Shown one piece after another: positions 1 to 64,000 of a stretch of DNA of 64,000 nt; position 1 is the first letter of the stretch; every line of letters begins with the position of its first letter. The DNA comes from Sinorhizobium fredii NGR234. GTDB lineage: Bacteria > Pseudomonadota > Alphaproteobacteria > Rhizobiales > Rhizobiaceae. A program made the position numbers and the translations under genes. Below the pieces are notes generated by a model. That model was not told the origin of the DNA and did not search any database. It saw nothing but the letters and a program-made list of their open reading frames with translations. Location: the NCBI RefSeq assembly GCF_000018545.1, contig NC_012587.1, forward strand, positions 3,438,001 through 3,502,000, read 5' to 3'.

Positions 1-356
1 GGGTCAAGGACAGCTTCAACTCCTACCCGCTCGGTCGCGCCGCCCAGGCCGGCGCGACCGCCGCGATCCAGGACGACACATGGTTCGAGGCGACGCGCGG
101 CAAGATCATCGCGACGCGTGCGGGGTTGACGAGCGAGCTGGAAAAGCGCGGCTTCGAGGTCCTGCCGTCGCAGGCGAATTTCGTCTTTGCCCGTCATCCA
201 AGCCATGCCGGACAGACGCTCGCGGCCAAGTTGCGGGAGCGCGCGGTGATCGTCCGCCATTTCGCCAAGCCGCGGATTTCCGATTTCCTGCGCATCACCA
301 TCGGCACCGACGAGGAATGCAAAAGGCTGGTTGCAGCACTCGACGAGATTCTTTGA
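1..356 (+). CDS. hisC: Histidinol-phosphate aminotransferase-like protein, 3' part only
   Basis: This is the C-terminal ~117 residues of a fold-type I PLP aminotransferase; the gene begins before the window and its frame opens at base 3. The stretch KDSFNSYP resembles the K-D-x-F/Y-N segment of HisC proteins, and the end has the HisC-like pattern of an L-R-E-R-x-V-I-V-R-H-F strand followed by FLRITIGT. HisC transfers an amino group between glutamate and imidazole-acetol phosphate in histidine synthesis; some paralogues act on aromatic amino acids. The PLP lysine is outside the window, so the exact substrate class cannot be fixed. No U-rich terminator follows; a strong hairpin from the intergenic repeat lies about 60 bases downstream. 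Confidence 0.8.
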   Translation, partial: VKDSFNSYPLGRAAQAGATAAIQDDTWFEATRGKIIATRAGLTSELEKRGFEVLPSQANFVFARHPSHAGQTLAAKLRERAVIVRHFAKPRISDFLRITIGTDEECKRLVAALDEIL

Positions 357-401
357 AGCGGGGGCCGGCGACGGGGTGAAAAGAAGAACGGCATGTCTGG
401 C

Positions 402-573
402 CCCTCACCCTGACCCTCTCCCCGCGCGCGGGACGCGCGCGGGGAGAGGGGACTTGGACGGCGCGGCATACCTTTTCCGCTCACGGTATCTTAGGCTCGG
501 ATCGGCGACGCCGCCGCGCGTCCCCTTCGCCCCGCTTGCGGGGAGAAGGTGGCCGGCAGGCCGGATGAGGGGC
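402..573. repeat. Paired intergenic palindromic repeat (family A, copy 1)
   Basis: Two hairpin units lie between the hisC-like and ispG stop codons, which converge here. The first (about 415-448) is a very stable stem of CTCTCCCCGCGCGC and its complement. The second (about 520-573) carries the motif CCCCGCTTGCGGGGAGAAGG followed by GGCCGGCAGGCCGGATGAGG. The same two-part unit recurs near 2010-2176, 5755-5912, 45389-45585 and 50803-50962. It is non-coding and may serve as a transcript-end barrier for the converging genes. Confidence 0.8.
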
Positions 574-606
574 GATTCGGACCGGGTAACTGGTTGACGC
601 GAAGCG

Positions 607-1860
<1,254 letters not shown>

Positions 1861-2006
1861 GAAGGCCTCTTCGTAGTCCCATTTGCGGGACGGATCCTCG
1901 TCCCAAGCATTCGCCTTTCAGGTGGCGAAGGAAAGCGTGCTTGTCAACGGCAACATCATGTGCTGACGGCGAATTGATGGCAGGGTAGGTGTCGAGCGCG
2001 CGATGG

Positions 2007-2177
2007 CCCCCCATCCGCCTGCCGGCACCTTCTCCCCGTTCTCACGGGGAGGAGGGACTTGCCGCACCGTTGAAGTCCCCTCTCACGCAGGCGCCAGCGG
2101 GAGTCGAGACGCATGCTGCGAGTCCCCTTCGCCCCGCCTGCGGGGAGAAGGTGGCCGGCAGGCCGGATGAGGGGCAA
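2007..2177. repeat. Paired intergenic palindromic repeat (family A, copy 2)
   Basis: The 443-bp gap between ispG and the MFS gene (1861-2303) holds no gene I can support. It carries one unit at about 2007-2060 (ATCCGCCTGCCGGCACC then CTCCCCGTTCTCACGGGGAG) and the inverted partner at about 2122-2176 (CCCCGCCTGCGGGGAGAAGG then GGCCGGCAGGCCGGATGAGG). The two units face each other, so the whole block can form one long hairpin or two local ones. Confidence 0.8.
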
Positions 2178-2265
2178 TCGCCTCCGCGGCGCATCGTGCC
2201 AATGTAGAGCATTGCAGTCAGGCGGAATCACCTGACGTCGCACAAATGCAGCAAAACCAAATGGT

Positions 2266-2306
2266 TAGAGCGGCGGCGCGATCATATGTGAGCGCACTCC
2301 GCTCTA
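2266..2306 (-). terminator. Hairpin overlapping the stop codon of the MFS gene
   Basis: TAGAGCGG (2266-2273) and CCGCTCTA (2299-2306) form an 8-bp inverted repeat with a 25-base loop. Reading leftward it begins inside the MFS stop codon and is followed by a weakly T-rich tract. It is a possible transcript end for the deoR-VOC-MFS operon; the long loop and poor T run make this uncertain. Confidence 0.3.
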
Positions 2307-3500
2307 GGAATGCCCATTCCCATGATCCGCATGGACGGCGTGGTGCGACAGGAGAAGCACGACTATGAAGAGAACGGGGATGGAGGCAAAGATCACCGCG
2401 AAGCCGCTATGCTCGGCAATGAAGCCGATCAGCGACGGCGCGAACAGCATACCGGAATAGCCCATCGTCGTCGCAACCGCGAGGCCGATCCCCGGCTGCA
2501 GGCCCGGCATGTTGCCGGCCGCCGAAAAGGCGATCGGCACCATGTTCGAAATACCGATGCCGGCCACGGCAAAGCCGAGGATCGCGAGCGACGCGCTCGG
2601 CGCGAGCCCTGCGGCGACAAGGCCGACAAGCGCCGTGACCGTGCAGATCCGCAGCGTCTTCGTGGCACCGAAGCGATCGCGGACATGATCGCCGGCAAAA
2701 CGCATCGTCGCCATGGTGGCCGAGAAGGCGGCGAAGCCGAATCCCGAAAGCTCGACCGAGGCGCCGAGTTCGTTGCGCAGATAGAGCGCACCCCAGTCGA
2801 GCACCGCCCCTTCCGGCACCATCGAGAACAGCGCCATCAGGCCGATCAGCCAGGGCAGCGGCGTCATCGGCAGGCGCAGTTTCTCTTTGGCGGCGGCCGG
2901 GTGCGGCTCATCGGCGAGGATCAACGGCCAGGCAACCGCAAGGATCGCGGCGCAGAGGCCGGTGACCAGGATCGCATGCGGCAGCACGCCGACGCGGGCC
3001 ATCAGGAAGCCGCCGATGCCGGCACCGATCAGCCCGCCGAGGCTCCAATAGGCGTGGCAGGAGGACATGATGGCGCGGCGCATCGATTTCTCGACCTCGA
3101 CGGCATTGGCATTCATCGCCACGTCCATGGCGCCGACGAAGCCGCCGAGCAGGAACATGCCGATCGCCGCCGTCCAGACATCAGGCACCAGCGTCAGGAG
3201 CAGAAGCAGGGGCGAGAGGATGATCGCCGTCACCTTGGCGACCTTCTGCGAGCCGATGCGGGCAATATAGCCGCCGGCGATCGGCATCAGCACCAGCGAT
3301 CCGATACCGAACACCAGGATCAACAGGCCGAGCACGCTCTCGCCGATTCCGAGCCGGTCCTTGAATTCCGGGATTTTCGGCGCCCAGCTGCCGGTGACGA
3401 AACCGTTCATCAGGAACAGGAGCGAGACGGCGAACCTGTTCCTGGACATATAGCCCTGCCGGGTTGCGGCCGTCGGGCCGGTCTCTGTGCGCTGGTCCAT
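2304..3500 (-). CDS. MFS transporter, YbjJ/fucose-permease-like
   Basis: A 398-residue integral membrane protein with about 12 hydrophobic segments, starting with an FLMNGFVTGSWAPKIPEFK helix that resembles the YbjJ/FucP-like branch of the major facilitator superfamily. Members move sugars or small metabolites with protons, but many have no known substrate. The ATG at 3500 is preceded by AGGAAG seven bases upstream. It is the last gene of a leftward operon: deoR overlaps the VOC gene by 4 bp, and the VOC stop is 28 bp from this start. DeoR-type control points to a sugar or sugar phosphate, but the sequence does not name it. Confidence 0.85.
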   Translation of the reverse strand: MDQRTETGPTAATRQGYMSRNRFAVSLLFLMNGFVTGSWAPKIPEFKDRLGIGESVLGLLILVFGIGSLVLMPIAGGYIARIGSQKVAKVTAIILSPLLLLLTLVPDVWTAAIGMFLLGGFVGAMDVAMNANAVEVEKSMRRAIMSSCHAYWSLGGLIGAGIGGFLMARVGVLPHAILVTGLCAAILAVAWPLILADEPHPAAAKEKLRLPMTPLPWLIGLMALFSMVPEGAVLDWGALYLRNELGASVELSGFGFAAFSATMATMRFAGDHVRDRFGATKTLRICTVTALVGLVAAGLAPSASLAILGFAVAGIGISNMVPIAFSAAGNMPGLQPGIGLAVATTMGYSGMLFAPSLIGFIAEHSGFAVIFASIPVLFIVVLLLSHHAVHADHGNGHS

Positions 3501-3528
3501 TTTGATCTTCCTGATTGCCGGTTCCGGC

Positions 3529-3915
3529 TCAAATGGTGATTTCGATGAGGTTGCCGTCGGGATCGCGGATCACGGCTTCGTAGAAACCGTCCCCCGTCCA
3601 CCGGGCTCCCGATAGGAGCAGGCCCTGCCGGTCGGCCCGCGCCGCCATCTCGTCCACGGCCTTGCCGCCGCCGAGCGAAAGGGCGATGTGCGCGTAGCCG
3701 GCGCGCTCCACCCTCACGTCGTCATGCGGCTCCAGCCACGGCCCCTCCATGACCTCGATCGATGGCCCGGCACCAACGGTCAGGAAGCGCGAGCGGAAAC
3801 CGGGCCGACGCCGGCTTTCATAGATCGAGCCAGCTTCGGCGCCAAGGAATTCGACCCAGAAGTCCGCCATTCGCTCAAGATCCCTGGTCCAGAGCGCGAC
3901 ATGGGCGATGCTCAT
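3529..3915 (-). CDS. VOC (glyoxalase/bleomycin-resistance fold) family protein
   Basis: A 128-residue single VOC unit pair: MSIAHVALWTRDLERMADFW at the N-terminus with a candidate metal-binding His5, SIEVME in the first half, AHIALSL opening the second half, and the closing DPDGNLIEIT with a candidate glutamate ligand. These proteins are usually metal-dependent lyases, isomerases or dioxygenases; the substrate is unknown. The frame stays open far upstream, but the ATG at 3915 gives the full family length and overlaps the deoR stop by 4 bp (ATGA), a translational coupling signature. Being between deoR and a transporter suggests a role in handling the transported compound. Confidence 0.85.
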   Translation of the reverse strand: MSIAHVALWTRDLERMADFWVEFLGAEAGSIYESRRRPGFRSRFLTVGAGPSIEVMEGPWLEPHDDVRVERAGYAHIALSLGGGKAVDEMAARADRQGLLLSGARWTGDGFYEAVIRDPDGNLIEITI

Positions 3916-4706
3916 CCTTGTTCCCTCGCAACGACTACGCGCGCGCCTTGCGCGGTGAATGCGGCGATCTGAGCCTCCGGCGCACTCGCCTCGAGGACGA
4001 GCGTCGAACCGGCAGCGATGTCGATCACGGCGTGCGGAGCGGCGGTGCCGAGCTTGTCGCTGGTGACGGCGGCGAGCACGGAGCGGCTCCGCGAGGCGAT
4101 CAACCGCTTGAACTCCGCGTCCTCGAAGTGAGAGGCCGTCAGCCCCGCTTCGGCGTCGGCACCGCAAGTGCCGAGAATGCAGAGATCGGGCCTCAGCAGT
4201 TCCGCATCGCGCTGCGCCCTGGCGCCGACCGCCGCGCCGACGGTGCGGTCGAGCGTTCCGCCGATCAGGATGAGATCAAGGCCCGGCTTTTCCATCAAGG
4301 CAGCGGCGATCAGCGGTGTATTGGTGACGATCGTTGCCGACAGATCCGGGCCTATCGCCCGGGCAATCGCCAGATTGGTCGAGCCCGCATCCAGAAACAC
4401 CGTCATGTCGCGTTGAATGAAGCCGACCGACGCCAGTGCCAGCGCCGCCTTCCGTTCCGGGGCAAGTGCGGCCCGCTCGCTGAGCGAGCCCGAATCCGGA
4501 GCGATCGGCAGGGCGCCGCCATAGACGCGCTCGCAGAGGCCCGCCGCTGCCATTTCGCGCAGGTCCCGCCGGATCGTGTCCTCGGAAACGTTGAGTTCGC
4601 GCGCCAGGTCGGCGGCGAGAACGCGGCCATCGGTCCTCAGGCGGTCCTGAATGAGGGATTTTCTTTCGCGGAGCAGCAGGTCGGTCGACACTTTAGAAAC
4701 CGTCAT
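3912..4706 (-). CDS. DeoR-family transcriptional regulator
   Basis: A 264-residue regulator with an N-terminal DeoR winged helix-turn-helix (about residues 13-65, with LARELNVSEDTIRRDLREM as the recognition region) and a C-terminal DeoRC sensor domain (DAGSTNLAIA, LIGGTLDRTVGA, GTCGADAEAGLT). DeoRC domains bind phosphorylated sugars or related intermediates. It is the first gene of the leftward operon with the VOC protein and MFS transporter, and is divergent from the amino-acid ABC operon. Two direct CGTGCAT repeats just upstream are candidate operators. Confidence 0.9.
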   Translation of the reverse strand: MTVSKVSTDLLLRERKSLIQDRLRTDGRVLAADLARELNVSEDTIRRDLREMAAAGLCERVYGGALPIAPDSGSLSERAALAPERKAALALASVGFIQRDMTVFLDAGSTNLAIARAIGPDLSATIVTNTPLIAAALMEKPGLDLILIGGTLDRTVGAAVGARAQRDAELLRPDLCILGTCGADAEAGLTASHFEDAEFKRLIASRSRSVLAAVTSDKLGTAAPHAVIDIAAGSTLVLEASAPEAQIAAFTAQGARVVVAREQG

Positions 4707-4709
4707 AAA

Positions 4710-4736
4710 CGTGCATGATCAGATAAAATCGTGCAT
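4710..4736. promoter_or_regulatory. Direct CGTGCAT repeats upstream of deoR, candidate operator
   Basis: CGTGCAT occurs at 4710-4716 and 4730-4736, 20 bp start to start, immediately upstream of the deoR start. DeoR-family proteins often bind spaced direct repeats, and two-turn spacing would place both on one DNA face. The function is inferred. The rest of the 4707-4958 gap shows no gene. Confidence 0.4.
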
Positions 4737-4958
4737 ATCACTCCCGTCTTGCGATTTCAACCTTCGATCGTCCGGAACAGGCAAGCCGGTTGGGCGGTTT
4801 CTATGGCGGCCGTCCCGATGGAGCGTGGTTTGATTGAGAAAATATTCTATCGAAACAGCCGAGAATTGGTCTTTTATGCGCTCAGGTGGTTCGGAATTTG
4901 TGCGAGTCTCGCCGCAATCCGGATGACGGGCCGGAGAACAGAGAGATGGAAAAAAGAT

Positions 4959-5732
4959 ATGAAGCTCCTTCCGACACTTTTCGCTGCCGCCCTCGTGCAA
5001 CTGGCCGCCTTCGCGCCGGCCGAGGCCGGATCGAACCTTGATGAGGTCAAATCGGCCGGCGTGCTGAAGATCGGCACCGAGGGCACCTACGCGCCCTTCA
5101 CCTATCACGACGCCAACGGCGCGCTCGTCGGCTTCGACGTGGAGATCGGTGAGGCAGTCGCCAAGCGCCTCGGCGTCAAGGCCGAGTTCTTGGAAGGCAA
5201 GTGGGACGGCCTGATCGCCGGCCTCGACGCCAACCGCTACGACACCGTCATCAACCAGGTCGGCATCACCGAGGAACGCAAGAAGAAATATGATTTCTCC
5301 GAGCCCTATATCGCCTCCAAGGCGGTGCTGATCGTCAAGGGCGACAACGAGGAGATCAAGGACTTCGCCGACTTGAAAGGCAAGAAGTCCGCCCAGTCGC
5401 TGACCAGCAATTTCGGCAAGCTTGCCGAAGCCTCCGGCGCCGAGCTCGTCGGCACCGACGGCTTCGACCAGTCGATCCAGCTCGTCCTGACCGGCCGCGC
5501 CGATGCGACGATCAACGACAGCCTCTCCTTCCTCGATTTCAAGAAGCAGAAGCCGAACGCCAACGTGAGGATCGCTGCCGAAAAGCCTGACGCGGATTAT
5601 TCCGGCATCATCCTGCGAAAGGACGAGCCGGAACTGCTGGCGGCGATCAACAAGGCGCTGGCCGAAATCAAGGCCGACGGCACCTATGAGAAGATCTCGC
5701 AAAAATATTTCGGCGCCGACGTCTCGAAATAG
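4959..5732 (+). CDS. Cystine/amino-acid ABC transporter substrate-binding protein (FliY/TcyJ-like)
   Basis: A 257-residue periplasmic family 3 binding protein. The start at 4959 gives a signal peptide MKLLPTLFAAALVQLAAFAP with cleavage after AEA; the frame is open upstream but that part is not signal-like. The mature protein has GTEGTYAPFTYHD, KWDGLIAGLDANRYD, INQVGITEERKKKYDFSEPY and ends KYFGADVSK, all close to E. coli FliY as I remember it, which binds L-cystine. It is the first gene of a three-gene operon with a YecS-like permease and YecC-like ATPase, so cystine or a related polar amino acid is the likely ligand. A palindromic repeat pair separates it from the permease gene. Confidence 0.88.
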   Translation: MKLLPTLFAAALVQLAAFAPAEAGSNLDEVKSAGVLKIGTEGTYAPFTYHDANGALVGFDVEIGEAVAKRLGVKAEFLEGKWDGLIAGLDANRYDTVINQVGITEERKKKYDFSEPYIASKAVLIVKGDNEEIKDFADLKGKKSAQSLTSNFGKLAEASGAELVGTDGFDQSIQLVLTGRADATINDSLSFLDFKKQKPNANVRIAAEKPDADYSGIILRKDEPELLAAINKALAEIKADGTYEKISQKYFGADVSK

Positions 5733-5754
5733 CGTTCGGAAGACGCCGCTTCGG

Positions 5755-5912
5755 CCCCTCATCCGCCCGCCGGCACCTTCTCCCCGCAAGCGGGGCGAAG
5801 GGACAAGCGGCAACGTCTCACCCCACGCGGGCGCTTTGGACGAAGTCACGCATCGCGACATCCTCGTCCCCTCTCCCCGCAAGCGGGGAGAGGGCTAGGG
5901 TGAGGGGCAATT
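5755..5912. repeat. Paired palindromic repeat (family A, copy 3) inside the amino-acid ABC operon
   Basis: Two units lie between the binding-protein stop and the permease start: about 5755-5803 (ATCCGCCCGCCGGCACC, then CTCCCCGCAAGCGGGG) and about 5868-5912 (CTCTCCCCGCAAGCGGGGAG). Their position inside an operon, directly after the binding-protein gene, is like enterobacterial REP elements between malE and malF, which protect the upstream message. Confidence 0.8.
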
Positions 5913-6030
5913 CTTCACATCACCCGCGGCCGGCGGACGGACTTCCAGCTCACCGCTTTCCCCATCCCGCTCCATGAACTACGATCCGCTCCTCTCCGGA
6001 GCGGATCCGCGCGTTTTGAAAGGCTGTCCC

Positions 6031-6711
6031 TTGCCAAACTGGCTCAACCTCATGGCGGAATCGCTGCCGACCCTGCTCTGGGCCGGGCTGATCTTCACTG
6101 TTCCGCTGACCCTGCTTTCCTTCGTTCTCGGTCTTTCGCTGGGACTTGTCACGGCACTCGTCCGTCTCTTCGCGCCGGCTCCCTTCGTCGCCGTAGCGCG
6201 CTTCTATGTCTGGGTGATCCGCGGAACGCCGCTCCTCGTTCAGCTCTTCGTCATTTTCTATGGCCTGCCGAGCATGAACATATTGCTCGATGCATTCCCC
6301 GCGGCGCTGATCGGCTTCACGCTGAACATCGGCGCCTATACATCCGAAATCATCCGCGCCACGATCTCGTCCGTGCCGCGCGGCCAATGGGAAGCGGCCT
6401 ATTCGATCGGGATGAGTTGGAGCCAGGTCATGCGACGCACGATCCTGCCGCAGGCGACCCGGGTCGCCGTGCCGCCGCTGTCGAACACCTTCATCTCGCT
6501 CGTCAAGGATACCTCGCTGGCCGCGGCGATCACCGTGCCGGAGCTCTTCCAGACGGCGCAGCGCATCGTCGCCACCACCTACGAGCCGCTGATCCTCTAC
6601 ATCGAGGCGGCGCTGATCTATCTTGCCATGAGCTCGGTGCTTTCGGCGCTGCAGGTGAGGCTGGAGAAACGCTTCGCCCGCTATGGCGGCTTCCTGGAGG
6701 CGCGCGCATGA
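6031..6711 (+). CDS. Cystine/amino-acid ABC transporter permease (YecS/TcyL-like)
   Basis: A polar amino-acid permease of the HisM family with hydrophobic segments, an arginine-rich RFYVWVIRGTPLLVQL segment and the ATPase-contact (EAA) loop around GQWEAAYSIGMSWSQVMRRTILPQA. I place the start at TTG 6031: it follows GAAAGG by about 7 bases and gives an N-terminus aligning with E. coli YecS (a few residues before SLPTLLWAG), 226 residues. ATG 5974 (245 residues) and ATG 6052 (219) are alternatives without a visible ribosome-binding site. The stop overlaps the ATPase start by 4 bp. Confidence 0.85.
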   Translation: MPNWLNLMAESLPTLLWAGLIFTVPLTLLSFVLGLSLGLVTALVRLFAPAPFVAVARFYVWVIRGTPLLVQLFVIFYGLPSMNILLDAFPAALIGFTLNIGAYTSEIIRATISSVPRGQWEAAYSIGMSWSQVMRRTILPQATRVAVPPLSNTFISLVKDTSLAAAITVPELFQTAQRIVATTYEPLILYIEAALIYLAMSSVLSALQVRLEKRFARYGGFLEARA

Positions 6712-7469
6712 TCGAGCTCACGCATATCGTCAAGCGCTTCGGCACCAACACGGTCCTGAACGACATCAGCGTCAGCCTGGCGGAAGGCACCGTGACGGCC
6801 CTCGTCGGCCCGTCCGGCGGCGGCAAGAGCACGCTGCTGCGCTGCGTCAATCTTCTGGAAGTACCGACCAGCGGCACGATCCGCCTCGGCGACGAGCGGC
6901 TGGAATTCGCCCCGGACCGCACGGTCGGCTGGAGGGCGATCCAAAAGCTGCGCCGCCAGACCGGCATGGTGTTCCAGAATTTTCAGCTCTTTCCCCACCA
7001 GACCGCGCTCGGCAATGTCATGGAAGGCCTCACGACCGTCCTCAAATGGCCGGCCGACCGGGCCCGCGCCCGAGCGCTCCAGCTTCTGGAAAAGGTCGGC
7101 ATGGCGCACAAGGCCGACGCCTGGCCGTCGACGCTTTCGGGCGGCCAACAGCAGCGCGTCGCGATCGCCCGCGCGCTCGCCCCCTCGCCGCGCGTGCTGC
7201 TGTGCGACGAACCGACCTCGGCCCTCGATCCGGAGCTGGCGGAAGAAGTGGTCGAGGTCCTCAGCCGTCTCGCCCGCGAAGGCACGACGATGATCATGGC
7301 CACCCACGACCTCCGCCTCGCCTCGCGCGTCGCCGACCACGTGATTTTCCTCGACGCCGGCGTCGTGGTCGAAAGCGGCCCGCCACGCAGGATTTTTTCA
7401 ACGCCGGAGCGGGAGCGAACGAAGCGGTTCATTGCCTCGCTGAGTGCGCCGATGAGTTACGATATTTGA
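6708..7469 (+). CDS. Cystine/amino-acid ABC transporter ATP-binding protein (YecC/TcyN-like)
   Basis: A 253-residue ABC ATPase that powers the permease encoded just upstream. Walker A is GPSGGGKSTL near residue 34-43, the signature is LSGGQQQRVAIARAL, Walker B is VLLCDEPTSALD and the switch histidine is in MATHDLRL. The ATG at 6708 overlaps the permease stop (ATGA), so the pair is translationally coupled; the longer reading frame upstream is shadow. The last codons (RIFSTPERERTKRFIASL to SYDI) recur as decayed copies at 7828-7851 and 7933-8013. Confidence 0.92.
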   Translation: MIELTHIVKRFGTNTVLNDISVSLAEGTVTALVGPSGGGKSTLLRCVNLLEVPTSGTIRLGDERLEFAPDRTVGWRAIQKLRRQTGMVFQNFQLFPHQTALGNVMEGLTTVLKWPADRARARALQLLEKVGMAHKADAWPSTLSGGQQQRVAIARALAPSPRVLLCDEPTSALDPELAEEVVEVLSRLAREGTTMIMATHDLRLASRVADHVIFLDAGVVVESGPPRRIFSTPERERTKRFIASLSAPMSYDI

Positions 7470-7548
7470 GGGAACGTTCGGGCAGCGGGCAGATTTCAAA
7501 TCGCACTGCGACGCACATTGTGGATCGGCACTTTTCCCTCTCCGCCGT

Positions 7549-7695
7549 CATCGTCGGGCTTGACCCAGGGCTTGACCCGAGGATCCACGTGCAAGCATTC
7601 CGTCTGCAGAGCACGCTTCGATTGGGGCCACCGTCTCTCGAACTTCACTGGGCTCGTGAATGGATCCTCGGGTCAAGCCCGAGGATGACAATGCG
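7549..7695. repeat. Inverted pair of family C palindromic repeats, copy 1
   Basis: The unit GGGCTTGACCCGAGGATCC appears near 7572-7588 after a partly duplicated GGGCTTGACCC, and its inverse GGATCCTCGGGTCAAGCCC at about 7662-7682, separated by about 75 unrelated bases. In other frames this gives the spurious peptide VILGLDPRIH seen in many Rhizobiales annotations. It is a mobile-looking REP-type pair, not a gene. Confidence 0.8.
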
Positions 7696-7827
7696 GGTGA
7701 GACTGAGGCCCGGATCAAGCGCCAAGTAGGACCACGACGTCCTGTCGAGTATTGCTCCCTACCCTTCGGGCCATGGACCCGATAGTCGGATAAGTCCTGC
7801 GATGCCCCCACCACAGCAAACAGCAGC

Positions 7828-7851
7828 GCGCCGCACAGCTACGATGTTTGA
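7828..7851 (+). pseudogene. Second decayed copy of the ABC ATPase C-terminus
   Basis: Codons GCG CCG CAC AGC TAC GAT GTT TGA read APHSYDV-stop, matching the last residues of the upstream ATPase (APMSYDI-stop) and the other remnant (APHSYSI-stop). Only 24 bp are recognisable, so this would be chance alone were it not between two longer related copies. Confidence 0.5.
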
Positions 7852-7932
7852 ACGCTCTTCCAGAGCTTAACTGGGAAAACTATCGCTGCCATCAACCAAA
7901 CCAGCCCTACAAGATAGGCAGTGGCGTTGGCC

Positions 7933-8013
7933 AAGATTTTTTCGACGCCGGAGCGGGAGCGAACGAAGAGGTTTATTGCCTCGCTGGGTGCGCCGCATAG
8001 CTACAGTATTTGA
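7933..8013 (+). pseudogene. Decayed duplicate of the ABC ATPase gene, last 27 codons only
   Basis: An in-frame open stretch reads KIFSTPERERTKRFIASL, then GAPHSYSI-stop, almost the same as the final codons of the intact ATPase gene ending at 7469. Many differences are codon-compatible, which suggests the copy was once under selection or came from a close paralogue. Similarity continues past the stop for about 100 bp and into the palindromic repeat. The 5' part of the duplicate is missing, leaving no start or ATP-binding site. Confidence 0.75.
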
Positions 8014-8087
8014 GCGAAAATTCGGGCGCGCGGGCGGATTGCCAATTGCACTGCGACGCGCCTTGCGGATGGGCTTTCCCCTCTCCA

Positions 8088-8241
8088 CCGTCATCCTCGG
8101 GCTTGACCCGAGGATCCATTTACAAGCCGCAGCGAAAATTAACAGACGTGGGCGTACGCTGACGTGTAGCGACGCATATGCTGCCCTCGGTGGGCCGCAT
8201 GCGTGCGTGTGGATCCTCGGGTCAAGCCCGAGGATGACAGT
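8088..8241. repeat. Inverted pair of family C palindromic repeats, copy 2
   Basis: GTCATCCTCGGGCTTGACCC at 8090-8109 is followed by GAGGATCCAT, and the inverse GGATCCTCGGGTCAAGCCC lies at about 8212-8230 ending GAGGATGAC. Each arm is itself a perfect short palindrome (CCTCGGGCTTGACCCGAGG). The ~95 bases between the arms differ from those of copy 1, so the arms are conserved and the middle is not. Confidence 0.85.
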
Positions 8242-8292
8242 GGGAGAGAGCGTGTCTGGCGGCTTCCGCAGGCCTGGCCCCTTCACCTTACA

Positions 8293-8326
8293 CTCAAAAC
8301 AAAAACGGCCGGATCGCTCCGGCCGT
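8293..8326 (-). terminator. Rho-independent terminator of pyc
   Basis: On the minus strand, ACGGCCGGA - GCGA - TCCGGCCGT forms a 9-bp GC-rich stem with a four-base loop, followed by a T-rich run TTTTTGTTTT. It lies 24 bases beyond the pyc stop codon. Confidence 0.9.
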
Positions 8327-8349
8327 TCGCGTTCGAAGGGCTGCACGTA

Positions 8350-11300
8350 TCAGCCAAACACGATCAGCAAATCCTTCGCGTCGATCTGGTCGCCAGCGCG
8401 GACCAGCACCTCGGCGATCATGCCGTCCTTCTCGGCGTGCAGCGCCGTCTCCATCTTCATCGCCTCGATCGAGAGCAGCACGTCGCCGGCCTTGACCGGC
8501 TGGCCGGCGTGGACCGCGACGGTCGAGATGACGCCGGGCATCGGCGCTCCGAGCTGGGCGGCGTTGCCGGCCTCGGCCTTGCGGCGGATGGCGGCGGAGG
8601 CGCCGCGGTTGCGGTCCGGCACCTTGATCGAGCGCGGCTGGCCGTTCAGCTCGAAGAACATCTTGACCATGCCCTTCTCGTCGATCTCGCCCTGCGCCTG
8701 GTTGAGGATGACAAGCGTCTTGCCCTTCTCGATGTCGGCGAACAGTTCCTCGCCCGGGCCCATGCCGTAGAAATAGGCGGGCGTCGGCAGCACGCTGACC
8801 GGACCGTAGGTCTCGGCGGCCAGCGCATAGTCGGTGAACACCTTCGGATACATCAGGTAGGAGGCGAACTCGAAGTCGTCGACATCACGCTCGAGCTTGT
8901 CCTCGATGGCTTTGCGCTCTTGATCGAGATCGGCGGCCGGCAGCAGCGAGCCCGGCACGGCGGTATAGGGGGCTTCGCCCTTCAGCGCCTTCTTCTGCAG
9001 CGCCTGCGGCCAACCGCCCGGCGGCTGGCCGAGGTCGCCCTTCAGCATCGAGACCACCGAGTCCGGGAAGGCGATGTCCTTGGCCGGGTTCTCGACGTCG
9101 GCGACCGTCAGGTCCTGGGAGACCATCATCAGCGCCATGTCGCCGACCACCTTGGAGGACGGCGTCACCTTGACGATGTCGCCGAACATCCGGTTGGCGT
9201 CGGCATAGGCCTGCGCCACCTCGTGCCAGCGGGTCTCGAGCCCGAGCGAGCGGGCCTGTTCCTTCAGGTTCGTGAACTGGCCGCCCGGCATCTCGTGCAG
9301 GTAGACTTCCGAGGCCGGTCCCTTGAGGTCGCTCTCGAAGGCCGCATATTGGTGGCGCACCGCCTCCCAGTAGAAGGAGATGCGGCGGATCCATTCCGGG
9401 TTCAGGCCCGGGTCGCGCTCGGTGCCGGACAGCGCCTCGACGATCGAGCCGAGGCAGGGCTGCGAGGTGTTGCCGGAGAGCGCGTCCATCGCCGCATCGA
9501 CGATATCGGCGCCCGACTCGACGGCGGCAAGCACCGTCGCTGCGGCAATGCCTGACGTGTCGTGGGTGTGGAAGTGGATCGGCAGGTCGGTCGCCTCCTT
9601 CAGTGCCTTGAACAGCACCCGCGCCGCGGCCGGCTTCAACAGCCCGGCCATGTCCTTGACGGCGATGATATGGGCGCCGGCCTTCTCCAGCTCGGCGGCA
9701 AGCGCCGTGTAGTACTTCAGATCGTATTTCGGCCGGGCCGAATTCAGGATGTCGCCGGTATAGCAGATCGCCGCCTCGCAGATCCGGTTCTCCTCGCCGA
9801 CGGCGTCCATCGACACGCGCATGTTGTCGACCCAGTTGAGGCAGTCGAAGACGCGGAACACGTCGATGCCGCCCTTGGCCGCCTGGCGGACGAAGTATTT
9901 GACGACATTGTCCGGATAGTTCTTGTAGCCGACGCCGTTGGCGCCGCGCAGCAGCATCTGCAGTAAGAGGTTCGGCGCGCCCTCGCGCACCATCGCCAGC
10001 CGTTCCCACGGATCTTCGGTCAAAAAGCGCATCGACACGTCGAAGGTGGCGCCGCCCCAGCATTCCAGCGAGAACAGGTTTGGCAGCGCCCGCGAATAGG
10101 TGCCGGCGATGCGGGCGATGTCATAGGTGCGCATGCGGGTGGCAAGCAGCGACTGATGGCCGTCGCGCATCGTCGTGTCGGTGAGCAGCACCTGCGGCTG
10201 CGCCTTCACCCATTCGGCGAATTTCTTCGGCCCAAGCGCATCGAGCTTCTGCTTGGTGCCGGGCTTCGCCTCGCCATTGATGAACGGCACGACGGGTGCG
10301 GCGATATCGTCGTTCGGCTTCGGCCGGCCCTTCGCCTCCGGGTGGCCGTTGACCGTGACGTCGGCGAGATAGGTGAGGAGCTTGGTGGCGCGGTCCTGGC
10401 GCTTCACCTGCTGGAACAGCTCGGGCGTCGTGTCGATGAAGCGTGTCGTGTAGCTGTTGTCCTTGAACTTCGGGTGGCCGATGATCGCCTCGAGGAAGGT
10501 CAGGTTGGTCGCCACGCCGCGAATACGGAATTCGCGCAGCGCCCGGTTCATCCGCTGGATCGCCTCGTCCGGCTTCGGCGCCCAGGCGGTGACCTTTTCC
10601 AAGAGCGGATCGTAGTAGCGGGTGATCACCGCGCCGGAATAGGCGGTGCCGCCGTCGAGGCGGATCCCGAAGCCGGTGGCGCCGCGATAGGCGGTGATGC
10701 GACCGTAGTCGGGAATGAAATTCTGTTCGGGATCTTCGGTGGTGATGCGGCACTGCAGCGCATGGCCGTTCAGCCGGATGTCTTCCTGGTCAGGCACGCC
10801 CGATTCCGGCGAACCGATGGCAAAGCCGTCGAGGATGTGGATCTGCGCCTTGACGATGTCGATGCCGGTGACGACCTCGGTTACCGTGTGCTCGACCTGG
10901 ATGCGCGGGTTGACCTCGATGAAGTAGAACTTGCCGGTGTCGGAATCCATCAGATACTCGACCGTTCCGGCGCCGATATAATTGGTCGCCTCGGCGATCT
11001 TCAGCGAATAGTCGGCGAGTTCGGCGCGCTGCGCTTCGCTGAGATACGGCGCCGGCGCGCGCTCGACGACCTTCTGGTTGCGCCGCTGGATCGAGCAGTC
11101 GCGCTCGAAGAGATGCACGACGTTGCCATGCGTGTCGCCGAGGATCTGGCTTTCGACGTGGCGGGCCCGCTCGACGAGCTTCTCCAGATAGACCTCGTCC
11201 TTGCCGAAGGCGGCCTTCGCCTCGCGCTTCGCCTCGGTCACCTCGCGGATCAGGTCCTTGGGATCGCGGATCGCCCGCATGCCGCGGCCGCCGCCGCCCC

Positions 11301-11805
11301 AGGAGGCCTTCAGCATCACCGGATAGCCGATCTCCTCGGCAAGCCTGGCGATCTCGGCCGGATCGTCCGGCAGCGGCTCGGTCGCCGGCACGACCGGCAC
11401 GCCGATCGAGATGGCGAGATTGCGGGCCGCCACCTTGTTGCCGAGCTGGCGCATCGTCTCCGGCTTCGGGCCGATGAAGGTGATGCCGTTTTCAGCACAG
11501 GCCTCGGCGAATTCCGGGCTTTCCGACAGCAGGCCGTAACCGGGATGGATGGCATCGGCGCCGGACAGCTTGGCGACGCGGATCACCTCGTCGATCGACA
11601 GATAGCTCTCGATCGGCCCGAGATCGCGGCCAAGATGCGGGCCGCGGCCGACCTGATAGCTCTCGTCCGCCTTGAAGCGGTGCAGCGCCAGCTTGTCCTC
11701 CTCAGCCCATATCGCGACCGTTTTAAGCCCCAGTTCATTGGCCGCGCGGAAGACGCGGATGGCGATTTCGGATCGGTTGGCAACAAGGATCTTTGAGATG
11801 GACAA
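8350..11805 (-). CDS. pyc: Pyruvate carboxylase
   Basis: A 1151-residue biotin enzyme that makes oxaloacetate from pyruvate, bicarbonate and ATP to refill the TCA cycle. Order: biotin carboxylase/ATP-grasp domain (KASWGGGGRGMR, EVNPRIQVEHTVTE), carboxyltransferase domain starting near residue 530 (LLTDTTMRDGHQSLLATR, metal ligands in HFHTHDTSG), and C-terminal biotinyl domain with EAMKMET, biotin lysine at about residue 1117. I choose the TTG at 11805: GAGGAG stands seven bases upstream and the product then begins LSISKILVANRSEIAIR, matching rhizobial PYC. The upstream ATG reading adds 14 residues with no better site. It is transcribed alone and ends at a clear terminator. Confidence 0.95.
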   Translation of the reverse strand: MSISKILVANRSEIAIRVFRAANELGLKTVAIWAEEDKLALHRFKADESYQVGRGPHLGRDLGPIESYLSIDEVIRVAKLSGADAIHPGYGLLSESPEFAEACAENGITFIGPKPETMRQLGNKVAARNLAISIGVPVVPATEPLPDDPAEIARLAEEIGYPVMLKASWGGGGRGMRAIRDPKDLIREVTEAKREAKAAFGKDEVYLEKLVERARHVESQILGDTHGNVVHLFERDCSIQRRNQKVVERAPAPYLSEAQRAELADYSLKIAEATNYIGAGTVEYLMDSDTGKFYFIEVNPRIQVEHTVTEVVTGIDIVKAQIHILDGFAIGSPESGVPDQEDIRLNGHALQCRITTEDPEQNFIPDYGRITAYRGATGFGIRLDGGTAYSGAVITRYYDPLLEKVTAWAPKPDEAIQRMNRALREFRIRGVATNLTFLEAIIGHPKFKDNSYTTRFIDTTPELFQQVKRQDRATKLLTYLADVTVNGHPEAKGRPKPNDDIAAPVVPFINGEAKPGTKQKLDALGPKKFAEWVKAQPQVLLTDTTMRDGHQSLLATRMRTYDIARIAGTYSRALPNLFSLECWGGATFDVSMRFLTEDPWERLAMVREGAPNLLLQMLLRGANGVGYKNYPDNVVKYFVRQAAKGGIDVFRVFDCLNWVDNMRVSMDAVGEENRICEAAICYTGDILNSARPKYDLKYYTALAAELEKAGAHIIAVKDMAGLLKPAAARVLFKALKEATDLPIHFHTHDTSGIAAATVLAAVESGADIVDAAMDALSGNTSQPCLGSIVEALSGTERDPGLNPEWIRRISFYWEAVRHQYAAFESDLKGPASEVYLHEMPGGQFTNLKEQARSLGLETRWHEVAQAYADANRMFGDIVKVTPSSKVVGDMALMMVSQDLTVADVENPAKDIAFPDSVVSMLKGDLGQPPGGWPQALQKKALKGEAPYTAVPGSLLPAADLDQERKAIEDKLERDVDDFEFASYLMYPKVFTDYALAAETYGPVSVLPTPAYFYGMGPGEELFADIEKGKTLVILNQAQGEIDEKGMVKMFFELNGQPRSIKVPDRNRGASAAIRRKAEAGNAAQLGAPMPGVISTVAVHAGQPVKAGDVLLSIEAMKMETALHAEKDGMIAEVLVRAGDQIDAKDLLIVFG

Positions 11806-11930
11806 GTCGGACTCCTCAATAGACTTGAAAACGCGGGAATGCTGCACCCGCGAAAAGAACTATTAGCGAGTCATGGAATGAAGTGCAATTTCAGATGCGA
11901 CACGAAGCCTAACCCATTGGGTCAGGACGG

Positions 11931-12038
11931 CCCTAAAGCGCGGCGCGTTCAAACGTATTCACGCGGCGCGCTTTAGGACTTTGTTTCTGTGCATGTCGTC
12001 ATCCCAAAACCGCTGCACACTTTTGGGGCGACATGCAT
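11931..12038. repeat. Intergenic palindromic element (family E, copy 1)
   Basis: Two hairpins: CCTAAAGCGCGGCGCG (11932-11947) with its inverse CGCGGCGCGCTTTAGG (about 11962-11977), and CATGTCGTCATCCCAAAACC (from 11993) facing TTTTGGGGCGACATGCA (about 12021-12037). A rearranged version lies at 15716-15805. It sits between the expR stop and the pyc start and is one of the common rhizobial intergenic elements; I do not assign it a formal name. Confidence 0.7.
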
Positions 12039-12779
12039 TTAGGAGATGAGGCCGAGCCGGAAGGCGATGGCGACGGCATGATGCCGGTTCTTTGCCTTCA
12101 GCTTCTCCTGGATGCCGTTCATGTACCAGTCGACGGTGTGGCTCGAAATGTCGAGCACCTTGCCGATGTCGTTTGAGGTCATGCCGTCGGCGAGATAGTT
12201 GAGCGCCTCCATTTCGCGCCGCGTCATCTGGACTTCGACGCGCGAGACGAGCTCGGCCATGATTTCCGGATCGGTGAGCTCGAGCAGCTTCCAGAACAGC
12301 CGTTTGGCAATCGCATCGAAGAGGCTCAGCTCCACCGGGCTCAAATCGACCACCCGGCCGCCGACGGTCAAGTTGCCCATCAGCCCGCGCCGGCCGTGCA
12401 CCGGAAAGATATCGCCGTCGAAAAGCCCGTGATTGCGCGCCTCGACCATCATGCTTTCCATGCGCTTGCGGTGCGGGTCCGAGCGGAAGGCGACCAGCGT
12501 GTCGCGCCAGCGGAAGCCGCGCTGGGCGTGGCCGAGATAGCGGATCGTCGGATCGATGACGACGTATTTCTTGCGGATGTAGATCTGCGGCCAGCTCTCG
12601 GGCCAACGCCCGGCGAGCAGCAGCCTCAGCGGGTTCTCGTGCGGTTTGGGCTGGCGCACCACGCCGTAGAAATCGAAACCGCAGCGATCGAGCAGCCGTT
12701 CGAACTCCGGCAGGATTTCCTCGCGTGTCTTCATCTCCTCGAGAAGCGCCAGAAACTGTACGAGCAACGTTATATTCAT
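12039..12779 (-). CDS. expR: LuxR-family quorum-sensing regulator ExpR
   Basis: A 246-residue LuxR-type protein: an N-terminal acyl-homoserine-lactone-binding domain (about residues 15-160, with WPQIYIRKKYVVIDPTIRYL and a FRWRD segment) and a C-terminal GerE-type helix-turn-helix (from about residue 185; EALNYLADGMTSNDIGKVL, then DISSHTVDWYMNGIQEKL). The position between pyc and divergent ndvA matches my memory of S. meliloti expR, a solo LuxR receptor controlling exopolysaccharide and motility genes; there is no luxI partner nearby. The ATG at 12779 has AAGGTG six bases upstream and gives the known ExpR length. It appears intact here, with no insertion sequence. Confidence 0.88.
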   Translation of the reverse strand: MNITLLVQFLALLEEMKTREEILPEFERLLDRCGFDFYGVVRQPKPHENPLRLLLAGRWPESWPQIYIRKKYVVIDPTIRYLGHAQRGFRWRDTLVAFRSDPHRKRMESMMVEARNHGLFDGDIFPVHGRRGLMGNLTVGGRVVDLSPVELSLFDAIAKRLFWKLLELTDPEIMAELVSRVEVQMTRREMEALNYLADGMTSNDIGKVLDISSHTVDWYMNGIQEKLKAKNRHHAVAIAFRLGLIS

Positions 12780-13148
12780 GGAACACCTTGAACTCAGAAC
12801 GGACGGCGAGCGCTTGCGAATTCTTCCATGAACGCGCCGTTCAGAAGCCATTCATGTTGCAACCGCGATAATTCTTCTTATCACGCCCGGTCCTGTACGG
12901 AACCTGCAAAAATTCGGAGTCGTGGCAAGAGATAGCGAACGATGGATCGTCCACCAATTCCTCCCTTGGACCCGGATGATCAAGCCGTCTGATTTGCCCG
13001 TTTCGCGTTTTCCGCAGGTTTTTCTAGAGGGTCGTCTCGCGCGGCTTTGTCGGTCCTGCAGGGCAATCCTGCGTTGATCGCCAAAGTCGCAACGCATTGC
13101 CGCATTGCTGGTGCGGCGAAGAATCCGATGCCCAGAAGGGGTGAGACA
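12780..13148. other. Divergent expR/ndvA regulatory gap
   Basis: 369 bp between the divergent starts of expR and ndvA. I see no RNA gene or repeat here. It must hold both promoters. A small inverted repeat GAACGCGCCGTTC lies at about 12831-12843 but I cannot tie it to a regulator. Confidence 0.4.
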
Positions 13149-14906
13149 GTGTCTTTATTCCAGGTGTATGCAAGAGCGCTTCAGTATCTTGCTGTCCACA
13201 AATATCGTGTCGGGGCGATCGTCATCGCCAATATCGTCCTGGCCGTCATCACGATCGCCGAGCCTATCCTCTTCGGCCGGATCATCGACGCGATCTCGAC
13301 GCAAAAGGACGTCGCGCCGATGCTGCTGCTATGGGCCGGCTTCGGTGTCTTCAACACGATCGCCTTCGTACTCGTCTCCCGAGAGGCCGACCGCCTTGCG
13401 CATGGCCGCCGGGCGACGCTCTTGACCGAAGCCTTCGGCCGGATCGTCTCCATGCCGCTCTCCTGGCATAGCCAGCGTGGCACCTCGAACGCGCTGCATA
13501 CGCTGCTGCGCGCCTGCGAGACCCTCTTCGGCCTGTGGCTCGAATTCATGCGGCAGCACCTCGCGACCGCCGTCGCGCTCGTCCTGCTGGTGCCGACCGC
13601 CTTCGCCATGGACTTTCGCCTGTCGATGGTCCTCGTCGTGCTCGGCGCCGCCTATGTGCTGATCAGCAAGGTCGTGATGAACCGGACCAAGGACGGCCAG
13701 GCCTCGGTCGAGAACCATTACCACACGGTCTTCTCGCACGTCTCCGATGCGATCAGCAACGTCTCGGTGGTCCACAGCTACAACCGTATCGAAGCGGAAA
13801 CGCGCGAACTGAAGAAGTTTGCCGAGCGGCTGCTCTCGGCCCAGTATCCGGTGCTCGACTGGTGGGCGCTGGCGAGCGCGCTCAACCGCATCGCCTCGAC
13901 CATCTCGATGATGACGATCCTTGTCATCGGCACCATTCTGGTGCAGCGCGGCGAACTCGGCGTCGGAGAGGTCATCGCCTTCATCGGCTTCGCCAATCTG
14001 CTGATCGGCCGTCTCGACCAGATGAAGGCCTTCGTGACGCAGATCTTCGAGGCCCGCGCCAAGCTCCAGGATTTCTACCAGCTCGAGGATTCGGTGCGCG
14101 AACGCGAGGAGCCGGCTGGCGCCGCGGATCTCAGCGGCGTCGTCGGCGAGGTGGAATTCCGCGACGTCTCCTTCGACTTCGCCAATTCCGCCCAGGGCGT
14201 GCGCAACGTCTCCTTCACTGCCAAGGCCGGCCAGACGATCGCCATCGTCGGCCCGACCGGCGCCGGCAAGACGACGCTCGTCAACTTGCTTCAGCGGGTC
14301 CATGAGCCGAAGCACGGCCAGATCCTGATCGACGGCGTCGACATCTCGAAGGTCACCCGCAAGTCGCTGCGCCGCTCGATCGCCACCGTCTTCCAGGATG
14401 CCTGCCTGATGAACCGCTCGATCGGCGACAACATCCGCCTCGGCCGCGAGGACGCCTCGCTGGAAGAGGTCATGGGCGCCGCCGAAGCGGCCGCCGCCAG
14501 CGACTTCATCGAAGGCCGCCTCAACGGCTACGAAACCCTCGTCGGCGAACGCGGCAACCGGCTCTCCGGCGGCGAGCGCCAGCGGATCGCCATTGCCCGC
14601 GCCATCCTCAAGAACGCGCCGATCTTGGTCCTCGACGAGGCGACCAGCGCTCTCGACGTCGAAACCGAGGCACGCGTCAAGGAAGCGATCGATGCGCTGC
14701 GCAAGGACCGCACGACCTTCATCATCGCCCACCGGCTGTCGACGGTGCGCGAGGCCGACCTGGTGATCTTCATGGATCACGGCCGGGTCGTCGAGATGGG
14801 CGGCTTCAGCGAGCTCAGCCAGAGCAACGGCCGCTTCGCCGCCCTGCTGCGCGCCAGCGGCATCCTGACGGACGAGGACGTCCGCAAGAGCCTCACGGCG
14901 GCATAA
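13149..14906 (+). CDS. ndvA: Beta-(1,2)-glucan export ATP-binding/permease protein NdvA
   Basis: A 585-residue half-size ABC exporter that moves cyclic beta-1,2-glucan from cytoplasm to periplasm. The first ~300 residues form the membrane domain (helices such as IVIANIVLAVITIAEPILFG). The nucleotide-binding domain has Walker A GPTGAGKTTL at about residue 368, signature LSGGERQRIAIARAIL, Walker B ILVLDEATSALD and the switch histidine in IIAHRLS. The GTG at 13149 gives the conserved start (V/M)SLFQVYARALQYLAVHKY and follows AGAAGGGGTGAG. It divergently neighbours expR, and opgC and ndvB for the same polymer lie just downstream on the other strand. A strong terminator follows. Confidence 0.96.
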   Translation: MSLFQVYARALQYLAVHKYRVGAIVIANIVLAVITIAEPILFGRIIDAISTQKDVAPMLLLWAGFGVFNTIAFVLVSREADRLAHGRRATLLTEAFGRIVSMPLSWHSQRGTSNALHTLLRACETLFGLWLEFMRQHLATAVALVLLVPTAFAMDFRLSMVLVVLGAAYVLISKVVMNRTKDGQASVENHYHTVFSHVSDAISNVSVVHSYNRIEAETRELKKFAERLLSAQYPVLDWWALASALNRIASTISMMTILVIGTILVQRGELGVGEVIAFIGFANLLIGRLDQMKAFVTQIFEARAKLQDFYQLEDSVREREEPAGAADLSGVVGEVEFRDVSFDFANSAQGVRNVSFTAKAGQTIAIVGPTGAGKTTLVNLLQRVHEPKHGQILIDGVDISKVTRKSLRRSIATVFQDACLMNRSIGDNIRLGREDASLEEVMGAAEAAAASDFIEGRLNGYETLVGERGNRLSGGERQRIAIARAILKNAPILVLDEATSALDVETEARVKEAIDALRKDRTTFIIAHRLSTVREADLVIFMDHGRVVEMGGFSELSQSNGRFAALLRASGILTDEDVRKSLTAA

Positions 14907-14956
14907 GTTCTTCGGTCTAGGATAGAACGACGGACTACCAGCGGCCATGAAACGGA

Positions 14957-14988
14957 AGCCACCCGCAAGGAAACGCGGGTGGCTTTTT
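14957..14988 (+). terminator. Rho-independent terminator of ndvA
   Basis: AGCCACCCGC and GCGGGTGGCT form a 10-bp stem with an 8-base loop (14957-14984) followed by a run of Ts to 14988, about 50 bases after the ndvA stop. Confidence 0.92.
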
Positions 14989-15083
14989 CGTCGCGGGGAC
15001 TTGCCTGCAACGCCCGAGCAGCCTTGTCATTCCCGAAAATCTTGATAGACCGGAATTCCGGCTTCAATTCCAAGGGAATCAAC

Positions 15084-15713
15084 ATGCCGGATTTCTCCAC
15101 CCTCCTACTTTTCGCCACCGCGTCTTTGGTGCTCACCGCCACCCCGGGCCCCGATATGCTGCTCATCGCCTCACGCAGCATTAGCCAAGGGCGCACCGCC
15201 GGGTTCCTCACCTATGCCGGAATCGCGCTCGGCACCTATTGCCATGCGCTCGCCGCCGCCCTCGGCCTCTCGCAGCTCTTTGTGGCCGTGCCGGTCGCCT
15301 ATGAGATCGTGCGTTGGGCGGGCTGCGCCTATCTTCTCTACTTGGCCTACAAGACAGTCCGCTCGGACGGGTCGAACTTTTCCCCGACATCGGCGCTAAA
15401 GCGACTTTCACCTAAGCGGATTTTCGGGGAGGGCCTCCTGACCAACCTCCTGAATCCGAAGATGGCCCTCTTTGTTTTGGCTCTGTTCCCGCAGTTCGTG
15501 CATCCCGACGGCGGATCAATCGTCACTCAGATGCTTCTTCTCGCAACGATACTGAATGGGATCGGCTTTCTCGTGAACGGCTCGGTCATCCTTCTCGGAA
15601 ACCATGTCCGCACGCGACTTTCCGGACTCCGCTTCCCGAAGCTGCCCCAGTATCTTCTCGCGAGCGTTTTCACGGGCCTGGCGTGCCGACTTGCCCTGGA
15701 CGCCAGGAACTAA
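15084..15713 (+). CDS. LysE/RhtB-family amino-acid exporter
   Basis: A 209-residue membrane protein with about six hydrophobic segments and the family signature near the N-terminus, ATPGPDMLLIASRSISQGRTA, followed by AGIALGTYCHALAAALGLS. LysE/RhtB proteins export amino acids or their analogues; the substrate here is unknown. ATG 15084 has AGGGA eight bases upstream; the longer open frame upstream covers the ndvA terminator and is not coding. It is flanked by that terminator and by a palindromic element, so it is probably a single-gene unit converging on opgC. Confidence 0.88.
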   Translation: MPDFSTLLLFATASLVLTATPGPDMLLIASRSISQGRTAGFLTYAGIALGTYCHALAAALGLSQLFVAVPVAYEIVRWAGCAYLLYLAYKTVRSDGSNFSPTSALKRLSPKRIFGEGLLTNLLNPKMALFVLALFPQFVHPDGGSIVTQMLLLATILNGIGFLVNGSVILLGNHVRTRLSGLRFPKLPQYLLASVFTGLACRLALDARN

Positions 15714-15715
15714 CG

Positions 15716-15805
15716 CATGTCGCCCAAAAGTGTGCAGCGGTTTGGGGAGAACGACGTGTAAAAGCGGAGACCTAAAGCACGCCAAATCAGCGACGTGCTT
15801 TTAAA
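15716..15805. repeat. Intergenic palindromic element (family E, copy 2)
   Basis: It begins CATGTCGCCCAAAAGTGTGC and ends with the inverted pair AAAGCACG (about 15774) / CGTGCTTT (about 15796). The same modules appear at 11931-12038 in the other order and orientation. It lies between the converging stops of lysE and opgC, where the second hairpin could end transcripts from both sides. Confidence 0.65.
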
Positions 15806-15820
15806 TCGGGCCGGCGTCCC

Positions 15821-17005
15821 TCACGCCGCCCTGAGTGGCTTCGCGCCGGCCATTTCCCGAAGCCAGTCGAGGTAATAGGCATAGACGAAGTGCAGGCCGA
15901 TGCCGGCGACGACGAAGAGCGAGCCGACGATCGGGTTCTTGCCGGTGACGAAGAGCAGCACCTGGCCCGCCATGGCGAGGATCGTTCCGAAGATGAACAC
16001 CGCCAGCGAATGCCGGCCGACCATCACTAGCGGATGGTTGGTGTCGAGCCGCGTCAGCCGGCTGACGAGCGGGGTGATCGCCAGCAAATAGGCGAGCGCC
16101 AGCACGTGCAGGAGCCGCGTCAGCGACAGGAACGTCTTGTCGAAGCCGGTCAGTACCGCGGGCAGCCCGAAGGAGAAGTCGAGGCTCCACCAGGAGAACA
16201 GCACCCAGGCGCCCGAGACCAGCAGATAGGCTGCGGAAGGCACGATGAGCCACCAGCTTCGCGGCAGGCGACCGCCGCGGCGCACATGACCGATTGCGAG
16301 GATGCCAATCACGAAGAGGAACTGCCAGGACCACGGATTGAGGAACCAGTAGCCTTCGTCGAGGAAATTGTACGGCACCAGCTTGAAGCAGCCGGCGGCA
16401 AGCCAGAGAGCGGCCGAAAGGACGAAGAGCAGCGATGGACGCAACGCATTCAGCCATAAGAGGCCGGGCAGCATCAGGAACAGCACCGCGTACATCGACA
16501 GGATGTTGTTGTAGCCGAGCTGGTGGCCGAGCAGAACCATGGCGACGATGCCCTGCTCGGCCTGATCGACGATCGGGCGGATGTTGATTTCGCCGATCAG
16601 ATCCTGGCGGCCGAAATAAAGCGCGCCGCCGGCGAAGATCGCCAGCGTCACCACGCTCGTCATGATATGGGCGACGTAGAGCGTCAGCGCCCGGCGCCAG
16701 ATCTTCAAGCTCAGCGCCAGCCGCTGACCGGCCACGAACCTGCCGCCATAGGCGACGCCGACCGACAGGCCGGAAATCAGCACGAAGGCCTCGGCCGAAT
16801 CGGAAAAGCCGATGTTCTTGTGCGTCAGATATTCGAGATACTGACCCGGAACGTGGTTGACGAAGATCGTCAGCAGGCAGAGCGCCCGGAAGACGTCGAG
16901 GCGCGTGTCGCGCCCATTCGTGACCGGGTTTGTCGTGACCGGGTTTGTCGTGACCGGGGCGGTTCCGATCCGGTCTCTGACGCCCCAAGAAGTCTTTTGC
17001 AGCAT
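15821..17005 (-). CDS. opgC: OpgC-family membrane acyltransferase
   Basis: A 394-residue protein with about ten membrane helices, beginning with the OpgC hallmark TRLDVFRALCLLTIFVNHVP then DSAEAFVLISGLSVGVAYGG. OpgC proteins add succinyl groups to osmoregulated periplasmic glucans. Between ndvA and ndvB, the likely acceptor is cyclic beta-1,2-glucan. ATG 17005 follows AAGGG by about 6 bases; the reading frame is open 53 codons further up. The cytoplasmic head carries a 15-bp tandem repeat (16920-16959) encoding PVTTN repeats. It is transcribed the same way as ndvB but separated from it by a terminator-like hairpin, so it may have its own promoter. Confidence 0.88.
   Translation of the reverse strand: MLQKTSWGVRDRIGTAPVTTNPVTTNPVTNGRDTRLDVFRALCLLTIFVNHVPGQYLEYLTHKNIGFSDSAEAFVLISGLSVGVAYGGRFVAGQRLALSLKIWRRALTLYVAHIMTSVVTLAIFAGGALYFGRQDLIGEINIRPIVDQAEQGIVAMVLLGHQLGYNNILSMYAVLFLMLPGLLWLNALRPSLLFVLSAALWLAAGCFKLVPYNFLDEGYWFLNPWSWQFLFVIGILAIGHVRRGGRLPRSWWLIVPSAAYLLVSGAWVLFSWWSLDFSFGLPAVLTGFDKTFLSLTRLLHVLALAYLLAITPLVSRLTRLDTNHPLVMVGRHSLAVFIFGTILAMAGQVLLFVTGKNPIVGSLFVVAGIGLHFVYAYYLDWLREMAGAKPLRAA
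16920..16959. repeat. 15-bp tandem repeat in opgC
   Basis: GTGACCGGGTTTGTC occurs at 16920-16934 and 16935-16949, followed by a partial third copy to 16959. In the opgC frame each unit encodes the five residues TTNPV, so copy-number change would keep the frame. Confidence 0.9.
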
Positions 17006-17134
17006 ACGGCCCTTATCCGGGATTTGGCGCCCCGCCCGACCCCCTGTTGAAACCGGACGCCGCCGCCACAGGGGGCTTTTCGGCATCAATGAAACCGCAA
17101 CCCGCAATGGGTCGCGATACCTGAACTGACGGCA

Positions 17135-17172
17135 AAGAAAAACCGGCCTCGCACGTTCGTACAAAGCCGGTT
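17135..17172 (-). terminator. Terminator-like hairpin after ndvB
   Basis: On the minus strand AACCGGC and GCCGGTT form a 7-bp stem with a 18-base loop, followed by TTTCTTT. It is 24 bases past the ndvB stop. The loop is longer than usual, but the T run is good. Confidence 0.65.
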
Positions 17173-17195
17173 CCTCTCCGATTCACTTCCGGCGC

Positions 17196-20100
17196 TTACA
17201 GCAAAATGCCTTCATGCGCGTTTTTTGTGACACTATTATTGACGCTGACGATCAACTCACCGGTTTTTTTGTCGCGGCTGACGGAAATCCGGTGCGTGGC
17301 GCCGTTCAGCCGGACCTCGGCCGAATAGCCGTCCCAGGCTTCCGGCAGCACCGGCTGGATCGCCAGCCTCTCGCCCCGCTGGCGAATGCCGAGGATCCCC
17401 TCGACGCCGGCGCGGTAGAGCCAGCCCGCCGAACCGGTATACCAGGTCCAGCCGCCGCGGCCGGCAAGCGCGCCCTCGCCGTAGATATCGGCCGCCACGA
17501 CATAGGGCTCGACGCGGTAGTGTTCCGCATCGTCGCGATTGCGCGCATGCGAGATCGGGTTCAGCATCTGGAATGCCCGCCAGGCTTCCTCGGGCCGTCC
17601 CTGGGCGGCAAAGGCCAGCACGACCCAAGTGGCAGCGTGGGTATATTGGCCGCCATTCTCGCGCACGCCCGGCGGGTAGGACTTGATATAGCCAGGATCC
17701 TGCTTGGTCTTTTCGAGCGGCGGCGTGAACAGCCGGACGATGCGCTTTTCCGGATCGACCAGTTCCGCCATCACCGCATCCATGGCGCGCCTGGACCGCT
17801 CCGGGTCGCCCTCGCCCGAAAGCGTGCTCCATGATTGCCCGATCGAGTCGATCCGGCACTCGTTGCTTTCCGCCGAGCCGAGCGGCGTCCCGTCGTCATA
17901 ATAACCGCGGCGATAGTAGTCGCCGTCCCAGCCGGCCTCGTCGAGCCCCCGCTTAAGGATATCGAGGTGCGATTCCCAGAGGGCCGCCCGCGGCTCGTCC
18001 TGACGCTCGCGCGCATAGGGCAGGAAGGCGCGCAAGGCGCCTGCCAGGAACCAGCCGAGCCAGACGCTCGTGCCTTCGCCCGCCTCGCCGACGCGGTTCA
18101 TGCCGTCGTTCCAGTCGCCGCCGAGAATCAGCGGCAGGCCGTTGGCACCGGTGCGCTTGATGGCGAGATCGAGCGCTCGCGCGCAATGCTCGTAGATGTC
18201 GGCAACCTCGTCGGAGATCTCCGGCGTGTAGAAGCTGTCGTGCTGTCCCTCCTCGAGCGCCGGTCCGGTGATAAAGGCCAGCTTCTGATCGAGAAGGTCC
18301 TTCGTCCCCGTGACGGTGCAATAATGGGCGACCGCATAGGCGAGCCAGACAACGTCATCGGAAATCATCGTCCGAACCCCCGCCCCCGAACCCGGCAGCC
18401 ACCAATGCTGCACGTCGCCTTCGACGAACTGCCGGGAGGCGGCGTTCAGCACCTGCGCCCGCGCCAGTTCCGGCCGGTGCGTCAGGAAGGCGAGCGTATC
18501 CTGCAACTGATCGCGGAAGCCAAAGGCACCGCTCGCCTGATAGAAGGCCGAGCGCGCCATGATCCGGCACCCGAGGCTCTGGTAGGGAAGCCAATGATTG
18601 ACCATGTGGTTGAAGGCCCGGTCGGGGGTCTCCACCTTCACGACACCGGTGAACTCGCTCCAGAAGGTCTTTGACGCCTCCAGCACCTTGTCGAAGGCAC
18701 CGGCCCGCAATTCCCCGAGAATGTCCTCTACCTTGTCGCTGCTGTCGGCATCGCCGAGGAAGAAGGTGACCTGCCGCTCGGAGCCGGGCTCGATGCTGAG
18801 ATCCGTCGCCAGCGCCGCGCAGGGATCGCCATCCACTTCGGTCGATCCGGAAAGTGCGCTGCCCGAGAGGACCGCCTCAGGGGCGAGGATCGCGCCGCTC
18901 CCGCCGAGGAACTCCCGGCGGCTCGCCGTATAGCTCGCCGTCTCGCCATCCATCGCGAAGAATGCCGTGCGGCCGGCATAGTCGATGCTGTAGGGATTGG
19001 TCGCAAGCAGCGCCTTGGCGCCTTCCTGCCATTCGCTGAGCACGAAGGGCGCGGTGCGGCTGCGGTTGTTGCCGAGAACCCACTCGGCATAGCCGTAGAC
19101 GCGCAGCTTGCGGGCGGACGAACCGCGGTTGCGGATCGACAGCCGGACGAGCCTTGCCGGCAGCGACCGGTGCACCGTGTGGGTTGCCTCGATCTCGAGG
19201 TCGTCCTGCCTGCTTCGGAACAGCGAATAGCCGAGGCCATGGCGCGCTTCGAACAGCGCCGACTTGCGCCGCGAAAGGGCGGCGTAGGGCGTCAATACCG
19301 AACCGCTCGCCATATCGCGGATGAAGATCGCTTCGCCCGGGCGGTTGACGACGGCGTCGTTGGTCCAGGGGGTCAGCTGGTAGTCGCGCGAATTGCGGCT
19401 CCAGGAGAAGCCGGCTCCCTCGGCCGACACGTGGAAGCCGAAACCCTCGTTGGAAATGACGTTGATCCACGGGTGAGGCGTCGCCTCGCCGCCGCGCAGC
19501 CGCACGACATACTCGCGACCATCCTCCGCAAAGCCGCCGAAGCCGTTCCAGAATTCGAGGTCGTCACCGGAGACGACCGCAGCGGGGCGGCCGGACCTGT
19601 CCTCGATAACCGGCAGCAGCATCCGCGCGCTCTCCTCCGCCTTTTCCGCAGGCTTTGCGTAAAGGGCGGCGGCGCGGGCGATCTGGTCGGTGATCGTGCC
19701 GTTGCGGGCGTGGAAGACGGCGCGCGACGCCGAGATCAGCGTCGACCAGGTCTCCGGCTCCATCAGGTCGCGCCGCACCGCGAAAATGTGCTGGCGCGGG
19801 CCGTCCGAGAGGCCACGCAGCCTGAGATTTTCGCACATCGAATCCAGCGTGTGCTGCAGGTCCTGCGCATAGGACGAGGCGCGCTCGTTGATGACAACCA
19901 GATCGGCGGTGATGCCGCGGGCTCTCAGATACTCCTGCGCGCGCAGCGCCTCGCGGGCGATGCCGAGATCGCCGTCGTCGTTGATCCTCAGGCAGAAGAT
20001 CGGGAAATCGCCGGAGATCGCCAGCGGCCACAGCGCCGCCTGGGTGGCGAGGCCGGCCTTGACGCTCGCCGCATCGGCGCGAAGGTGCATGTCCGGATAG

Positions 20101-23100
20101 ACCAGGTAGCGGCCGAGCATCTGGAAGCTCGCCGCCTCCTTGGAACTGATCCCGACATGGCGCATCTGCACCTGGCTGCGGGTCCAGGCATGGATGAGCT
20201 CATGATTGAACGTTTCCGGGTGGCGGTAGCGGTCGATCGCCCGATCGACGCCCTCACGATCCGGGGCAGCGATCGTCCAGAAGATGACGCTGACCTTCTT
20301 GCCTGCCGGAACCCTGACGACGCGCCGGAGCGCCATGATCGGATCGAGCGTGTAGCCGTCCGTGCCCGACAGGCTCGCCCCCGGGTCGAAGGCGGCGGCC
20401 TCCGAAAGCGTCCGGCCCTGGCCGAGGAAGCGGCGGCGGTCGGTTTCCGCCTGGGTATGGCGATCGCTGCCGGCATTGTCGGTGACGAGATGCGCGACTT
20501 CGATATCCGGATCGCCGGGACCGCGCTTGTTGCGCGACACGCGGATGACATCGCCCTGCCGGCTGATTTCCGTACGGATGAACATCTTCGAGAAGGCCGG
20601 ATGCGAGCTGTCGGCGTCGTCAAAGGACAACACCGGCTCGGCATAGGAGGTGACCTCGATGAACCGGTCTTCCGTGCCCGTATTGAGCAGGATCACCCGG
20701 CGGCCTTCCGCGTCGTGTTCGGTGGCGACGATGCATTCCACTTCGCTCGTCAGATCGCCGACGGTCTTGACGAACTCGGCCTTGTCGTCGCCGAAGCGGG
20801 TCAGCGTCTTCTCGCCTTCGACGCGGCGCGGCTCGGCGGTCGCCGACCACCACTCGCCGTTCACGGTGTCGCGCAGGAAGATGAACGTCCCCGTCCTGTC
20901 TTCCACCGGATCCGGCTTCCAACGGGTGACCGACTGGCCGTTCCAGCGCCCATAGCCGGCCCCGGTCGCCGTCAGCATGATCGAGTAATGGCCGTTCGAC
21001 AGGAAGACCGTCTCGCGGTCCTGCGACAGCGGGTCCTCGATGACCCGGACTTCCGGGCGCAGCAGGTCGGCCTGGCCCTTGCCGAGCGATTCCGGCTCGC
21101 GCTTGGCGGCCATCAGCGGAATGTCGCGCGGCGCCTTCTCCTGCAGCAGCAGCTCCGCCGCCTCGATCACCGGATCGGCATGGAACCATTCGCGCAGCTG
21201 CCCGGTGAAGACAACGTTTGCCACGGCCGCGATCGACATGCCGTGGTGGTGGGCATAGTAGTTGCGAACCACGGCGCATTTCTGCCCTTCGGGCACGCGG
21301 GTCGGCGTGAAATCCACGGCATCATGGTAGCCATAGGCCCCGACGGCGCCGACGTCCCTGAGCCGCGCCAGATTGGCGAGCGCCGACTTCGGATCGTACA
21401 TGCAGGCAAGGATCGACGCATAGGGGGCGATCACCGCATTCTGGCCGAGGCCGCGTTTGAGGCCCAGCGTCGGCACGCCGAAATTCGTGTACTGGTAGGT
21501 AAGCTCGTGGTCGCGGGCGTTGAAGGCGGCCTCGGAGATGCCCCAGGGGGTACCGAGGCGGCGTCCGTGGTTGATCTGCTCCTGCACCACCAGATTGTTC
21601 GTCTGGTTCAGGATGCCGCCCTGCCGCTCCTGCATGACGAGCGGCGGCATCAGATATTCGAACATCGAGCCGGACCAGGAGACGAGCGCACCGCGCGCGC
21701 CGATCGGCACGATCGGCCGCCCGAGCTTGTACCAATGCTCCGTCGGCAGGTCCCCCTTGGCGATCGCAAAGAGACTCGTCAGCCGCGCTTCCGAGGCCAG
21801 GAGGTCGTAGCAGGCCTCGTCGAGTTCGTTGGCGTTGACCCTGTAACCGATCGACAGCAGCCGCCGCTCCGGCCGGAACAGGAAGCTGAAATCCATCGAG
21901 AAGGCGATGTCGCGGGCCCGGTCCTTCAGCACCAGCAGGCGCTGGCGCAGCGCGTCGATCGCGCCGAGATCGAAGACGCCGTCGGCGATATGCGCCTCGC
22001 AGGTCGCCACCAGCGAGCTTGCCCATTTCGCCACCTCGCCGCTTTGGGCGGTGCGCACTTCATGGTCGAGATTGACGGTAAGCTTGTGCATGTCGCGGGC
22101 GAGCACCGCCAGGTTGATGACCCGGATCGAGGCGAATTCGTGCTCCCGCTTGACCGCGGCGAGCGCGTTCTGGAACCCGGCGATGCGCTCTTCGATCAGC
22201 CGCCTGAGCGGTCGCACCGTCTTGCGGTCGTCCGGCAGCTCGTTCAACACCTCGGCGAGAATCGCCGCGACATCGCCGATGCCGTCGAGGCTGCCCTGGA
22301 CATGGGCGGAAGGCGCCTCGGCCCATTCCCGGCACATGGACGAGACCGAGATCAGGTGGCCGGCGAGATTGCCGCTGTCGACCGACGAAATATAGCGCGG
22401 CTCCATCGTTTCGAGGCCCCGCGTGCGGTACCAGTTGAACAGATGACCACGATATTTCGGCATGCGGTCGATCGTCGCGATCGTCTGCTCGAGCCGGGTG
22501 ATCGTCTCCTCGAAGCCGATCCAGCCGAAGGAGCGCGCCGACATCACCGACAGGAGATAGACGCCGATATTCGTGGGCGAGGTGCGTTCCGCCAGCACCG
22601 GCTGCGGGGTTTCCTGGAAATTGTCCGGAGGCAGGAAGTTCTGCTCGGCGGTGACGAAGCTCTCGAAGTAGCGCCAGGTCCGCCGGGCGATCTTGCGCAT
22701 CTCGTCGATCGCCTCGTCGGAGACGACCAGCTGGTCTTCGGTTTCGGCCGACTGGCTGACGAACCATGCGACCGCCGGCGACGCCGCCCACAGAAGAGCG
22801 AAGGGAATGCCGATGAAGGGCAGCCCGGTATCGGAGATCGCCGCGAGCGCCAGCGAGACGATGGAAAGAGCCGGCGCCGCCCACATGGCGCGGAAATAAT
22901 CGCCGATCGAGCCGTGGCCGGCGCTCTGCACCTGTGCGGCCGTGCGCCATTCGAGCATCAGCTTGCGGCTGACGAAGGTGCGGTAGAGCGACCGGACGAT
23001 CGCGTCCGCCATCATCGCCGCGTTGTGGGCGATGAAGACGATCCGCAAGGCGACCTGCGCATTGGCGGCGCGGATGTCGGAAAGCACCGTATGGATATGG

Positions 23101-25808
23101 GCTCTCGCGACGATATCGTTGCGCCGCGGCATGATTCCGGAGATCAGCGACAGCGTCGGCGCGACGAAAAGGCTGAAGATCAGCACGATCTGCCAGATCA
23201 GCGCATCCGTCGGCTGCATGTAGTACCAGCCCATGACCGAGGCGGCGAGCCAGGCGACGGGGATCAGCGAGCGGCGCAGGTTGTCGTACATCTTCCAGCG
23301 GCCAAGCATGGAGAGCCCGTTCGTCAGGCTGAAGATGTAAGGCAGGAGCTGCCAATCGCCGCGCGCCCAGCGGTGCTGGCGCGACATCTCGACCTCGTAG
23401 CGGGTCGGAAAATCCTCGACGAGTTCGATATCGGTCACCAATGCGCAACGCGCATAGGAACCCTCGAGCAGGTCGTGGCTGAGCACCGCATTTTCTTCGA
23501 TGCGGCCCTTGAGCGCGGCCTCGAAGGCATCGACGTGGTAGAGGCCCTTGCCGGTGAAGCTGCCTTCACCGGTGATGTCCTGATAGACGTCGGAGACCGT
23601 GAAGATATAGGGATCGATGCCGCGGTTGATCGAGAAGATGCGCTGGAAGGCGGAGGCCTCGTTGCCGGTCGTCAGCGACGGCGTGACGCGCGGCTGCAGC
23701 AGGCTGTAGCCGGCGACGACGTTCTGCGTGCGGGGGTTCACGACCGGCCGGTTGATCGGGTGATAGAGCTTGCCGACCAGCTTCGTCACCGCGTCGCGCA
23801 TCAGCCGCGTGTCGGAATCGAGCGTCATGACATATTGCACGCCCTCCGGCACCATATTGGCGCCCTGCAGGAACGAGGTGTCGCGATCGCCGCGCAGCAG
23901 GAGGTTCAACTCGTGCAGCTTGCCGCGCTTGCGTTCCCAGCCCATCCAGACGCCTTCGGCCTCGTTGAAAAGCCGGCGGCGATGCAGGAGGAAGAAGCGG
24001 GTCCTGCCGTCATAGGCGTAACGGGCCGTGAGCGCCGCCACCTCGCGCTTGGCGTATTCGAGCACGTCCGAATCGGCAGGCGTTTCCTCGAACTTGCTGT
24101 CGGCCCAGTCGCTCACCAGCGCGAAAGAGATCTCGCCGCGCGGATTGGCGAGATAGTGAACCTCTAGATTGCGCACCAGTTCGTCGACATGGTCGCGCTT
24201 GGCGATCAGGCAGGGCACCACGACGAGCGTGCGGGCGTCCTCCGGGATGCCGTCGAGAAATTCGTAGCCGACGAGCCGCGACGGTTTGACGAACAGCGTG
24301 ACGAGCGTGTTGAACAGGCCCATCGCGCCCTCGGACGCCGGCAGCGCGAAAAGCAGCAGCATGATCAGCTTGGCGCCGCTCGGAATGTCCATCGGGTTGA
24401 CGAAAACGAAGACGGCGATCATCGCCAGGATGGTCAGCAGGATGTTCGGCCCGGCGATCGCAAACCAGTCCAGCTTGCGCACCAGGCGGACCATCCGCTG
24501 CAGCACCGACGGCGAATAGCCGATCCTTCTCTCGAGGTTTTTCCGCTGTTTGCCGACCAGGAAGGCGCCGACATTCGGTTCCTGCAGCGGCGCCTCGACC
24601 GCGGCGGCGGCCCTTGCCTCGCCGACCATCTCGATCGCCGTTTCGGTGACCTCGTGCTCGCTGTAGCCGGAGCGGCGGGCGAGTTTTTCGATCGTGTCGC
24701 GATACTTGTTGCGCGAGCCGAAGTCGAGTGCCGCATAGTCGGAGCCGTCGCGCAGCGTCGCATCGATCTTGCTGACGCTCTCGAACCAGACGGCCCAGTC
24801 CGTGTCGTCGATCTCGCGCAGGCTGCGAATGATGTTGCTCATCGTCGCATTGCCCGACGACAGGCGGTTCTGCTCCGCGACCAGTGCCTCCTCGACGTCG
24901 GTGCCGCGCTGCTCCAGCCGTTCCTCGATCCAGGCGATGACCGCTCCGGAGGTCTGCGACCCGTCGCGCATGCGGTAGAGAAGCTGGGCAATGAATGTGT
25001 TGTCGGCGGCGAGCGCCTCGGAGTCCGCCAGCAGCGCCCGGCATCGTTCCGGGTCGCTCACGCGGATGATCTGGTCGGCGACCTCGTTCGCCTTGCGCCG
25101 CATGCCGCGCGAGCGTTCGACGCGGATCGCGATGCGTCTGAGGTTTTCGATGAGCGCGAAGCGCAGGATCGACGGCAAGGCCCACAACTCGCCGATCCTG
25201 AAAGTCTCATGCTCCTGGAAGCCCTGCACCATCGCGGTGATGGTCTCGCGCGAGACGGTGCTGTGCGTATGGGCCACATAGAGCCAGGCAAGCGCCATGC
25301 TGCGCGGGATCGTCGTTCCGGAAACCGACAGCGTCGGCAATTGGCGATAGAACCTGCGCGGGAAGTCGCGCCGGACCTCCTGGATCGCTTCCTCGACGAC
25401 GTGGTGGTTGTCGAGCAGCCACTCGGCGGCCGGGGTGATCGAGGCGCCGGCTTCGACATCGGCCGCCGTCGCCCGGTAGACGCGAAAGATTTCCTTCTCG
25501 TTTTCCCGATGCCTGGGGCGGAACTCGAAGGGAAAGAATCCCGGAAGGGAGGAAACCCCGTTTAACGCAAGCTCGGCACCGCAGGCCCTGAGATCGTCGA
25601 TCGAATAATAGGTCGAGCGGATCGAGTCGTTGTAGTCGATCTGCTTCGCTTCCGGTTCGCGCGGTGTATTGGACGACGTCGTATGTTGGAGCATGGGTAT
25701 GGATTCTGGTTCCAACCGGGGTTGATCGGCCCGGTTCTCGTTGATCTGCCGAAGTGGCTGCGGCCCTGAAGATCCAGGCGTCGCCGGCGCGTTTCTAGAC
25801 ACGGTCAT
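17196..25808 (-). CDS. ndvB: Cyclic beta-(1,2)-glucan synthase NdvB
   Basis: A ~2870-residue inner-membrane enzyme that primes, elongates, sizes and cyclises beta-1,2-glucan. Visible parts, counted from 25808: membrane segments near 455-505, 850-905 and 980-1015; a GT84 glycosyltransferase core with LDSDTR near 664 and RQHRWARGDW near 813; a glycoamylase-like domain around 1300-1550 (GYHDAVDFTP); and a C-terminal GH94-type phosphorylase domain with the GGDWNDGMN acid motif near 2568, used for chain-length control. The ATG at 25808 follows GGGGGGA; an in-frame ATG at 25694 gives 2832 residues, the length I recall for S. meliloti NdvB, but has no clear ribosome site. No frameshift or missing domain is seen. 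Confidence 0.95.
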   Translation of the reverse strand: MTVSRNAPATPGSSGPQPLRQINENRADQPRLEPESIPMLQHTTSSNTPREPEAKQIDYNDSIRSTYYSIDDLRACGAELALNGVSSLPGFFPFEFRPRHRENEKEIFRVYRATAADVEAGASITPAAEWLLDNHHVVEEAIQEVRRDFPRRFYRQLPTLSVSGTTIPRSMALAWLYVAHTHSTVSRETITAMVQGFQEHETFRIGELWALPSILRFALIENLRRIAIRVERSRGMRRKANEVADQIIRVSDPERCRALLADSEALAADNTFIAQLLYRMRDGSQTSGAVIAWIEERLEQRGTDVEEALVAEQNRLSSGNATMSNIIRSLREIDDTDWAVWFESVSKIDATLRDGSDYAALDFGSRNKYRDTIEKLARRSGYSEHEVTETAIEMVGEARAAAAVEAPLQEPNVGAFLVGKQRKNLERRIGYSPSVLQRMVRLVRKLDWFAIAGPNILLTILAMIAVFVFVNPMDIPSGAKLIMLLLFALPASEGAMGLFNTLVTLFVKPSRLVGYEFLDGIPEDARTLVVVPCLIAKRDHVDELVRNLEVHYLANPRGEISFALVSDWADSKFEETPADSDVLEYAKREVAALTARYAYDGRTRFFLLHRRRLFNEAEGVWMGWERKRGKLHELNLLLRGDRDTSFLQGANMVPEGVQYVMTLDSDTRLMRDAVTKLVGKLYHPINRPVVNPRTQNVVAGYSLLQPRVTPSLTTGNEASAFQRIFSINRGIDPYIFTVSDVYQDITGEGSFTGKGLYHVDAFEAALKGRIEENAVLSHDLLEGSYARCALVTDIELVEDFPTRYEVEMSRQHRWARGDWQLLPYIFSLTNGLSMLGRWKMYDNLRRSLIPVAWLAASVMGWYYMQPTDALIWQIVLIFSLFVAPTLSLISGIMPRRNDIVARAHIHTVLSDIRAANAQVALRIVFIAHNAAMMADAIVRSLYRTFVSRKLMLEWRTAAQVQSAGHGSIGDYFRAMWAAPALSIVSLALAAISDTGLPFIGIPFALLWAASPAVAWFVSQSAETEDQLVVSDEAIDEMRKIARRTWRYFESFVTAEQNFLPPDNFQETPQPVLAERTSPTNIGVYLLSVMSARSFGWIGFEETITRLEQTIATIDRMPKYRGHLFNWYRTRGLETMEPRYISSVDSGNLAGHLISVSSMCREWAEAPSAHVQGSLDGIGDVAAILAEVLNELPDDRKTVRPLRRLIEERIAGFQNALAAVKREHEFASIRVINLAVLARDMHKLTVNLDHEVRTAQSGEVAKWASSLVATCEAHIADGVFDLGAIDALRQRLLVLKDRARDIAFSMDFSFLFRPERRLLSIGYRVNANELDEACYDLLASEARLTSLFAIAKGDLPTEHWYKLGRPIVPIGARGALVSWSGSMFEYLMPPLVMQERQGGILNQTNNLVVQEQINHGRRLGTPWGISEAAFNARDHELTYQYTNFGVPTLGLKRGLGQNAVIAPYASILACMYDPKSALANLARLRDVGAVGAYGYHDAVDFTPTRVPEGQKCAVVRNYYAHHHGMSIAAVANVVFTGQLREWFHADPVIEAAELLLQEKAPRDIPLMAAKREPESLGKGQADLLRPEVRVIEDPLSQDRETVFLSNGHYSIMLTATGAGYGRWNGQSVTRWKPDPVEDRTGTFIFLRDTVNGEWWSATAEPRRVEGEKTLTRFGDDKAEFVKTVGDLTSEVECIVATEHDAEGRRVILLNTGTEDRFIEVTSYAEPVLSFDDADSSHPAFSKMFIRTEISRQGDVIRVSRNKRGPGDPDIEVAHLVTDNAGSDRHTQAETDRRRFLGQGRTLSEAAAFDPGASLSGTDGYTLDPIMALRRVVRVPAGKKVSVIFWTIAAPDREGVDRAIDRYRHPETFNHELIHAWTRSQVQMRHVGISSKEAASFQMLGRYLVYPDMHLRADAASVKAGLATQAALWPLAISGDFPIFCLRINDDGDLGIAREALRAQEYLRARGITADLVVINERASSYAQDLQHTLDSMCENLRLRGLSDGPRQHIFAVRRDLMEPETWSTLISASRAVFHARNGTITDQIARAAALYAKPAEKAEESARMLLPVIEDRSGRPAAVVSGDDLEFWNGFGGFAEDGREYVVRLRGGEATPHPWINVISNEGFGFHVSAEGAGFSWSRNSRDYQLTPWTNDAVVNRPGEAIFIRDMASGSVLTPYAALSRRKSALFEARHGLGYSLFRSRQDDLEIEATHTVHRSLPARLVRLSIRNRGSSARKLRVYGYAEWVLGNNRSRTAPFVLSEWQEGAKALLATNPYSIDYAGRTAFFAMDGETASYTASRREFLGGSGAILAPEAVLSGSALSGSTEVDGDPCAALATDLSIEPGSERQVTFFLGDADSSDKVEDILGELRAGAFDKVLEASKTFWSEFTGVVKVETPDRAFNHMVNHWLPYQSLGCRIMARSAFYQASGAFGFRDQLQDTLAFLTHRPELARAQVLNAASRQFVEGDVQHWWLPGSGAGVRTMISDDVVWLAYAVAHYCTVTGTKDLLDQKLAFITGPALEEGQHDSFYTPEISDEVADIYEHCARALDLAIKRTGANGLPLILGGDWNDGMNRVGEAGEGTSVWLGWFLAGALRAFLPYARERQDEPRAALWESHLDILKRGLDEAGWDGDYYRRGYYDDGTPLGSAESNECRIDSIGQSWSTLSGEGDPERSRRAMDAVMAELVDPEKRIVRLFTPPLEKTKQDPGYIKSYPPGVRENGGQYTHAATWVVLAFAAQGRPEEAWRAFQMLNPISHARNRDDAEHYRVEPYVVAADIYGEGALAGRGGWTWYTGSAGWLYRAGVEGILGIRQRGERLAIQPVLPEAWDGYSAEVRLNGATHRISVSRDKKTGELIVSVNNSVTKNAHEGILL

Positions 25809-26162
25809 GTGTCCCCCCATCCGCGGTCGTCATCCTGGAGCAGGAAACCCGCGGAAGCAGGCGCCGGCCGGGACTTGGGGCTTAGAGATCGCAAAGCCGA
25901 CGGCGCGTTGGATGTCACGGCCGCGTGCTGCATGAAAGTGGCATTTTTTAGCCGTAGTGCCAGCGGCTTGCAAGGATTGCGAGCAGCGCCCGGGACGATT
26001 TGCGCGGGACTGCCGTGGCGGCAATGCGGCGCGGCGGCACCCTGCCGCTGGCTCGATGAATGCTTCTCTCAAGTCCGGCCCCTTCCTGGTATGCGGCAGC
26101 GTGGCGATCCCCAAGAGGATCGCCCGGAAAGCCGCCCTCCACCCTCCCCGGCAGCGTCGGTT
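25809..26162. other. Gap upstream of ndvB
   Basis: 354 bp between the LysR stop and the ndvB start, both leftward. No gene, tRNA or family repeat is recognised. It presumably contains the ndvB promoter. A short inverted repeat GCGATCC/GGATCGC (about 26103-26122) lies near the LysR end without a T run. Confidence 0.4.
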
Positions 26163-27056
26163 TCAGTCGACCTGCTCGCTGATCCATTCGCGGAAGGCGC
26201 GGCTGATCGGATTTTCCAGTTTGCCTTCCGGTACGACGAGATAATAACTGTTTTCCGTCTGCATCGGTCGGTCGAGTACGATCCGCAGCGTGCCTGCGGT
26301 GAGTTCCTGTTCGATCAGATAGCGGGGCAAAAGGGCAAAACCGAGACCTGCGGTCGCCGCTTCGATCACCATCGAGAATTGGTCGAACCGGTTGCCCCGA
26401 TAGGCGCCGTGATTGTCGACGCCGTTCGCGTCGAACCATTGCGCCCAGAGCTTCGGTCTTGTCGCAAGGTGAAGCAGCGGTCCCCCGCCGATGTCCTCGG
26501 GCCCCTCGACCGAATTTGCCGCAAGAAGCCCCGGACTTGCGACCGGCACGATGACCTCGCTGCACAGATAGCTGCAGGTGGCGCGCGCCCAGACCGGTTG
26601 GCCGTAGTGGATCGCCAGGTCGAAGTTCTGCTCGTCGAAATCGAACGGCGCGGAGCGCGACGCGAGGTTGAGAACCGTGCCGGGAAAACGCCTCAGGAAA
26701 TCGGGCAGGCGCGGCACCAGCCAACGGCTGCCGAAGGTCGGCAGCGAGGCGACGGACAGGCTTGAATCGGCCCGTGCCGAGGCCATGGCGCGCACCATCA
26801 GTTCCTCCGTCTGGTGCAGCAGACGGCGGACCTCCGGCAGGAATTTCTGGCCCGCATCCGAGAGGATCACCCGTTGCCGGACCCGTTCGAAGAGCAGCAC
26901 GCCCAATTGCGTTTCGAGGTCCTTAATCTGCCGGCTGACAGCGCTTTGGGTAAGATTGAGCTCGGCGGCGGCCTGGGTGAAGCTGCCGTGGCGCGCCGCG
27001 CATTCGAAGGCCTGCAGCGTCGTCACGTCGGGAACCAGTCGGCGGCTCAACTTCAT
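26163..27056 (-). CDS. LysR-family regulator (GcvA-like)
   Basis: A 297-residue LysR protein. The N-terminal winged helix-turn-helix (about residues 10-68) has the GcvA-type pattern LQAFECAARHGSFTQAAAEL and TQSAVSRQIKDLE; the remainder is the ligand-binding domain. It is divergent from the lysine-type catabolic operon starting at 27170, with only 113 bp between the starts, so it is the likely activator of that operon in response to a pathway compound. The gap holds ATGATC repeated at 27115 and 27131, within a region where a LysR T-N11-A box would be expected; no clear box can be fixed by eye. Confidence 0.9.
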   Translation of the reverse strand: MKLSRRLVPDVTTLQAFECAARHGSFTQAAAELNLTQSAVSRQIKDLETQLGVLLFERVRQRVILSDAGQKFLPEVRRLLHQTEELMVRAMASARADSSLSVASLPTFGSRWLVPRLPDFLRRFPGTVLNLASRSAPFDFDEQNFDLAIHYGQPVWARATCSYLCSEVIVPVASPGLLAANSVEGPEDIGGGPLLHLATRPKLWAQWFDANGVDNHGAYRGNRFDQFSMVIEAATAGLGFALLPRYLIEQELTAGTLRIVLDRPMQTENSYYLVVPEGKLENPISRAFREWISEQVD

Positions 27057-27169
27057 TCCGGCCTCGCATCAACATAGTCAGAAGCAACGCGATCCAAGCC
27101 CGTCACCTTCGCATATGATCAGAATTAAGAATGATCTTGTCCGTCACCCATAGCGCGAGGCGAGCCCCA

Positions 27170-28570
27170 GTGAAAGAGAATAGTTTCGTATCGACCGACC
27201 ATATCCGCTCGGCCTTTTCCGCCGCGATGTCGCTCATGTACCGTGACGAGGTTCCAGCGTACGGCACGTTGATGGAACTGGTGGCGAAGGTCAATGCCGA
27301 CACCCTGGCGGCGGACGCGACCCTCAAGGAACGCCTCGATGCGACCGACACGCTCGAGCGTATCTCCGAGGAGCGACATGGCGCGATCCGGCTCGGCACT
27401 CCGGCAGAGCTTTCGATGATGCGCCGCGTCTTCGCGGTCATGGGCATGTATCCGGTCGGTTACTATGACCTTTCGACCGCCGGCGTGCCGGTGCATTCCA
27501 CTGCCTTCCGCCCGGTCAGCGAGGCGTCGCTGAAGCGCAATCCCTTCCGCGTCTTCACGTCACTGCTCAGGCTCGATCTGATCGCCGACGAGACGCTGCG
27601 GGCCGAGTCGGAAGCAATTCTGAAAGAGCGCCGGATATTCACTCCGGAGGCGATCGAGCTCACCGAGATAGCCGAGCGCGACGGCGGCCTCGGCAAGGCC
27701 GATGCCGAGCGCTTCGTGGCGCAGGTGCTGGAAACCTTCCGCTGGCACGACACGGCCAATGTGAGCGCCGACATGTACAAGCGCCTGCATGACGCGCACC
27801 GGCTGATCGCCGACGTCGTCTCCTTCAAGGGACCGCACATCAACCATCTGACGCCGCGCACCCTCGACATCGATGAGATCCAGGCGCTGATGCCCGAATA
27901 CGGCATTGCCCCGAAGGCCGTCGTCGAAGGCCCGCCGACCCGCAAATGCCCGATCCTGCTTCGGCAGACCTCCTTCAAGGCGCTCGAGGAGCCGGTTTCC
28001 TTCCGCGACGCCGAGGACGGCTGGAAGGCCGGCTCGCATACGGCCCGCTTCGGCGAGATCGAGCAGCGTGGCATCGCCCTGACGCCAAAGGGCCGCGGCC
28101 TTTATGACCGGCTGCTCGGCGACTCACGCAAGATCGTCCGCCCCGCCGCCGACGGCTCCAATGCCCGGGACTATGAAACGGCACTTACCGGAGCCTTCAA
28201 GGGCTTCCCGGACAGCTGGGCGGAAATTCGCGAGGCAGGACTCGGCTATTTCAGCTATTCTCTGACGGAAAAGGGCCGGCAGACGAAGCTCCCCGGTCGC
28301 CGCGATCCCGAAACGCTGATCGCCGACGGCCTGGTTCAGTTCGATCCGATTGTCTACGAGGACTTCCTTCCGGTCAGCGCCGCCGGTATCTTCCAGTCGA
28401 ACCTCGGCGACGGCGCACAGCAGGAATTCGTCGCGAGCCCCAACCAGAAGCGCTTCGAAACGGATCTCGGCGCCGCCGTGCTCGATGAATTCGCGCACTA
28501 TGCCGGCATTGAAAAGGCATCGGTCGAGAGCTGCCTCAAGGCCTTGACCGCCGCCGTGGCAGCGGAATGA
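27170..28570 (+). CDS. hglS: 2-oxoadipate dioxygenase/decarboxylase (DUF1338, HglS-like)
   Basis: A 466-residue non-haem iron enzyme of the VOC-like DUF1338/YdcJ family. HglS of Pseudomonas converts 2-oxoadipate and O2 to D-2-hydroxyglutarate and CO2 in lysine breakdown. With the GTG start at 27170 (GAGGCGAG upstream), His70 and Arg74 (ERHGAIR) and His226 (HINH) fall exactly where I recall the Pseudomonas metal ligands and substrate arginine; the glutamate ligand is Glu296 or Glu298 in GEIEQRG. The ATG at 27131 would add 13 non-conserved residues. It is first in an operon with a D-2-hydroxyglutarate dehydrogenase 10 bp downstream, the next step. Confidence 0.9.
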   Translation: MKENSFVSTDHIRSAFSAAMSLMYRDEVPAYGTLMELVAKVNADTLAADATLKERLDATDTLERISEERHGAIRLGTPAELSMMRRVFAVMGMYPVGYYDLSTAGVPVHSTAFRPVSEASLKRNPFRVFTSLLRLDLIADETLRAESEAILKERRIFTPEAIELTEIAERDGGLGKADAERFVAQVLETFRWHDTANVSADMYKRLHDAHRLIADVVSFKGPHINHLTPRTLDIDEIQALMPEYGIAPKAVVEGPPTRKCPILLRQTSFKALEEPVSFRDAEDGWKAGSHTARFGEIEQRGIALTPKGRGLYDRLLGDSRKIVRPAADGSNARDYETALTGAFKGFPDSWAEIREAGLGYFSYSLTEKGRQTKLPGRRDPETLIADGLVQFDPIVYEDFLPVSAAGIFQSNLGDGAQQEFVASPNQKRFETDLGAAVLDEFAHYAGIEKASVESCLKALTAAVAAE

Positions 28571-28580
28571 TACGCCGACA

Positions 28581-30002
28581 ATGATGGACGAACAGCATAT
28601 CGACGCGCTGGCGAAGCTCCTTGGCGACAAGGGCGTCGTCACGCGTCCCGAGGACAAGGAAGCCTATGAGACGGGGGCCCGCTACGACCGCGGCCGCGCC
28701 GCCGCCGTACTGCGACCGACAACGACGGCGGAGGTTTCCGCCGCTGTCTCCTATTGCGTGCGCAACGGCATCGCCCTGATCCCGCAAGCCGGCAATACCG
28801 GCCTCGTTTCTGGCTCGACGCCGGACGTCTCCGGCAGTGAAGCGGTGCTCAGTCTCGACCGGCTGACGCGGCAATTCGAGCTCGATCTCGACAACCGTTC
28901 GGTCCGTGTCGATGCGGGCTTCCGCCTGTCCGACCTCAATCGGACGCTCGAGGAGCACGACCTGTTCTTCCCGATCGACCTCGGCGCCGACCCACGCATC
29001 GGCGGCATGGTCGCCACCAATACCGGCGGCTCGCGCTTCCTGAAATATGGAGACGTGCGCCGCAACACGCTGGGGCTGAAGGTCGTGCTCGCCGACGAGG
29101 CGGGCACCGTGCTCGACCTCGATTGCGACCTCAGGAAAAACAACACCGGTGTCGACTGGAAGCAGATTTTCATCGGCACCTCCGGCGCCTTCGGCATCGT
29201 CACCGAATGCGTGCTCAATCTCGAGCGACTTCCGAAGCAGGTGGCGACCGCATTCCTGGTGCCGGCCGGCGGCGCGCAGGTGCTGCCGCTGCTGAACGCC
29301 ATGGAAGAGCGGCTCGGCGCCTATCTTTCCGCCTTCGAGGGCATGTCGAAGAACGCCATCGCCGCCGCCTTCACGCATGTCCCGTCGCTCAAGAACCCCT
29401 TCCAGGGCGGCCACATTCCCGACTATGTGATCCTCGCGGAAATCTCCCGCAGCTCAGCACCGCGCGCGGAAGAACAGCCGCTCGATGCGGTGCTCGAAAC
29501 GGCGCTGGCGGAAATCTGGGAGTTGGAGGAAGCGCCGCTCGCCGACGCCTTTGTCGGTCCGCCGCACGAGACCTGGGCCTTGCGGCACGCCCTTTCCGAG
29601 GGCGTCAAGCATCTCGGCAAGCTGATCGCCTTCGATGTTTCCTTCCGCCGGGGTGACATCATGGCCTTCTGCGACCATATGAAGGCGGAAATGCCGGAGA
29701 AGTTTCCCGGCGTCACGGTCTGCGACTTCGGTCATATCGGCGACGGCGGCGTCCACTTCAACCTGGTGGTGGCGAAGGATAGCCCGCTATTGACCGATCC
29801 GAGCTTCGAGCAGCGCCTGCGCGAATGGGTCTTCACTGTCGCGGTCGAGCAATATCGCGGCAGCTTCAGTGCCGAGCACGCGATCGGCCGCCGCAACCAG
29901 GCCTATTACGATTTCTATACACCGGAAAAACTCAAAGAGATGGCCGCTGGCCTGAAGACGGTCACCTCGCCGGGCAAGCTCGGCAGCGTGCGATTCGGCT
30001 AG
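28581..30002 (+). CDS. FAD-linked D-2-hydroxyglutarate dehydrogenase
   Basis: A 473-residue protein of the FAD-binding PCMH/vanillyl-alcohol oxidase fold with C-terminal FAD oxidase domain. Seen: PQAGNTGLVSGSTP and IGGMVATNTGGSRFLKYGDVR in the FAD domain, then FGHIGDGGVHFN and the metal/flavin-site SAEHAIGR near the C-terminus, as in D2HGDH and D-lactate dehydrogenases. The gene directly upstream should make D-2-hydroxyglutarate, so oxidation of that acid to 2-oxoglutarate is the best call. Start ATG 28581, with a second ATG one codon later. D-lactate dehydrogenase is the alternative on sequence alone. Confidence 0.88.
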   Translation: MMDEQHIDALAKLLGDKGVVTRPEDKEAYETGARYDRGRAAAVLRPTTTAEVSAAVSYCVRNGIALIPQAGNTGLVSGSTPDVSGSEAVLSLDRLTRQFELDLDNRSVRVDAGFRLSDLNRTLEEHDLFFPIDLGADPRIGGMVATNTGGSRFLKYGDVRRNTLGLKVVLADEAGTVLDLDCDLRKNNTGVDWKQIFIGTSGAFGIVTECVLNLERLPKQVATAFLVPAGGAQVLPLLNAMEERLGAYLSAFEGMSKNAIAAAFTHVPSLKNPFQGGHIPDYVILAEISRSSAPRAEEQPLDAVLETALAEIWELEEAPLADAFVGPPHETWALRHALSEGVKHLGKLIAFDVSFRRGDIMAFCDHMKAEMPEKFPGVTVCDFGHIGDGGVHFNLVVAKDSPLLTDPSFEQRLREWVFTVAVEQYRGSFSAEHAIGRRNQAYYDFYTPEKLKEMAAGLKTVTSPGKLGSVRFG

Positions 30003-30032
30003 GCCATCCAAGCAAGACGGGAGTCAGATGAG

Positions 30033-31565
30033 ATGAACATTGCAGCCAAGAAAGTCGACGTCGCCAAGGAGGCAGCCGCCCTCCTCGACAAGATGGGTGT
30101 CGCCAGGGAACTCTATACGGGCGGCGACATGCCGTCCTTCAGCCCGGTCACCGGCGAGCAGATCGCCAGCCTGAAGACCGTGTCGGTTGCCGAGGCGGCC
30201 AGGAAGATCGAGAAGGCCAATGAGGCTTTCCGCGCCTGGCGGCTGGTGCCCGCACCGAAGCGTGGCGAACTCGTCCGCCTGCTCGGCGAGGAGCTGCGCG
30301 CCTTCAAGGCCGATCTCGGCCGCCTGGTCTCGCTCGAAGCCGGCAAGATCCCGTCCGAAGGCCTCGGCGAAGTGCAGGAGATGATCGACATCTGCGATTT
30401 CGCCGTCGGCCTGTCCCGCCAGCTCTACGGCCTGACGATCGCGACCGAGCGTCCCGGCCACCGCATGATGGAAACCTGGCACCCGCTCGGCGTCATCGGC
30501 ATCATCTCGGCCTTCAACTTCCCGGTCGCCGTCTGGTCGTGGAACGCCGCACTGGCGCTCGTTTGCGGCAACGCCGTCGTCTGGAAGCCGTCGGAAAAGA
30601 CGCCGCTCACCGCCCTTGCATCGCAGGCTATCTTCGAGCGCGCCCTGGCCCGCTTCGGCGACGCGCCGGAAGGCCTGTCCGAGGTGCTGATCGGCGACCG
30701 CTCGATCGGCGAAGTGCTCGTCGACCATCCGAAGGTGCCGCTTGTCTCGGCGACCGGCTCGACCCGCATGGGCCGCGAGGTGGGGCCGCGCCTTGCCAAG
30801 CGCTTCGCCCGCGCGATCCTCGAGCTCGGCGGCAACAATGCCGGCATCGTCTGCCCCTCGGCCGATCTCGACATGGCGCTCCGCGCCATCGCCTTCGGTG
30901 CCATGGGCACGGCCGGCCAGCGCTGCACGACGCTGCGCCGCCTCTTCGTCCATGAAAGCGTCTACGACCAGCTCGTGCCGCGGCTGAAGAAGGCGTATCA
31001 GTCGGTCTCCGTCGGCAATCCGCTGGAATCGGCTGCGCTCGTCGGCCCGCTGGTCGACAAGGCTGCCTTCGACAACATGCAGAAGGCGATCGCCGAGGCC
31101 AAGGCGGAGGGCGGCGCGGTCACCGGCGGCGAACGCGTCGAACTCGGCTACGACAACGGCTACTACGTCAAGCCGGCGCTCGTCGAAATGCCGAAGCAGG
31201 CCGGCCCGGTTCTCGAAGAGACCTTCGCGCCGATTCTCTATGTCATCAAGTACAGCGACTTCGACGCCGTGCTTGCCGACCACAATGCCGTCGCGGCCGG
31301 GCTTTCCTCGTCGATCTTCACCCGCGACATGCAGGAATCCGAGCGTTTCCTCGCGGTCGACGGCTCGGATTGCGGCATCGCCAACGTCAATATCGGCACG
31401 TCCGGCGCGGAAATCGGCGGTGCGTTCGGTGGCGAGAAGGAAACCGGCGGCGGCCGCGAATCCGGCTCCGACGCCTGGAAGGCCTATATGCGCCGCGCCA
31501 CCAACACGATCAACTATTCGAAGGCTCTGCCGCTGGCGCAGGGCGTCTCGTTCGATATCGAATAG
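30033..31565 (+). CDS. amaB: L-aminoadipate-semialdehyde dehydrogenase (ALDH7 type)
   Basis: A 510-residue NAD-dependent aldehyde dehydrogenase of the ALDH7/antiquitin group, marked by ELGGNNAGIV (general base Glu264) and AGQRCTTLRRL (nucleophile Cys298), and by the N-terminal VARELYTGGDMPSFSPVTGE pattern. It oxidises alpha-aminoadipate semialdehyde (in equilibrium with piperideine-6-carboxylate) to 2-aminoadipate. It lies 30 bp after the D-2-hydroxyglutarate dehydrogenase and 8 bp before aatB, in the same operon. The symbol amaB (also pcd) follows Pseudomonas usage. Confidence 0.9.
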   Translation: MNIAAKKVDVAKEAAALLDKMGVARELYTGGDMPSFSPVTGEQIASLKTVSVAEAARKIEKANEAFRAWRLVPAPKRGELVRLLGEELRAFKADLGRLVSLEAGKIPSEGLGEVQEMIDICDFAVGLSRQLYGLTIATERPGHRMMETWHPLGVIGIISAFNFPVAVWSWNAALALVCGNAVVWKPSEKTPLTALASQAIFERALARFGDAPEGLSEVLIGDRSIGEVLVDHPKVPLVSATGSTRMGREVGPRLAKRFARAILELGGNNAGIVCPSADLDMALRAIAFGAMGTAGQRCTTLRRLFVHESVYDQLVPRLKKAYQSVSVGNPLESAALVGPLVDKAAFDNMQKAIAEAKAEGGAVTGGERVELGYDNGYYVKPALVEMPKQAGPVLEETFAPILYVIKYSDFDAVLADHNAVAAGLSSSIFTRDMQESERFLAVDGSDCGIANVNIGTSGAEIGGAFGGEKETGGGRESGSDAWKAYMRRATNTINYSKALPLAQGVSFDIE

Positions 31566-31573
31566 GATCGACC

Positions 31574-32806
31574 ATGACCATCAATACAACGGTCAGGGAG
31601 GCGGGCTTTCTGCCCGCCTCGCGGATTGCCTCTATCGGCGTTTCGGAAATCCTCAAGATCGGCGCGCGTGCCAGCGCCATGAAGCGCGACGGCAAGCCGG
31701 TGATCATCCTCGGCGCCGGCGAGCCGGACTTCGATACCCCGGACCATATCAAGCAAGCAGCCTGGGAGGCGATCCAGCGCGGCGAGACGAAATATACGGC
31801 GCTCGACGGCTCGCCGGACCTGAAGAAAGCGATCCGCGAAAAGTTCCAGCGCGAGAACGATCTCGCCTATGAACTCGACGAAATCACCGTCGGCACCGGC
31901 GCCAAACAGATCCTCTTCAACGCCATGATGGCGACGATCAATCCCGGCGACGAGGTGATTATCCCGACGCCCTACTGGACCTCCTATTCGGACATCGTCC
32001 AGATCTGCGAAGGCAGGCCTGTCCTGATCGCCTGCGATGCATCGTCCGGCTTCCGCCTGACGGCGGAAAAGCTCGAAGCGGCAATCACGCCGAAGACCCG
32101 CTGGGTGCTGTTGAATTCGCCCTCGAACCCGTCGGGCGCCGCCTACAGCGCGGCCGACTACCGGCCGCTGCTCGACGTGCTGCTCAGGCACCCGCATGTC
32201 TGGCTGCTCGTCGACGACATGTACGAGCACATCGTTTATGACGATTTCCGCTTCGTCACCCCCGCCCAGCTCGAGCCCCGTCTCAAGGCGCGGACGCTGA
32301 CCGTCAACGGCGTCTCCAAGGCCTATGCGATGACCGGCTGGCGGATCGGCTATGCCGGCGGCCCGCGACCCCTGATCAAGGCGATGGCCGTCGTCCAGAG
32401 CCAGGCGACCTCCTGCCCGTCATCCGTGAGCCAGGCAGCCTCGGTCGCCGCACTCAACGGCCCGCAGGATTTCCTGAAGGAGCGCACCGCGAGCTTCAAG
32501 CGTCGCCGCGACTTGGTGGTGAACGGCCTGAACGCCATCGACGGCCTCGATTGCCGCGTTCCGGAAGGTGCCTTCTACACCTTCTCCGGCTGCGCCGGCA
32601 TGCTCGGCAAGGTGACGCCCGACGGCAAGCGGATCGAGACGGATACGGACTTCTGCGCCTACCTCCTCGACGACGCCCATGTCGCCGTCGTCCCGGGCTC
32701 GGCCTTCGGCCTTTCGCCCTATTTCCGGATTTCCTATGCGACGTCGGAGACGGAGCTAAAGGAAGCGCTGCAGCGCATCGCTTCGGCCTGCACGCGGCTT
32801 TCCTGA
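31574..32806 (+). CDS. aatB: PLP aminotransferase, AatB-like (likely 2-aminoadipate/aspartate)
   Basis: A 410-residue class I aminotransferase: LGAGEPDFDTP near the N-terminus, NSPSNPSG at the PLP-binding asparagine, and VNGVSKAYAMTGWRIGY with the Schiff-base lysine. It resembles the S. meliloti enzyme AatB, known as an aspartate aminotransferase. In this operon its expected duty is turning 2-aminoadipate into 2-oxoadipate, feeding HglS; both roles may be real. ATG 31574 has AGGATCG upstream. It is the last gene; a family B repeat follows. Confidence 0.88.
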   Translation: MTINTTVREAGFLPASRIASIGVSEILKIGARASAMKRDGKPVIILGAGEPDFDTPDHIKQAAWEAIQRGETKYTALDGSPDLKKAIREKFQRENDLAYELDEITVGTGAKQILFNAMMATINPGDEVIIPTPYWTSYSDIVQICEGRPVLIACDASSGFRLTAEKLEAAITPKTRWVLLNSPSNPSGAAYSAADYRPLLDVLLRHPHVWLLVDDMYEHIVYDDFRFVTPAQLEPRLKARTLTVNGVSKAYAMTGWRIGYAGGPRPLIKAMAVVQSQATSCPSSVSQAASVAALNGPQDFLKERTASFKRRRDLVVNGLNAIDGLDCRVPEGAFYTFSGCAGMLGKVTPDGKRIETDTDFCAYLLDDAHVAVVPGSAFGLSPYFRISYATSETELKEALQRIASACTRLS

Positions 32807-32835
32807 GTCAGTTGAAAGAGGCGCGGATAAGACCC

Positions 32836-32996
32836 CTCCCCAACCCCTCCCCACAGGTGGGAGGGGCTTAACCTGCCGCACCCACTTGGCCTCTTTTTGA
32901 CCGTTCCGGCAGGGGGCGAGCCTGGGAAATGGCAGTCGGGCGCAGCGAGCACCAAAGCCCCTCCCACCTGTGGGGAGGGGCTGGGGAGGGGCATTC
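32836..32996. repeat. Paired palindromic repeat (family B, copy 1)
   Basis: An inverted pair of CCCCTCCCCACAGGTGGGAG (about 32847-32868) and CTCCCACCTGTGGGGAGGGG (about 32965-32988), with AACCTGCCG and CTCCCCAACCCC flanking words. The pair lies between the converging aatB and XRE-regulator genes. Related copies are at about 35093-35160 and 54417-54586. Confidence 0.8.
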
Positions 32997-33037
32997 TCGC
33001 GCTCTCGTCGCCACCGCCTTCTCAGCCAATACGCCTC

Positions 33038-33586
33038 TCAAAACGTCGGCGGCGTGCAGGCGCTGATCACCTCGCACGGCACCGGCCCGACGCAGCGGAA
33101 GCGGTGCGGCCGGCGGCTTTCGAAGTAATAGGCGTCGCCCGGCCCGAGAATCCGTCGTTCGTCGTCGACGGTCACCTCCAGCCGGCCGGAAAGCACGATG
33201 CCGCCCTCCTCGCCCTCATGCACCAACAGCACCTTGCCGGTGTCTGCCCCCGGCTGGTAGCACTCCTTGAGGATCTGCAGGCTGCGGCCGAAGAGATTGT
33301 CGCCGATCTGCCGATAGGAAATCGGCCCCTTGCCGATCTCCACCAGTTCCTCCGCGGCATAGAAGGCCTTGCGCGGCCGTTCCGGCTCGAAGGAGAAGAA
33401 CTCGGCAAGCCCGATCGGGATGCCGTCGAGAATACGCTTGAGGGCGCCGACCGATGGGTTCGAGGCGTTCGATTCGATCAGCGAGATCGTCGAGTTGGTG
33501 ACGCCCGCCCGTTTGGCCAGTTCCCGCTGGGAGAGGTTGTGCATCAGCCGCACATGGCGCAGGCGGTTGCCGATATCGACGCTCAT
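33038..33586 (-). CDS. XRE-family regulator with C-terminal cupin (PuuR-like)
   Basis: A 182-residue protein with an N-terminal XRE helix-turn-helix (residues 5-60: IGNRLRHVRLMHNLSQRELA, then VTNSTISLIES) and a C-terminal cupin (VLLVHEGEEGGIVLSGRLEV, then GPGDAYYFESRRPHRF) that usually senses a small ligand. PuuR of E. coli has this layout and controls putrescine use. ATG 33586 gives the standard PuuR length; the frame is open 38 codons further but lacks a family match. It is divergent from the aminotransferase gene at 33733 and probably regulates it. Confidence 0.9.
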   Translation of the reverse strand: MSVDIGNRLRHVRLMHNLSQRELAKRAGVTNSTISLIESNASNPSVGALKRILDGIPIGLAEFFSFEPERPRKAFYAAEELVEIGKGPISYRQIGDNLFGRSLQILKECYQPGADTGKVLLVHEGEEGGIVLSGRLEVTVDDERRILGPGDAYYFESRRPHRFRCVGPVPCEVISACTPPTF

Positions 33587-33732
33587 CGCAGTTACCGGTG
33601 TTGACGTTGTTCGAAATATCGAAACTGTATCAAACTCGATCCATGAAATACAATGACTTAGGCAAACAAAGAAAAGGACTTGTTCGGCATCCGAAATCAT
33701 GGCGTCAATCCCGCACCTGACAGGAGGATGCC

Positions 33733-35070
<1,338 letters not shown>

Positions 35071-35092
35071 CCGGATGGATACTTGAGCGAAC

Positions 35093-35160
35093 AAGCCCCT
35101 TCTCCACAAGGGCCCCACAGGTGGACACCTGTGGGGAAGGGTTGGGGGGTGTATTGCCCC
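35093..35160. repeat. Palindromic repeat (family B, copy 2)
   Basis: AAGCCCCTTCTCCACAAGGG, then CCCACAGGTGGACACCTGTGGG at its core, then GAAGGGTTGGGGGGTGTATT. It fills most of the gap between the converging aminotransferase and DUF993 genes. Confidence 0.7.
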
Positions 35161-35210
35161 GCCACAAGGAACGGGGCGCGTGAAGCCAATAGGCGCCAGC
35201 GGCGGCGGTG

Positions 35211-36389
35211 CTATCCCGCCTGCTCCACCCCCAGAACTCCCAGCAGATTGCGCATCCGTGCTGCCGCCAGTTCCGGCCTGTCGAGCACATTGGCCTGGTC
35301 GGCGAGGCGGAAGATATCCGCATAGTGCAGCAGTCCGCGGGCCGATTGCAGGCCGGCCGGCAGGGTGAAATGGCGCTGGTGGCCGTTCAGCCAGGCGAGA
35401 AAAACGACGCCGGCCTTGTAGTATTGCGTCGGCGCCTCGAAGATCTTGCGTGACAGCGGCACGGTCGGCTCGATGACGCCGCGGAAGGTGGCGAGATCGC
35501 CGGCCGCAAGCGACGCGAGCGCCTTCGAGGCGGAGGGCGCGACGGCGTCGAAGATGCCGAGCAGTGCGTGGCTGTATTTCGTACCGTCTCCCTCGATCAG
35601 TTCCGCATAGTTGAAGTCGTCGCCGGTGAAGCAGAGCACGCCCTCCGGCAGCCGATTGCGCAGCGCCACTTCCTTGGCGTTGTCGAGCAGCGAGATCTTG
35701 ATGCCTTCGACCTTGGCGCTGTTCTCGCCGATGATCGACAGCACCGTTTGCAGAGCCTCGTCGAAATTCTCGGAGCCCCAATAGCCCTTGAGCTGCGGGT
35801 CGAACATGTCGCCGAGCCAATGAAGCACGACCTTGTCCTTCGCCTCACGCAGGATATGGCCGTAGACGCGGCGGTAGTCATCTCCGGAGCGCGCCACGCG
35901 GGCCAGTGCCCGGCTGGCCATTATGATGGCGCGGCCGCCCTCCCCCTCGACGAAGCCGATCTGTTCCTCGTAGGCCGCGATGACGTCGTCGATCGAACGG
36001 GCTTCCGTTGGAGGGAGATGGTCGGTGCCGGCGCCGCAGGCGAGATCCGCACCCGGGACGCTGCGCGCTTCGGCGAGCGAACGGCGGATCAGCTCCTGGG
36101 CGCCTGCCCAGGACAAGCCCATGCCGCGCTGCGCGGTGTCCATCGCCTCGGCGATCTTGAAGCCGAGGCTCCATAGGTGATGGCGAAAGGCCATCGTCGC
36201 CTCCCAGTCGATCGCCGGGTTGCCCCAGGGATCGGCATCGCGCAACGGATCGGAAACCACATGGGCGGCCGCATAGGCGATGCGGTTGAAGCTCGGCACG
36301 GCCGCGGGGCGAGTGATTGGCGTTCCCTGCAGCCGGTATTCTTCGAGCGAGCCGTCCTGGCGCGGCAACAAAAGGCTGGTCATCGGCAT
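35211..36389 (-). CDS. DUF993 protein, dihydrodipicolinate-synthase-like
   Basis: A 392-residue protein that resembles the DUF993 family, distant kin of DHDPS/N-acetylneuraminate lyase aldolases. The segment GIKIS near Lys231 sits like the Schiff-base lysine motif of DHDPS enzymes, suggesting a lysine-dependent aldolase or hydratase, but no reaction is known to me. ATG 36389 follows AGGAGG by four bases; an in-frame ATG two codons later is possible. It is divergent from a LacI-led operon, and a degenerate copy of that operon's operator stands 32-49 bases upstream, so the two units are probably co-repressed and act in one pathway. Confidence 0.8.
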   Translation of the reverse strand: MPMTSLLLPRQDGSLEEYRLQGTPITRPAAVPSFNRIAYAAAHVVSDPLRDADPWGNPAIDWEATMAFRHHLWSLGFKIAEAMDTAQRGMGLSWAGAQELIRRSLAEARSVPGADLACGAGTDHLPPTEARSIDDVIAAYEEQIGFVEGEGGRAIIMASRALARVARSGDDYRRVYGHILREAKDKVVLHWLGDMFDPQLKGYWGSENFDEALQTVLSIIGENSAKVEGIKISLLDNAKEVALRNRLPEGVLCFTGDDFNYAELIEGDGTKYSHALLGIFDAVAPSASKALASLAAGDLATFRGVIEPTVPLSRKIFEAPTQYYKAGVVFLAWLNGHQRHFTLPAGLQSARGLLHYADIFRLADQANVLDRPELAAARMRNLLGVLGVEQAG

Positions 36390-36420
36390 TGATCCTCCTG
36401 AGGTTTGCGGCATCGAATAA

Positions 36421-36438
36421 TTTAGATCGTTCCAAATT
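36421..36438 (-). promoter_or_regulatory. Degenerate LacI-type operator upstream of the DUF993 gene
   Basis: On the minus strand AATTTGGAACGATCTAAA shares its left half and central CG with the perfect palindrome at 36617-36634, matching at about 12 of the 16 central positions. It sits 32 bases upstream of the DUF993 start, suited to block that promoter. Confidence 0.55.
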
Positions 36439-36609
36439 GCAAGGTTGAATATTTTCGAGCTCGCCGAGCGACTCATTGTGGAGCGTGGCTGCTTATCGAC
36501 GCGAAAAACGGCTATTTTGCTGAAATATAAATGCGTTTGGCGAAATTTCGCTCTCAGATGAGGCACCTAAGCTTCGTGCGATGCCTCGAAAAAAGTGAAC
36601 GACGCCCTC

Positions 36610-36638
36610 TTGACGAAATTGGAACGTTCCAATTATTA
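36610..36638 (+). promoter_or_regulatory. Promoter of the LacI operon with perfect 18-bp operator
   Basis: TTGACG (36610-36615) could be the -35 and TTATTA (36633-36638) the -10, with a 17-bp spacer. AATTGGAACGTTCCAATT at 36617-36634 is a perfect palindrome with the central CG step typical of LacI/GalR operators and fills the spacer, so a bound repressor would exclude RNA polymerase. It ends 38 bases before the lacI-type start codon, implying autoregulation of the operon. Confidence 0.75.
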
Positions 36639-36672
36639 AGGATGCAAGAGACGAAATGCCGAGGAGGACGTG

Positions 36673-38714
<2,042 letters not shown>

Positions 38715-38719
38715 AGCGA

Positions 38720-40339
38720 ATGTCCATCAACAAGCATATTTCGCCGGCACAAGCGGCCGGGCTGATCCCGGACGGTGCCGTCGTTTCGGTCTCCTCCTCC
38801 AGCGGCCTCGGCTGCCCGGATCTGATGCTGAAGGCGATCGGCGAGCGGTTCGAGGCGACGGGCCATCCGCGCGATCTCACGACCCTGCATCCGATTGCCG
38901 CCGGCGACATGAGCGGCATCAAGGGCGTCGACTACATCGCCAAAAAGGGCCTGCTGAAGAAGATCATCGGCGGCTCCTACCCGTCCGGACCGTCGAGCGC
39001 CGAGCCGCCGCTGATCTGGCAGATGATCGGCGCCAACGAGGTGGCGGCCTATAACGTTCCCTCCGGCATCCTCTTCGACATGCACCGCGAGGCGGCCGCT
39101 AAACGCCCGGGCGTGATGACCAAGGTCGGGCTCGACACCTTCGTCGATCCTTCGCGCGAAGGCTGCGCCATGAATGCTTCGGCTGCCGCGGAGCCTGTGG
39201 TGAAGAAGATTTCCTTCGAGGGCGAGGACTGGCTCTATTTCAAGGCGATGGCACCTGACGTGGCGATCATCCGTGCCACGACGGCCGACGAGCGCGGCAA
39301 TCTCACCTATGAGCACGAGGGCGCCTATTTGGGCGGGCTCGACCAGGCGCTCGCCGCCCGCAACAATGGCGGCATCGTCATCGCCCAGGTGAAGCGCATC
39401 GCCAAGGAAGGCTCGTTCAAGCCGCACGACGTGCGCGTGCCGGGTGTGCTCGTCGATTACGTCATCGTCGATCCGGACCAGAAGCAGACGACCCAGACGC
39501 TCTATGATCCGGCCATTTCCGGCGAGATCTTCCGACCGCTCGACAGTTTCCGCGTCCCGGAATTCAACATCCAGAAGGTGATCGCGCGCCGCGTCGCCCA
39601 GGAGCTCGAAGCGGGCAGCGCCGTCAATCTCGGCTTCGGCATTTCCGCCAATGTGCCCCGCATCCTCTTGGAAGAGGGGTTGCACGGTGCCGTCACCTGG
39701 GTGATCGAACAGGGCGCGGTCGGCGGCGTGCCGCTCCTGGACTTCGCCTTCGGCTGCGCCTCGAACGCCGACGCCTTCATGCCGTCGCCCTACCAGTTCA
39801 CCTATTTCCAGGGTGCCGGCTTCGACGCCTCGCTGCTCTCCTTCCTGGAGATCGACCGCACCGGCTCTGTCAACGTCTCGAAGCTCAGCTTCCGCCCGCA
39901 TGTGACGGCCGGCGCCGGCGGCTTCGTCGACATCACGGCGCGGGCGAAGAAGATCGTCTTCTCCGGCATGTTCAATGCCGGCGCAAAACTCGGCGTCGCC
40001 GACGGCCAACTCGTCATCGAGAAGGACGGCAAGCTCAAGAAGCTGGTCAACCAGGTCGAGCACGTCACCTTCTCCGGCCGCCGAGCCATCGAGCAGGGGC
40101 AGGACATCACCTATGTCACCGAGCGCTCGGTGATGAAGCTGATGCCGGAAGGCATCGTGCTCACCGAAATCGCGCCAGGGGCCGACCTGCAGACGCATAT
40201 TCTCGATCAGGCGGAATTCCCGCTGATCGTCTCCGACAGGCTGAAGGTCATGGATGCGGCACTGTTCCAAGAGGCGCCGCTGGGACTCACGCTGCCCGCC
40301 AAGCCGCAGCGCGAGATCGCGGGAGGCGCACATGGCTGA
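38720..40339 (+). CDS. Fused acyl-CoA:acetate/3-ketoacid CoA-transferase (YdiF-type)
   Basis: A 539-residue family I CoA-transferase with alpha and beta halves fused. The N-terminal part has IPDGAVVSVSSSSGLGCPD; the active-site glutamate is in EQGAVGG at about residue 330. Such enzymes move CoA between acetyl-CoA or propionyl-CoA and an organic acid. A GTG at 38711 that overlaps the Gfo stop is an alternative start adding three codons; I prefer ATG 38720. The stop overlaps the hydratase start by 8 bp, so expression is coupled. Its place beside an enoyl-CoA hydratase suggests that an acid from the pathway is activated here. Confidence 0.88.
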   Translation: MSINKHISPAQAAGLIPDGAVVSVSSSSGLGCPDLMLKAIGERFEATGHPRDLTTLHPIAAGDMSGIKGVDYIAKKGLLKKIIGGSYPSGPSSAEPPLIWQMIGANEVAAYNVPSGILFDMHREAAAKRPGVMTKVGLDTFVDPSREGCAMNASAAAEPVVKKISFEGEDWLYFKAMAPDVAIIRATTADERGNLTYEHEGAYLGGLDQALAARNNGGIVIAQVKRIAKEGSFKPHDVRVPGVLVDYVIVDPDQKQTTQTLYDPAISGEIFRPLDSFRVPEFNIQKVIARRVAQELEAGSAVNLGFGISANVPRILLEEGLHGAVTWVIEQGAVGGVPLLDFAFGCASNADAFMPSPYQFTYFQGAGFDASLLSFLEIDRTGSVNVSKLSFRPHVTAGAGGFVDITARAKKIVFSGMFNAGAKLGVADGQLVIEKDGKLKKLVNQVEHVTFSGRRAIEQGQDITYVTERSVMKLMPEGIVLTEIAPGADLQTHILDQAEFPLIVSDRLKVMDAALFQEAPLGLTLPAKPQREIAGGAHG

Positions 40340-41111
40340 CGATCGCATCCGCATCGAGATCGAGGGTACCGTCGCGACGATGACGGTGGCTCGGCCGGAA
40401 AAACTCAATGCCTTCGATATCGACATGCTGAAGGCGCTCGCCTCCGCCTGCGACACGGTCGAGGCGAACCGCGATGTGCGGGTCGTGATCCTGACCGGCC
40501 AGGGCAAGGCCTTTTCCGCCGGCGGCGACATCAGGGCCTGGGGCGGCATGGAGCCCGCGGCCTTCGGCCACGACTGGGTGCGCTTCGGCCACCGCGTCTT
40601 CGAGCGGCTGGCGACGCTGCGCATGCCGGTGATCGCCGCCTTGAACGGCCATGCGCTCGGCGGCGGCCTGGAGCTGGCAGCGGCCGCGGATATCCGCATC
40701 GCCGAAAAACAGGTGAAGATCGGCCTGCCGGAAACCAGTCTCGGCATGGTGCCCGGCTGGTCCGGCACGCAACGCCTCGTGTCGCGCTTCGGCGCGCAGG
40801 TCGTCCGCCGCATGGTGCTCGGCGGCGAGATGTTCACGGCGGAGGAGGCGAAGGCCGAAGGCCTCGTCGATGCCGTTGTCGAGACGGGCACGGTGATGAC
40901 GGCGGCGCGGGCCTATGCAGCGCGTGTCGCGTCGCGTGGTCCGGCGGCATTGGAAATATCGAAGCTGATGATCGCTACGGCGAACGGCGAGGACAAGGGC
41001 GCGGCCATCGAAGCCTTGGGCTCGATCCTCGTCGCCAAGACCGGCGACCTCAAGGAGGGCGTCGCGGCCTTCAGCGAAAAGCGCGAAGCGCGCTTCAAGG
41101 GAGAATGGTGA
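40332..41111 (+). CDS. Enoyl-CoA hydratase/isomerase (crotonase family)
   Basis: A 259-residue crotonase: LTGQGKAFSAGGDIRAW forms part of the oxyanion hole, HALGGGLELAAAADIRIA carries the first catalytic glutamate region and GLPETSLGMVPGWSGTQRL the second. Both acidic positions appear present, consistent with hydratase activity on a 2-enoyl-CoA, though other crotonase reactions are possible. ATG 40332 (GGGAGGC upstream) lies inside the CoA-transferase gene; the earlier open frame is shadow. The stop and the next start share one base (TGATG). Confidence 0.9.
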   Translation: MADDRIRIEIEGTVATMTVARPEKLNAFDIDMLKALASACDTVEANRDVRVVILTGQGKAFSAGGDIRAWGGMEPAAFGHDWVRFGHRVFERLATLRMPVIAALNGHALGGGLELAAAADIRIAEKQVKIGLPETSLGMVPGWSGTQRLVSRFGAQVVRRMVLGGEMFTAEEAKAEGLVDAVVETGTVMTAARAYAARVASRGPAALEISKLMIATANGEDKGAAIEALGSILVAKTGDLKEGVAAFSEKREARFKGEW

Positions 41112-42619
41112 TGACCGTACTGGTGAGGCCGAAGCCGCTCGGCGACGACAAGGTCCGCGAATTCCGCATGCTGATCGACGGCCAATGGATGGCCGGCGCC
41201 GAGGGCCGGACGATCGAGCGCGTGGCGCCCGGGCACGGCGTCGTCGTCAGCCGTTACCAGGCGGCGACGATGGTGGATGCCGAGCGCGCCATCGCCGCGG
41301 CGCGGCGTGCCTTCGACGACGGCCCCTGGCCGCGCATGACCGCGTCGGAACGCTCGCTGATCCTGCTCCGCGCCGCCGACATGATCGCCGCCCGGGCCGA
41401 CGAGCTCGCCTATCTCGACGCGATCGAATCCGGCAAGCCGATCAGCCAGGCCAAGGGCGAACTGGCAGGCGCCGCCGATATCTGGCGCTATGCGGCGGCC
41501 CTTGCCCGCGAGCTTTCCGGCGAGAGCTACAACACGCTCGGCGAGGGCACGCTCGGCGTCGTGCTGCGCGAGGCGATCGGCGTCGTCTCGATCATCACGC
41601 CCTGGAATTTCCCATTCCTGATCGTCAGCCAGAAATTACCCTTCGCGCTCGCCGCCGGCTGCACGACGGTGGTCAAGCCGTCGGAGCTCACCTCCGCCTC
41701 GACGCTCGTTCTCGGCGAAATCCTCGAGGCCGCCGGCGTGCCGGCCGGCGTCGTCAACATCATCGTCGGTACCGGCCCGGAAGTCGGCGCGCCGCTTGCC
41801 ACCCACCCGGATGTCGACATGATCTCCTTCACCGGCTCGACCGGTATCGGCCGGCTGACGATGGCGAACGCGGCGCAAACCCTGAAGAAGGTCTCGCTCG
41901 AACTCGGCGGCAAGAACCCGCAGATCGTCTATCCCGACGCGGATCTCGACGCGTTCATCGATGCGGCCGTCTTCGGCGCCTATTTCAATGCCGGCGAATG
42001 CTGCAATGCCGGCTCGCGGCTGATCCTGCATCGTGACATCGCCGAGGAGGTGACGGCGCGCATTACCAGCCTCTCCGCCAAGGTCAAGGTCGGCGATCCG
42101 CTCGATCCCGAGACGCAGGTCGGCGCGATCATCACGCCGCAGCATCTGGAAAAGATCGCCGGCTATGTAACGGCCGCGGCGGGCGAGGGTGCGGCCGTCA
42201 GCCATGGTGGCACCGCACTCGATCTCGGCATGGGCCAGTTCATGGCGCCGACCATTCTCTCGGCCGTCCGGCCGGAGATGGCGGTGGCCCGCGAGGAGGT
42301 GTTCGGGCCGGTCCTTTCGGTCCTCACCTTCGAGACGACCGAGGAGGCGATCCGCATCGCCAACTCCATCGATTACGGGCTCTCGGCCGGCGTCTGGAGC
42401 CGCGATTTCGATACATGCCTGACGATCGGGCGGCGCGTGCGCGCCGGGACCGTCTGGATGAACACCTTCATGGACGGCGCCTGCGAACTGCCCTTCGGCG
42501 GCTACCGCCAGTCGGGGCTCGGCCGCGAACTCGGCCGGCATGCGGTGGAGGACTACACCGAGACCAAGACGCTCAACATGCATATCGGCCAGCGCACCAG
42601 CTGGTGGATGCCGCGCTGA
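41111..42619 (+). CDS. NAD(P)-dependent aldehyde dehydrogenase
   Basis: A 502-residue ALDH: cofactor segment ITPWNFPFLI, FTGSTGIG, general base in SLELGGKNPQIV, and active-site FNAGECCNAGSRL with Cys298 aligning with the catalytic cysteine of class 1/2 enzymes. It resembles betaine/gamma-aminobutyraldehyde-type dehydrogenases, but the substrate should follow the operon, perhaps an aldehyde released by the DUF993 aldolase-like enzyme. ATG 41111 has AGGGAG eight bases upstream; an ATG two codons earlier is possible but too close to that site. It is the last gene of the operon. Confidence 0.9.
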   Translation: MTVLVRPKPLGDDKVREFRMLIDGQWMAGAEGRTIERVAPGHGVVVSRYQAATMVDAERAIAAARRAFDDGPWPRMTASERSLILLRAADMIAARADELAYLDAIESGKPISQAKGELAGAADIWRYAAALARELSGESYNTLGEGTLGVVLREAIGVVSIITPWNFPFLIVSQKLPFALAAGCTTVVKPSELTSASTLVLGEILEAAGVPAGVVNIIVGTGPEVGAPLATHPDVDMISFTGSTGIGRLTMANAAQTLKKVSLELGGKNPQIVYPDADLDAFIDAAVFGAYFNAGECCNAGSRLILHRDIAEEVTARITSLSAKVKVGDPLDPETQVGAIITPQHLEKIAGYVTAAAGEGAAVSHGGTALDLGMGQFMAPTILSAVRPEMAVAREEVFGPVLSVLTFETTEEAIRIANSIDYGLSAGVWSRDFDTCLTIGRRVRAGTVWMNTFMDGACELPFGGYRQSGLGRELGRHAVEDYTETKTLNMHIGQRTSWWMPR

Positions 42620-42725
42620 GATCGGGATCGGGAGGCAAGTGGGAATGGGCGCGTTGGCACGGTTTGCAGGCACGATGGGGAAGGAAGGGCGTATCCCCTG
42701 CCTTTCCGCTTCGGCTGCGCGGGCT

Positions 42726-43793
42726 TCAGGCGTCGGTGGCAGCTGGCTCCGATTTGAAGCGAAGCTCGGGCTCGAGCAGCAATTGCAGCTCGCCGATCTC
42801 GGTGCTGCCGCCGATGCGGCGCAGCAGGATGCGCCCCATGTGCTCGCCGGTTTCGGTCAGGTCCTCGTAGATCGTGTCGACGCGCGGCTGGATGGCGCCG
42901 AGCAGCGGCGACGTCTGCTTCGCGACGATGTCGTATTCGACGCCGAGGGTCAGGCCGCAGTCGCTCATGCCGGTGATCGTCGCGAGCGCACAGACCTCGC
43001 CGCCGCAGGTGAAGCCATCAGGCGGATCCGGGTCGGCCTGGCGCCGGCGGATCCGGTCGCGGATCGCGCCGGCCGGGCTGTCGAGGTCGATGTCGGTGAG
43101 AATTTCATAGGCGCAGCCCGCCTCGCGCACTGCCGTCATGAAGCCATGCAGGATATGGCCGGCAAAGGTGAAACCGGCCGGGCCGCTGATCAGCGCCGGC
43201 TTCCGCCGCCCCTTGGCTATCAGCCGCCGCGTCGCCTCATAGGTGAAGGTGAAATTGTCGTAGTCGACGAAAGGATGGGCGGTGGCGAGCTCGGTTCTGC
43301 CATGGGTGACGAACGGAAAGCCGGCCTCCGAAAGCAGCTTGACGCGCGGATCGAGCGGTTCGGTGCGCGAGAAGATCAGCCCGTCGGCCATGCCGTTGCG
43401 GATGATGTAGTTCACCGCATCGATATTCGCGGCGTCGAGGAAATTCGGCATGACGATCAGGTGGTAGGCGGTGCCCTGCAAGGCCCTGGCGATGCCGGCC
43501 ATGACGGAGGTTCCGTAGCCGAGGATCTCTTCATGCGGCTCGAGCAGCACGGCGATCACATTCGTCCGGCCGGTCTTCAGGCGTTGGGCAGCGCGGTCCG
43601 GCGAATAGCCGATGTCGAGCGCCACCTGGCGGACGCGATGCCGCGTCTCGATAGAGATCTGCGGCGCGTCCGCAAGCGCCCGCGACACGGTGGTGACGGC
43701 CAGTCCGGTAATATCGGCAATGGTGCGCAGGGTCGGCTTGCCGCGTCCTGGCGCGGCACTTCCCGGGCGGACGGGTTTAGAAGGATCGGCCAA
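42726..43793 (-). CDS. LacI-family regulator of the sugar ABC operon
   Basis: A LacI/GalR regulator of about 355 residues: helix-turn-helix KPTLRTIADITGLAVTTVSR, hinge region IGYSPDRAAQRLKTGRTN, then the effector domain. The start is uncertain: no ATG precedes the DNA-binding part, and TTG 43793 has AGGAAAG seven bases upstream; TTG 43856 would give 376 residues. It is divergent from the ABC transporter operon at 44128, and two identical 12-mers in the gap (43869 and 44006) are its probable operators. It has an unusual ~20-residue basic, proline-rich head before the helix-turn-helix. Confidence 0.88.
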   Translation of the reverse strand: MADPSKPVRPGSAAPGRGKPTLRTIADITGLAVTTVSRALADAPQISIETRHRVRQVALDIGYSPDRAAQRLKTGRTNVIAVLLEPHEEILGYGTSVMAGIARALQGTAYHLIVMPNFLDAANIDAVNYIIRNGMADGLIFSRTEPLDPRVKLLSEAGFPFVTHGRTELATAHPFVDYDNFTFTYEATRRLIAKGRRKPALISGPAGFTFAGHILHGFMTAVREAGCAYEILTDIDLDSPAGAIRDRIRRRQADPDPPDGFTCGGEVCALATITGMSDCGLTLGVEYDIVAKQTSPLLGAIQPRVDTIYEDLTETGEHMGRILLRRIGGSTEIGELQLLLEPELRFKSEPAATDA

Positions 43794-43868
43794 ACGGGTG
43801 CTTTCCTGCAAGCGGTCAAGAGCGGCATTTGTAACGTGACGCGAACCGATACGCAATCGTATGATGCA

Positions 43869-43880
43869 AACGTTTTAAAT
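43869..43880. promoter_or_regulatory. Candidate LacI operator, regulator-proximal copy
   Basis: AACGTTTTAAAT, 76 bases upstream of the regulator start, is identical to the 12-mer at 44006-44017. The flanks (ATGCA before, CGCTA after) differ, so the identity is confined to the motif. Confidence 0.55.
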
Positions 43881-43986
43881 CGCTATACCACCACTTTTTT
43901 GCTGCATCGCAGCATGCATTGCATGTCGTATAGTGCAGTGAAATCAGTCGGTTTCGGTCGGCGGACGGCGGAAGCTCGCGGTCCGC

Positions 43987-44017
43987 TTGACTTGCGGTGA
44001 TTTGTAACGTTTTAAAT
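43987..44017 (+). promoter_or_regulatory. Promoter and operator of the sugar ABC operon
   Basis: TTGACT (43987-43992) is a good -35; TTTAAA near 44011-44016 could be the -10 at 18-bp spacing. The 12-mer AACGTTTTAAAT (44006-44017) overlaps this -10. The rest of the 43794-44127 gap contains no gene. Confidence 0.55.
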
Positions 44018-44127
44018 TGTGCGGGCGGCGCATGCCGCAAGCCCAGACTGCCCCTTGGGAGGGGGCAGACAATCCAAAAGAGCGGGAGGAGCTTCCGCTT
44101 CGGTAACTTGCAAACGGGAGGAAAACG

Positions 44128-45372
44128 ATGCGCAAGTTGATGACGACGACGGCTGTTGCAGCATTGATGTTGGCGGCGACCGCCGCGCGCGCAGCAGAGA
44201 ACGTGGAAGTGCTGCACTGGTGGACGTCCGGCGGCGAGGCGGCGGCACTCGACGTTCTGAAGAAGGATCTGGAAGGCAAGGGCATCAGCTGGACCGACAT
44301 GCCGGTTGCCGGCGGTGGCGGCACGGAGGCCATGACGGTACTTCGCGCCCGCGTCACGTCCGGCAATGCGCCCACGGCGGTGCAGATGCTCGGCTTCGAC
44401 ATCCTCGACTGGGCCAAGGAAGGCGCACTCGGCAACCTTGACGACATTGCCGCCAAGGAAGGCTGGGACAAGGTCGTTCCGACGGCGCTTCAGCAGTTCT
44501 CGAAATATGACGGCCACTGGATCGCCGCGCCGGTCAACGTCCATTCGACCAACTGGGTCTGGATCAACAAGGCCGCCCTCGACAAGGCCGGCGGCAAGGA
44601 GCCGGCGAACTGGGATGAGCTGATCGCGCTGCTCGACAAGTTCAAGGAGCAGGGCATCACGCCGGTCGCCCACGGCGGTCAGCCCTGGCAGGACGCGACG
44701 ATCTTCGACGCGGTCGTGCTGTCGCTCGGCAACGACGTCTACAAAAAGGCCTTCATCGACCTCGATCCGGCAACGCTCGGCGGCGACAAGATGAAGGAAG
44801 CCTTCGACCGGATGACGAAGCTCAGATCCTATGTCGACGACAACTTCTCCGGCCGCGACTGGAACCTCGCTTCGGCGATGGTCATCGAGAACAAGGCCGG
44901 CCTGCAGTTCATGGGCGACTGGGCGAAGGGTGAGTTCCTGAAGGCGAAGAAGGTGCCCGGCACCGATTTTGTCTGCATGCGCTTCCCGGGAACGCAAGGT
45001 TCGGTCACCTTCAACTCCGACCAGTTCGCGATGTTCAAGGTCTCGGATGACAAGGTCCCGGCGCAGTTGCAGATGGCCTCGGCGATCGAAAGCCCGACCT
45101 TCCAGTCGGCCTTCAACGTCGTCAAGGGATCGGTTCCGGCCCGCACCGACGTTCCGGACACCGATTTCGACGCCTGCGGCAAGAAGGGCATCAAGGATCT
45201 GGCCGAAGCCAACGCCAACGGCACGCTCATGGGCTCCATGGCGCATGGGCATGCCAATCCGGCAGCGGTCAAGAACGCCATCTACGACGTCGTGACCCGC
45301 CAGTTCAACGGCGAGCTCAGCTCGGACGAGGCGGTGAAGGAACTCGCCGCGGCGGTCGAGGCCGCGAAGTAA
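44128..45372 (+). CDS. Sugar ABC transporter substrate-binding protein (GtsA-like)
   Basis: A 414-residue family 1 binding protein with signal peptide [20 protein letters not shown] cleaved after RA. The mature start [19 protein letters not shown] and the segments [31 protein letters not shown] and [13 protein letters not shown] are very like Pseudomonas GtsA as I recall it, which binds glucose and mannose. GGGAGGA precedes the ATG. It is first in the operon of two permeases and an ATPase; a palindromic repeat pair follows it. Aldohexose uptake is the likely role, but rhizobial members may bind other sugars. Confidence 0.9.
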
Positions 45373-45388
45373 GCGACGCGAGGGATTT

Positions 45389-45585
45389 GCCCCTCATCCC
45401 GCTGCCGCGACCTTCTCCCCGCTCGCGGGGAGAAGGGGCAAGCAGCGAGCTCGGCGTGCCTCTCACCCCTTTGGGGGGCTGAGCTCCCTCGCCCCGTCCG
45501 CGGGAGGGAGGGGACGGAGGCGCTGCGGCACATGCCTTCTCCCCGCGCGCGCGGAGAAGGTGCCGGCAGGCGGATGAGGGGCAGA
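45389..45585. repeat. Palindromic repeat block (family A, copy 4) inside the sugar ABC operon
   Basis: Three hairpin units: CTCCCCGCTCGCGGGGAG at about 45416-45433, GCCCCGTCCGCGGGAGG near 45492, and CTCCCCGCGCGCGCGGAGAAGG near 45538, the last followed by TGCCGGCAGGCGGATGAGG. It fills the gap between binding-protein and first-permease genes, as in the amino-acid operon at 5755. Confidence 0.8.
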
Positions 45586-45622
45586 CCCGCGGCACGAACG
45601 AAACGATACGGTGGTAACAAAC

Positions 45623-46501
45623 ATGGATAGCCGCACCCGGCTGCAGGAGCTTTTGCCAAAGCTCGTGCTTGCCCCCAGCTTTCTCATAGTTCTGGTGTTC
45701 GTCTACGGCTTCATAGTCTATACGGGCTTCCTGTCGCTGACGGACAGCAAGATGCTGCCGTCCTACAATTTCGTCGGCTTGAGCAACTACAGCAGGCTGT
45801 GGGCGCTGCCGCACTGGTGGAGGGCGGTCAGCAACCTGGCGATCTTCGCCACGCTCTATATCGTCATCTGCTCGGTGCTCGGCCTGGCACTGGCGATCCT
45901 GCTCGACCAGAAGATCCGCGCTGAAGGGTTCCTGCGGCCGATCTATCTCTATCCGATGGCGCTCTCCTTCATCGTCACGGGAACCGCCTGGAAGTGGTTC
46001 CTCGATCCCGGCATCGGCCTTGAGAACACCATGCACCTCTGGGGCTGGGAGAGCTTCTCCTTCAACTGGATCAAGGACCGCAACTACACGATCTACTGCG
46101 TCGTCATCGCAGCCGTCTGGCAGTCGACCGGCTTCATCATGGCAATGTTCCTGGCGGGGCTTCGCGGCGTCGACAACGAGATCATCAAGGCCGCCCAGAT
46201 CGACGGGGCGACGACGCCGACCATCTACCGGCGGATCATCATTCCGCTGATGCGGCCCGTCTTCCTCTCGGCCTTCGTCGTCCTCGCTCACCTTGCGATC
46301 AAGGCCTACGACCTGATCATCGCTTTGACCGGCGGCGGGCCGGGGCAGGCGACCGAACTGCCGGCGACCTTCATGTATTCCTACACCTTCACGCGCAATC
46401 AGATGGCGGTCGGCGCCTCGTCGGCGATCATCATGCTCATCATGATCTTCTCGATCATCGTTCCCTATCTCTATTCCGAAATCCGGGGAGGAAAACGCTG
46501 A
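45623..46501 (+). CDS. Sugar ABC transporter permease 1 (GtsB-like)
   Basis: A 292-residue MalF-type permease with six hydrophobic segments, starting LVLAPSFLIVLVFVYGF, and the EAA-type ATPase-contact loop around EIIKAAQIDGATTPTIYRRIIIPLMRP. It forms the inner-membrane channel with the next gene product. ATG 45623 is chosen; GTG 45611 would add four residues. Its stop shares a base with the next start (TGATG). Confidence 0.9.
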   Translation: MDSRTRLQELLPKLVLAPSFLIVLVFVYGFIVYTGFLSLTDSKMLPSYNFVGLSNYSRLWALPHWWRAVSNLAIFATLYIVICSVLGLALAILLDQKIRAEGFLRPIYLYPMALSFIVTGTAWKWFLDPGIGLENTMHLWGWESFSFNWIKDRNYTIYCVVIAAVWQSTGFIMAMFLAGLRGVDNEIIKAAQIDGATTPTIYRRIIIPLMRPVFLSAFVVLAHLAIKAYDLIIALTGGGPGQATELPATFMYSYTFTRNQMAVGASSAIIMLIMIFSIIVPYLYSEIRGGKR

Positions 46502-47382
46502 TGGGCGCTCCCAGTCCAGAGAACGTCATCTCGCACAACCGCCTGACCCGGGCGCTGATCTACCTGGCGCTGATCATTTTCGCGCTCTATTCGCTGCTGC
46601 CGCTCTACGTCATGCTGGTGAATTCCCTGAAGCCGCTCGACGAAATCCGCCAGGGCGGCATGCTGAACCTGCCGCAAACCTGGACCATCGAGCCCTGGCT
46701 TTCGGCCTGGTCGACGGCGCAGATCGGCGTGCAGCCGACCGGCCTCCGTCCGTTCTTCATCAACTCCATCCTGATGGTCGTTCCGGCCGTGGCGATCTCG
46801 ACCTTCATCGGCGCGCTGAACGGCTACGTCCTGACGAAGTGGCGTTTCCCCGGAGCCAACATCTTCTTCGGCATGCTGCTGTTGTCCTGCTTCATCCCGT
46901 TCCAGATCGTGCTGATCCCGATGGCCCGCATCCTCGGTATTTTCGGCCTCGCCGGGTCGATCTGGGGGCTGATCCTCGTCCATGTGGTCTACGGCATCGG
47001 CTTCACGACGCTCTATTTCCGCAACTACTACGAGGCCTTCCCGACCGAGCTGGTGCGCGCCGCGCAGATCGACGGGGCGAGCTTCTTCCAGATATTCTGG
47101 CGAATCATGCTGCCGTCCTCCGGGCCGATCATCGTCGTCTCCGTCATCTGGCAGTTCACCAATATCTGGAACGACTTCCTGTTCGGAGCCTCGTTCTCCG
47201 GGCCCTATTCGACACCGATGACGGTGGCGCTCAACAACCTTGTGAGCTCGTCGACCGGCGTCAAGGAATACAACGTCCACTTCGCGGGCGCGATCCTCGC
47301 CGCCCTGCCAACGCTCATCGTCTACATCGTGTCCGGCCGCTACTTCGTCCGCGGGCTGATGTCCGGCGCCGTGAAAGGATAA
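46501..47382 (+). CDS. Sugar ABC transporter permease 2 (GtsC-like)
   Basis: A 293-residue MalG-type permease: LIYLALIIFALYSLLPLYVM is the first helix and ELVRAAQIDGASFFQIFWRI the EAA loop; ends in RYFVRGLMSGAVKG, a typical tail of this family. It is coupled to permease 1 by a one-base overlap and lies 4 bp from the ATPase gene. Confidence 0.92.
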   Translation: MGAPSPENVISHNRLTRALIYLALIIFALYSLLPLYVMLVNSLKPLDEIRQGGMLNLPQTWTIEPWLSAWSTAQIGVQPTGLRPFFINSILMVVPAVAISTFIGALNGYVLTKWRFPGANIFFGMLLLSCFIPFQIVLIPMARILGIFGLAGSIWGLILVHVVYGIGFTTLYFRNYYEAFPTELVRAAQIDGASFFQIFWRIMLPSSGPIIVVSVIWQFTNIWNDFLFGASFSGPYSTPMTVALNNLVSSSTGVKEYNVHFAGAILAALPTLIVYIVSGRYFVRGLMSGAVKG

Positions 47383-47386
47383 CTCC

Positions 47387-48499
47387 ATGTCATTCCTGAA
47401 AATCAGCAATCTGCGCAAATCCTACGGCTCGCTGGAGATCTTGAAGGACATCAATCTCGAGATCGAAAAGGGTGGGTTCCTCGTGCTCGTCGGCCCGTCC
47501 GGCTGCGGCAAGTCGACTCTCCTGAACACGATCGCCGGCCTGGAACCGATCACCTCGGGCGACATCGCCATCAACGGCCGCTCGGTGTCGGGGCTGCACC
47601 CGTCGAAGCGCGACATCGCCATGGTGTTCCAGTCCTACGCGCTCTATCCGAACATGACGGTCGCCGGAAACATCGCCTTCGGCATGGAAATCCGCGGCGT
47701 GCCGAAGGAGGAGCGCGACAAGGCGATCAAGCAGGTTGCCGACATGCTGCAGATCGGTCACCTGCTCGAGCGCAAGCCGAGCCAGCTCTCCGGCGGCCAG
47801 CGCCAGCGCGTCGCCATGGGCCGGGCGCTGGTGCGCAATCCGCAGGTCTTTCTTTTCGACGAGCCCTTGTCGAACCTCGATGCCAAGCTGCGCGTCGACA
47901 TGCGCACCGAGATCAAGCGGCTGCATCACCGAATGAAGACGACGATCGTCTATGTAACGCATGACCAGATCGAAGCGATGACGCTGGCAACCAAGATCGC
48001 CGTGCTGAAGGACGGCGTGCTGCAGCAGTTCGGTACACCGGCCGAGATCTACAACAACCCGGCCAATATGTTCGTCGCGGATTTCATGGGATCGCCGGCG
48101 ATGAACCTGTTGAAGGCGCGCATCGAAGCCTCCGGGCCGAACGTCGCCGTGACGCTGGAGCGGCCGAATGCCGAGCCGCTGAGGCTCGCGGTGCCGCATG
48201 ACGGCGCGCTCTCCTCCTATGCCGGCCGCGACGTCGTCTTCGGCATCCGTCCGGAGGCGCTCACCGATCCGGACGGTGCCGACCGCAACGCCAAGTTCGT
48301 CGCCGAGGGCGATTGCCTGATCGAGGTGGTCGAGCCGGCCGGTTCCGACACCTTCGCGGTCACCCGGCTCGGCGGCAAGGAAATCGTGGCAAGACTCCGC
48401 GCCGACGCGCGCATCGCGCCCGGCCAGACGTCGCGGCTCGCCTTCAACCTCGACAAGGCCGTGTTCTTCGACCCTGAGAGCCAGATGCGGATCGCATGA
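47387..48499 (+). CDS. Sugar ABC transporter ATP-binding protein (MalK/UgpC family)
   Basis: A 370-residue ATPase: Walker A GPSGCGKSTLL near residue 38, signature LSGGQRQRVAMGRALVR, Walker B VFLFDEPLSNLD, switch histidine in VTHDQIEAM, and a C-terminal OB-fold (TOBE) domain as in MalK (FGIRPEALTDPD). It energises the two permeases upstream. Its stop overlaps the GMC oxidoreductase start by 4 bp (ATGA), tying transport to that enzyme. Confidence 0.94.
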   Translation: MSFLKISNLRKSYGSLEILKDINLEIEKGGFLVLVGPSGCGKSTLLNTIAGLEPITSGDIAINGRSVSGLHPSKRDIAMVFQSYALYPNMTVAGNIAFGMEIRGVPKEERDKAIKQVADMLQIGHLLERKPSQLSGGQRQRVAMGRALVRNPQVFLFDEPLSNLDAKLRVDMRTEIKRLHHRMKTTIVYVTHDQIEAMTLATKIAVLKDGVLQQFGTPAEIYNNPANMFVADFMGSPAMNLLKARIEASGPNVAVTLERPNAEPLRLAVPHDGALSSYAGRDVVFGIRPEALTDPDGADRNAKFVAEGDCLIEVVEPAGSDTFAVTRLGGKEIVARLRADARIAPGQTSRLAFNLDKAVFFDPESQMRIA

Positions 48500-50016
48500 G
48501 CCAGAGCATGGAGAGCCAGCCGGATATCGTCATCATCGGCTCGGGCGTCGGCGGCGCCACCGTGGCTGCCGGACTTGCCGCTTCGGGTGCCGAAATCCTC
48601 ATCCTCGAGGCGGGTCACCACATCGAGGACCTGCCGGTCAACCGCGACCAGCGGGCGATCTTCCAGCGCGGCCATTTCCGGCCGAAGGAGACCTGGTACG
48701 AGGCGGGCGGCGCCGGCTTCAACCCCGGCAACTACTACAATGTCGGCGGCAACTCGAAATTCTACGGCGCGGTGCTCACCCGCTACCGCCGCGAGGACTT
48801 CGAGGAGATGCGCCACCTCGAAGGCGTCTCGCCCGCCTGGCCGTTTGCCTACGAGGAGCTCGAGCCGTGGTACGCCAAGGCGGAGGAACTCTATCAGGTG
48901 CGTGGGAGGCTGGGCGAGGACCCGACCGAACCAGCGCATTCGAACGACTATCCGCACGGGCCGGTGCCGGATGAGCCGGCGATCGCCAAGGTTCGCAAGC
49001 GCCTGGCAGCGATCGGTATGCACCCCTATTCGCTGCCGCTCGGCATCGATATCGACCGCTGGCTCGCCAAGGGCAAGACGCCCTGGGATGCACATCCGAA
49101 CAGTTTCGACGGCAAGATGGATGCGGAAACGGCCGCGCTGACCGCTGCACTCGAATATCCGAATGTGCGGCTGCAGACCGGCTCGCGCGTCACCCGGCTG
49201 ACGACAGCCCCGGATGGCAAGGCGATCTCCTCCGTGCATTATGTCAAGGACGGGGTCGAGCATAGCATCTCGCCGAAGCTCGTCATCCTCTCGGCCGGCG
49301 CCGTGCAATCGGCCGTGCTGCTCCTGCGCTCGGCCGACGAGCGCAACCCGGCCGGTCTCGCCAACCGCTCCGACCAGGTCGGCCGCAATTTCATGAATCA
49401 CAATTCGAGCGCGGTGATCGCGCTCAGCCCCTGGTACCGCAACGACTCCGTCTATCAGAAGACCTTCGGCCTCAACGATTTCTATCTCTCCGACGGCGAG
49501 GGCGGGCCGCCGCTCGGCAATATCCAGCTTCTCGGCCGTGTCTCCGGCGCAATCCTGAAAGCCAACATGCCGGCCATGCCCGAGTGGCTCCTCAACCAGG
49601 TCTCGGCCCGCGGAATCGATTTCTACGCGATGAGCGAGGACCTGCCGTCGCCGGAAAGCCGCGTCATGGTCGACGGCGAGCGCATCCTGCTCAAATGGGT
49701 GCGCACCAACTGGCAAGCCCACCTCGATCTCGTATCCAGGCTGAAGGCGGTGCTGAAAAAGGCCGGCTTCCCGATCGTTCTGGCCAGGGCCTTCGACAAG
49801 CGAACGCCGTCGCACCAATGCGGCACGGTCAGGATCGGCAATGACGCCGCGGACGCGCCGCTCGACGTTTATTGCCGCGCCTTCGATCATCCGAACCTCT
49901 TCGTTGTCGATGCCGGCTTCCTGCCGACGTCGGCCGCCGCCAATCCGGCGCTGACGGTTGCGGCCCAGGCGCTGCGCGTCGCTGATCACATCGTCAATGA
50001 GGATCTTCGGGCATGA
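48496..50016 (+). CDS. GMC-family FAD oxidoreductase 1
   Basis: A 506-residue flavoprotein. The FAD Rossmann motif is IIGSGVGGATVAAGLAASGA, a GNYYNVGGNSKFYGAVLTRY segment matches the second GMC region, and the C-terminal domain has the active-site pair in SHQCGTVRIG (histidine) and AAANPALT (asparagine). There is no signal peptide, so it should act in the cytoplasm with an unseen acceptor. GMC enzymes oxidise alcohol groups of sugars, choline and polyols. Overlaps of 4 bp with both ATPase and SDR genes imply it works on the imported sugar; oxidation at C-3 or C-1 is possible but not shown. Confidence 0.88.
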   Translation: MSQSMESQPDIVIIGSGVGGATVAAGLAASGAEILILEAGHHIEDLPVNRDQRAIFQRGHFRPKETWYEAGGAGFNPGNYYNVGGNSKFYGAVLTRYRREDFEEMRHLEGVSPAWPFAYEELEPWYAKAEELYQVRGRLGEDPTEPAHSNDYPHGPVPDEPAIAKVRKRLAAIGMHPYSLPLGIDIDRWLAKGKTPWDAHPNSFDGKMDAETAALTAALEYPNVRLQTGSRVTRLTTAPDGKAISSVHYVKDGVEHSISPKLVILSAGAVQSAVLLLRSADERNPAGLANRSDQVGRNFMNHNSSAVIALSPWYRNDSVYQKTFGLNDFYLSDGEGGPPLGNIQLLGRVSGAILKANMPAMPEWLLNQVSARGIDFYAMSEDLPSPESRVMVDGERILLKWVRTNWQAHLDLVSRLKAVLKKAGFPIVLARAFDKRTPSHQCGTVRIGNDAADAPLDVYCRAFDHPNLFVVDAGFLPTSAAANPALTVAAQALRVADHIVNEDLRA

Positions 50017-50786
50017 CGGACAAGGCACGCCCCGTCGCGATCGTCACCGGCGGCCGCCGCGGCATCGGCCTCGGCATTGCCCGAGCCCTTGCGGCGGGCG
50101 GATTCGACATCGCCATCACCGGCATCGGCGATGCGGAAGGCGTGGCGCCGGTCATTGCGGAGCTCGGCACGCTGGGCGCGCGCGCCATCTTCCTCCGGGC
50201 CGATGTCGCCGACCTTTCGGGCCATCAGGCAACCGTCGATGCGGTGATCGCGGCCTTCGGCCGGATCGACTGCCTCGTCAACAATGCCGGCATTGCCTCC
50301 GTCGTGCGCGGCGATTTTTTCGATCTCAAGCCGGAGAATTTCGACACGATCGTTGGCATCAACCTGCGCGGCACGGTCTTCTTCACCCAGGCGGTGCTGA
50401 AAGCGATGCGCGCCATCGCTCCGAGCGCGCCGCGTTCGATCATCAACATCACCTCGGTCTCCGCGGCGATGACGTCGCCGGAACGGCTCGACTATTGCAT
50501 GAGCAAGGCGGGGCTCGCGGCCTTCACCCAGGGCCTGGCGCTGAGGCTCGCCGAGACCGGCATCTCGGCCTTCGAGGTGCGCCCCGGCATCATCCGCTCC
50601 GATATGACCGCGGCCGTGTCCAGCAAATACGACGCGCTGATCGCCGGTGGGCTGGTGCCGGTCAAGCGCTGGGGCGAGCCCGAGGATATCGGCAATATCG
50701 TCGCCGGCCTCGCCAGCGGCCAATTCGCCTTCGCCACGGGCTCGGTCATCCAGGCCGATGGAGGCCTGTCGATCAGCCGGTTGTAA
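50013..50786 (+). CDS. Short-chain dehydrogenase/reductase (FabG-like)
   Basis: A 257-residue classical SDR: cofactor motif TGGRRGIGLGIA, NNAG in LVNNAGIASVV, catalytic serine in INITSVSA and the Y-x-x-x-K pair in LDYCMSKAG; the tail SVIQADGGLSISRL is typical. The annotation name 3-ketoacyl reductase would be misleading here: coupling to a GMC oxidase and sugar transporter (ATGA overlap with GMC 1) points to a sugar, keto-sugar or polyol substrate. Confidence 0.9.
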   Translation: MTDKARPVAIVTGGRRGIGLGIARALAAGGFDIAITGIGDAEGVAPVIAELGTLGARAIFLRADVADLSGHQATVDAVIAAFGRIDCLVNNAGIASVVRGDFFDLKPENFDTIVGINLRGTVFFTQAVLKAMRAIAPSAPRSIINITSVSAAMTSPERLDYCMSKAGLAAFTQGLALRLAETGISAFEVRPGIIRSDMTAAVSSKYDALIAGGLVPVKRWGEPEDIGNIVAGLASGQFAFATGSVIQADGGLSISRL

Positions 50787-50802
50787 ACTTGTCGGGGGAG
50801 GC

Positions 50803-50962
50803 AGCCCCTCTCCTCGGGTTTAACCCGAGGACTAACCCTCTCCCCGCCTGCGGGGAGAGGGGACGCGGTCGGCGATACGTCGGGGAGATGGCTAAGGCGG
50901 TGCCGCGAGTCCCTTCTCCCCGCGCGCGGGGAGAAGGTGGCGGCAGCCGGATGAGGGGCAAA
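50803..50962. repeat. Paired palindromic repeat (family A, copy 5)
   Basis: Two inverted units: CCTCTCCCCGCCTGCGGGGA at about 50839 and CTTCTCCCCGCGCGCGGGGA at about 50913, with flanking AGGTGGCGGCAGCCGGATGAGG; a short CCTCGGGTTTAACCCGAGG palindrome (50813-50831) precedes them. The block separates the SDR from the second GMC gene, so the downstream genes may be expressed at another level. Confidence 0.8.
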
Positions 50963-51013
50963 TGCTGAGTTATCTGACCGCGCGCAGACGCGTAAGCTTG
51001 AGGACGTCGTGGA

Positions 51014-52669
51014 ATGAGCTATGACTATATCATCACCGGTGCCGGCCCGGCCGGCTGCGTGCTCGCCAACCGGCTGAGCGAGGATCCGGCCGTCAAGGTG
51101 CTGCTGCTCGAGGCGGGCGGCGGCGATTGGAACCCGCTGTTCCACATGCCGGCCGGCTTCGCCAAGATGACCAAGGGCGTGGCGAGCTGGGGCTGGAATA
51201 CGGTGCCGCAGAAGCACATGAAGGGCAGGGTGCTGCGCTATACGCAGGCCAAGGTGATCGGCGGCGGCTCGTCGATCAATGCGCAGCTCTACACCCGCGG
51301 GAATGCCGTCGACTATGATCTCTGGGCGAGCGAGGACGGCTGCGCCGGCTGGGACTATCGCAGCGTGCTTCCCTATTTCAAGCGGGCCGAGGACAACCAG
51401 CGCTTCGCCGACGACTATCATGCCTATGGCGGACCGCTCGGCGTCTCGATGCCGGTCTCGACGCTGCCGATCTGCGATGCCTATATCCGCGCCGGCCAGG
51501 AACTCGGCATTCCCTATAATCACGATTTCAACGGCAGGCAGCAGGCGGGCGTCGGCTTCTATCAGCTCACCCAGCGCAACCGCCGCCGCTCCTCCGCATC
51601 GCTTGCCTATCTGTCGCCGATCAAGGATCGCAAGAACCTGACGGTGCGCACCGGTGCCCGCGTCGCCCGCATCGTGCTCGAAGGCCGCCGCGCCGTCGGC
51701 GTCGAAGTGGTGACCGCCAAGGGCAGCGAAGCGATCCGCGCCGAACGGGAGGTGCTGGTTTCGTCCGGTGCGATCGGTTCGCCGAAACTGCTGCTGCAGT
51801 CCGGCATCGGGCCGGCCGATCACCTGCGTTCGGTGGGCGTCGAGGTCCGCCACGATCTCCCCGGCGTCGGCAGCAATCTTCAGGACCATCTCGACCTGTT
51901 CGTGATTTCCGAATGCACTGGCGACCACACCTACGACAACGTCGCCAAGCTGCACCGCACGCTCTGGGCGGGGCTGCAATATGTGCTGTTCCGCAGCGGC
52001 CCGGTCGCCTCGTCGCTCTTCGAGACCGGCGGCTTCTGGTATGCCGATCCGAATGCCCGTTCGCCGGACATCCAGTTCCATCTCGGCCTCGGTTCGGGCA
52101 TCGAGGCGGGCGTGGCGCGGCTGAAGAATGCCGGCGTCACGCTCAACTCCGCCTATCTGCACCCGCGCTCGCGCGGCACCGTCCGGCTTTCCTCGGCCGA
52201 TCCGGCGGCAGCACCGCTGATCGACCCGAACTACTGGGAGGATGCGCATGACCGCAGGATGTCGCTCGAAGGGCTGCAGATCGCCCGCGAGATCATGCAG
52301 CAGCCGGCGCTCGAGCCTTATGTCATGGCCGAACGGTTGCCGGGGAGGGATATCAAGACCGAGGAGCAACTCTTCGACTATGGCTGCGCCAATGCCAAGA
52401 CGGATCATCACCCGGTCGGCACCTGCAAGATGGGCACGGATCAGACGGCGGTCGTCGATCTCGACCTGAAGGTCCGCGGGCTCGAGGGCCTGCGGGTCTG
52501 CGACAGTTCGGTGATGCCGCGCGTGCCGTCCTGCAACACCAACGGGCCGACCATCATGATGGGCGAGAAAGGGGCCGATATAATCCGCGGCCTGCCGCCA
52601 CTGCCGCCGGCGGTGTTCCAGCATGAGCGCAACGACACGCGGCCCAGGGCCCGCGCCGAAATTAACTGA
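51014..52669 (+). CDS. GMC-family FAD oxidoreductase 2 (choline-dehydrogenase-like)
   Basis: A 551-residue GMC flavoprotein of the BetA-like branch: YIITGAGPAGCVLANRLSED, VIGGGSSINAQLYTRGNAVD (first GMC signature), SSGAIGSPKLLLQSGIG (second signature), and active-site HHPVGTCKMG plus SCNTNGPTIMMGEKGA at the C-terminus. It is distinct from GMC 1 by size and motifs, so the two are not a recent tandem duplication. Likely an alcohol or polyol dehydrogenase; substrate unknown. It lies 11 bp before the Dabb-domain gene. Confidence 0.88.
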   Translation: MSYDYIITGAGPAGCVLANRLSEDPAVKVLLLEAGGGDWNPLFHMPAGFAKMTKGVASWGWNTVPQKHMKGRVLRYTQAKVIGGGSSINAQLYTRGNAVDYDLWASEDGCAGWDYRSVLPYFKRAEDNQRFADDYHAYGGPLGVSMPVSTLPICDAYIRAGQELGIPYNHDFNGRQQAGVGFYQLTQRNRRRSSASLAYLSPIKDRKNLTVRTGARVARIVLEGRRAVGVEVVTAKGSEAIRAEREVLVSSGAIGSPKLLLQSGIGPADHLRSVGVEVRHDLPGVGSNLQDHLDLFVISECTGDHTYDNVAKLHRTLWAGLQYVLFRSGPVASSLFETGGFWYADPNARSPDIQFHLGLGSGIEAGVARLKNAGVTLNSAYLHPRSRGTVRLSSADPAAAPLIDPNYWEDAHDRRMSLEGLQIAREIMQQPALEPYVMAERLPGRDIKTEEQLFDYGCANAKTDHHPVGTCKMGTDQTAVVDLDLKVRGLEGLRVCDSSVMPRVPSCNTNGPTIMMGEKGADIIRGLPPLPPAVFQHERNDTRPRARAEIN

Positions 52670-52680
52670 GGGGAGGAACC

Positions 52681-53004
52681 ATGATTCGCCACTGCGTTTT
52701 CATCCGCTTCCGCTCCGAGGTGAGCGAGGCCGAGAAGGCGGCGATCTTCGCCGAGATCGCCGCCCTGAAAGAGCGCCTGCCGGGGTTCCTGGCGGCGCAT
52801 ATCGGCGCCAATGTCAGCCCGGAGACGGGCATGGACAAGGGTTACGCCGAAGGCTTCATCGTCGATTTTGCCGATGCCAAGGCGCGTGATGCCTATCTCG
52901 ATGACGCAGACCATCGAAAGACCGGCGCAAAAATTGTTGCGGCGGCGGAAGGCGGCGTCCAAGGTGTGCTCGTCTACGACCTACAGCTCCGCGCGTCTTG
53001 TTAG
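52681..53004 (+). CDS. Dabb (stress-responsive alpha/beta barrel) domain protein
   Basis: A 107-residue protein starting MIRHCVFIRFRSEVSEAEKA, with the central histidine-containing first strand, a G-NVSPE-type middle and YAEGFIVDFADAKARDAYL, matching the dimeric alpha/beta-barrel Dabb fold. Some members are small isomerases or monooxygenase-like; most have no known reaction. GGGGAGGAACC stands directly before the ATG, one of the best ribosome-binding sites in the window. Pairing with GMC 2 suggests processing of its product. Confidence 0.85.
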   Translation: MIRHCVFIRFRSEVSEAEKAAIFAEIAALKERLPGFLAAHIGANVSPETGMDKGYAEGFIVDFADAKARDAYLDDADHRKTGAKIVAAAEGGVQGVLVYDLQLRASC

Positions 53005-53092
53005 ACGCGCAAAGGTCGCTGTAGCACTTTAACTTGCTGCATAATTTTGTCCTTGGATCGAATTCGATCCAAGGAATTATGCAGTAAAAATT
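53001..53092. repeat. RIME1-like mosaic element, copy 1
   Basis: Two hairpins: GCGCGTCTTGTTAGACGCGC at 52990-53009 (overlapping the Dabb stop) leading to GGTCGCTGTAGCACTTT, then CTTGGATCGAATTCGATCCAAG at about 53053-53074 with GCATAAT/ATTATGC flanks. Sister copies are at 57783-57886 and 63518-63621. The layout fits the Rhizobium intergenic mosaic element RIME1 as I recall it. Confidence 0.75.
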
Positions 53093-53105
53093 CCGGACTG
53101 ATTTC

Positions 53106-54374
53106 ATGGCATTGACCGATCCGCGCCGCTTTCTGACCTCCCTCTTCGAGGCCGCCGTCGTGGCGGCAGATCCCTACGCCGCCATCCGTGCCCACCTGCC
53201 GGCGCGGCCGAAGGGCCGCACCATCGTCGTCGGCGCCGGCAAGGCGGCAAGCCAGATGGCCGCCGCCTTCGAGCGGCTCTGGGACGGCCCGATTGAAGGG
53301 GCCGTGGTCGCCCGCCATGGGCCGGTCGAGAAGTGCGAGCGTATCAAAGTGCTGCAATCGGCGCATCCGGTGCCGGACGAGGCAGGGCTTGTCGCCTCCT
53401 CAGCGCTCCTCGATCTCGTCAAGGGGCTGACAGCCGACGACCTCGTGGTGGCGCTGATCTCCGGCGGCGGCTCGGCGCTGCTGCCGGCGCCGCCGAATGG
53501 TTTGACGCTTGACGACGAAATGGCCGTCAACAAGGCGCTGCTTGCCTCCGGTGCGCCGATCTCGGCGATGAACGTGGTGCGCAAGCATGTCTCGCGAATC
53601 AAGGGCGGGCGCTTAGCGCTTGCCGCTGCGCCGGCGCGCGTCGTCAGTCTCGTCGTCTCGGATGTCCCGGGCGACAACCCGGCCTTCGTCGCCTCCGGCC
53701 CGACCGTATCGGACCTGTCGAGCCTCGAGGAGGCGCGCGAGATCGTTTCCCGCTATGCCATGGCGTTGCCGGAGCGGGTGATGGCGCATCTTTCCGCCGA
53801 TGCGGCGCGGGCGCCGAGCCCCGATGATGCCGCCTTTGCCGGCAACGAGGTTCATGTGATCGCCTCGGCAAGCGTGTCGCTCGAGGCGGCGGCGGCGCGC
53901 GCCAGAGAGTCCGGCATCGAGGCGATGATCCTCTCCGACGCGATCGAGGGCGAGGCGCGCGACATCGGCCGGATGCATGCCGCACTCGCCCGCGAGGTGG
54001 CACTGCGCGGCCGCCCGTTTAGCAAGCCCGTCGTGCTGCTTTCCGGCGGCGAGACGACCGTGACGATTTCCAAGGACTACGGCAAGGGCGGCCGCAACAG
54101 CGAGTTCCTGCTGTCGCTGGCGCTCGACATCGACGGTGTTGCCGGCATCGATGCGCTCGCCGCCGATACGGACGGCATCGACGGTTCGGAAGACAATGCC
54201 GGCGCCTTTGCCGACGGGGCGAGCGTGGCCCGCATGCGGGCGGCAGGCGTCGACCCGCGCGCCCATCTCGCCCGCCACGACGCCTGGTCGGCGTTTTCCG
54301 CCAGCGGCGACCTGTTCGTACCCGGGCCGACCGGGACGAATGTCAACGATTTCCGGGCGATGCTGGTGCGCTGA
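53106..54374 (+). CDS. Glycerate 2-kinase (MOFRL/GckA-TtuD family)
   Basis: A 422-residue protein with the DUF4147 N-terminal domain (TIVVGAGKAASQMAAAFE, ISGGGSALLPAP, NVVRKHVSRIKGGRLA) and the C-terminal MOFRL domain (VLLSGGETTVTI, GKGGRNSEFLLSLAL, DTDGIDGSEDNAGAF). The family phosphorylates D-glycerate to 2-phosphoglycerate; older annotations call it hydroxypyruvate reductase. The start has no clear ribosome site, since the RIME element runs up to within 15 bases of it. It could finish breakdown of a sugar acid made by the upstream oxidases, or be independent. Confidence 0.88.
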   Translation: MALTDPRRFLTSLFEAAVVAADPYAAIRAHLPARPKGRTIVVGAGKAASQMAAAFERLWDGPIEGAVVARHGPVEKCERIKVLQSAHPVPDEAGLVASSALLDLVKGLTADDLVVALISGGGSALLPAPPNGLTLDDEMAVNKALLASGAPISAMNVVRKHVSRIKGGRLALAAAPARVVSLVVSDVPGDNPAFVASGPTVSDLSSLEEAREIVSRYAMALPERVMAHLSADAARAPSPDDAAFAGNEVHVIASASVSLEAAAARARESGIEAMILSDAIEGEARDIGRMHAALAREVALRGRPFSKPVVLLSGGETTVTISKDYGKGGRNSEFLLSLALDIDGVAGIDALAADTDGIDGSEDNAGAFADGASVARMRAAGVDPRAHLARHDAWSAFSASGDLFVPGPTGTNVNDFRAMLVR

Positions 54375-54416
54375 GCTGCCTTACATGGGCAGCATGGTAG
54401 GCGGCGGCGTGTGAAT

Positions 54417-54586
54417 GCTCCCCACAGGTGGCCCACAAGGGGGGAGGGCTAACCTGCCGCTCCGCATCCGCCTCTACATCAACCCCTGCGGCAGGCGCGA
54501 AGGTTCGAAAAGGGCAGTCGATCGCGGCTGCCGCCGAGCCCCTCCCCCTTGTGGGCCCACAAGGGGTGGGTTGGGGAGGGGTAATC
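54417..54586. repeat. Paired palindromic repeat (family B, copy 3)
   Basis: CTCCCCACAGGTGGCCCACA (54419) and CCCCTCCCCCTTGTGGGCCC (about 54539) with inverse ACAAGGGGTGGGTTGGGGAG. It separates the converging glycerate kinase and M3 peptidase genes; the 54375-54638 gap has nothing else recognisable. Confidence 0.75.
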
Positions 54587-54638
54587 ACGCGGAACGACGA
54601 GCCTGCGGCAATGGCGCCCGACACCTCAAGGAATTCTC

Positions 54639-56702
54639 CTACGCCGCCAGCCCCTTCTTTTGGAGCATCGCATCCGGGCTCGGCAGCTTGCCGCGGAAGG
54701 CCTTGTAGGCGTCCTCCGGATCGATCGCCCCGCCGACCGAATAGATGTGGCTCTTGAGCTTTTCCGCCATCGCCGGGTCGAAGGGATCGCCGGTCTCCTC
54801 GAAAGCGGCGAAGGCGTCGGCATCGAGCACTTCCGACCACATGTAGGAATAATAGCCGGCGGAATAGCCGTCTCCCGAGAAGACATGCAGGAAATGCGGG
54901 CTGCGATGCCGCATGACGATCGAGTTCGGCAGGCCGATCTTGTCGAGCGTCGCGGCTTCGAGCGCCATCGGGTCGCTGATGTTTTCTGCCGTATGATAGG
55001 CCATGTCGACAAGCGCCGACGAGGTGAACTCGACGGTGGCGAAGCCGGAATTGAAGGTTCGGGCGGCCAGCACCTTGTCGAGCAGCGCCTGCGGCATCGG
55101 CTCCCCGGTCCGGTAATGCACCGCATATTCCCTGAGGATCTGCGGCACTGTCAGCCAATGCTCATAGAGCTGCGACGGCAGTTCGACGAAATCGCGCGAA
55201 ACACCGGTACCCGACACCGACGGGTAGGTGACGTTCGACAGCATGCCGTGCAGCGCGTGGCCGAACTCGTGGAAGAGGGTGCGCGCGTCGTCGATGGAGA
55301 GCAGGGCCGGCTTGCCGTCGGCGGGTTTTGCGAAATTGCAGACATTGTAGACGATCGGGATTTCGCCGATCGCGCCATTCTTCAGTTTCAGTTTGTGCTG
55401 CGACTGGAACGAACTCATCCAGGCGCCCGAGCGCTTGGAGGAGCGGGCGAAATAGTCGCCGAGGAAGAGCGCCAGGAGTTTACCCGATGCGTCGCGGATC
55501 TCGAAGACCCGAACGTCGGGATGATAGGCGGCAATGCCCTTCTTCTCCGTCGCGGTGATGCCGAACAGGCGACGCGCGACGTCGAAGCAGGCATCGATGA
55601 TCTTTTCGAGCTGCAGATAGGGCTTCAGCTCGCTCTCCGAGAAGCTGAACTTTTTGGCGCGGAGCTTTTCGGCATAGTGACGCCAGTCCCAGGGCATCAC
55701 CTCGTGGTTGCGGCCCTCGGCGGCGATCAGCTCGGCGAGATCCGCCTCCTCCTCACCGGCCCGCGCCACCGCCTTTTCCCAGACCTGCATCAGCAGGCCG
55801 TTCACCGCTTCGGGCGTCTTCGCCATCGTGTCGTCGAGCTTCAGCGCCGCGTAGTTCTCGTAGCCGAGCAGCTTTGCCTTCTCGGCCCGAAGGACAAGCG
55901 TCTCGGCGATAATGCCGCGATTGTCTGTCTCGCCGCCGTTTTCGCCGCGCGCCGTCCAGGCCCTGAAGGCCTGTTCGCGCAGCTCGCGGTTTTCCGAGAA
56001 GGTCAGGAACGGCTCGATGATCGAGCGCGACAGCGTGACGGCATATTTGCCGTCCTCGCCGCGGTCGCGCGCCACGGCCGCCATCGCATCCCTCAGGAAA
56101 TCCGACAGCCCGCCGAGTTCCTCCTCCCTCGCGAGCAGCAGCGTCCAGTTCTTCTCGTCGGCCAGCACGTTCTGGCCGAATTTCGCGCCAAGACCGGCGA
56201 GCGTCTCGTTGATCGCCGCAAGCCGGTCCTGCTCGGGCTTGGGAAGCTTGGCGCCGGATTTGACGAAACCCTTCCAGTGCCGCTCGAGCACGCGCGTCGC
56301 CTCCAGGTCGAGGCCTAGCCTCTCCCGCTTCTCCCACAGCGTATCGATCCGGCTGAACAGCGCCGGGTTCGTGCCGATCTTCGAATAGTGGCGCGACATC
56401 TTCGGCGCGATGTCGCGTTCCAGCGCCTGGATGACCTCGTTGGTGTGGGCGCCGGCCTTGGTCCAGAACAGCGCCGAAACGCGCGACAGCTCGTCTCCGG
56501 CGATTTCCAGCGCGACGACGGTGTTTTCGAAGCTCGCCGGCTCCGGATTGCTGGCGATCGCGTCGATCTCCGCCTCGTGGCTCGCGAAGGCGGCCTCGAA
56601 GGCGGGGGCGAAGTCCTCGTCCTTGATCGCCTCGAAGCGCGGCAGGCCCTGATGGCCGGTCCAGTTCACCAGAGCGGGGTTGAGCGAAGCGTTGACGGTC
56701 AT
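54639..56702 (-). CDS. M3-family metallopeptidase (oligopeptidase A / Dcp-like)
   Basis: A 687-residue zinc peptidase of the thimet oligopeptidase group. The zinc motif HEFGH is at residues 478-482, and the downstream ligand lies in the ELPSQLYEHW region with its conserved glutamate about 27 residues on. There is no signal peptide, so it acts in the cytoplasm on short peptides, for example from proteolysis or signal peptides. Length matches PrlC/OpdA and Dcp; which of the two it is cannot be decided by eye. ATG 56702 begins directly before the conserved NASLNPALVNWTG head. Confidence 0.93.
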   Translation of the reverse strand: MTVNASLNPALVNWTGHQGLPRFEAIKDEDFAPAFEAAFASHEAEIDAIASNPEPASFENTVVALEIAGDELSRVSALFWTKAGAHTNEVIQALERDIAPKMSRHYSKIGTNPALFSRIDTLWEKRERLGLDLEATRVLERHWKGFVKSGAKLPKPEQDRLAAINETLAGLGAKFGQNVLADEKNWTLLLAREEELGGLSDFLRDAMAAVARDRGEDGKYAVTLSRSIIEPFLTFSENRELREQAFRAWTARGENGGETDNRGIIAETLVLRAEKAKLLGYENYAALKLDDTMAKTPEAVNGLLMQVWEKAVARAGEEEADLAELIAAEGRNHEVMPWDWRHYAEKLRAKKFSFSESELKPYLQLEKIIDACFDVARRLFGITATEKKGIAAYHPDVRVFEIRDASGKLLALFLGDYFARSSKRSGAWMSSFQSQHKLKLKNGAIGEIPIVYNVCNFAKPADGKPALLSIDDARTLFHEFGHALHGMLSNVTYPSVSGTGVSRDFVELPSQLYEHWLTVPQILREYAVHYRTGEPMPQALLDKVLAARTFNSGFATVEFTSSALVDMAYHTAENISDPMALEAATLDKIGLPNSIVMRHRSPHFLHVFSGDGYSAGYYSYMWSEVLDADAFAAFEETGDPFDPAMAEKLKSHIYSVGGAIDPEDAYKAFRGKLPSPDAMLQKKGLAA

Positions 56703-56786
56703 GGGATTCCTTTCGCATGCGGAGCTCGGCGCGAGGATCGGCGAGCCGGACGGGATGTTTTGAAGTGGTTGATCAGCGTGGCCGCT

Positions 56787-57428
56787 TCAAGGCTTGCGCA
56801 GGCCAAAAAGACCCGGCGCCGCGTGCCAGACAGCCTGCGCCGCAAAGCCGATGAACAGCAGCCCGGAAAGCCGAACGATGGTGAGCTCATGGCGCCGGTA
56901 GAAGCGACGGACGACCGAAGCACCGATGATGGCGATCAGGATCACGTCGGCGATCAGGAAGCCGATCAGCGACACGGCGAGCAGCATCGGCAGGGCATTG
57001 AATTCCAGCGCATTGGCGGAACCGGCGAGCAGTGCCGTAAAGGTCGCGAGGGCCACCGGGTAGCCCTTGGGATTGGTGAGCCCGAAGATCAGTCCGCGCC
57101 GCAGCGGCCGCTCGACCGTCATCAGCGCTCGATTCTCGCCTTTCGGGCGGGCCCTGAGCGCCGTCCAGCCGATCCAGGCGAGATAGGCACCGCAGAAGAG
57201 GCCGAGAATGTCGAAGATCGCCGTTCCGATCGACCGGGCGCCGACGATCGCAACGAGGGCCAGCGCCGACCAGAGAATATCACCGGCGAGATGGCCGCCC
57301 ATGAACAGCGCGCCGGCTTTCCGGCCCTGGCCGGCGCCGATGCCGAGCAGCGCCAGGAAGGCGGGGCCGGGGATCAGCGTATAGGACAGCGCGGCAAGGA
57401 AGGCACCGACGAGAAGCGTCTCGGACAT
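56787..57428 (-). CDS. LysE-family translocator
   Basis: A 213-residue membrane protein, second LysE/RhtB-type exporter in the window. After the first helix it has YTLIPGPAFLALLGIGAGQG, a variant of the family signature, and NPKGYPVALATF in the fourth region. Six hydrophobic stretches are visible. ATG 57428 gives normal length; the frame stays open for another 99 codons with no family match. It lies 84 bp upstream of the peptidase gene on the same strand and may be cotranscribed with it. Substrate unknown. Confidence 0.87.
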   Translation of the reverse strand: MSETLLVGAFLAALSYTLIPGPAFLALLGIGAGQGRKAGALFMGGHLAGDILWSALALVAIVGARSIGTAIFDILGLFCGAYLAWIGWTALRARPKGENRALMTVERPLRRGLIFGLTNPKGYPVALATFTALLAGSANALEFNALPMLLAVSLIGFLIADVILIAIIGASVVRRFYRRHELTIVRLSGLLFIGFAAQAVWHAAPGLFGLRKP

Positions 57429-57910
57429 CTTGAAAACCCCGGTTGCAATTTGGCCATTCGAGCCTCCGGCACCGATTCCGTCAAGCGGAAACGGCATGGG
57501 CCGCCAGCCATAAGGCCGCCTGACCGACGTGCCCGGCAGCATCAGTCTCGGCGTGAAGGTTTTCGGAGGGTAAGGATGTCCATCGTGTCGCGGACCAGAT
57601 CTGCAACGGCCCGAATAAACTTGCGCACGGGTTGTTCCTCGCTGTGCGAACCGGATCACGCCACCACCGTCCCACAGGCGGGTGCGCGCCTCTGTTTCCG
57701 GGGGAACCGGGGGAAGCGCGCGCACAAATCTTTCGCCGACGCGATTTCCCTCGATACGAAGTTGCGTTAAGAACCGGCCTACAGCGCCGTGCGTCTGTTC
57801 AGACGCACCTAGGTCGCTGTAGCACTTTTGAAGGGCTGCATGCTTCTATCCTTCGATCGGCGACGATTTGAGGAAACATGCAGTCGTTTTCCCCTCGAGA
57901 AGGACTTTCC
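57429..57910. other. Gap upstream of leuB
   Basis: 482 bp between the divergent LysE-family and leuB starts. Apart from the RIME1-like element at 57783-57886 I see no gene. A possible -35 TTGCGT and other AT-poor boxes cannot be assigned with any certainty. Confidence 0.4.
57783..57886. repeat. RIME1-like mosaic element, copy 2
   Basis: GTGCGTCTGTTCAGACGCAC (57789-57808) is the first hairpin, followed by AGGTCGCTGTAGCACTTT; the second module runs from GCTGCATGC (57836) to ACATGCAG (57879) with a partly degraded inner palindrome CGATCGGCGACGATTTGAGG. It ends 25 bases before the leuB start, leaving the leader short. Confidence 0.75.
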
Positions 57911-59023
57911 ATGACTGTGCGCAATCTCTTCCTTCTGCCCGGCGACGGCATCGGCCCGGAAGCCATGGCGGAAGTCCGCAAAATCATCGCTTACATGAAC
58001 GCCGAGCAGGGCGCCGGCTTCGTGACGGACGAGGGGCTTGTGGGTGGATCCGCCTATGACGCCCATGGCGCGGCGATCTCGGAAGGGGACATGGCGAAGG
58101 CGCTCGCCGCCGATGCCGTGCTCTTCGGCGCGGTCGGCGGACCGAAATGGGATGCGGTCCCCTATGAGGTGCGGCCGGAAGCCGGCCTGCTGCGGCTGCG
58201 CAAGGATCTTGAACTGTTCGCCAATCTCCGCCCCGCCATCTGCTACCCGGCGCTTGCCAACGCCTCCTCGCTGAAGCCGGAGCTGGTCGAGGGCCTCGAC
58301 ATCCTGATCGTCCGCGAACTGACCGGCGGCGTCTATTTCGGCGAGCCGAAGGAGATCATCGACCTCGGCAACGGCCAGAAGCGCGGCATCGATACCCAGG
58401 TCTACGATACCTACGAGATCGAGCGCATCGCCGGCGTCGCCTTCGAACTGGCGCGCACCCGCAACAACCGCGTCTGCTCGATGGAAAAGCGCAACGTCAT
58501 GAAGTCCGGCGTGCTCTGGAACCAGGTGGTTACCGAGACGCACAAGGCGAAGTATTCGGACGTGCAGCTCGAGCACATGCTGGCCGACGCCGGCGGCATG
58601 CAGCTGGTCCGCCAGCCTAAGCAGTTCGACGTCATCGTCACCGACAACCTGTTCGGCGACATGCTCTCCGACGTTGCCGCGATGCTGACCGGTTCGCTCG
58701 GCATGCTGCCTTCGGCCTCGCTTGGCGCGCCGGATGCCAAGACCGGCAAGCGCAAGGCGCTCTACGAGCCGGTGCATGGCTCGGCGCCGGACATTGCCGG
58801 CCAGGGCATCGCCAACCCGATCGCCATGATCGCCTCCTTCGCCATGTGCCTGCGTTACTCCTTCAACCTGGTAAAGGAAGCCGACAATCTCGAGAAGGCG
58901 ATCGCCAACGTGCTCGACAAGGGCATCCGCACCGGCGACATCATGGCGGAAGGGTGCCGCAAGGTCGGCACCGTCGAGATGGGCGACGCCATCCTCGCCG
59001 AATTCAAGGCGCTCTCGGCCTGA
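57911..59023 (+). CDS. leuB: 3-isopropylmalate dehydrogenase
   Basis: A 370-residue NAD-dependent decarboxylating dehydrogenase, third step of leucine synthesis: 3-isopropylmalate to 2-oxoisocaproate. Seen: [40 protein letters not shown] with the substrate-binding arginine and tyrosine, [14 protein letters not shown] with the metal-binding aspartates, and [19 protein letters not shown] in the cofactor region. ATG 57911 has AAGGAC upstream and matches the rhizobial length. A clear terminator follows, so it is transcribed without leuCD, which are not in the window. Confidence 0.97.
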
Positions 59024-59054
59024 TCGGCCATTCCGGCACCATGAATCGCACAGA

Positions 59055-59085
59055 CACCTCCGGATGCCTTCCGGAGGTGTTTTTC
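59055..59085 (+). terminator. Rho-independent terminator of leuB
   Basis: CACCTCCGG (59055-59063) and CCGGAGGTG (59071-59079) form a 9-bp stem with a 7-base loop followed by TTTTT, about 30 bases after the leuB stop. Confidence 0.93.
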
Positions 59086-59149
59086 TTTGGAATCCCTTGA
59101 TTTTTCCGTGTTCGTTTTCACATGCAGGAAAGCGACAGGAAAGACCGAC

Positions 59150-59848
59150 ATGAACCAACCGCTAGCCTCGACAGCCTGGATCGTGCTGACGACGATCGTC
59201 CTCGTACTGGCTCTCGTGCCTTTCGATCCGCAATTGTCGGAATGGGCGCAAACCCTGCCGGACGAGATCGTCGGCTTCAACCGGACGATCACCGACTTCG
59301 GCACTTTCGCCTGGATGATCTATACGTCGGCAACGCTGCTGCTGATCGCCTTTGTCGTCCGGCGCGCCTCGCAGCGCGACACCATCCGGCAACGGGCCCG
59401 AGCCGCGCGCAATCTCTCGGCCTATTTCCTGCTGACGATCGGCACGGCAAGCGTGCTGGTGCATGGGTTGAAGTTCCTGATCGGCCGCGCCCGCCCGGAA
59501 CTCTTCGCCGACTATGGCGCCTACAGCCTTACACCCTTTACCGGCGACCGGCTGTTCGAGAGCTTCCCGTCCGGCCATTCGACGGCAGCCGGTGCCTTCT
59601 TCGGCGCCTTCGCGATGCTGACGCCGGAGCTACGGCCGCTCTTCCTGATCCTGGCGCTGCTGATCGGCCTGTCGCGCGTCATCGTTGGGGCCCATTATCC
59701 GAGCGATGTGGCCGCCGGCCTGCTGCTCGGCCTCTGGGTGTCGATAATGGTCGCCTTTCTCTTCGCCCGGCGGGACTGGCTCTTCCGTTTCGACGCCGAC
59801 GGCTGGCCGGCGCCGAAAACAGCAACGCCGCCGCCCGAGCCCAAATAA
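59150..59848 (+). CDS. PAP2-family membrane phosphatase
   Basis: A 232-residue membrane protein with the three PAP2 motifs: KFLIGRARPE (K-x6-R-P), FPSGHST (P-S-G-H) and SRVIVGAHYPSDVAAG (S-R-x5-H-x3-D). These form the phosphate site of type 2 phosphatidic acid phosphatases, which act on lipid phosphates, undecaprenyl diphosphate or lipid A. About six hydrophobic segments are seen, and a proline-rich tail. ATG 59150 has AGGAAAG upstream. It follows the leuB terminator and is likely transcribed alone. Confidence 0.92.
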   Translation: MNQPLASTAWIVLTTIVLVLALVPFDPQLSEWAQTLPDEIVGFNRTITDFGTFAWMIYTSATLLLIAFVVRRASQRDTIRQRARAARNLSAYFLLTIGTASVLVHGLKFLIGRARPELFADYGAYSLTPFTGDRLFESFPSGHSTAAGAFFGAFAMLTPELRPLFLILALLIGLSRVIVGAHYPSDVAAGLLLGLWVSIMVAFLFARRDWLFRFDADGWPAPKTATPPPEPK

Positions 59849-59905
59849 AAAGCCGGCGCGGAAGCCGCGCCCAACAGACAAAAAAGCCGGCGCGGAAGCC
59901 GCGCC
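59847..59905. repeat. Duplicated 25-bp hairpin sequence
   Basis: The same 25 bases, starting AAAAAGCCGGCGCGGAAGCC, occur at 59847-59871 and 59881-59905, a 34-bp period. The first copy starts within the PAP2 stop codon; the second is a complete terminator for the leftward MFS gene. Confidence 0.9.
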
Positions 59906-59907
59906 GG
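59880..59907 (-). terminator. Rho-independent terminator of the MFS gene
   Basis: On the minus strand CCGGCGCGG-CTT-CCGCGCCGG is a 9-bp stem with a three-base loop followed by CTTTTTT. It lies 70 bases beyond the MFS stop, between the convergent PAP2 and MFS genes. Confidence 0.92.
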
Positions 59908-59977
59908 AGTCAGGAGAGCTTGATGGGAAGCGGGAAGCGGTTTTCCGACCGCATCCCGCCTCTGGATTCGCGCCCGC

Positions 59978-61870
59978 TCAGTCCATCTGATGGATGTCGC
60001 GGTCCTTGGTTTCCGGCAGGAACAACAGGCCGATCACCAGCGTCAGGCCGGCGAAGACGATCGGGTACCAGAGACCATAGTAGATGTCGCCCTTGGCGGC
60101 GCTCATCGCGAAGGCCGTCGCCGGGAGCAGGCCGCCGAACCAGCCGTTGCCGATATGATAGGGCAGCGACATGCCGGTGTAGCGGATGCGCGTCGGGAAG
60201 AGCTCGACGAGCAGGGCAGCGATCGGGCCGTAGACCATCGTCACATAGATGACGAGAACCGTCAGAACCGCGATGATTACCGTCCAGTTGACGCGAGCCG
60301 GGTCGGCCACCATCGTGAAGGCGCCGCCCTTGTCGATCGAATAGACCGCCATTTCGGTTGCACTGCCGACTTCCTCCTTGGTGAGGAGCTTGTCGGCGAC
60401 AAGCTTGTCGGCCGGAACCATGGTCTTTTCGCCGGCGCGGATAGCGGCCGCGTCGAGGGCCAGTTCCGGATTGCCGGCAACAAAGCCGTCGAGCTTGGAC
60501 TCCGGCACCTTGGCCGCACCGCGCACCAGCGGGTAGCCCGAGGCCTGCAGCGCCATGTTGACCTGCTTGCTGAACGCGGCGTCCTCGGCCTTCGCCTTGT
60601 CGCCGGCGGCAATGGCGTCATAGCTGGTGATCGTCGTCTCGCCGACCTTCACCGTCGCCGGTGTCCCCGCGGCCGCCGTGGTCACCACGTCGTAGGGTAC
60701 CGAGTTCTTGGTCAGGAAGGCCGTTGCGATGTCGCACGAAGTCGTGAACTTCGCCGTCCCGGTCGGGTTGAACTGGAATTTGCAGTCGCCGGGTGCGGCG
60801 GCGACGGTGGCGCGGACACTCTGCTGTGCCTCGGCCAAAGCCGGGTTGCCGGCCCAGGTCAAGGTCTTGAACAGCGGGAAGTAGGTCAGCATGGCGAGCA
60901 GCAGGCCGGCCATGATGATCGGCTTGCGACCGATCTTGTCGGAAAGCCAGCCGAAGAACACGAAGAAGCCGGTGCCGAGCACGAGCGAGGCGGCAACCAT
61001 CAGGTTCGCCGACTGGCCGTCGATCTTCAGGATGCTCTGCAGGAAGAACAAGGCGTAGAACTGGCCCGAATACCAGACCACGGCCTGACCGACGACGGCA
61101 CCGAAAAGCGCCAGCAGCGCGACCTTGGCATTCCGCCACTGGCCGAAGGCCTCCGTCAGCGGCGCCTTCGAACCCTTGCCCTCTTCCTTCATCTTCTTAA
61201 AGGCCGGCGATTCGTTCATCTTCAGCCGGATCCAGACGGAGACGCCGAGAAGCACGCAGGAGAGCAGGAAGGGTATGCGCCAGCCCCAGGCGGCGAAGGC
61301 CTCCTTGCCAAGCATGAACTGCACGAGCAGGATCACGATCAGTGAGAGGAACAGACCGAGCGTCGCCGTCGTCTGGATCCACGAGGTGAAGTAGCCGCGG
61401 CGGCCATGCGGCGCGTGTTCGGCGACATAGGTCGCGGCACCGCCATATTCACCGCCGAGCGCCAGGCCCTGCAGCAGGCGCAGGACGATCAGGATGATCG
61501 GCGCGGCGATGCCGATCGACGCAGCACCGGGCAGCACGCCGACCAGGAAGGTCGACAGACCCATGATCAGGATCGTGACGAGAAAGGTATATTTGCGGCC
61601 GACGAGGTCGCCGATGCGGCCAAAGACCAGCGCGCCGAACGGGCGTACCAGGAAGCCTGCGGCAAAGGCAAGCAGCGCGAAGATGTTGCGGGTCGTCTCC
61701 GGATACTGGCTGAAGAAGGTCGCGCCGATATAGACGGCGAGCGATCCGTAGAGATAGAAATCGTACCATTCGAAGACGGTACCGAGCGAGGAAGCGAAGA
61801 TGACCTTCTTTTCCTCGGCGGTCATGGGACCGGCTTTTTTGATGCCGTCCGCTGTTGCGACATTTGCCAT
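59978..61870 (-). CDS. MHS-type MFS transporter with large inserted domain
   Basis: A 630-residue metabolite:proton symporter-like protein. The start SSLGTVFEWYDFYLYGSLAV and the loops GRIGDLVGRKYTF and RLLQGLALGGEYGGAATYVAE are hallmarks of the metabolite:H+ symporter (KgtP/ProP) group, normally 430-550 residues. Here a roughly 185-residue hydrophilic stretch (about residues 336-520, alanine-rich and with two cysteines) separates two helices before VNWTVIIAVLTVLVIYVTMV. The remaining helices and GLLFLPETKDRDIHQ end are normal. ATG 61870 has GGAGG about ten bases upstream. The substrate is unknown; alpha-keto acids or betaine-like compounds are carried by relatives. Confidence 0.88.
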   Translation of the reverse strand: MANVATADGIKKAGPMTAEEKKVIFASSLGTVFEWYDFYLYGSLAVYIGATFFSQYPETTRNIFALLAFAAGFLVRPFGALVFGRIGDLVGRKYTFLVTILIMGLSTFLVGVLPGAASIGIAAPIILIVLRLLQGLALGGEYGGAATYVAEHAPHGRRGYFTSWIQTTATLGLFLSLIVILLVQFMLGKEAFAAWGWRIPFLLSCVLLGVSVWIRLKMNESPAFKKMKEEGKGSKAPLTEAFGQWRNAKVALLALFGAVVGQAVVWYSGQFYALFFLQSILKIDGQSANLMVAASLVLGTGFFVFFGWLSDKIGRKPIIMAGLLLAMLTYFPLFKTLTWAGNPALAEAQQSVRATVAAAPGDCKFQFNPTGTAKFTTSCDIATAFLTKNSVPYDVVTTAAAGTPATVKVGETTITSYDAIAAGDKAKAEDAAFSKQVNMALQASGYPLVRGAAKVPESKLDGFVAGNPELALDAAAIRAGEKTMVPADKLVADKLLTKEEVGSATEMAVYSIDKGGAFTMVADPARVNWTVIIAVLTVLVIYVTMVYGPIAALLVELFPTRIRYTGMSLPYHIGNGWFGGLLPATAFAMSAAKGDIYYGLWYPIVFAGLTLVIGLLFLPETKDRDIHQMD

Positions 61871-62379
61871 TTTGATGATCCTCCACTTCAAAAGGCACTC
61901 TGGGCGCCCGTTGGATCGTTCCGCCTCCTCCCCGAAGCCCGAAACGCGGTACGCCTGATTGAGAGGATGTCAGAAAAGCCTTGCCCGAGGCAGGGATGCT
62001 TTCGTCCTATGACTTTCGTCTAATGCGGCGATCGGGCGCGGCGTGGAATCGAGCACTCTTGCGCTGGCCGGCAATTCGGGGCGCAGAGGCGCCGGCGGCT
62101 TGACTCTTGTGGAAAAGCCGGTAAGAGCAGCGGCGAACGAGGAAACGAGATGCGACCGAACAATTCGTCCATCGCTGCGCTGAACTTGCCGGCCCACGCC
62201 GGGCAGGCACGCTCTTTCTCGCTCAATAGCAAAACAACGGCCAAAACGACGACGAAAACCGTCTGACGTCTCTGGCCCTCCGCTCTCTCCCCGGTACGGC
62301 CGGGGACAGGATCTTCGCGGGACGGTCCGCGCGGCTCCGCCTCCACCCGACGAGGAGAGACAGAAAGAGAGCTTAGAAC
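61871..62379. other. Long divergent gap between the MFS and asd genes
   Basis: 509 bp with no supported gene and none of the repeat families found elsewhere. A short CCCCGGTACGGCCGGGG inverted repeat at about 62291-62307 lies about 75 bases before asd. It is long for a simple divergent promoter region, so a small RNA or leader is possible but unseen. Confidence 0.4.
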
Positions 62380-63414
62380 ATGGGTTTCAAGATTGCAGTC
62401 GCAGGCGCCACCGGCAATGTCGGCCGGGAGATGCTGAACATCCTTTCCGAACGGGGATTTCCCGCGGATGAGGTTGTGGCGCTCGCCTCGTCACGCTCCG
62501 TCGGCACCGAGGTCTCCTACGGCGACAAGACGCTGAAGGTCTCCAACCTCGAAACCTATGATTTCTCCGACACCGATATTTGCCTGATGTCGGCCGGCGG
62601 CGCGGTTTCCTTGAAGTACTCGCCGAAGATCGGCCAGCAGGGTTGCGTCGTCATCGACAATTCCTCGGCCTGGCGCTACGACGCCGAGGTGCCGCTGATC
62701 GTGCCGGAAGTCAACGCCGACGCGGTTTCAGGCTTCACCAAGAAGAACATCATCGCCAACCCGAATTGCTCGACCGCGCAGCTCGTCGTCGCGCTGAAGC
62801 CGCTGCACGACCACGCCAAGATCAAGCGCGTCGTCGTTTCCACCTACCAGTCGGTGTCCGGCGCCGGCAAGGACGGCATGGACGAACTCTTCAACCAGAC
62901 GCGCGCCGTCTTCGTCGCCGATCCGATCGAGAGCAAGAAGTTCACCAAGCGCATCGCCTTCAACGTCATTCCGCACATCGACGTCTTCATGGAAGACGGC
63001 TACACCAAGGAAGAGTGGAAGGTTCTCGCCGAAACCAAGAAGATGCTCGATCCGAAGATCAAGGTGACCTGCACGGCGGTGCGCGTGCCGGTGTTCATCG
63101 GCCATTCGGAATCGGTCAATATCGAATTCGAGAACGAGATCACCGCCGACGAGGCGCGCGACATTCTGCGCGAGGCGCCGGGTTGCCTGGTCGTCGACAA
63201 GCACGAGAACGGCGGCTACGTGACGCCCTATGAATGCGCCGGCGAAGACGCCACCTATATTTCGCGCATCCGCGAGGACGCAACCGTCGAGAACGGCCTC
63301 AACATGTGGGTCGTTTCCGACAACCTGCGCAAGGGTGCGGCGCTGAACGCCGTTCAGATCGCCGAACTGCTTGTCAACCGCGGCCTGATCAAGCCGCGCA
63401 AGCAGGCCGCCTGA
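62380..63414 (+). CDS. asd: Aspartate-semialdehyde dehydrogenase
   Basis: A 344-residue NADPH enzyme turning aspartyl phosphate into aspartate semialdehyde, the branch to lysine, diaminopimelate, threonine and methionine. It opens with the Rossmann motif VAGATGNVGREML, has SSAWRYDAEVPLIVPEVN, the nucleophile Cys130 in ANPNCSTAQ, and a histidine in RVPVFIGHSESVNIEFE for catalysis. The ATG is preceded by AGAGAG. The gene stands alone, ending at a long hairpin. Confidence 0.97.
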   Translation: MGFKIAVAGATGNVGREMLNILSERGFPADEVVALASSRSVGTEVSYGDKTLKVSNLETYDFSDTDICLMSAGGAVSLKYSPKIGQQGCVVIDNSSAWRYDAEVPLIVPEVNADAVSGFTKKNIIANPNCSTAQLVVALKPLHDHAKIKRVVVSTYQSVSGAGKDGMDELFNQTRAVFVADPIESKKFTKRIAFNVIPHIDVFMEDGYTKEEWKVLAETKKMLDPKIKVTCTAVRVPVFIGHSESVNIEFENEITADEARDILREAPGCLVVDKHENGGYVTPYECAGEDATYISRIREDATVENGLNMWVVSDNLRKGAALNAVQIAELLVNRGLIKPRKQAA

Positions 63415-63433
63415 CGAGGCGACAAACAAATGG

Positions 63434-63477
63434 AATGCGAACCCCGCTCGGTAACGGACCTTGCGGGGTTTCGCATT
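63434..63477 (+). terminator. Long hairpin after asd
   Basis: AATGCGAACCCCGC (63434-63447) pairs with GCGGGGTTTCGCATT (63463-63477) with one bulged T, a 14-bp stem and 15-base loop. No long T run follows, so it is a terminator-like structure or transcript stabiliser, 20 bases past the stop. Confidence 0.5.
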
Positions 63478-63517
63478 GAGGTTCGGGCGGTGGATTCACG
63501 TGAAACCATTGCCTTCT

Positions 63518-63621
63518 GCATGTCTCCTTAAATCGACCTCGATTTAAGGACAAAGACATGCAGAACTTCAAAGTGCTACAGCGACCTTCGCGCGTCTGAT
63601 TAAGACGCGCGGCGCTGTAGG
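63518..63621. repeat. RIME1-like mosaic element, copy 3
   Basis: In the opposite orientation to copy 1: TGCATGTC and CTTAAATCGACCTCGATTTAAG (about 63529-63550) with GACATGCAG, then AAGTGCTACAGCGACC and the hairpin GCGCGTCTGATTAAGACGCG (about 63591-63610) closing at GCGCTGTAG. Confidence 0.8.
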
Positions 63622-63698
63622 GGGGGACGAGAGCGAAACGACGGCCCGGGCGGGGCGGGCTTTTCAAGTCAATTATTGGGGCTTTGACGGGGTATACC

Positions 63699-64000
63699 AT
63701 GCACATGGCAAGGTGCGCAGTAACGGGGCTTGCAGCCCTCATCTCAACAGCAATTCTTCCCGCAGCCGCCTCGGCGGCGCAATGCGGCAGCAACGCCGGC
63801 GGCTTTTCCGCCTGGGTCGCCGAGTTCAAGCGCGAGGCCGCGGGCAACGGCATCAGTTCGTCAGCGCTGAATGCGGCACTCGCCAACGTCTCCTATAGCC
63901 GCGCGACGATCCGCGCCGACCGCGGCCAGAAAAGCTTCAAGCTGTCGCTCGACCAGTTCATGCAGAAACGCGGCGGCCAGGCGATCATCTCGCGCGGCCG
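63699..64000 (+). CDS. Lytic murein transglycosylase, 5' part only
   Basis: The first 100 residues of a gene cut by the window end. A signal peptide (MARCAVTGLAALISTAILPA, cleaved after ASA) precedes CGSNAGGFSAWVAEFKREAA, then ALNAALANVSYSRATIRADR and a KLSLDQFMQKRG segment, the usual head of alphaproteobacterial MltB-type lytic transglycosylases that cut peptidoglycan glycan strands in the periplasm. The catalytic glutamate lies beyond the window. ATG 63699 is used; an ATG two codons later is equally possible. Confidence 0.82.
   Translation, partial: MHMARCAVTGLAALISTAILPAAASAAQCGSNAGGFSAWVAEFKREAAGNGISSSALNAALANVSYSRATIRADRGQKSFKLSLDQFMQKRGGQAIISRG

Follow-up and report, generated by a model that had tools for sequence, protein, structure and literature searches.

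The window, a 64,000-nucleotide stretch of the Sinorhizobium fredii NGR234 genome, contains a block of 16 genes (Table 1) that is conserved among root-nodule bacteria as one co-regulated unit. We tentatively propose, as a possible rather than a probable function, that the cluster serves to take up 1,5-anhydrohexitols and break them down aerobically, the substrates being 1,5-anhydrofructose, anhydromannitol and perhaps anhydroglucitol. An earlier sequence-only reading had placed the boundary around six genes, which is too narrow, given that the ABC importer, GMC506, the SDR, GMC551, the Dabb protein and the glycerate kinase are also members.

Table 1 Genes and operators of the cluster, in window coordinates
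Feature	Position	Strand	Remarks
DUF993 protein with DHDPS fold; putative 2-keto-3-deoxy acid aldolase (Schiff-base lyase)	35211..36389	-	PF06187
Operator near DUF993, TTAGATCGTTCCAA	36422..36435	.	2 mismatches
Operator near LacI operon, TTGGAACGTTCCAA	36619..36632	.	0 mismatches
LacI-family regulator	36673..37716	+	Pfam LacI
1,5-Anhydro-D-fructose reductase (AFR) ortholog	37713..38714	+	GFO_IDH_MocA; 4-bp overlap with LacI
CoA-transferase, YdiF/FadX-like, fused	38720..40339	+	CoA_trans; 5-bp gap after Gfo from ATG
Crotonase, both catalytic-type glutamates	40332..41111	+	ECH_1; 8-bp overlap with CoA-transferase
Aldehyde dehydrogenase (ALDH), near L-sorbosone dehydrogenase	41111..42619	+	Aldedh; 1-bp overlap with crotonase
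Second LacI-family regulator	42726..43856	-	between SBP and ALDH in 56/75 relatives
Sugar ABC transporter, solute-binding protein (SBP)	44128..45372	+
Sugar ABC permease 1	45611..46501	+
Sugar ABC permease 2	46501..47382	+
Sugar ABC ATPase (UgpC/MalK type)	47387..48499	+
GMC flavoenzyme GMC506, near FAD-glucose and fructose dehydrogenases	48496..50016	+	4-bp overlap with ATPase
SDR (PRK12745 family)	50013..50786	+	4-bp overlap with GMC506
GMC alcohol dehydrogenase GMC551	51014..52669	+
Dabb (A/B barrel) protein, 107 aa	52681..53004	+	PF07876, 62 bits; 11 bp after GMC551
Glycerate kinase (MOFRL/DUF4147)	53106..54374	+	within inverted block

Gene content, conservation and operators

Each of the six core proteins scores above the cut-off of its own Pfam family (PF06187, LacI, GFO_IDH_MocA, CoA_trans, ECH_1 and Aldedh), and the active sites previously described as intact do carry their motifs. 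The CoA-transferase, which YdiF matches at 377 bits, contains VIEQGAVGG (E at 330), which we take to be the catalytic glutamate motif of Family I CoA-transferases; the crotonase has GGGLE at 110 and PETSLG at 133, whose glutamates are presumably the two catalytic glutamates of a crotonase hydratase; and the ALDH has GECC, presumably its active-site motif. These families and motifs bear out the claim that the operon encodes enzymes for oxidation, for CoA activation and for hydratase-type reactions, and the overlaps of 4, 8 and 1 bp reported for the LacI operon agree with the coordinates. A GTG at 38711 is an alternative start for the CoA-transferase that would give a 4-bp overlap, and an ATG at 41105 is possible for the ALDH. 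DUF993 starts with the ATG at 36389, with AGGAGG ahead of it.

All six core genes lie within 9 kb at 76 of the 80 closest loci; contig ends truncate L048, L050 and L102, and the remaining locus (L110) is without the Gfo gene. AFR sits between the LacI and CoA genes at 77 of the 80 loci, and related clusters also contain Dabb genes. In a 31-row tree, the rows of the six-gene type (12 of 12) form one side of a branch with 97/94 support. DUF993 is found in 42 of the 397 Pseudomonadota genomes sampled, and the LacI operon is absent at 28 of 44 DUF993 loci in the even Pseudomonadota sample, which rules out DUF993 as a general partner of that operon. The earlier expectation that DUF993 goes with the LacI operon is therefore half refuted when taken over the whole family, and it holds in the lineage of the window.

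With up to two mismatches, the operator pattern has four matches in the 6.9-Mb genome, two of them at this locus. A reversed control pattern also gives four, so operator rarity alone is not above chance, and we rejected genome-wide rarity as evidence. The case for the operators rests on conservation, not on rarity: at least two sites with no more than three mismatches are found in 78 of 78 measurable LacI–DUF993 intergenic regions (78 of the 80 loci, L048 and L050 being left out), and in 200 mononucleotide shuffles the number of loci with any site averaged 0.96. This conservation upholds the earlier view that DUF993 and the operon belong to one co-regulated system. A weak third site, with three mismatches, precedes the ABC operon at 44002. 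The part of PMC4052901 available to us does not name the regulator of this cluster, and induction by dextrin leaves the true inducer unnamed.

AFR and DUF993

By sequence comparison, the window Gfo is a full-length ortholog of the characterised Sinorhizobium 1,5-anhydro-D-fructose reductase (676 bits over 333 of 333 aa to 4koa, 612 bits over 331 of 333 aa to 2glx). It has K94 and H180, which we take to be the AFR active-site residues. AFR reduces 1,5-anhydrofructose, a sugar derived from starch, and the window protein is predicted to share this NADPH-dependent activity. The Gfo step had been read as an oxidation, which sits poorly with the name of the crystallised orthologs, 1,5-anhydro-D-fructose reductase.

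Inspection of Foldseek matches gave DUF993 a TIM barrel followed by a C-terminal helical domain, as in the DHDPS superfamily. The DHDPS-like GIKIS lysine picked out earlier is K231, which is present in 31 of 31 rows and aligns with the invariant strand-6 lysine of six DHDPS-family proteins. At the position of the DHDPS strand-5 tyrosine, all 31 rows have a histidine (H190) in place of the tyrosine looked for. At E <= 0.001 the protein matches PF06187 alone, with no match to the Pfam DHDPS family PF00701. The family crystal structure 4dnh has been titled ‘hypothetical protein’ since 2012, and no mention of ‘DUF993’ was found in the literature searched. The cluster context suggests a role for the family: taken with the fold, it makes DUF993 a putative 2-keto-3-deoxygluconate aldolase, and DUF993 thereby gains a testable class of activity.

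A possible pathway and its rivals

In the proposed route, the sugar would enter through the ABC system; anhydroglucitol may be converted to anhydrofructose by C2 oxidation, with GMC506 as the candidate enzyme, and AFR would reduce anhydrofructose to anhydromannitol. GMC551 and the ALDH would turn the C6 hydroxyl, the sole primary alcohol, into an acid, and the CoA-transferase would make this a CoA thioester, whereby the C4 hydroxyl would become a beta-hydroxyl that the crotonase could remove to leave an enol ether. Hydration of the enol ether, perhaps by Dabb or non-enzymatically, and subsequent opening would yield a 2-keto-3-deoxyhexonate. Drawn as a Fischer projection, the manno product of AFR leads to 2-keto-3-deoxy-D-gluconate, which the gluco epimer would not give. 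Cleavage of this 2-keto-3-deoxy acid by DUF993, by way of a Schiff base, would release pyruvate and D-glyceraldehyde; oxidation of the aldehyde would supply glycerate, which the glycerate kinase would then phosphorylate. None of these reactions is assigned to the SDR, and the order suggested earlier (Gfo, DUF993, ALDH, CoA) is not supported. The furthest-reaching element, a new ring opening for a sugar without an anomeric carbon (uronic-type acid, CoA loading, beta-elimination by the crotonase, collapse of the ether ring to 2-keto-3-deoxygluconate and the DUF993 Schiff-base aldolase), we consider unlikely. Counting against the route, we know of no proven enzyme for enol-ether hydration, the usual site of water addition by crotonases is the beta carbon, DUF993 has H190 where DHDPS has its tyrosine, and the CoA arm occurs without AFR in some genomes.

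The last of these points bears on a reading that we rate as somewhat unlikely, namely that the cluster degrades another polyol or an osone (2-keto sugar), with AFR acting on another 2-keto intermediate, the GMC/ALDH/CoA arm combining primary-alcohol oxidation with a beta-oxidation-like step, and DUF993 cutting a different 2-oxo acid. Ten of the 26 genomes with a CoA-transferase of this type have the CoA arm without AFR, as such a role would have it. Seven of the 26 (G082, G248, G407, G419, G122, G230 and G417) have neither AFR nor a DUF993 gene in the cluster, which means that the CoA arm functions without them; G316 has the CoA arm and an SDR, no AFR, and DUF993 elsewhere, and G161 and G306 have DUF993 and no AFR. 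Three genomes, G043, G098 and G400, have AFR and no CoA arm; the AFR gene of G400 overlaps one resembling mannose isomerase, as would suit a role in osone or mannose metabolism. Two related DUF993 clusters moreover add an acyl-CoA dehydrogenase, one together with MaoC and the other with a different type of sugar importer. However, the AFR orthology is full-length and very high-scoring, and the operator is identical in the AFR-containing and AFR-less clusters tested. AFR and in-cluster DUF993 are associated (Fisher, 2.3e-4, relatedness ignored). Context was counted by tblastn with self-chosen thresholds (E 1e-8 for Dabb, 1e-15 or 1e-20 otherwise) in stretches of at most 20 kb, which may cut a cluster; for absence of AFR, five candidates were scored per genome, and absence in clusters was examined separately.

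It is improbable, in our judgement, that the cluster follows the published route, put forward in the available section 5.1 of PMC12441222 (citing Kuhn 2006), in which AFR forms anhydromannitol, a P450-like enzyme hydroxylates C1 to give mannose, and the other cluster genes have a separate function. P450 genes are present in 15 of 16 AFR genomes tested, a count that neither supports nor excludes this route, but none of the P450 places listed for those 16 genomes falls within the cluster, G254 carries both AFR and the cluster but gave no P450 match, and AFR keeps its place between the LacI and CoA genes. For DUF993 itself, a dehydratase or hydratase activity rather than that of an aldolase seems equally improbable: the DHDPS superfamily includes such members and the histidine at the tyrosine position is invariant, yet the cluster families offer no other candidate for C–C cleavage, and a three-carbon product would suit the glycerate kinase encoded near DUF993. 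We rejected a glycyl radical or PTS route, as Pfam matched neither family among the cluster genes scanned, and also a C-glycoside deglycosylation system, which requires AP_endonuc_2 and a small partner, as the window cluster has no AP_endonuc_2.

Comparison with known systems

Among the matches listed from the open-licence literature, none describes an anhydrofructose operon or CoA route, and the available text mentioning the 12 S. meliloti locus tags of the region assigns no pathway to them. Other DUF993 clusters, of the SMc04132/PDB 4dnh type, also pair DUF993 with a Gfo-family enzyme, and one holds a second DUF993 copy in the window's own genome. However, their Gfo has 382 aa, they often include enolase-like and AP_endonuc_2 genes, and within 20-kb stretches of the even sample they have no CoA-transferase, crotonase or ALDH of the window type. 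DUF993 shares fold and strand-6 lysine with the DHDPS superfamily (DapA, YagE and MosA) and differs in its N-terminal extension, the tyrosine-to-histidine exchange and its own Pfam family. L-sorbose and L-sorbosone dehydrogenases, which convert a sugar CH2OH to an acid, are a GMC and ALDH pair as in the window cluster, where CoA activation would then follow.

The Sinorhizobium AFR (PDB 2glx, 4koa) and its route belong to the same bacterial family and are aerobic, with the window Gfo as an ortholog, but the published route ends in mannose via an oxygenase, whereas the window cluster has no P450 and carries the CoA arm and DUF993. In the available sections of the neutropenia review PMC12441222, the step after AFR in aerobic rhizobia is said to lack an identified enzyme, and gut microbial removal of 1,5-anhydroglucitol to require an enzyme active aerobically; the cluster supplies candidate genes beyond AFR, in a genus that includes a standard laboratory species. 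The same sections describe an anaerobic gut-bacterial pathway for 1,5-anhydroglucitol/anhydromannitol (YbiW/PflD), which has the substrate class proposed here but proceeds by PTS phosphorylation and a glycyl radical enzyme sensitive to oxygen. The cluster may encode the missing oxygen-tolerant route for ring-locked sugars and, if so, ring opening by the crotonase and DUF993 would parallel the glycyl radical pathway in an oxygen-tolerant form.

Extent and regulation of the block

The genes running from DUF993 through glycerate kinase form a real, conserved and co-regulated block. Gene calls with Pfam and NCBIfam scans over 33-55 kb of the window exactly reproduce the overlaps of 4, 8 and 1 bp that the sequence-only reading had claimed for a six-gene system (DUF993, LacI, Gfo, CoA-transferase, crotonase, ALDH), and three further junctions overlap downstream: permease/permease by 1 bp, ATPase/GMC506 by 4 bp and GMC506/SDR by 4 bp.

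Features in gene order, left to right (window positions; AFR, putative 1,5-anhydro-D-fructose reductase; GMC506, GMC flavoenzyme; GMC551, GMC alcohol dehydrogenase)
Feature	Position	Strand	Remark
Adjoining region	28581-35070		FAD-linked oxidase, ALDH, two aminotransferases (one AptA type, 727 bits, cut-off 500), PuuR-like regulator
AptA-type aminotransferase
Block	35211-54374		DUF993 to glycerate kinase
DUF993		-
LacI
Gfo/Idh/MocA (AFR)	37713-38714
CoA-transferase
Crotonase
ALDH
Second LacI	42726-43856	-	missing from some relatives
Operator-like site	44002		ahead of ABC operon; weak, 3 mismatches
Four sugar ABC genes
GMC506
SDR
GMC551
Dabb (A/B barrel) protein			107 aa
Glycerate kinase
M3 peptidase		-

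When the window's proteins were mapped to the 80 contigs closest to its DUF993 (the best 80 of 275 relatives found), all six genes lay at most 9 kb apart in 76 of 80 loci; L048, L050 and L102 end at contig ends, and L110 lacks Gfo and has its ABC genes on DUF993's side. A solute-binding protein (SBP) gene follows ALDH in 75 of the 76 six-gene loci (exception, L109), with the second LacI in between in 56 of the 75 and missing in 19. In an S. meliloti Ak57 record the DUF993-to-glycerate-kinase stretch is inverted while the flanking neighbours are unchanged (aminotransferase at one end; M3 peptidase, LysE and leuB at the other). The inverted stretch has insertion-sequence genes at each end, and this arrangement marks out 35211-54374 as one block. 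Because 27 of the 80 loci have DUF993 at the M3 peptidase side and none shows a strong-score match to the aminotransferase, it is the window's order that is unusual.

A 14-base palindrome stands close to each of the two divergent starts (DUF993 and the LacI operon). It is kept in all 78 measurable LacI-DUF993 intergenic regions and in all nine other clusters examined, including AFR-less ones, Microvirga and Peteryoungia; its genome-wide rarity by itself is not significant.

DUF993 and the CoA core

DUF993 occurs in 42 of 397 genomes of an even Pseudomonadota sample. The 44 loci examined, window included, comprise 16 of the window's cluster type, two of a related CoA type, 23 of a different type that combines a 382-aa Gfo with DUF993 and AP_endonuc_2 and often has an enolase-like gene, one fragment with AP_endonuc_2 and two solitary copies. 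All 12 rows of the window's type fall on one side of a 97/94 branch in a 31-row DUF993 tree. The window's genome has a second copy (G000:C2:1832949-1834091; locus L170, 9444-10607), which belongs to another kind of cluster, together with sugar ABC genes, a 382-aa Gfo, and enolase-like and AP_endonuc_2 proteins. Plasmids of Sagittula and Janthinobacterium (L116, L118) carry DUF993 clusters in which acyl-CoA dehydrogenase, CoA-transferase and crotonase come with aldo/keto reductases and AP_endonuc_2, and no thiolase is annotated in the stretches shown. S. meliloti has two DUF993 regions, SMc04132-04139 and SMc04390-04392, the second assigned by gene-order mapping; one table in PMC12542648 gives proteins of both negative log2 changes in phbC phaR relative to phbC.

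CoA-transferase orthologs (at least 63% identity; next match 45%) occur in 26 genomes and always adjoin crotonase. AFR is present in 16 of these: 14 also have DUF993 in that cluster, G238 has it in a matching half-cluster on a separate contig, and G324 has it elsewhere; among the ten AFR-less genomes, DUF993 is in the cluster in two and not in eight. Where both GMC genes are visible, SDR separates them in all eight long forms, window included, and in none of five short forms (G407, G419, G122, G230, G417), which also lack AFR and in-cluster DUF993. G316 is an exception, having SDR and lacking both AFR and in-cluster DUF993. From this co-distribution, AFR, SDR and DUF993 appear to be add-ons to the CoA core. 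In clusters lacking AFR and DUF993, ordinary 2-keto-3-deoxygluconate kinase and aldolase could be putative substitutes for DUF993. In G400 (L194, 9553-11738) an AFR homolog, with an HbpS-like gene ahead, overlaps a GlcNAc-2-epimerase/mannose-isomerase family gene; DUF993 and glycerate kinase in Microvirga (L112) are also followed by a gene with a heme-degrading domain and by a Dabb gene.

AFR and the proposed route

By sequence comparison, the window's Gfo gene is the ortholog of the crystallised 1,5-anhydro-D-fructose reductase, with its active-site residues K94 and H180 in place. From gene order, SMc04400 is presumably AFR and smc04396 the SBP gene of this block. PMC4960864 reports dextrin induction of smc04396, whose annotation is that of a sugar transporter gene.

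The AFR orthology, the single unit and the DUF993 fold are established; the pathway chemistry we infer. That chemistry is weakest at the hydration of the enol ether, at the part played by SDR and at the clusters that do without AFR and DUF993. By our own Fischer argument, anhydro-D-mannuronate read from C6 to C1 would be 3-deoxy-D-erythro-hex-2-ulosonate, that is, 2-keto-3-deoxygluconate, whereas the gluco epimer would give the L-threo form. AFR is manno-selective according to PMC12441222, and the presence of such a reductase in the block would be explained if only the manno epimer gives 2-keto-3-deoxygluconate.

The same source has anhydrofructose reduced to anhydromannitol in aerobic Rhizobiaceae, followed by an enzyme thought to be P450-like, yielding mannose and not yet identified; the gut route is anaerobic. 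The sequence-only view that no described pathway has such a gene set stands only in part: one enzyme, AFR, and its substrate are known, and for the rest of the route this locus offers directly testable candidate genes.
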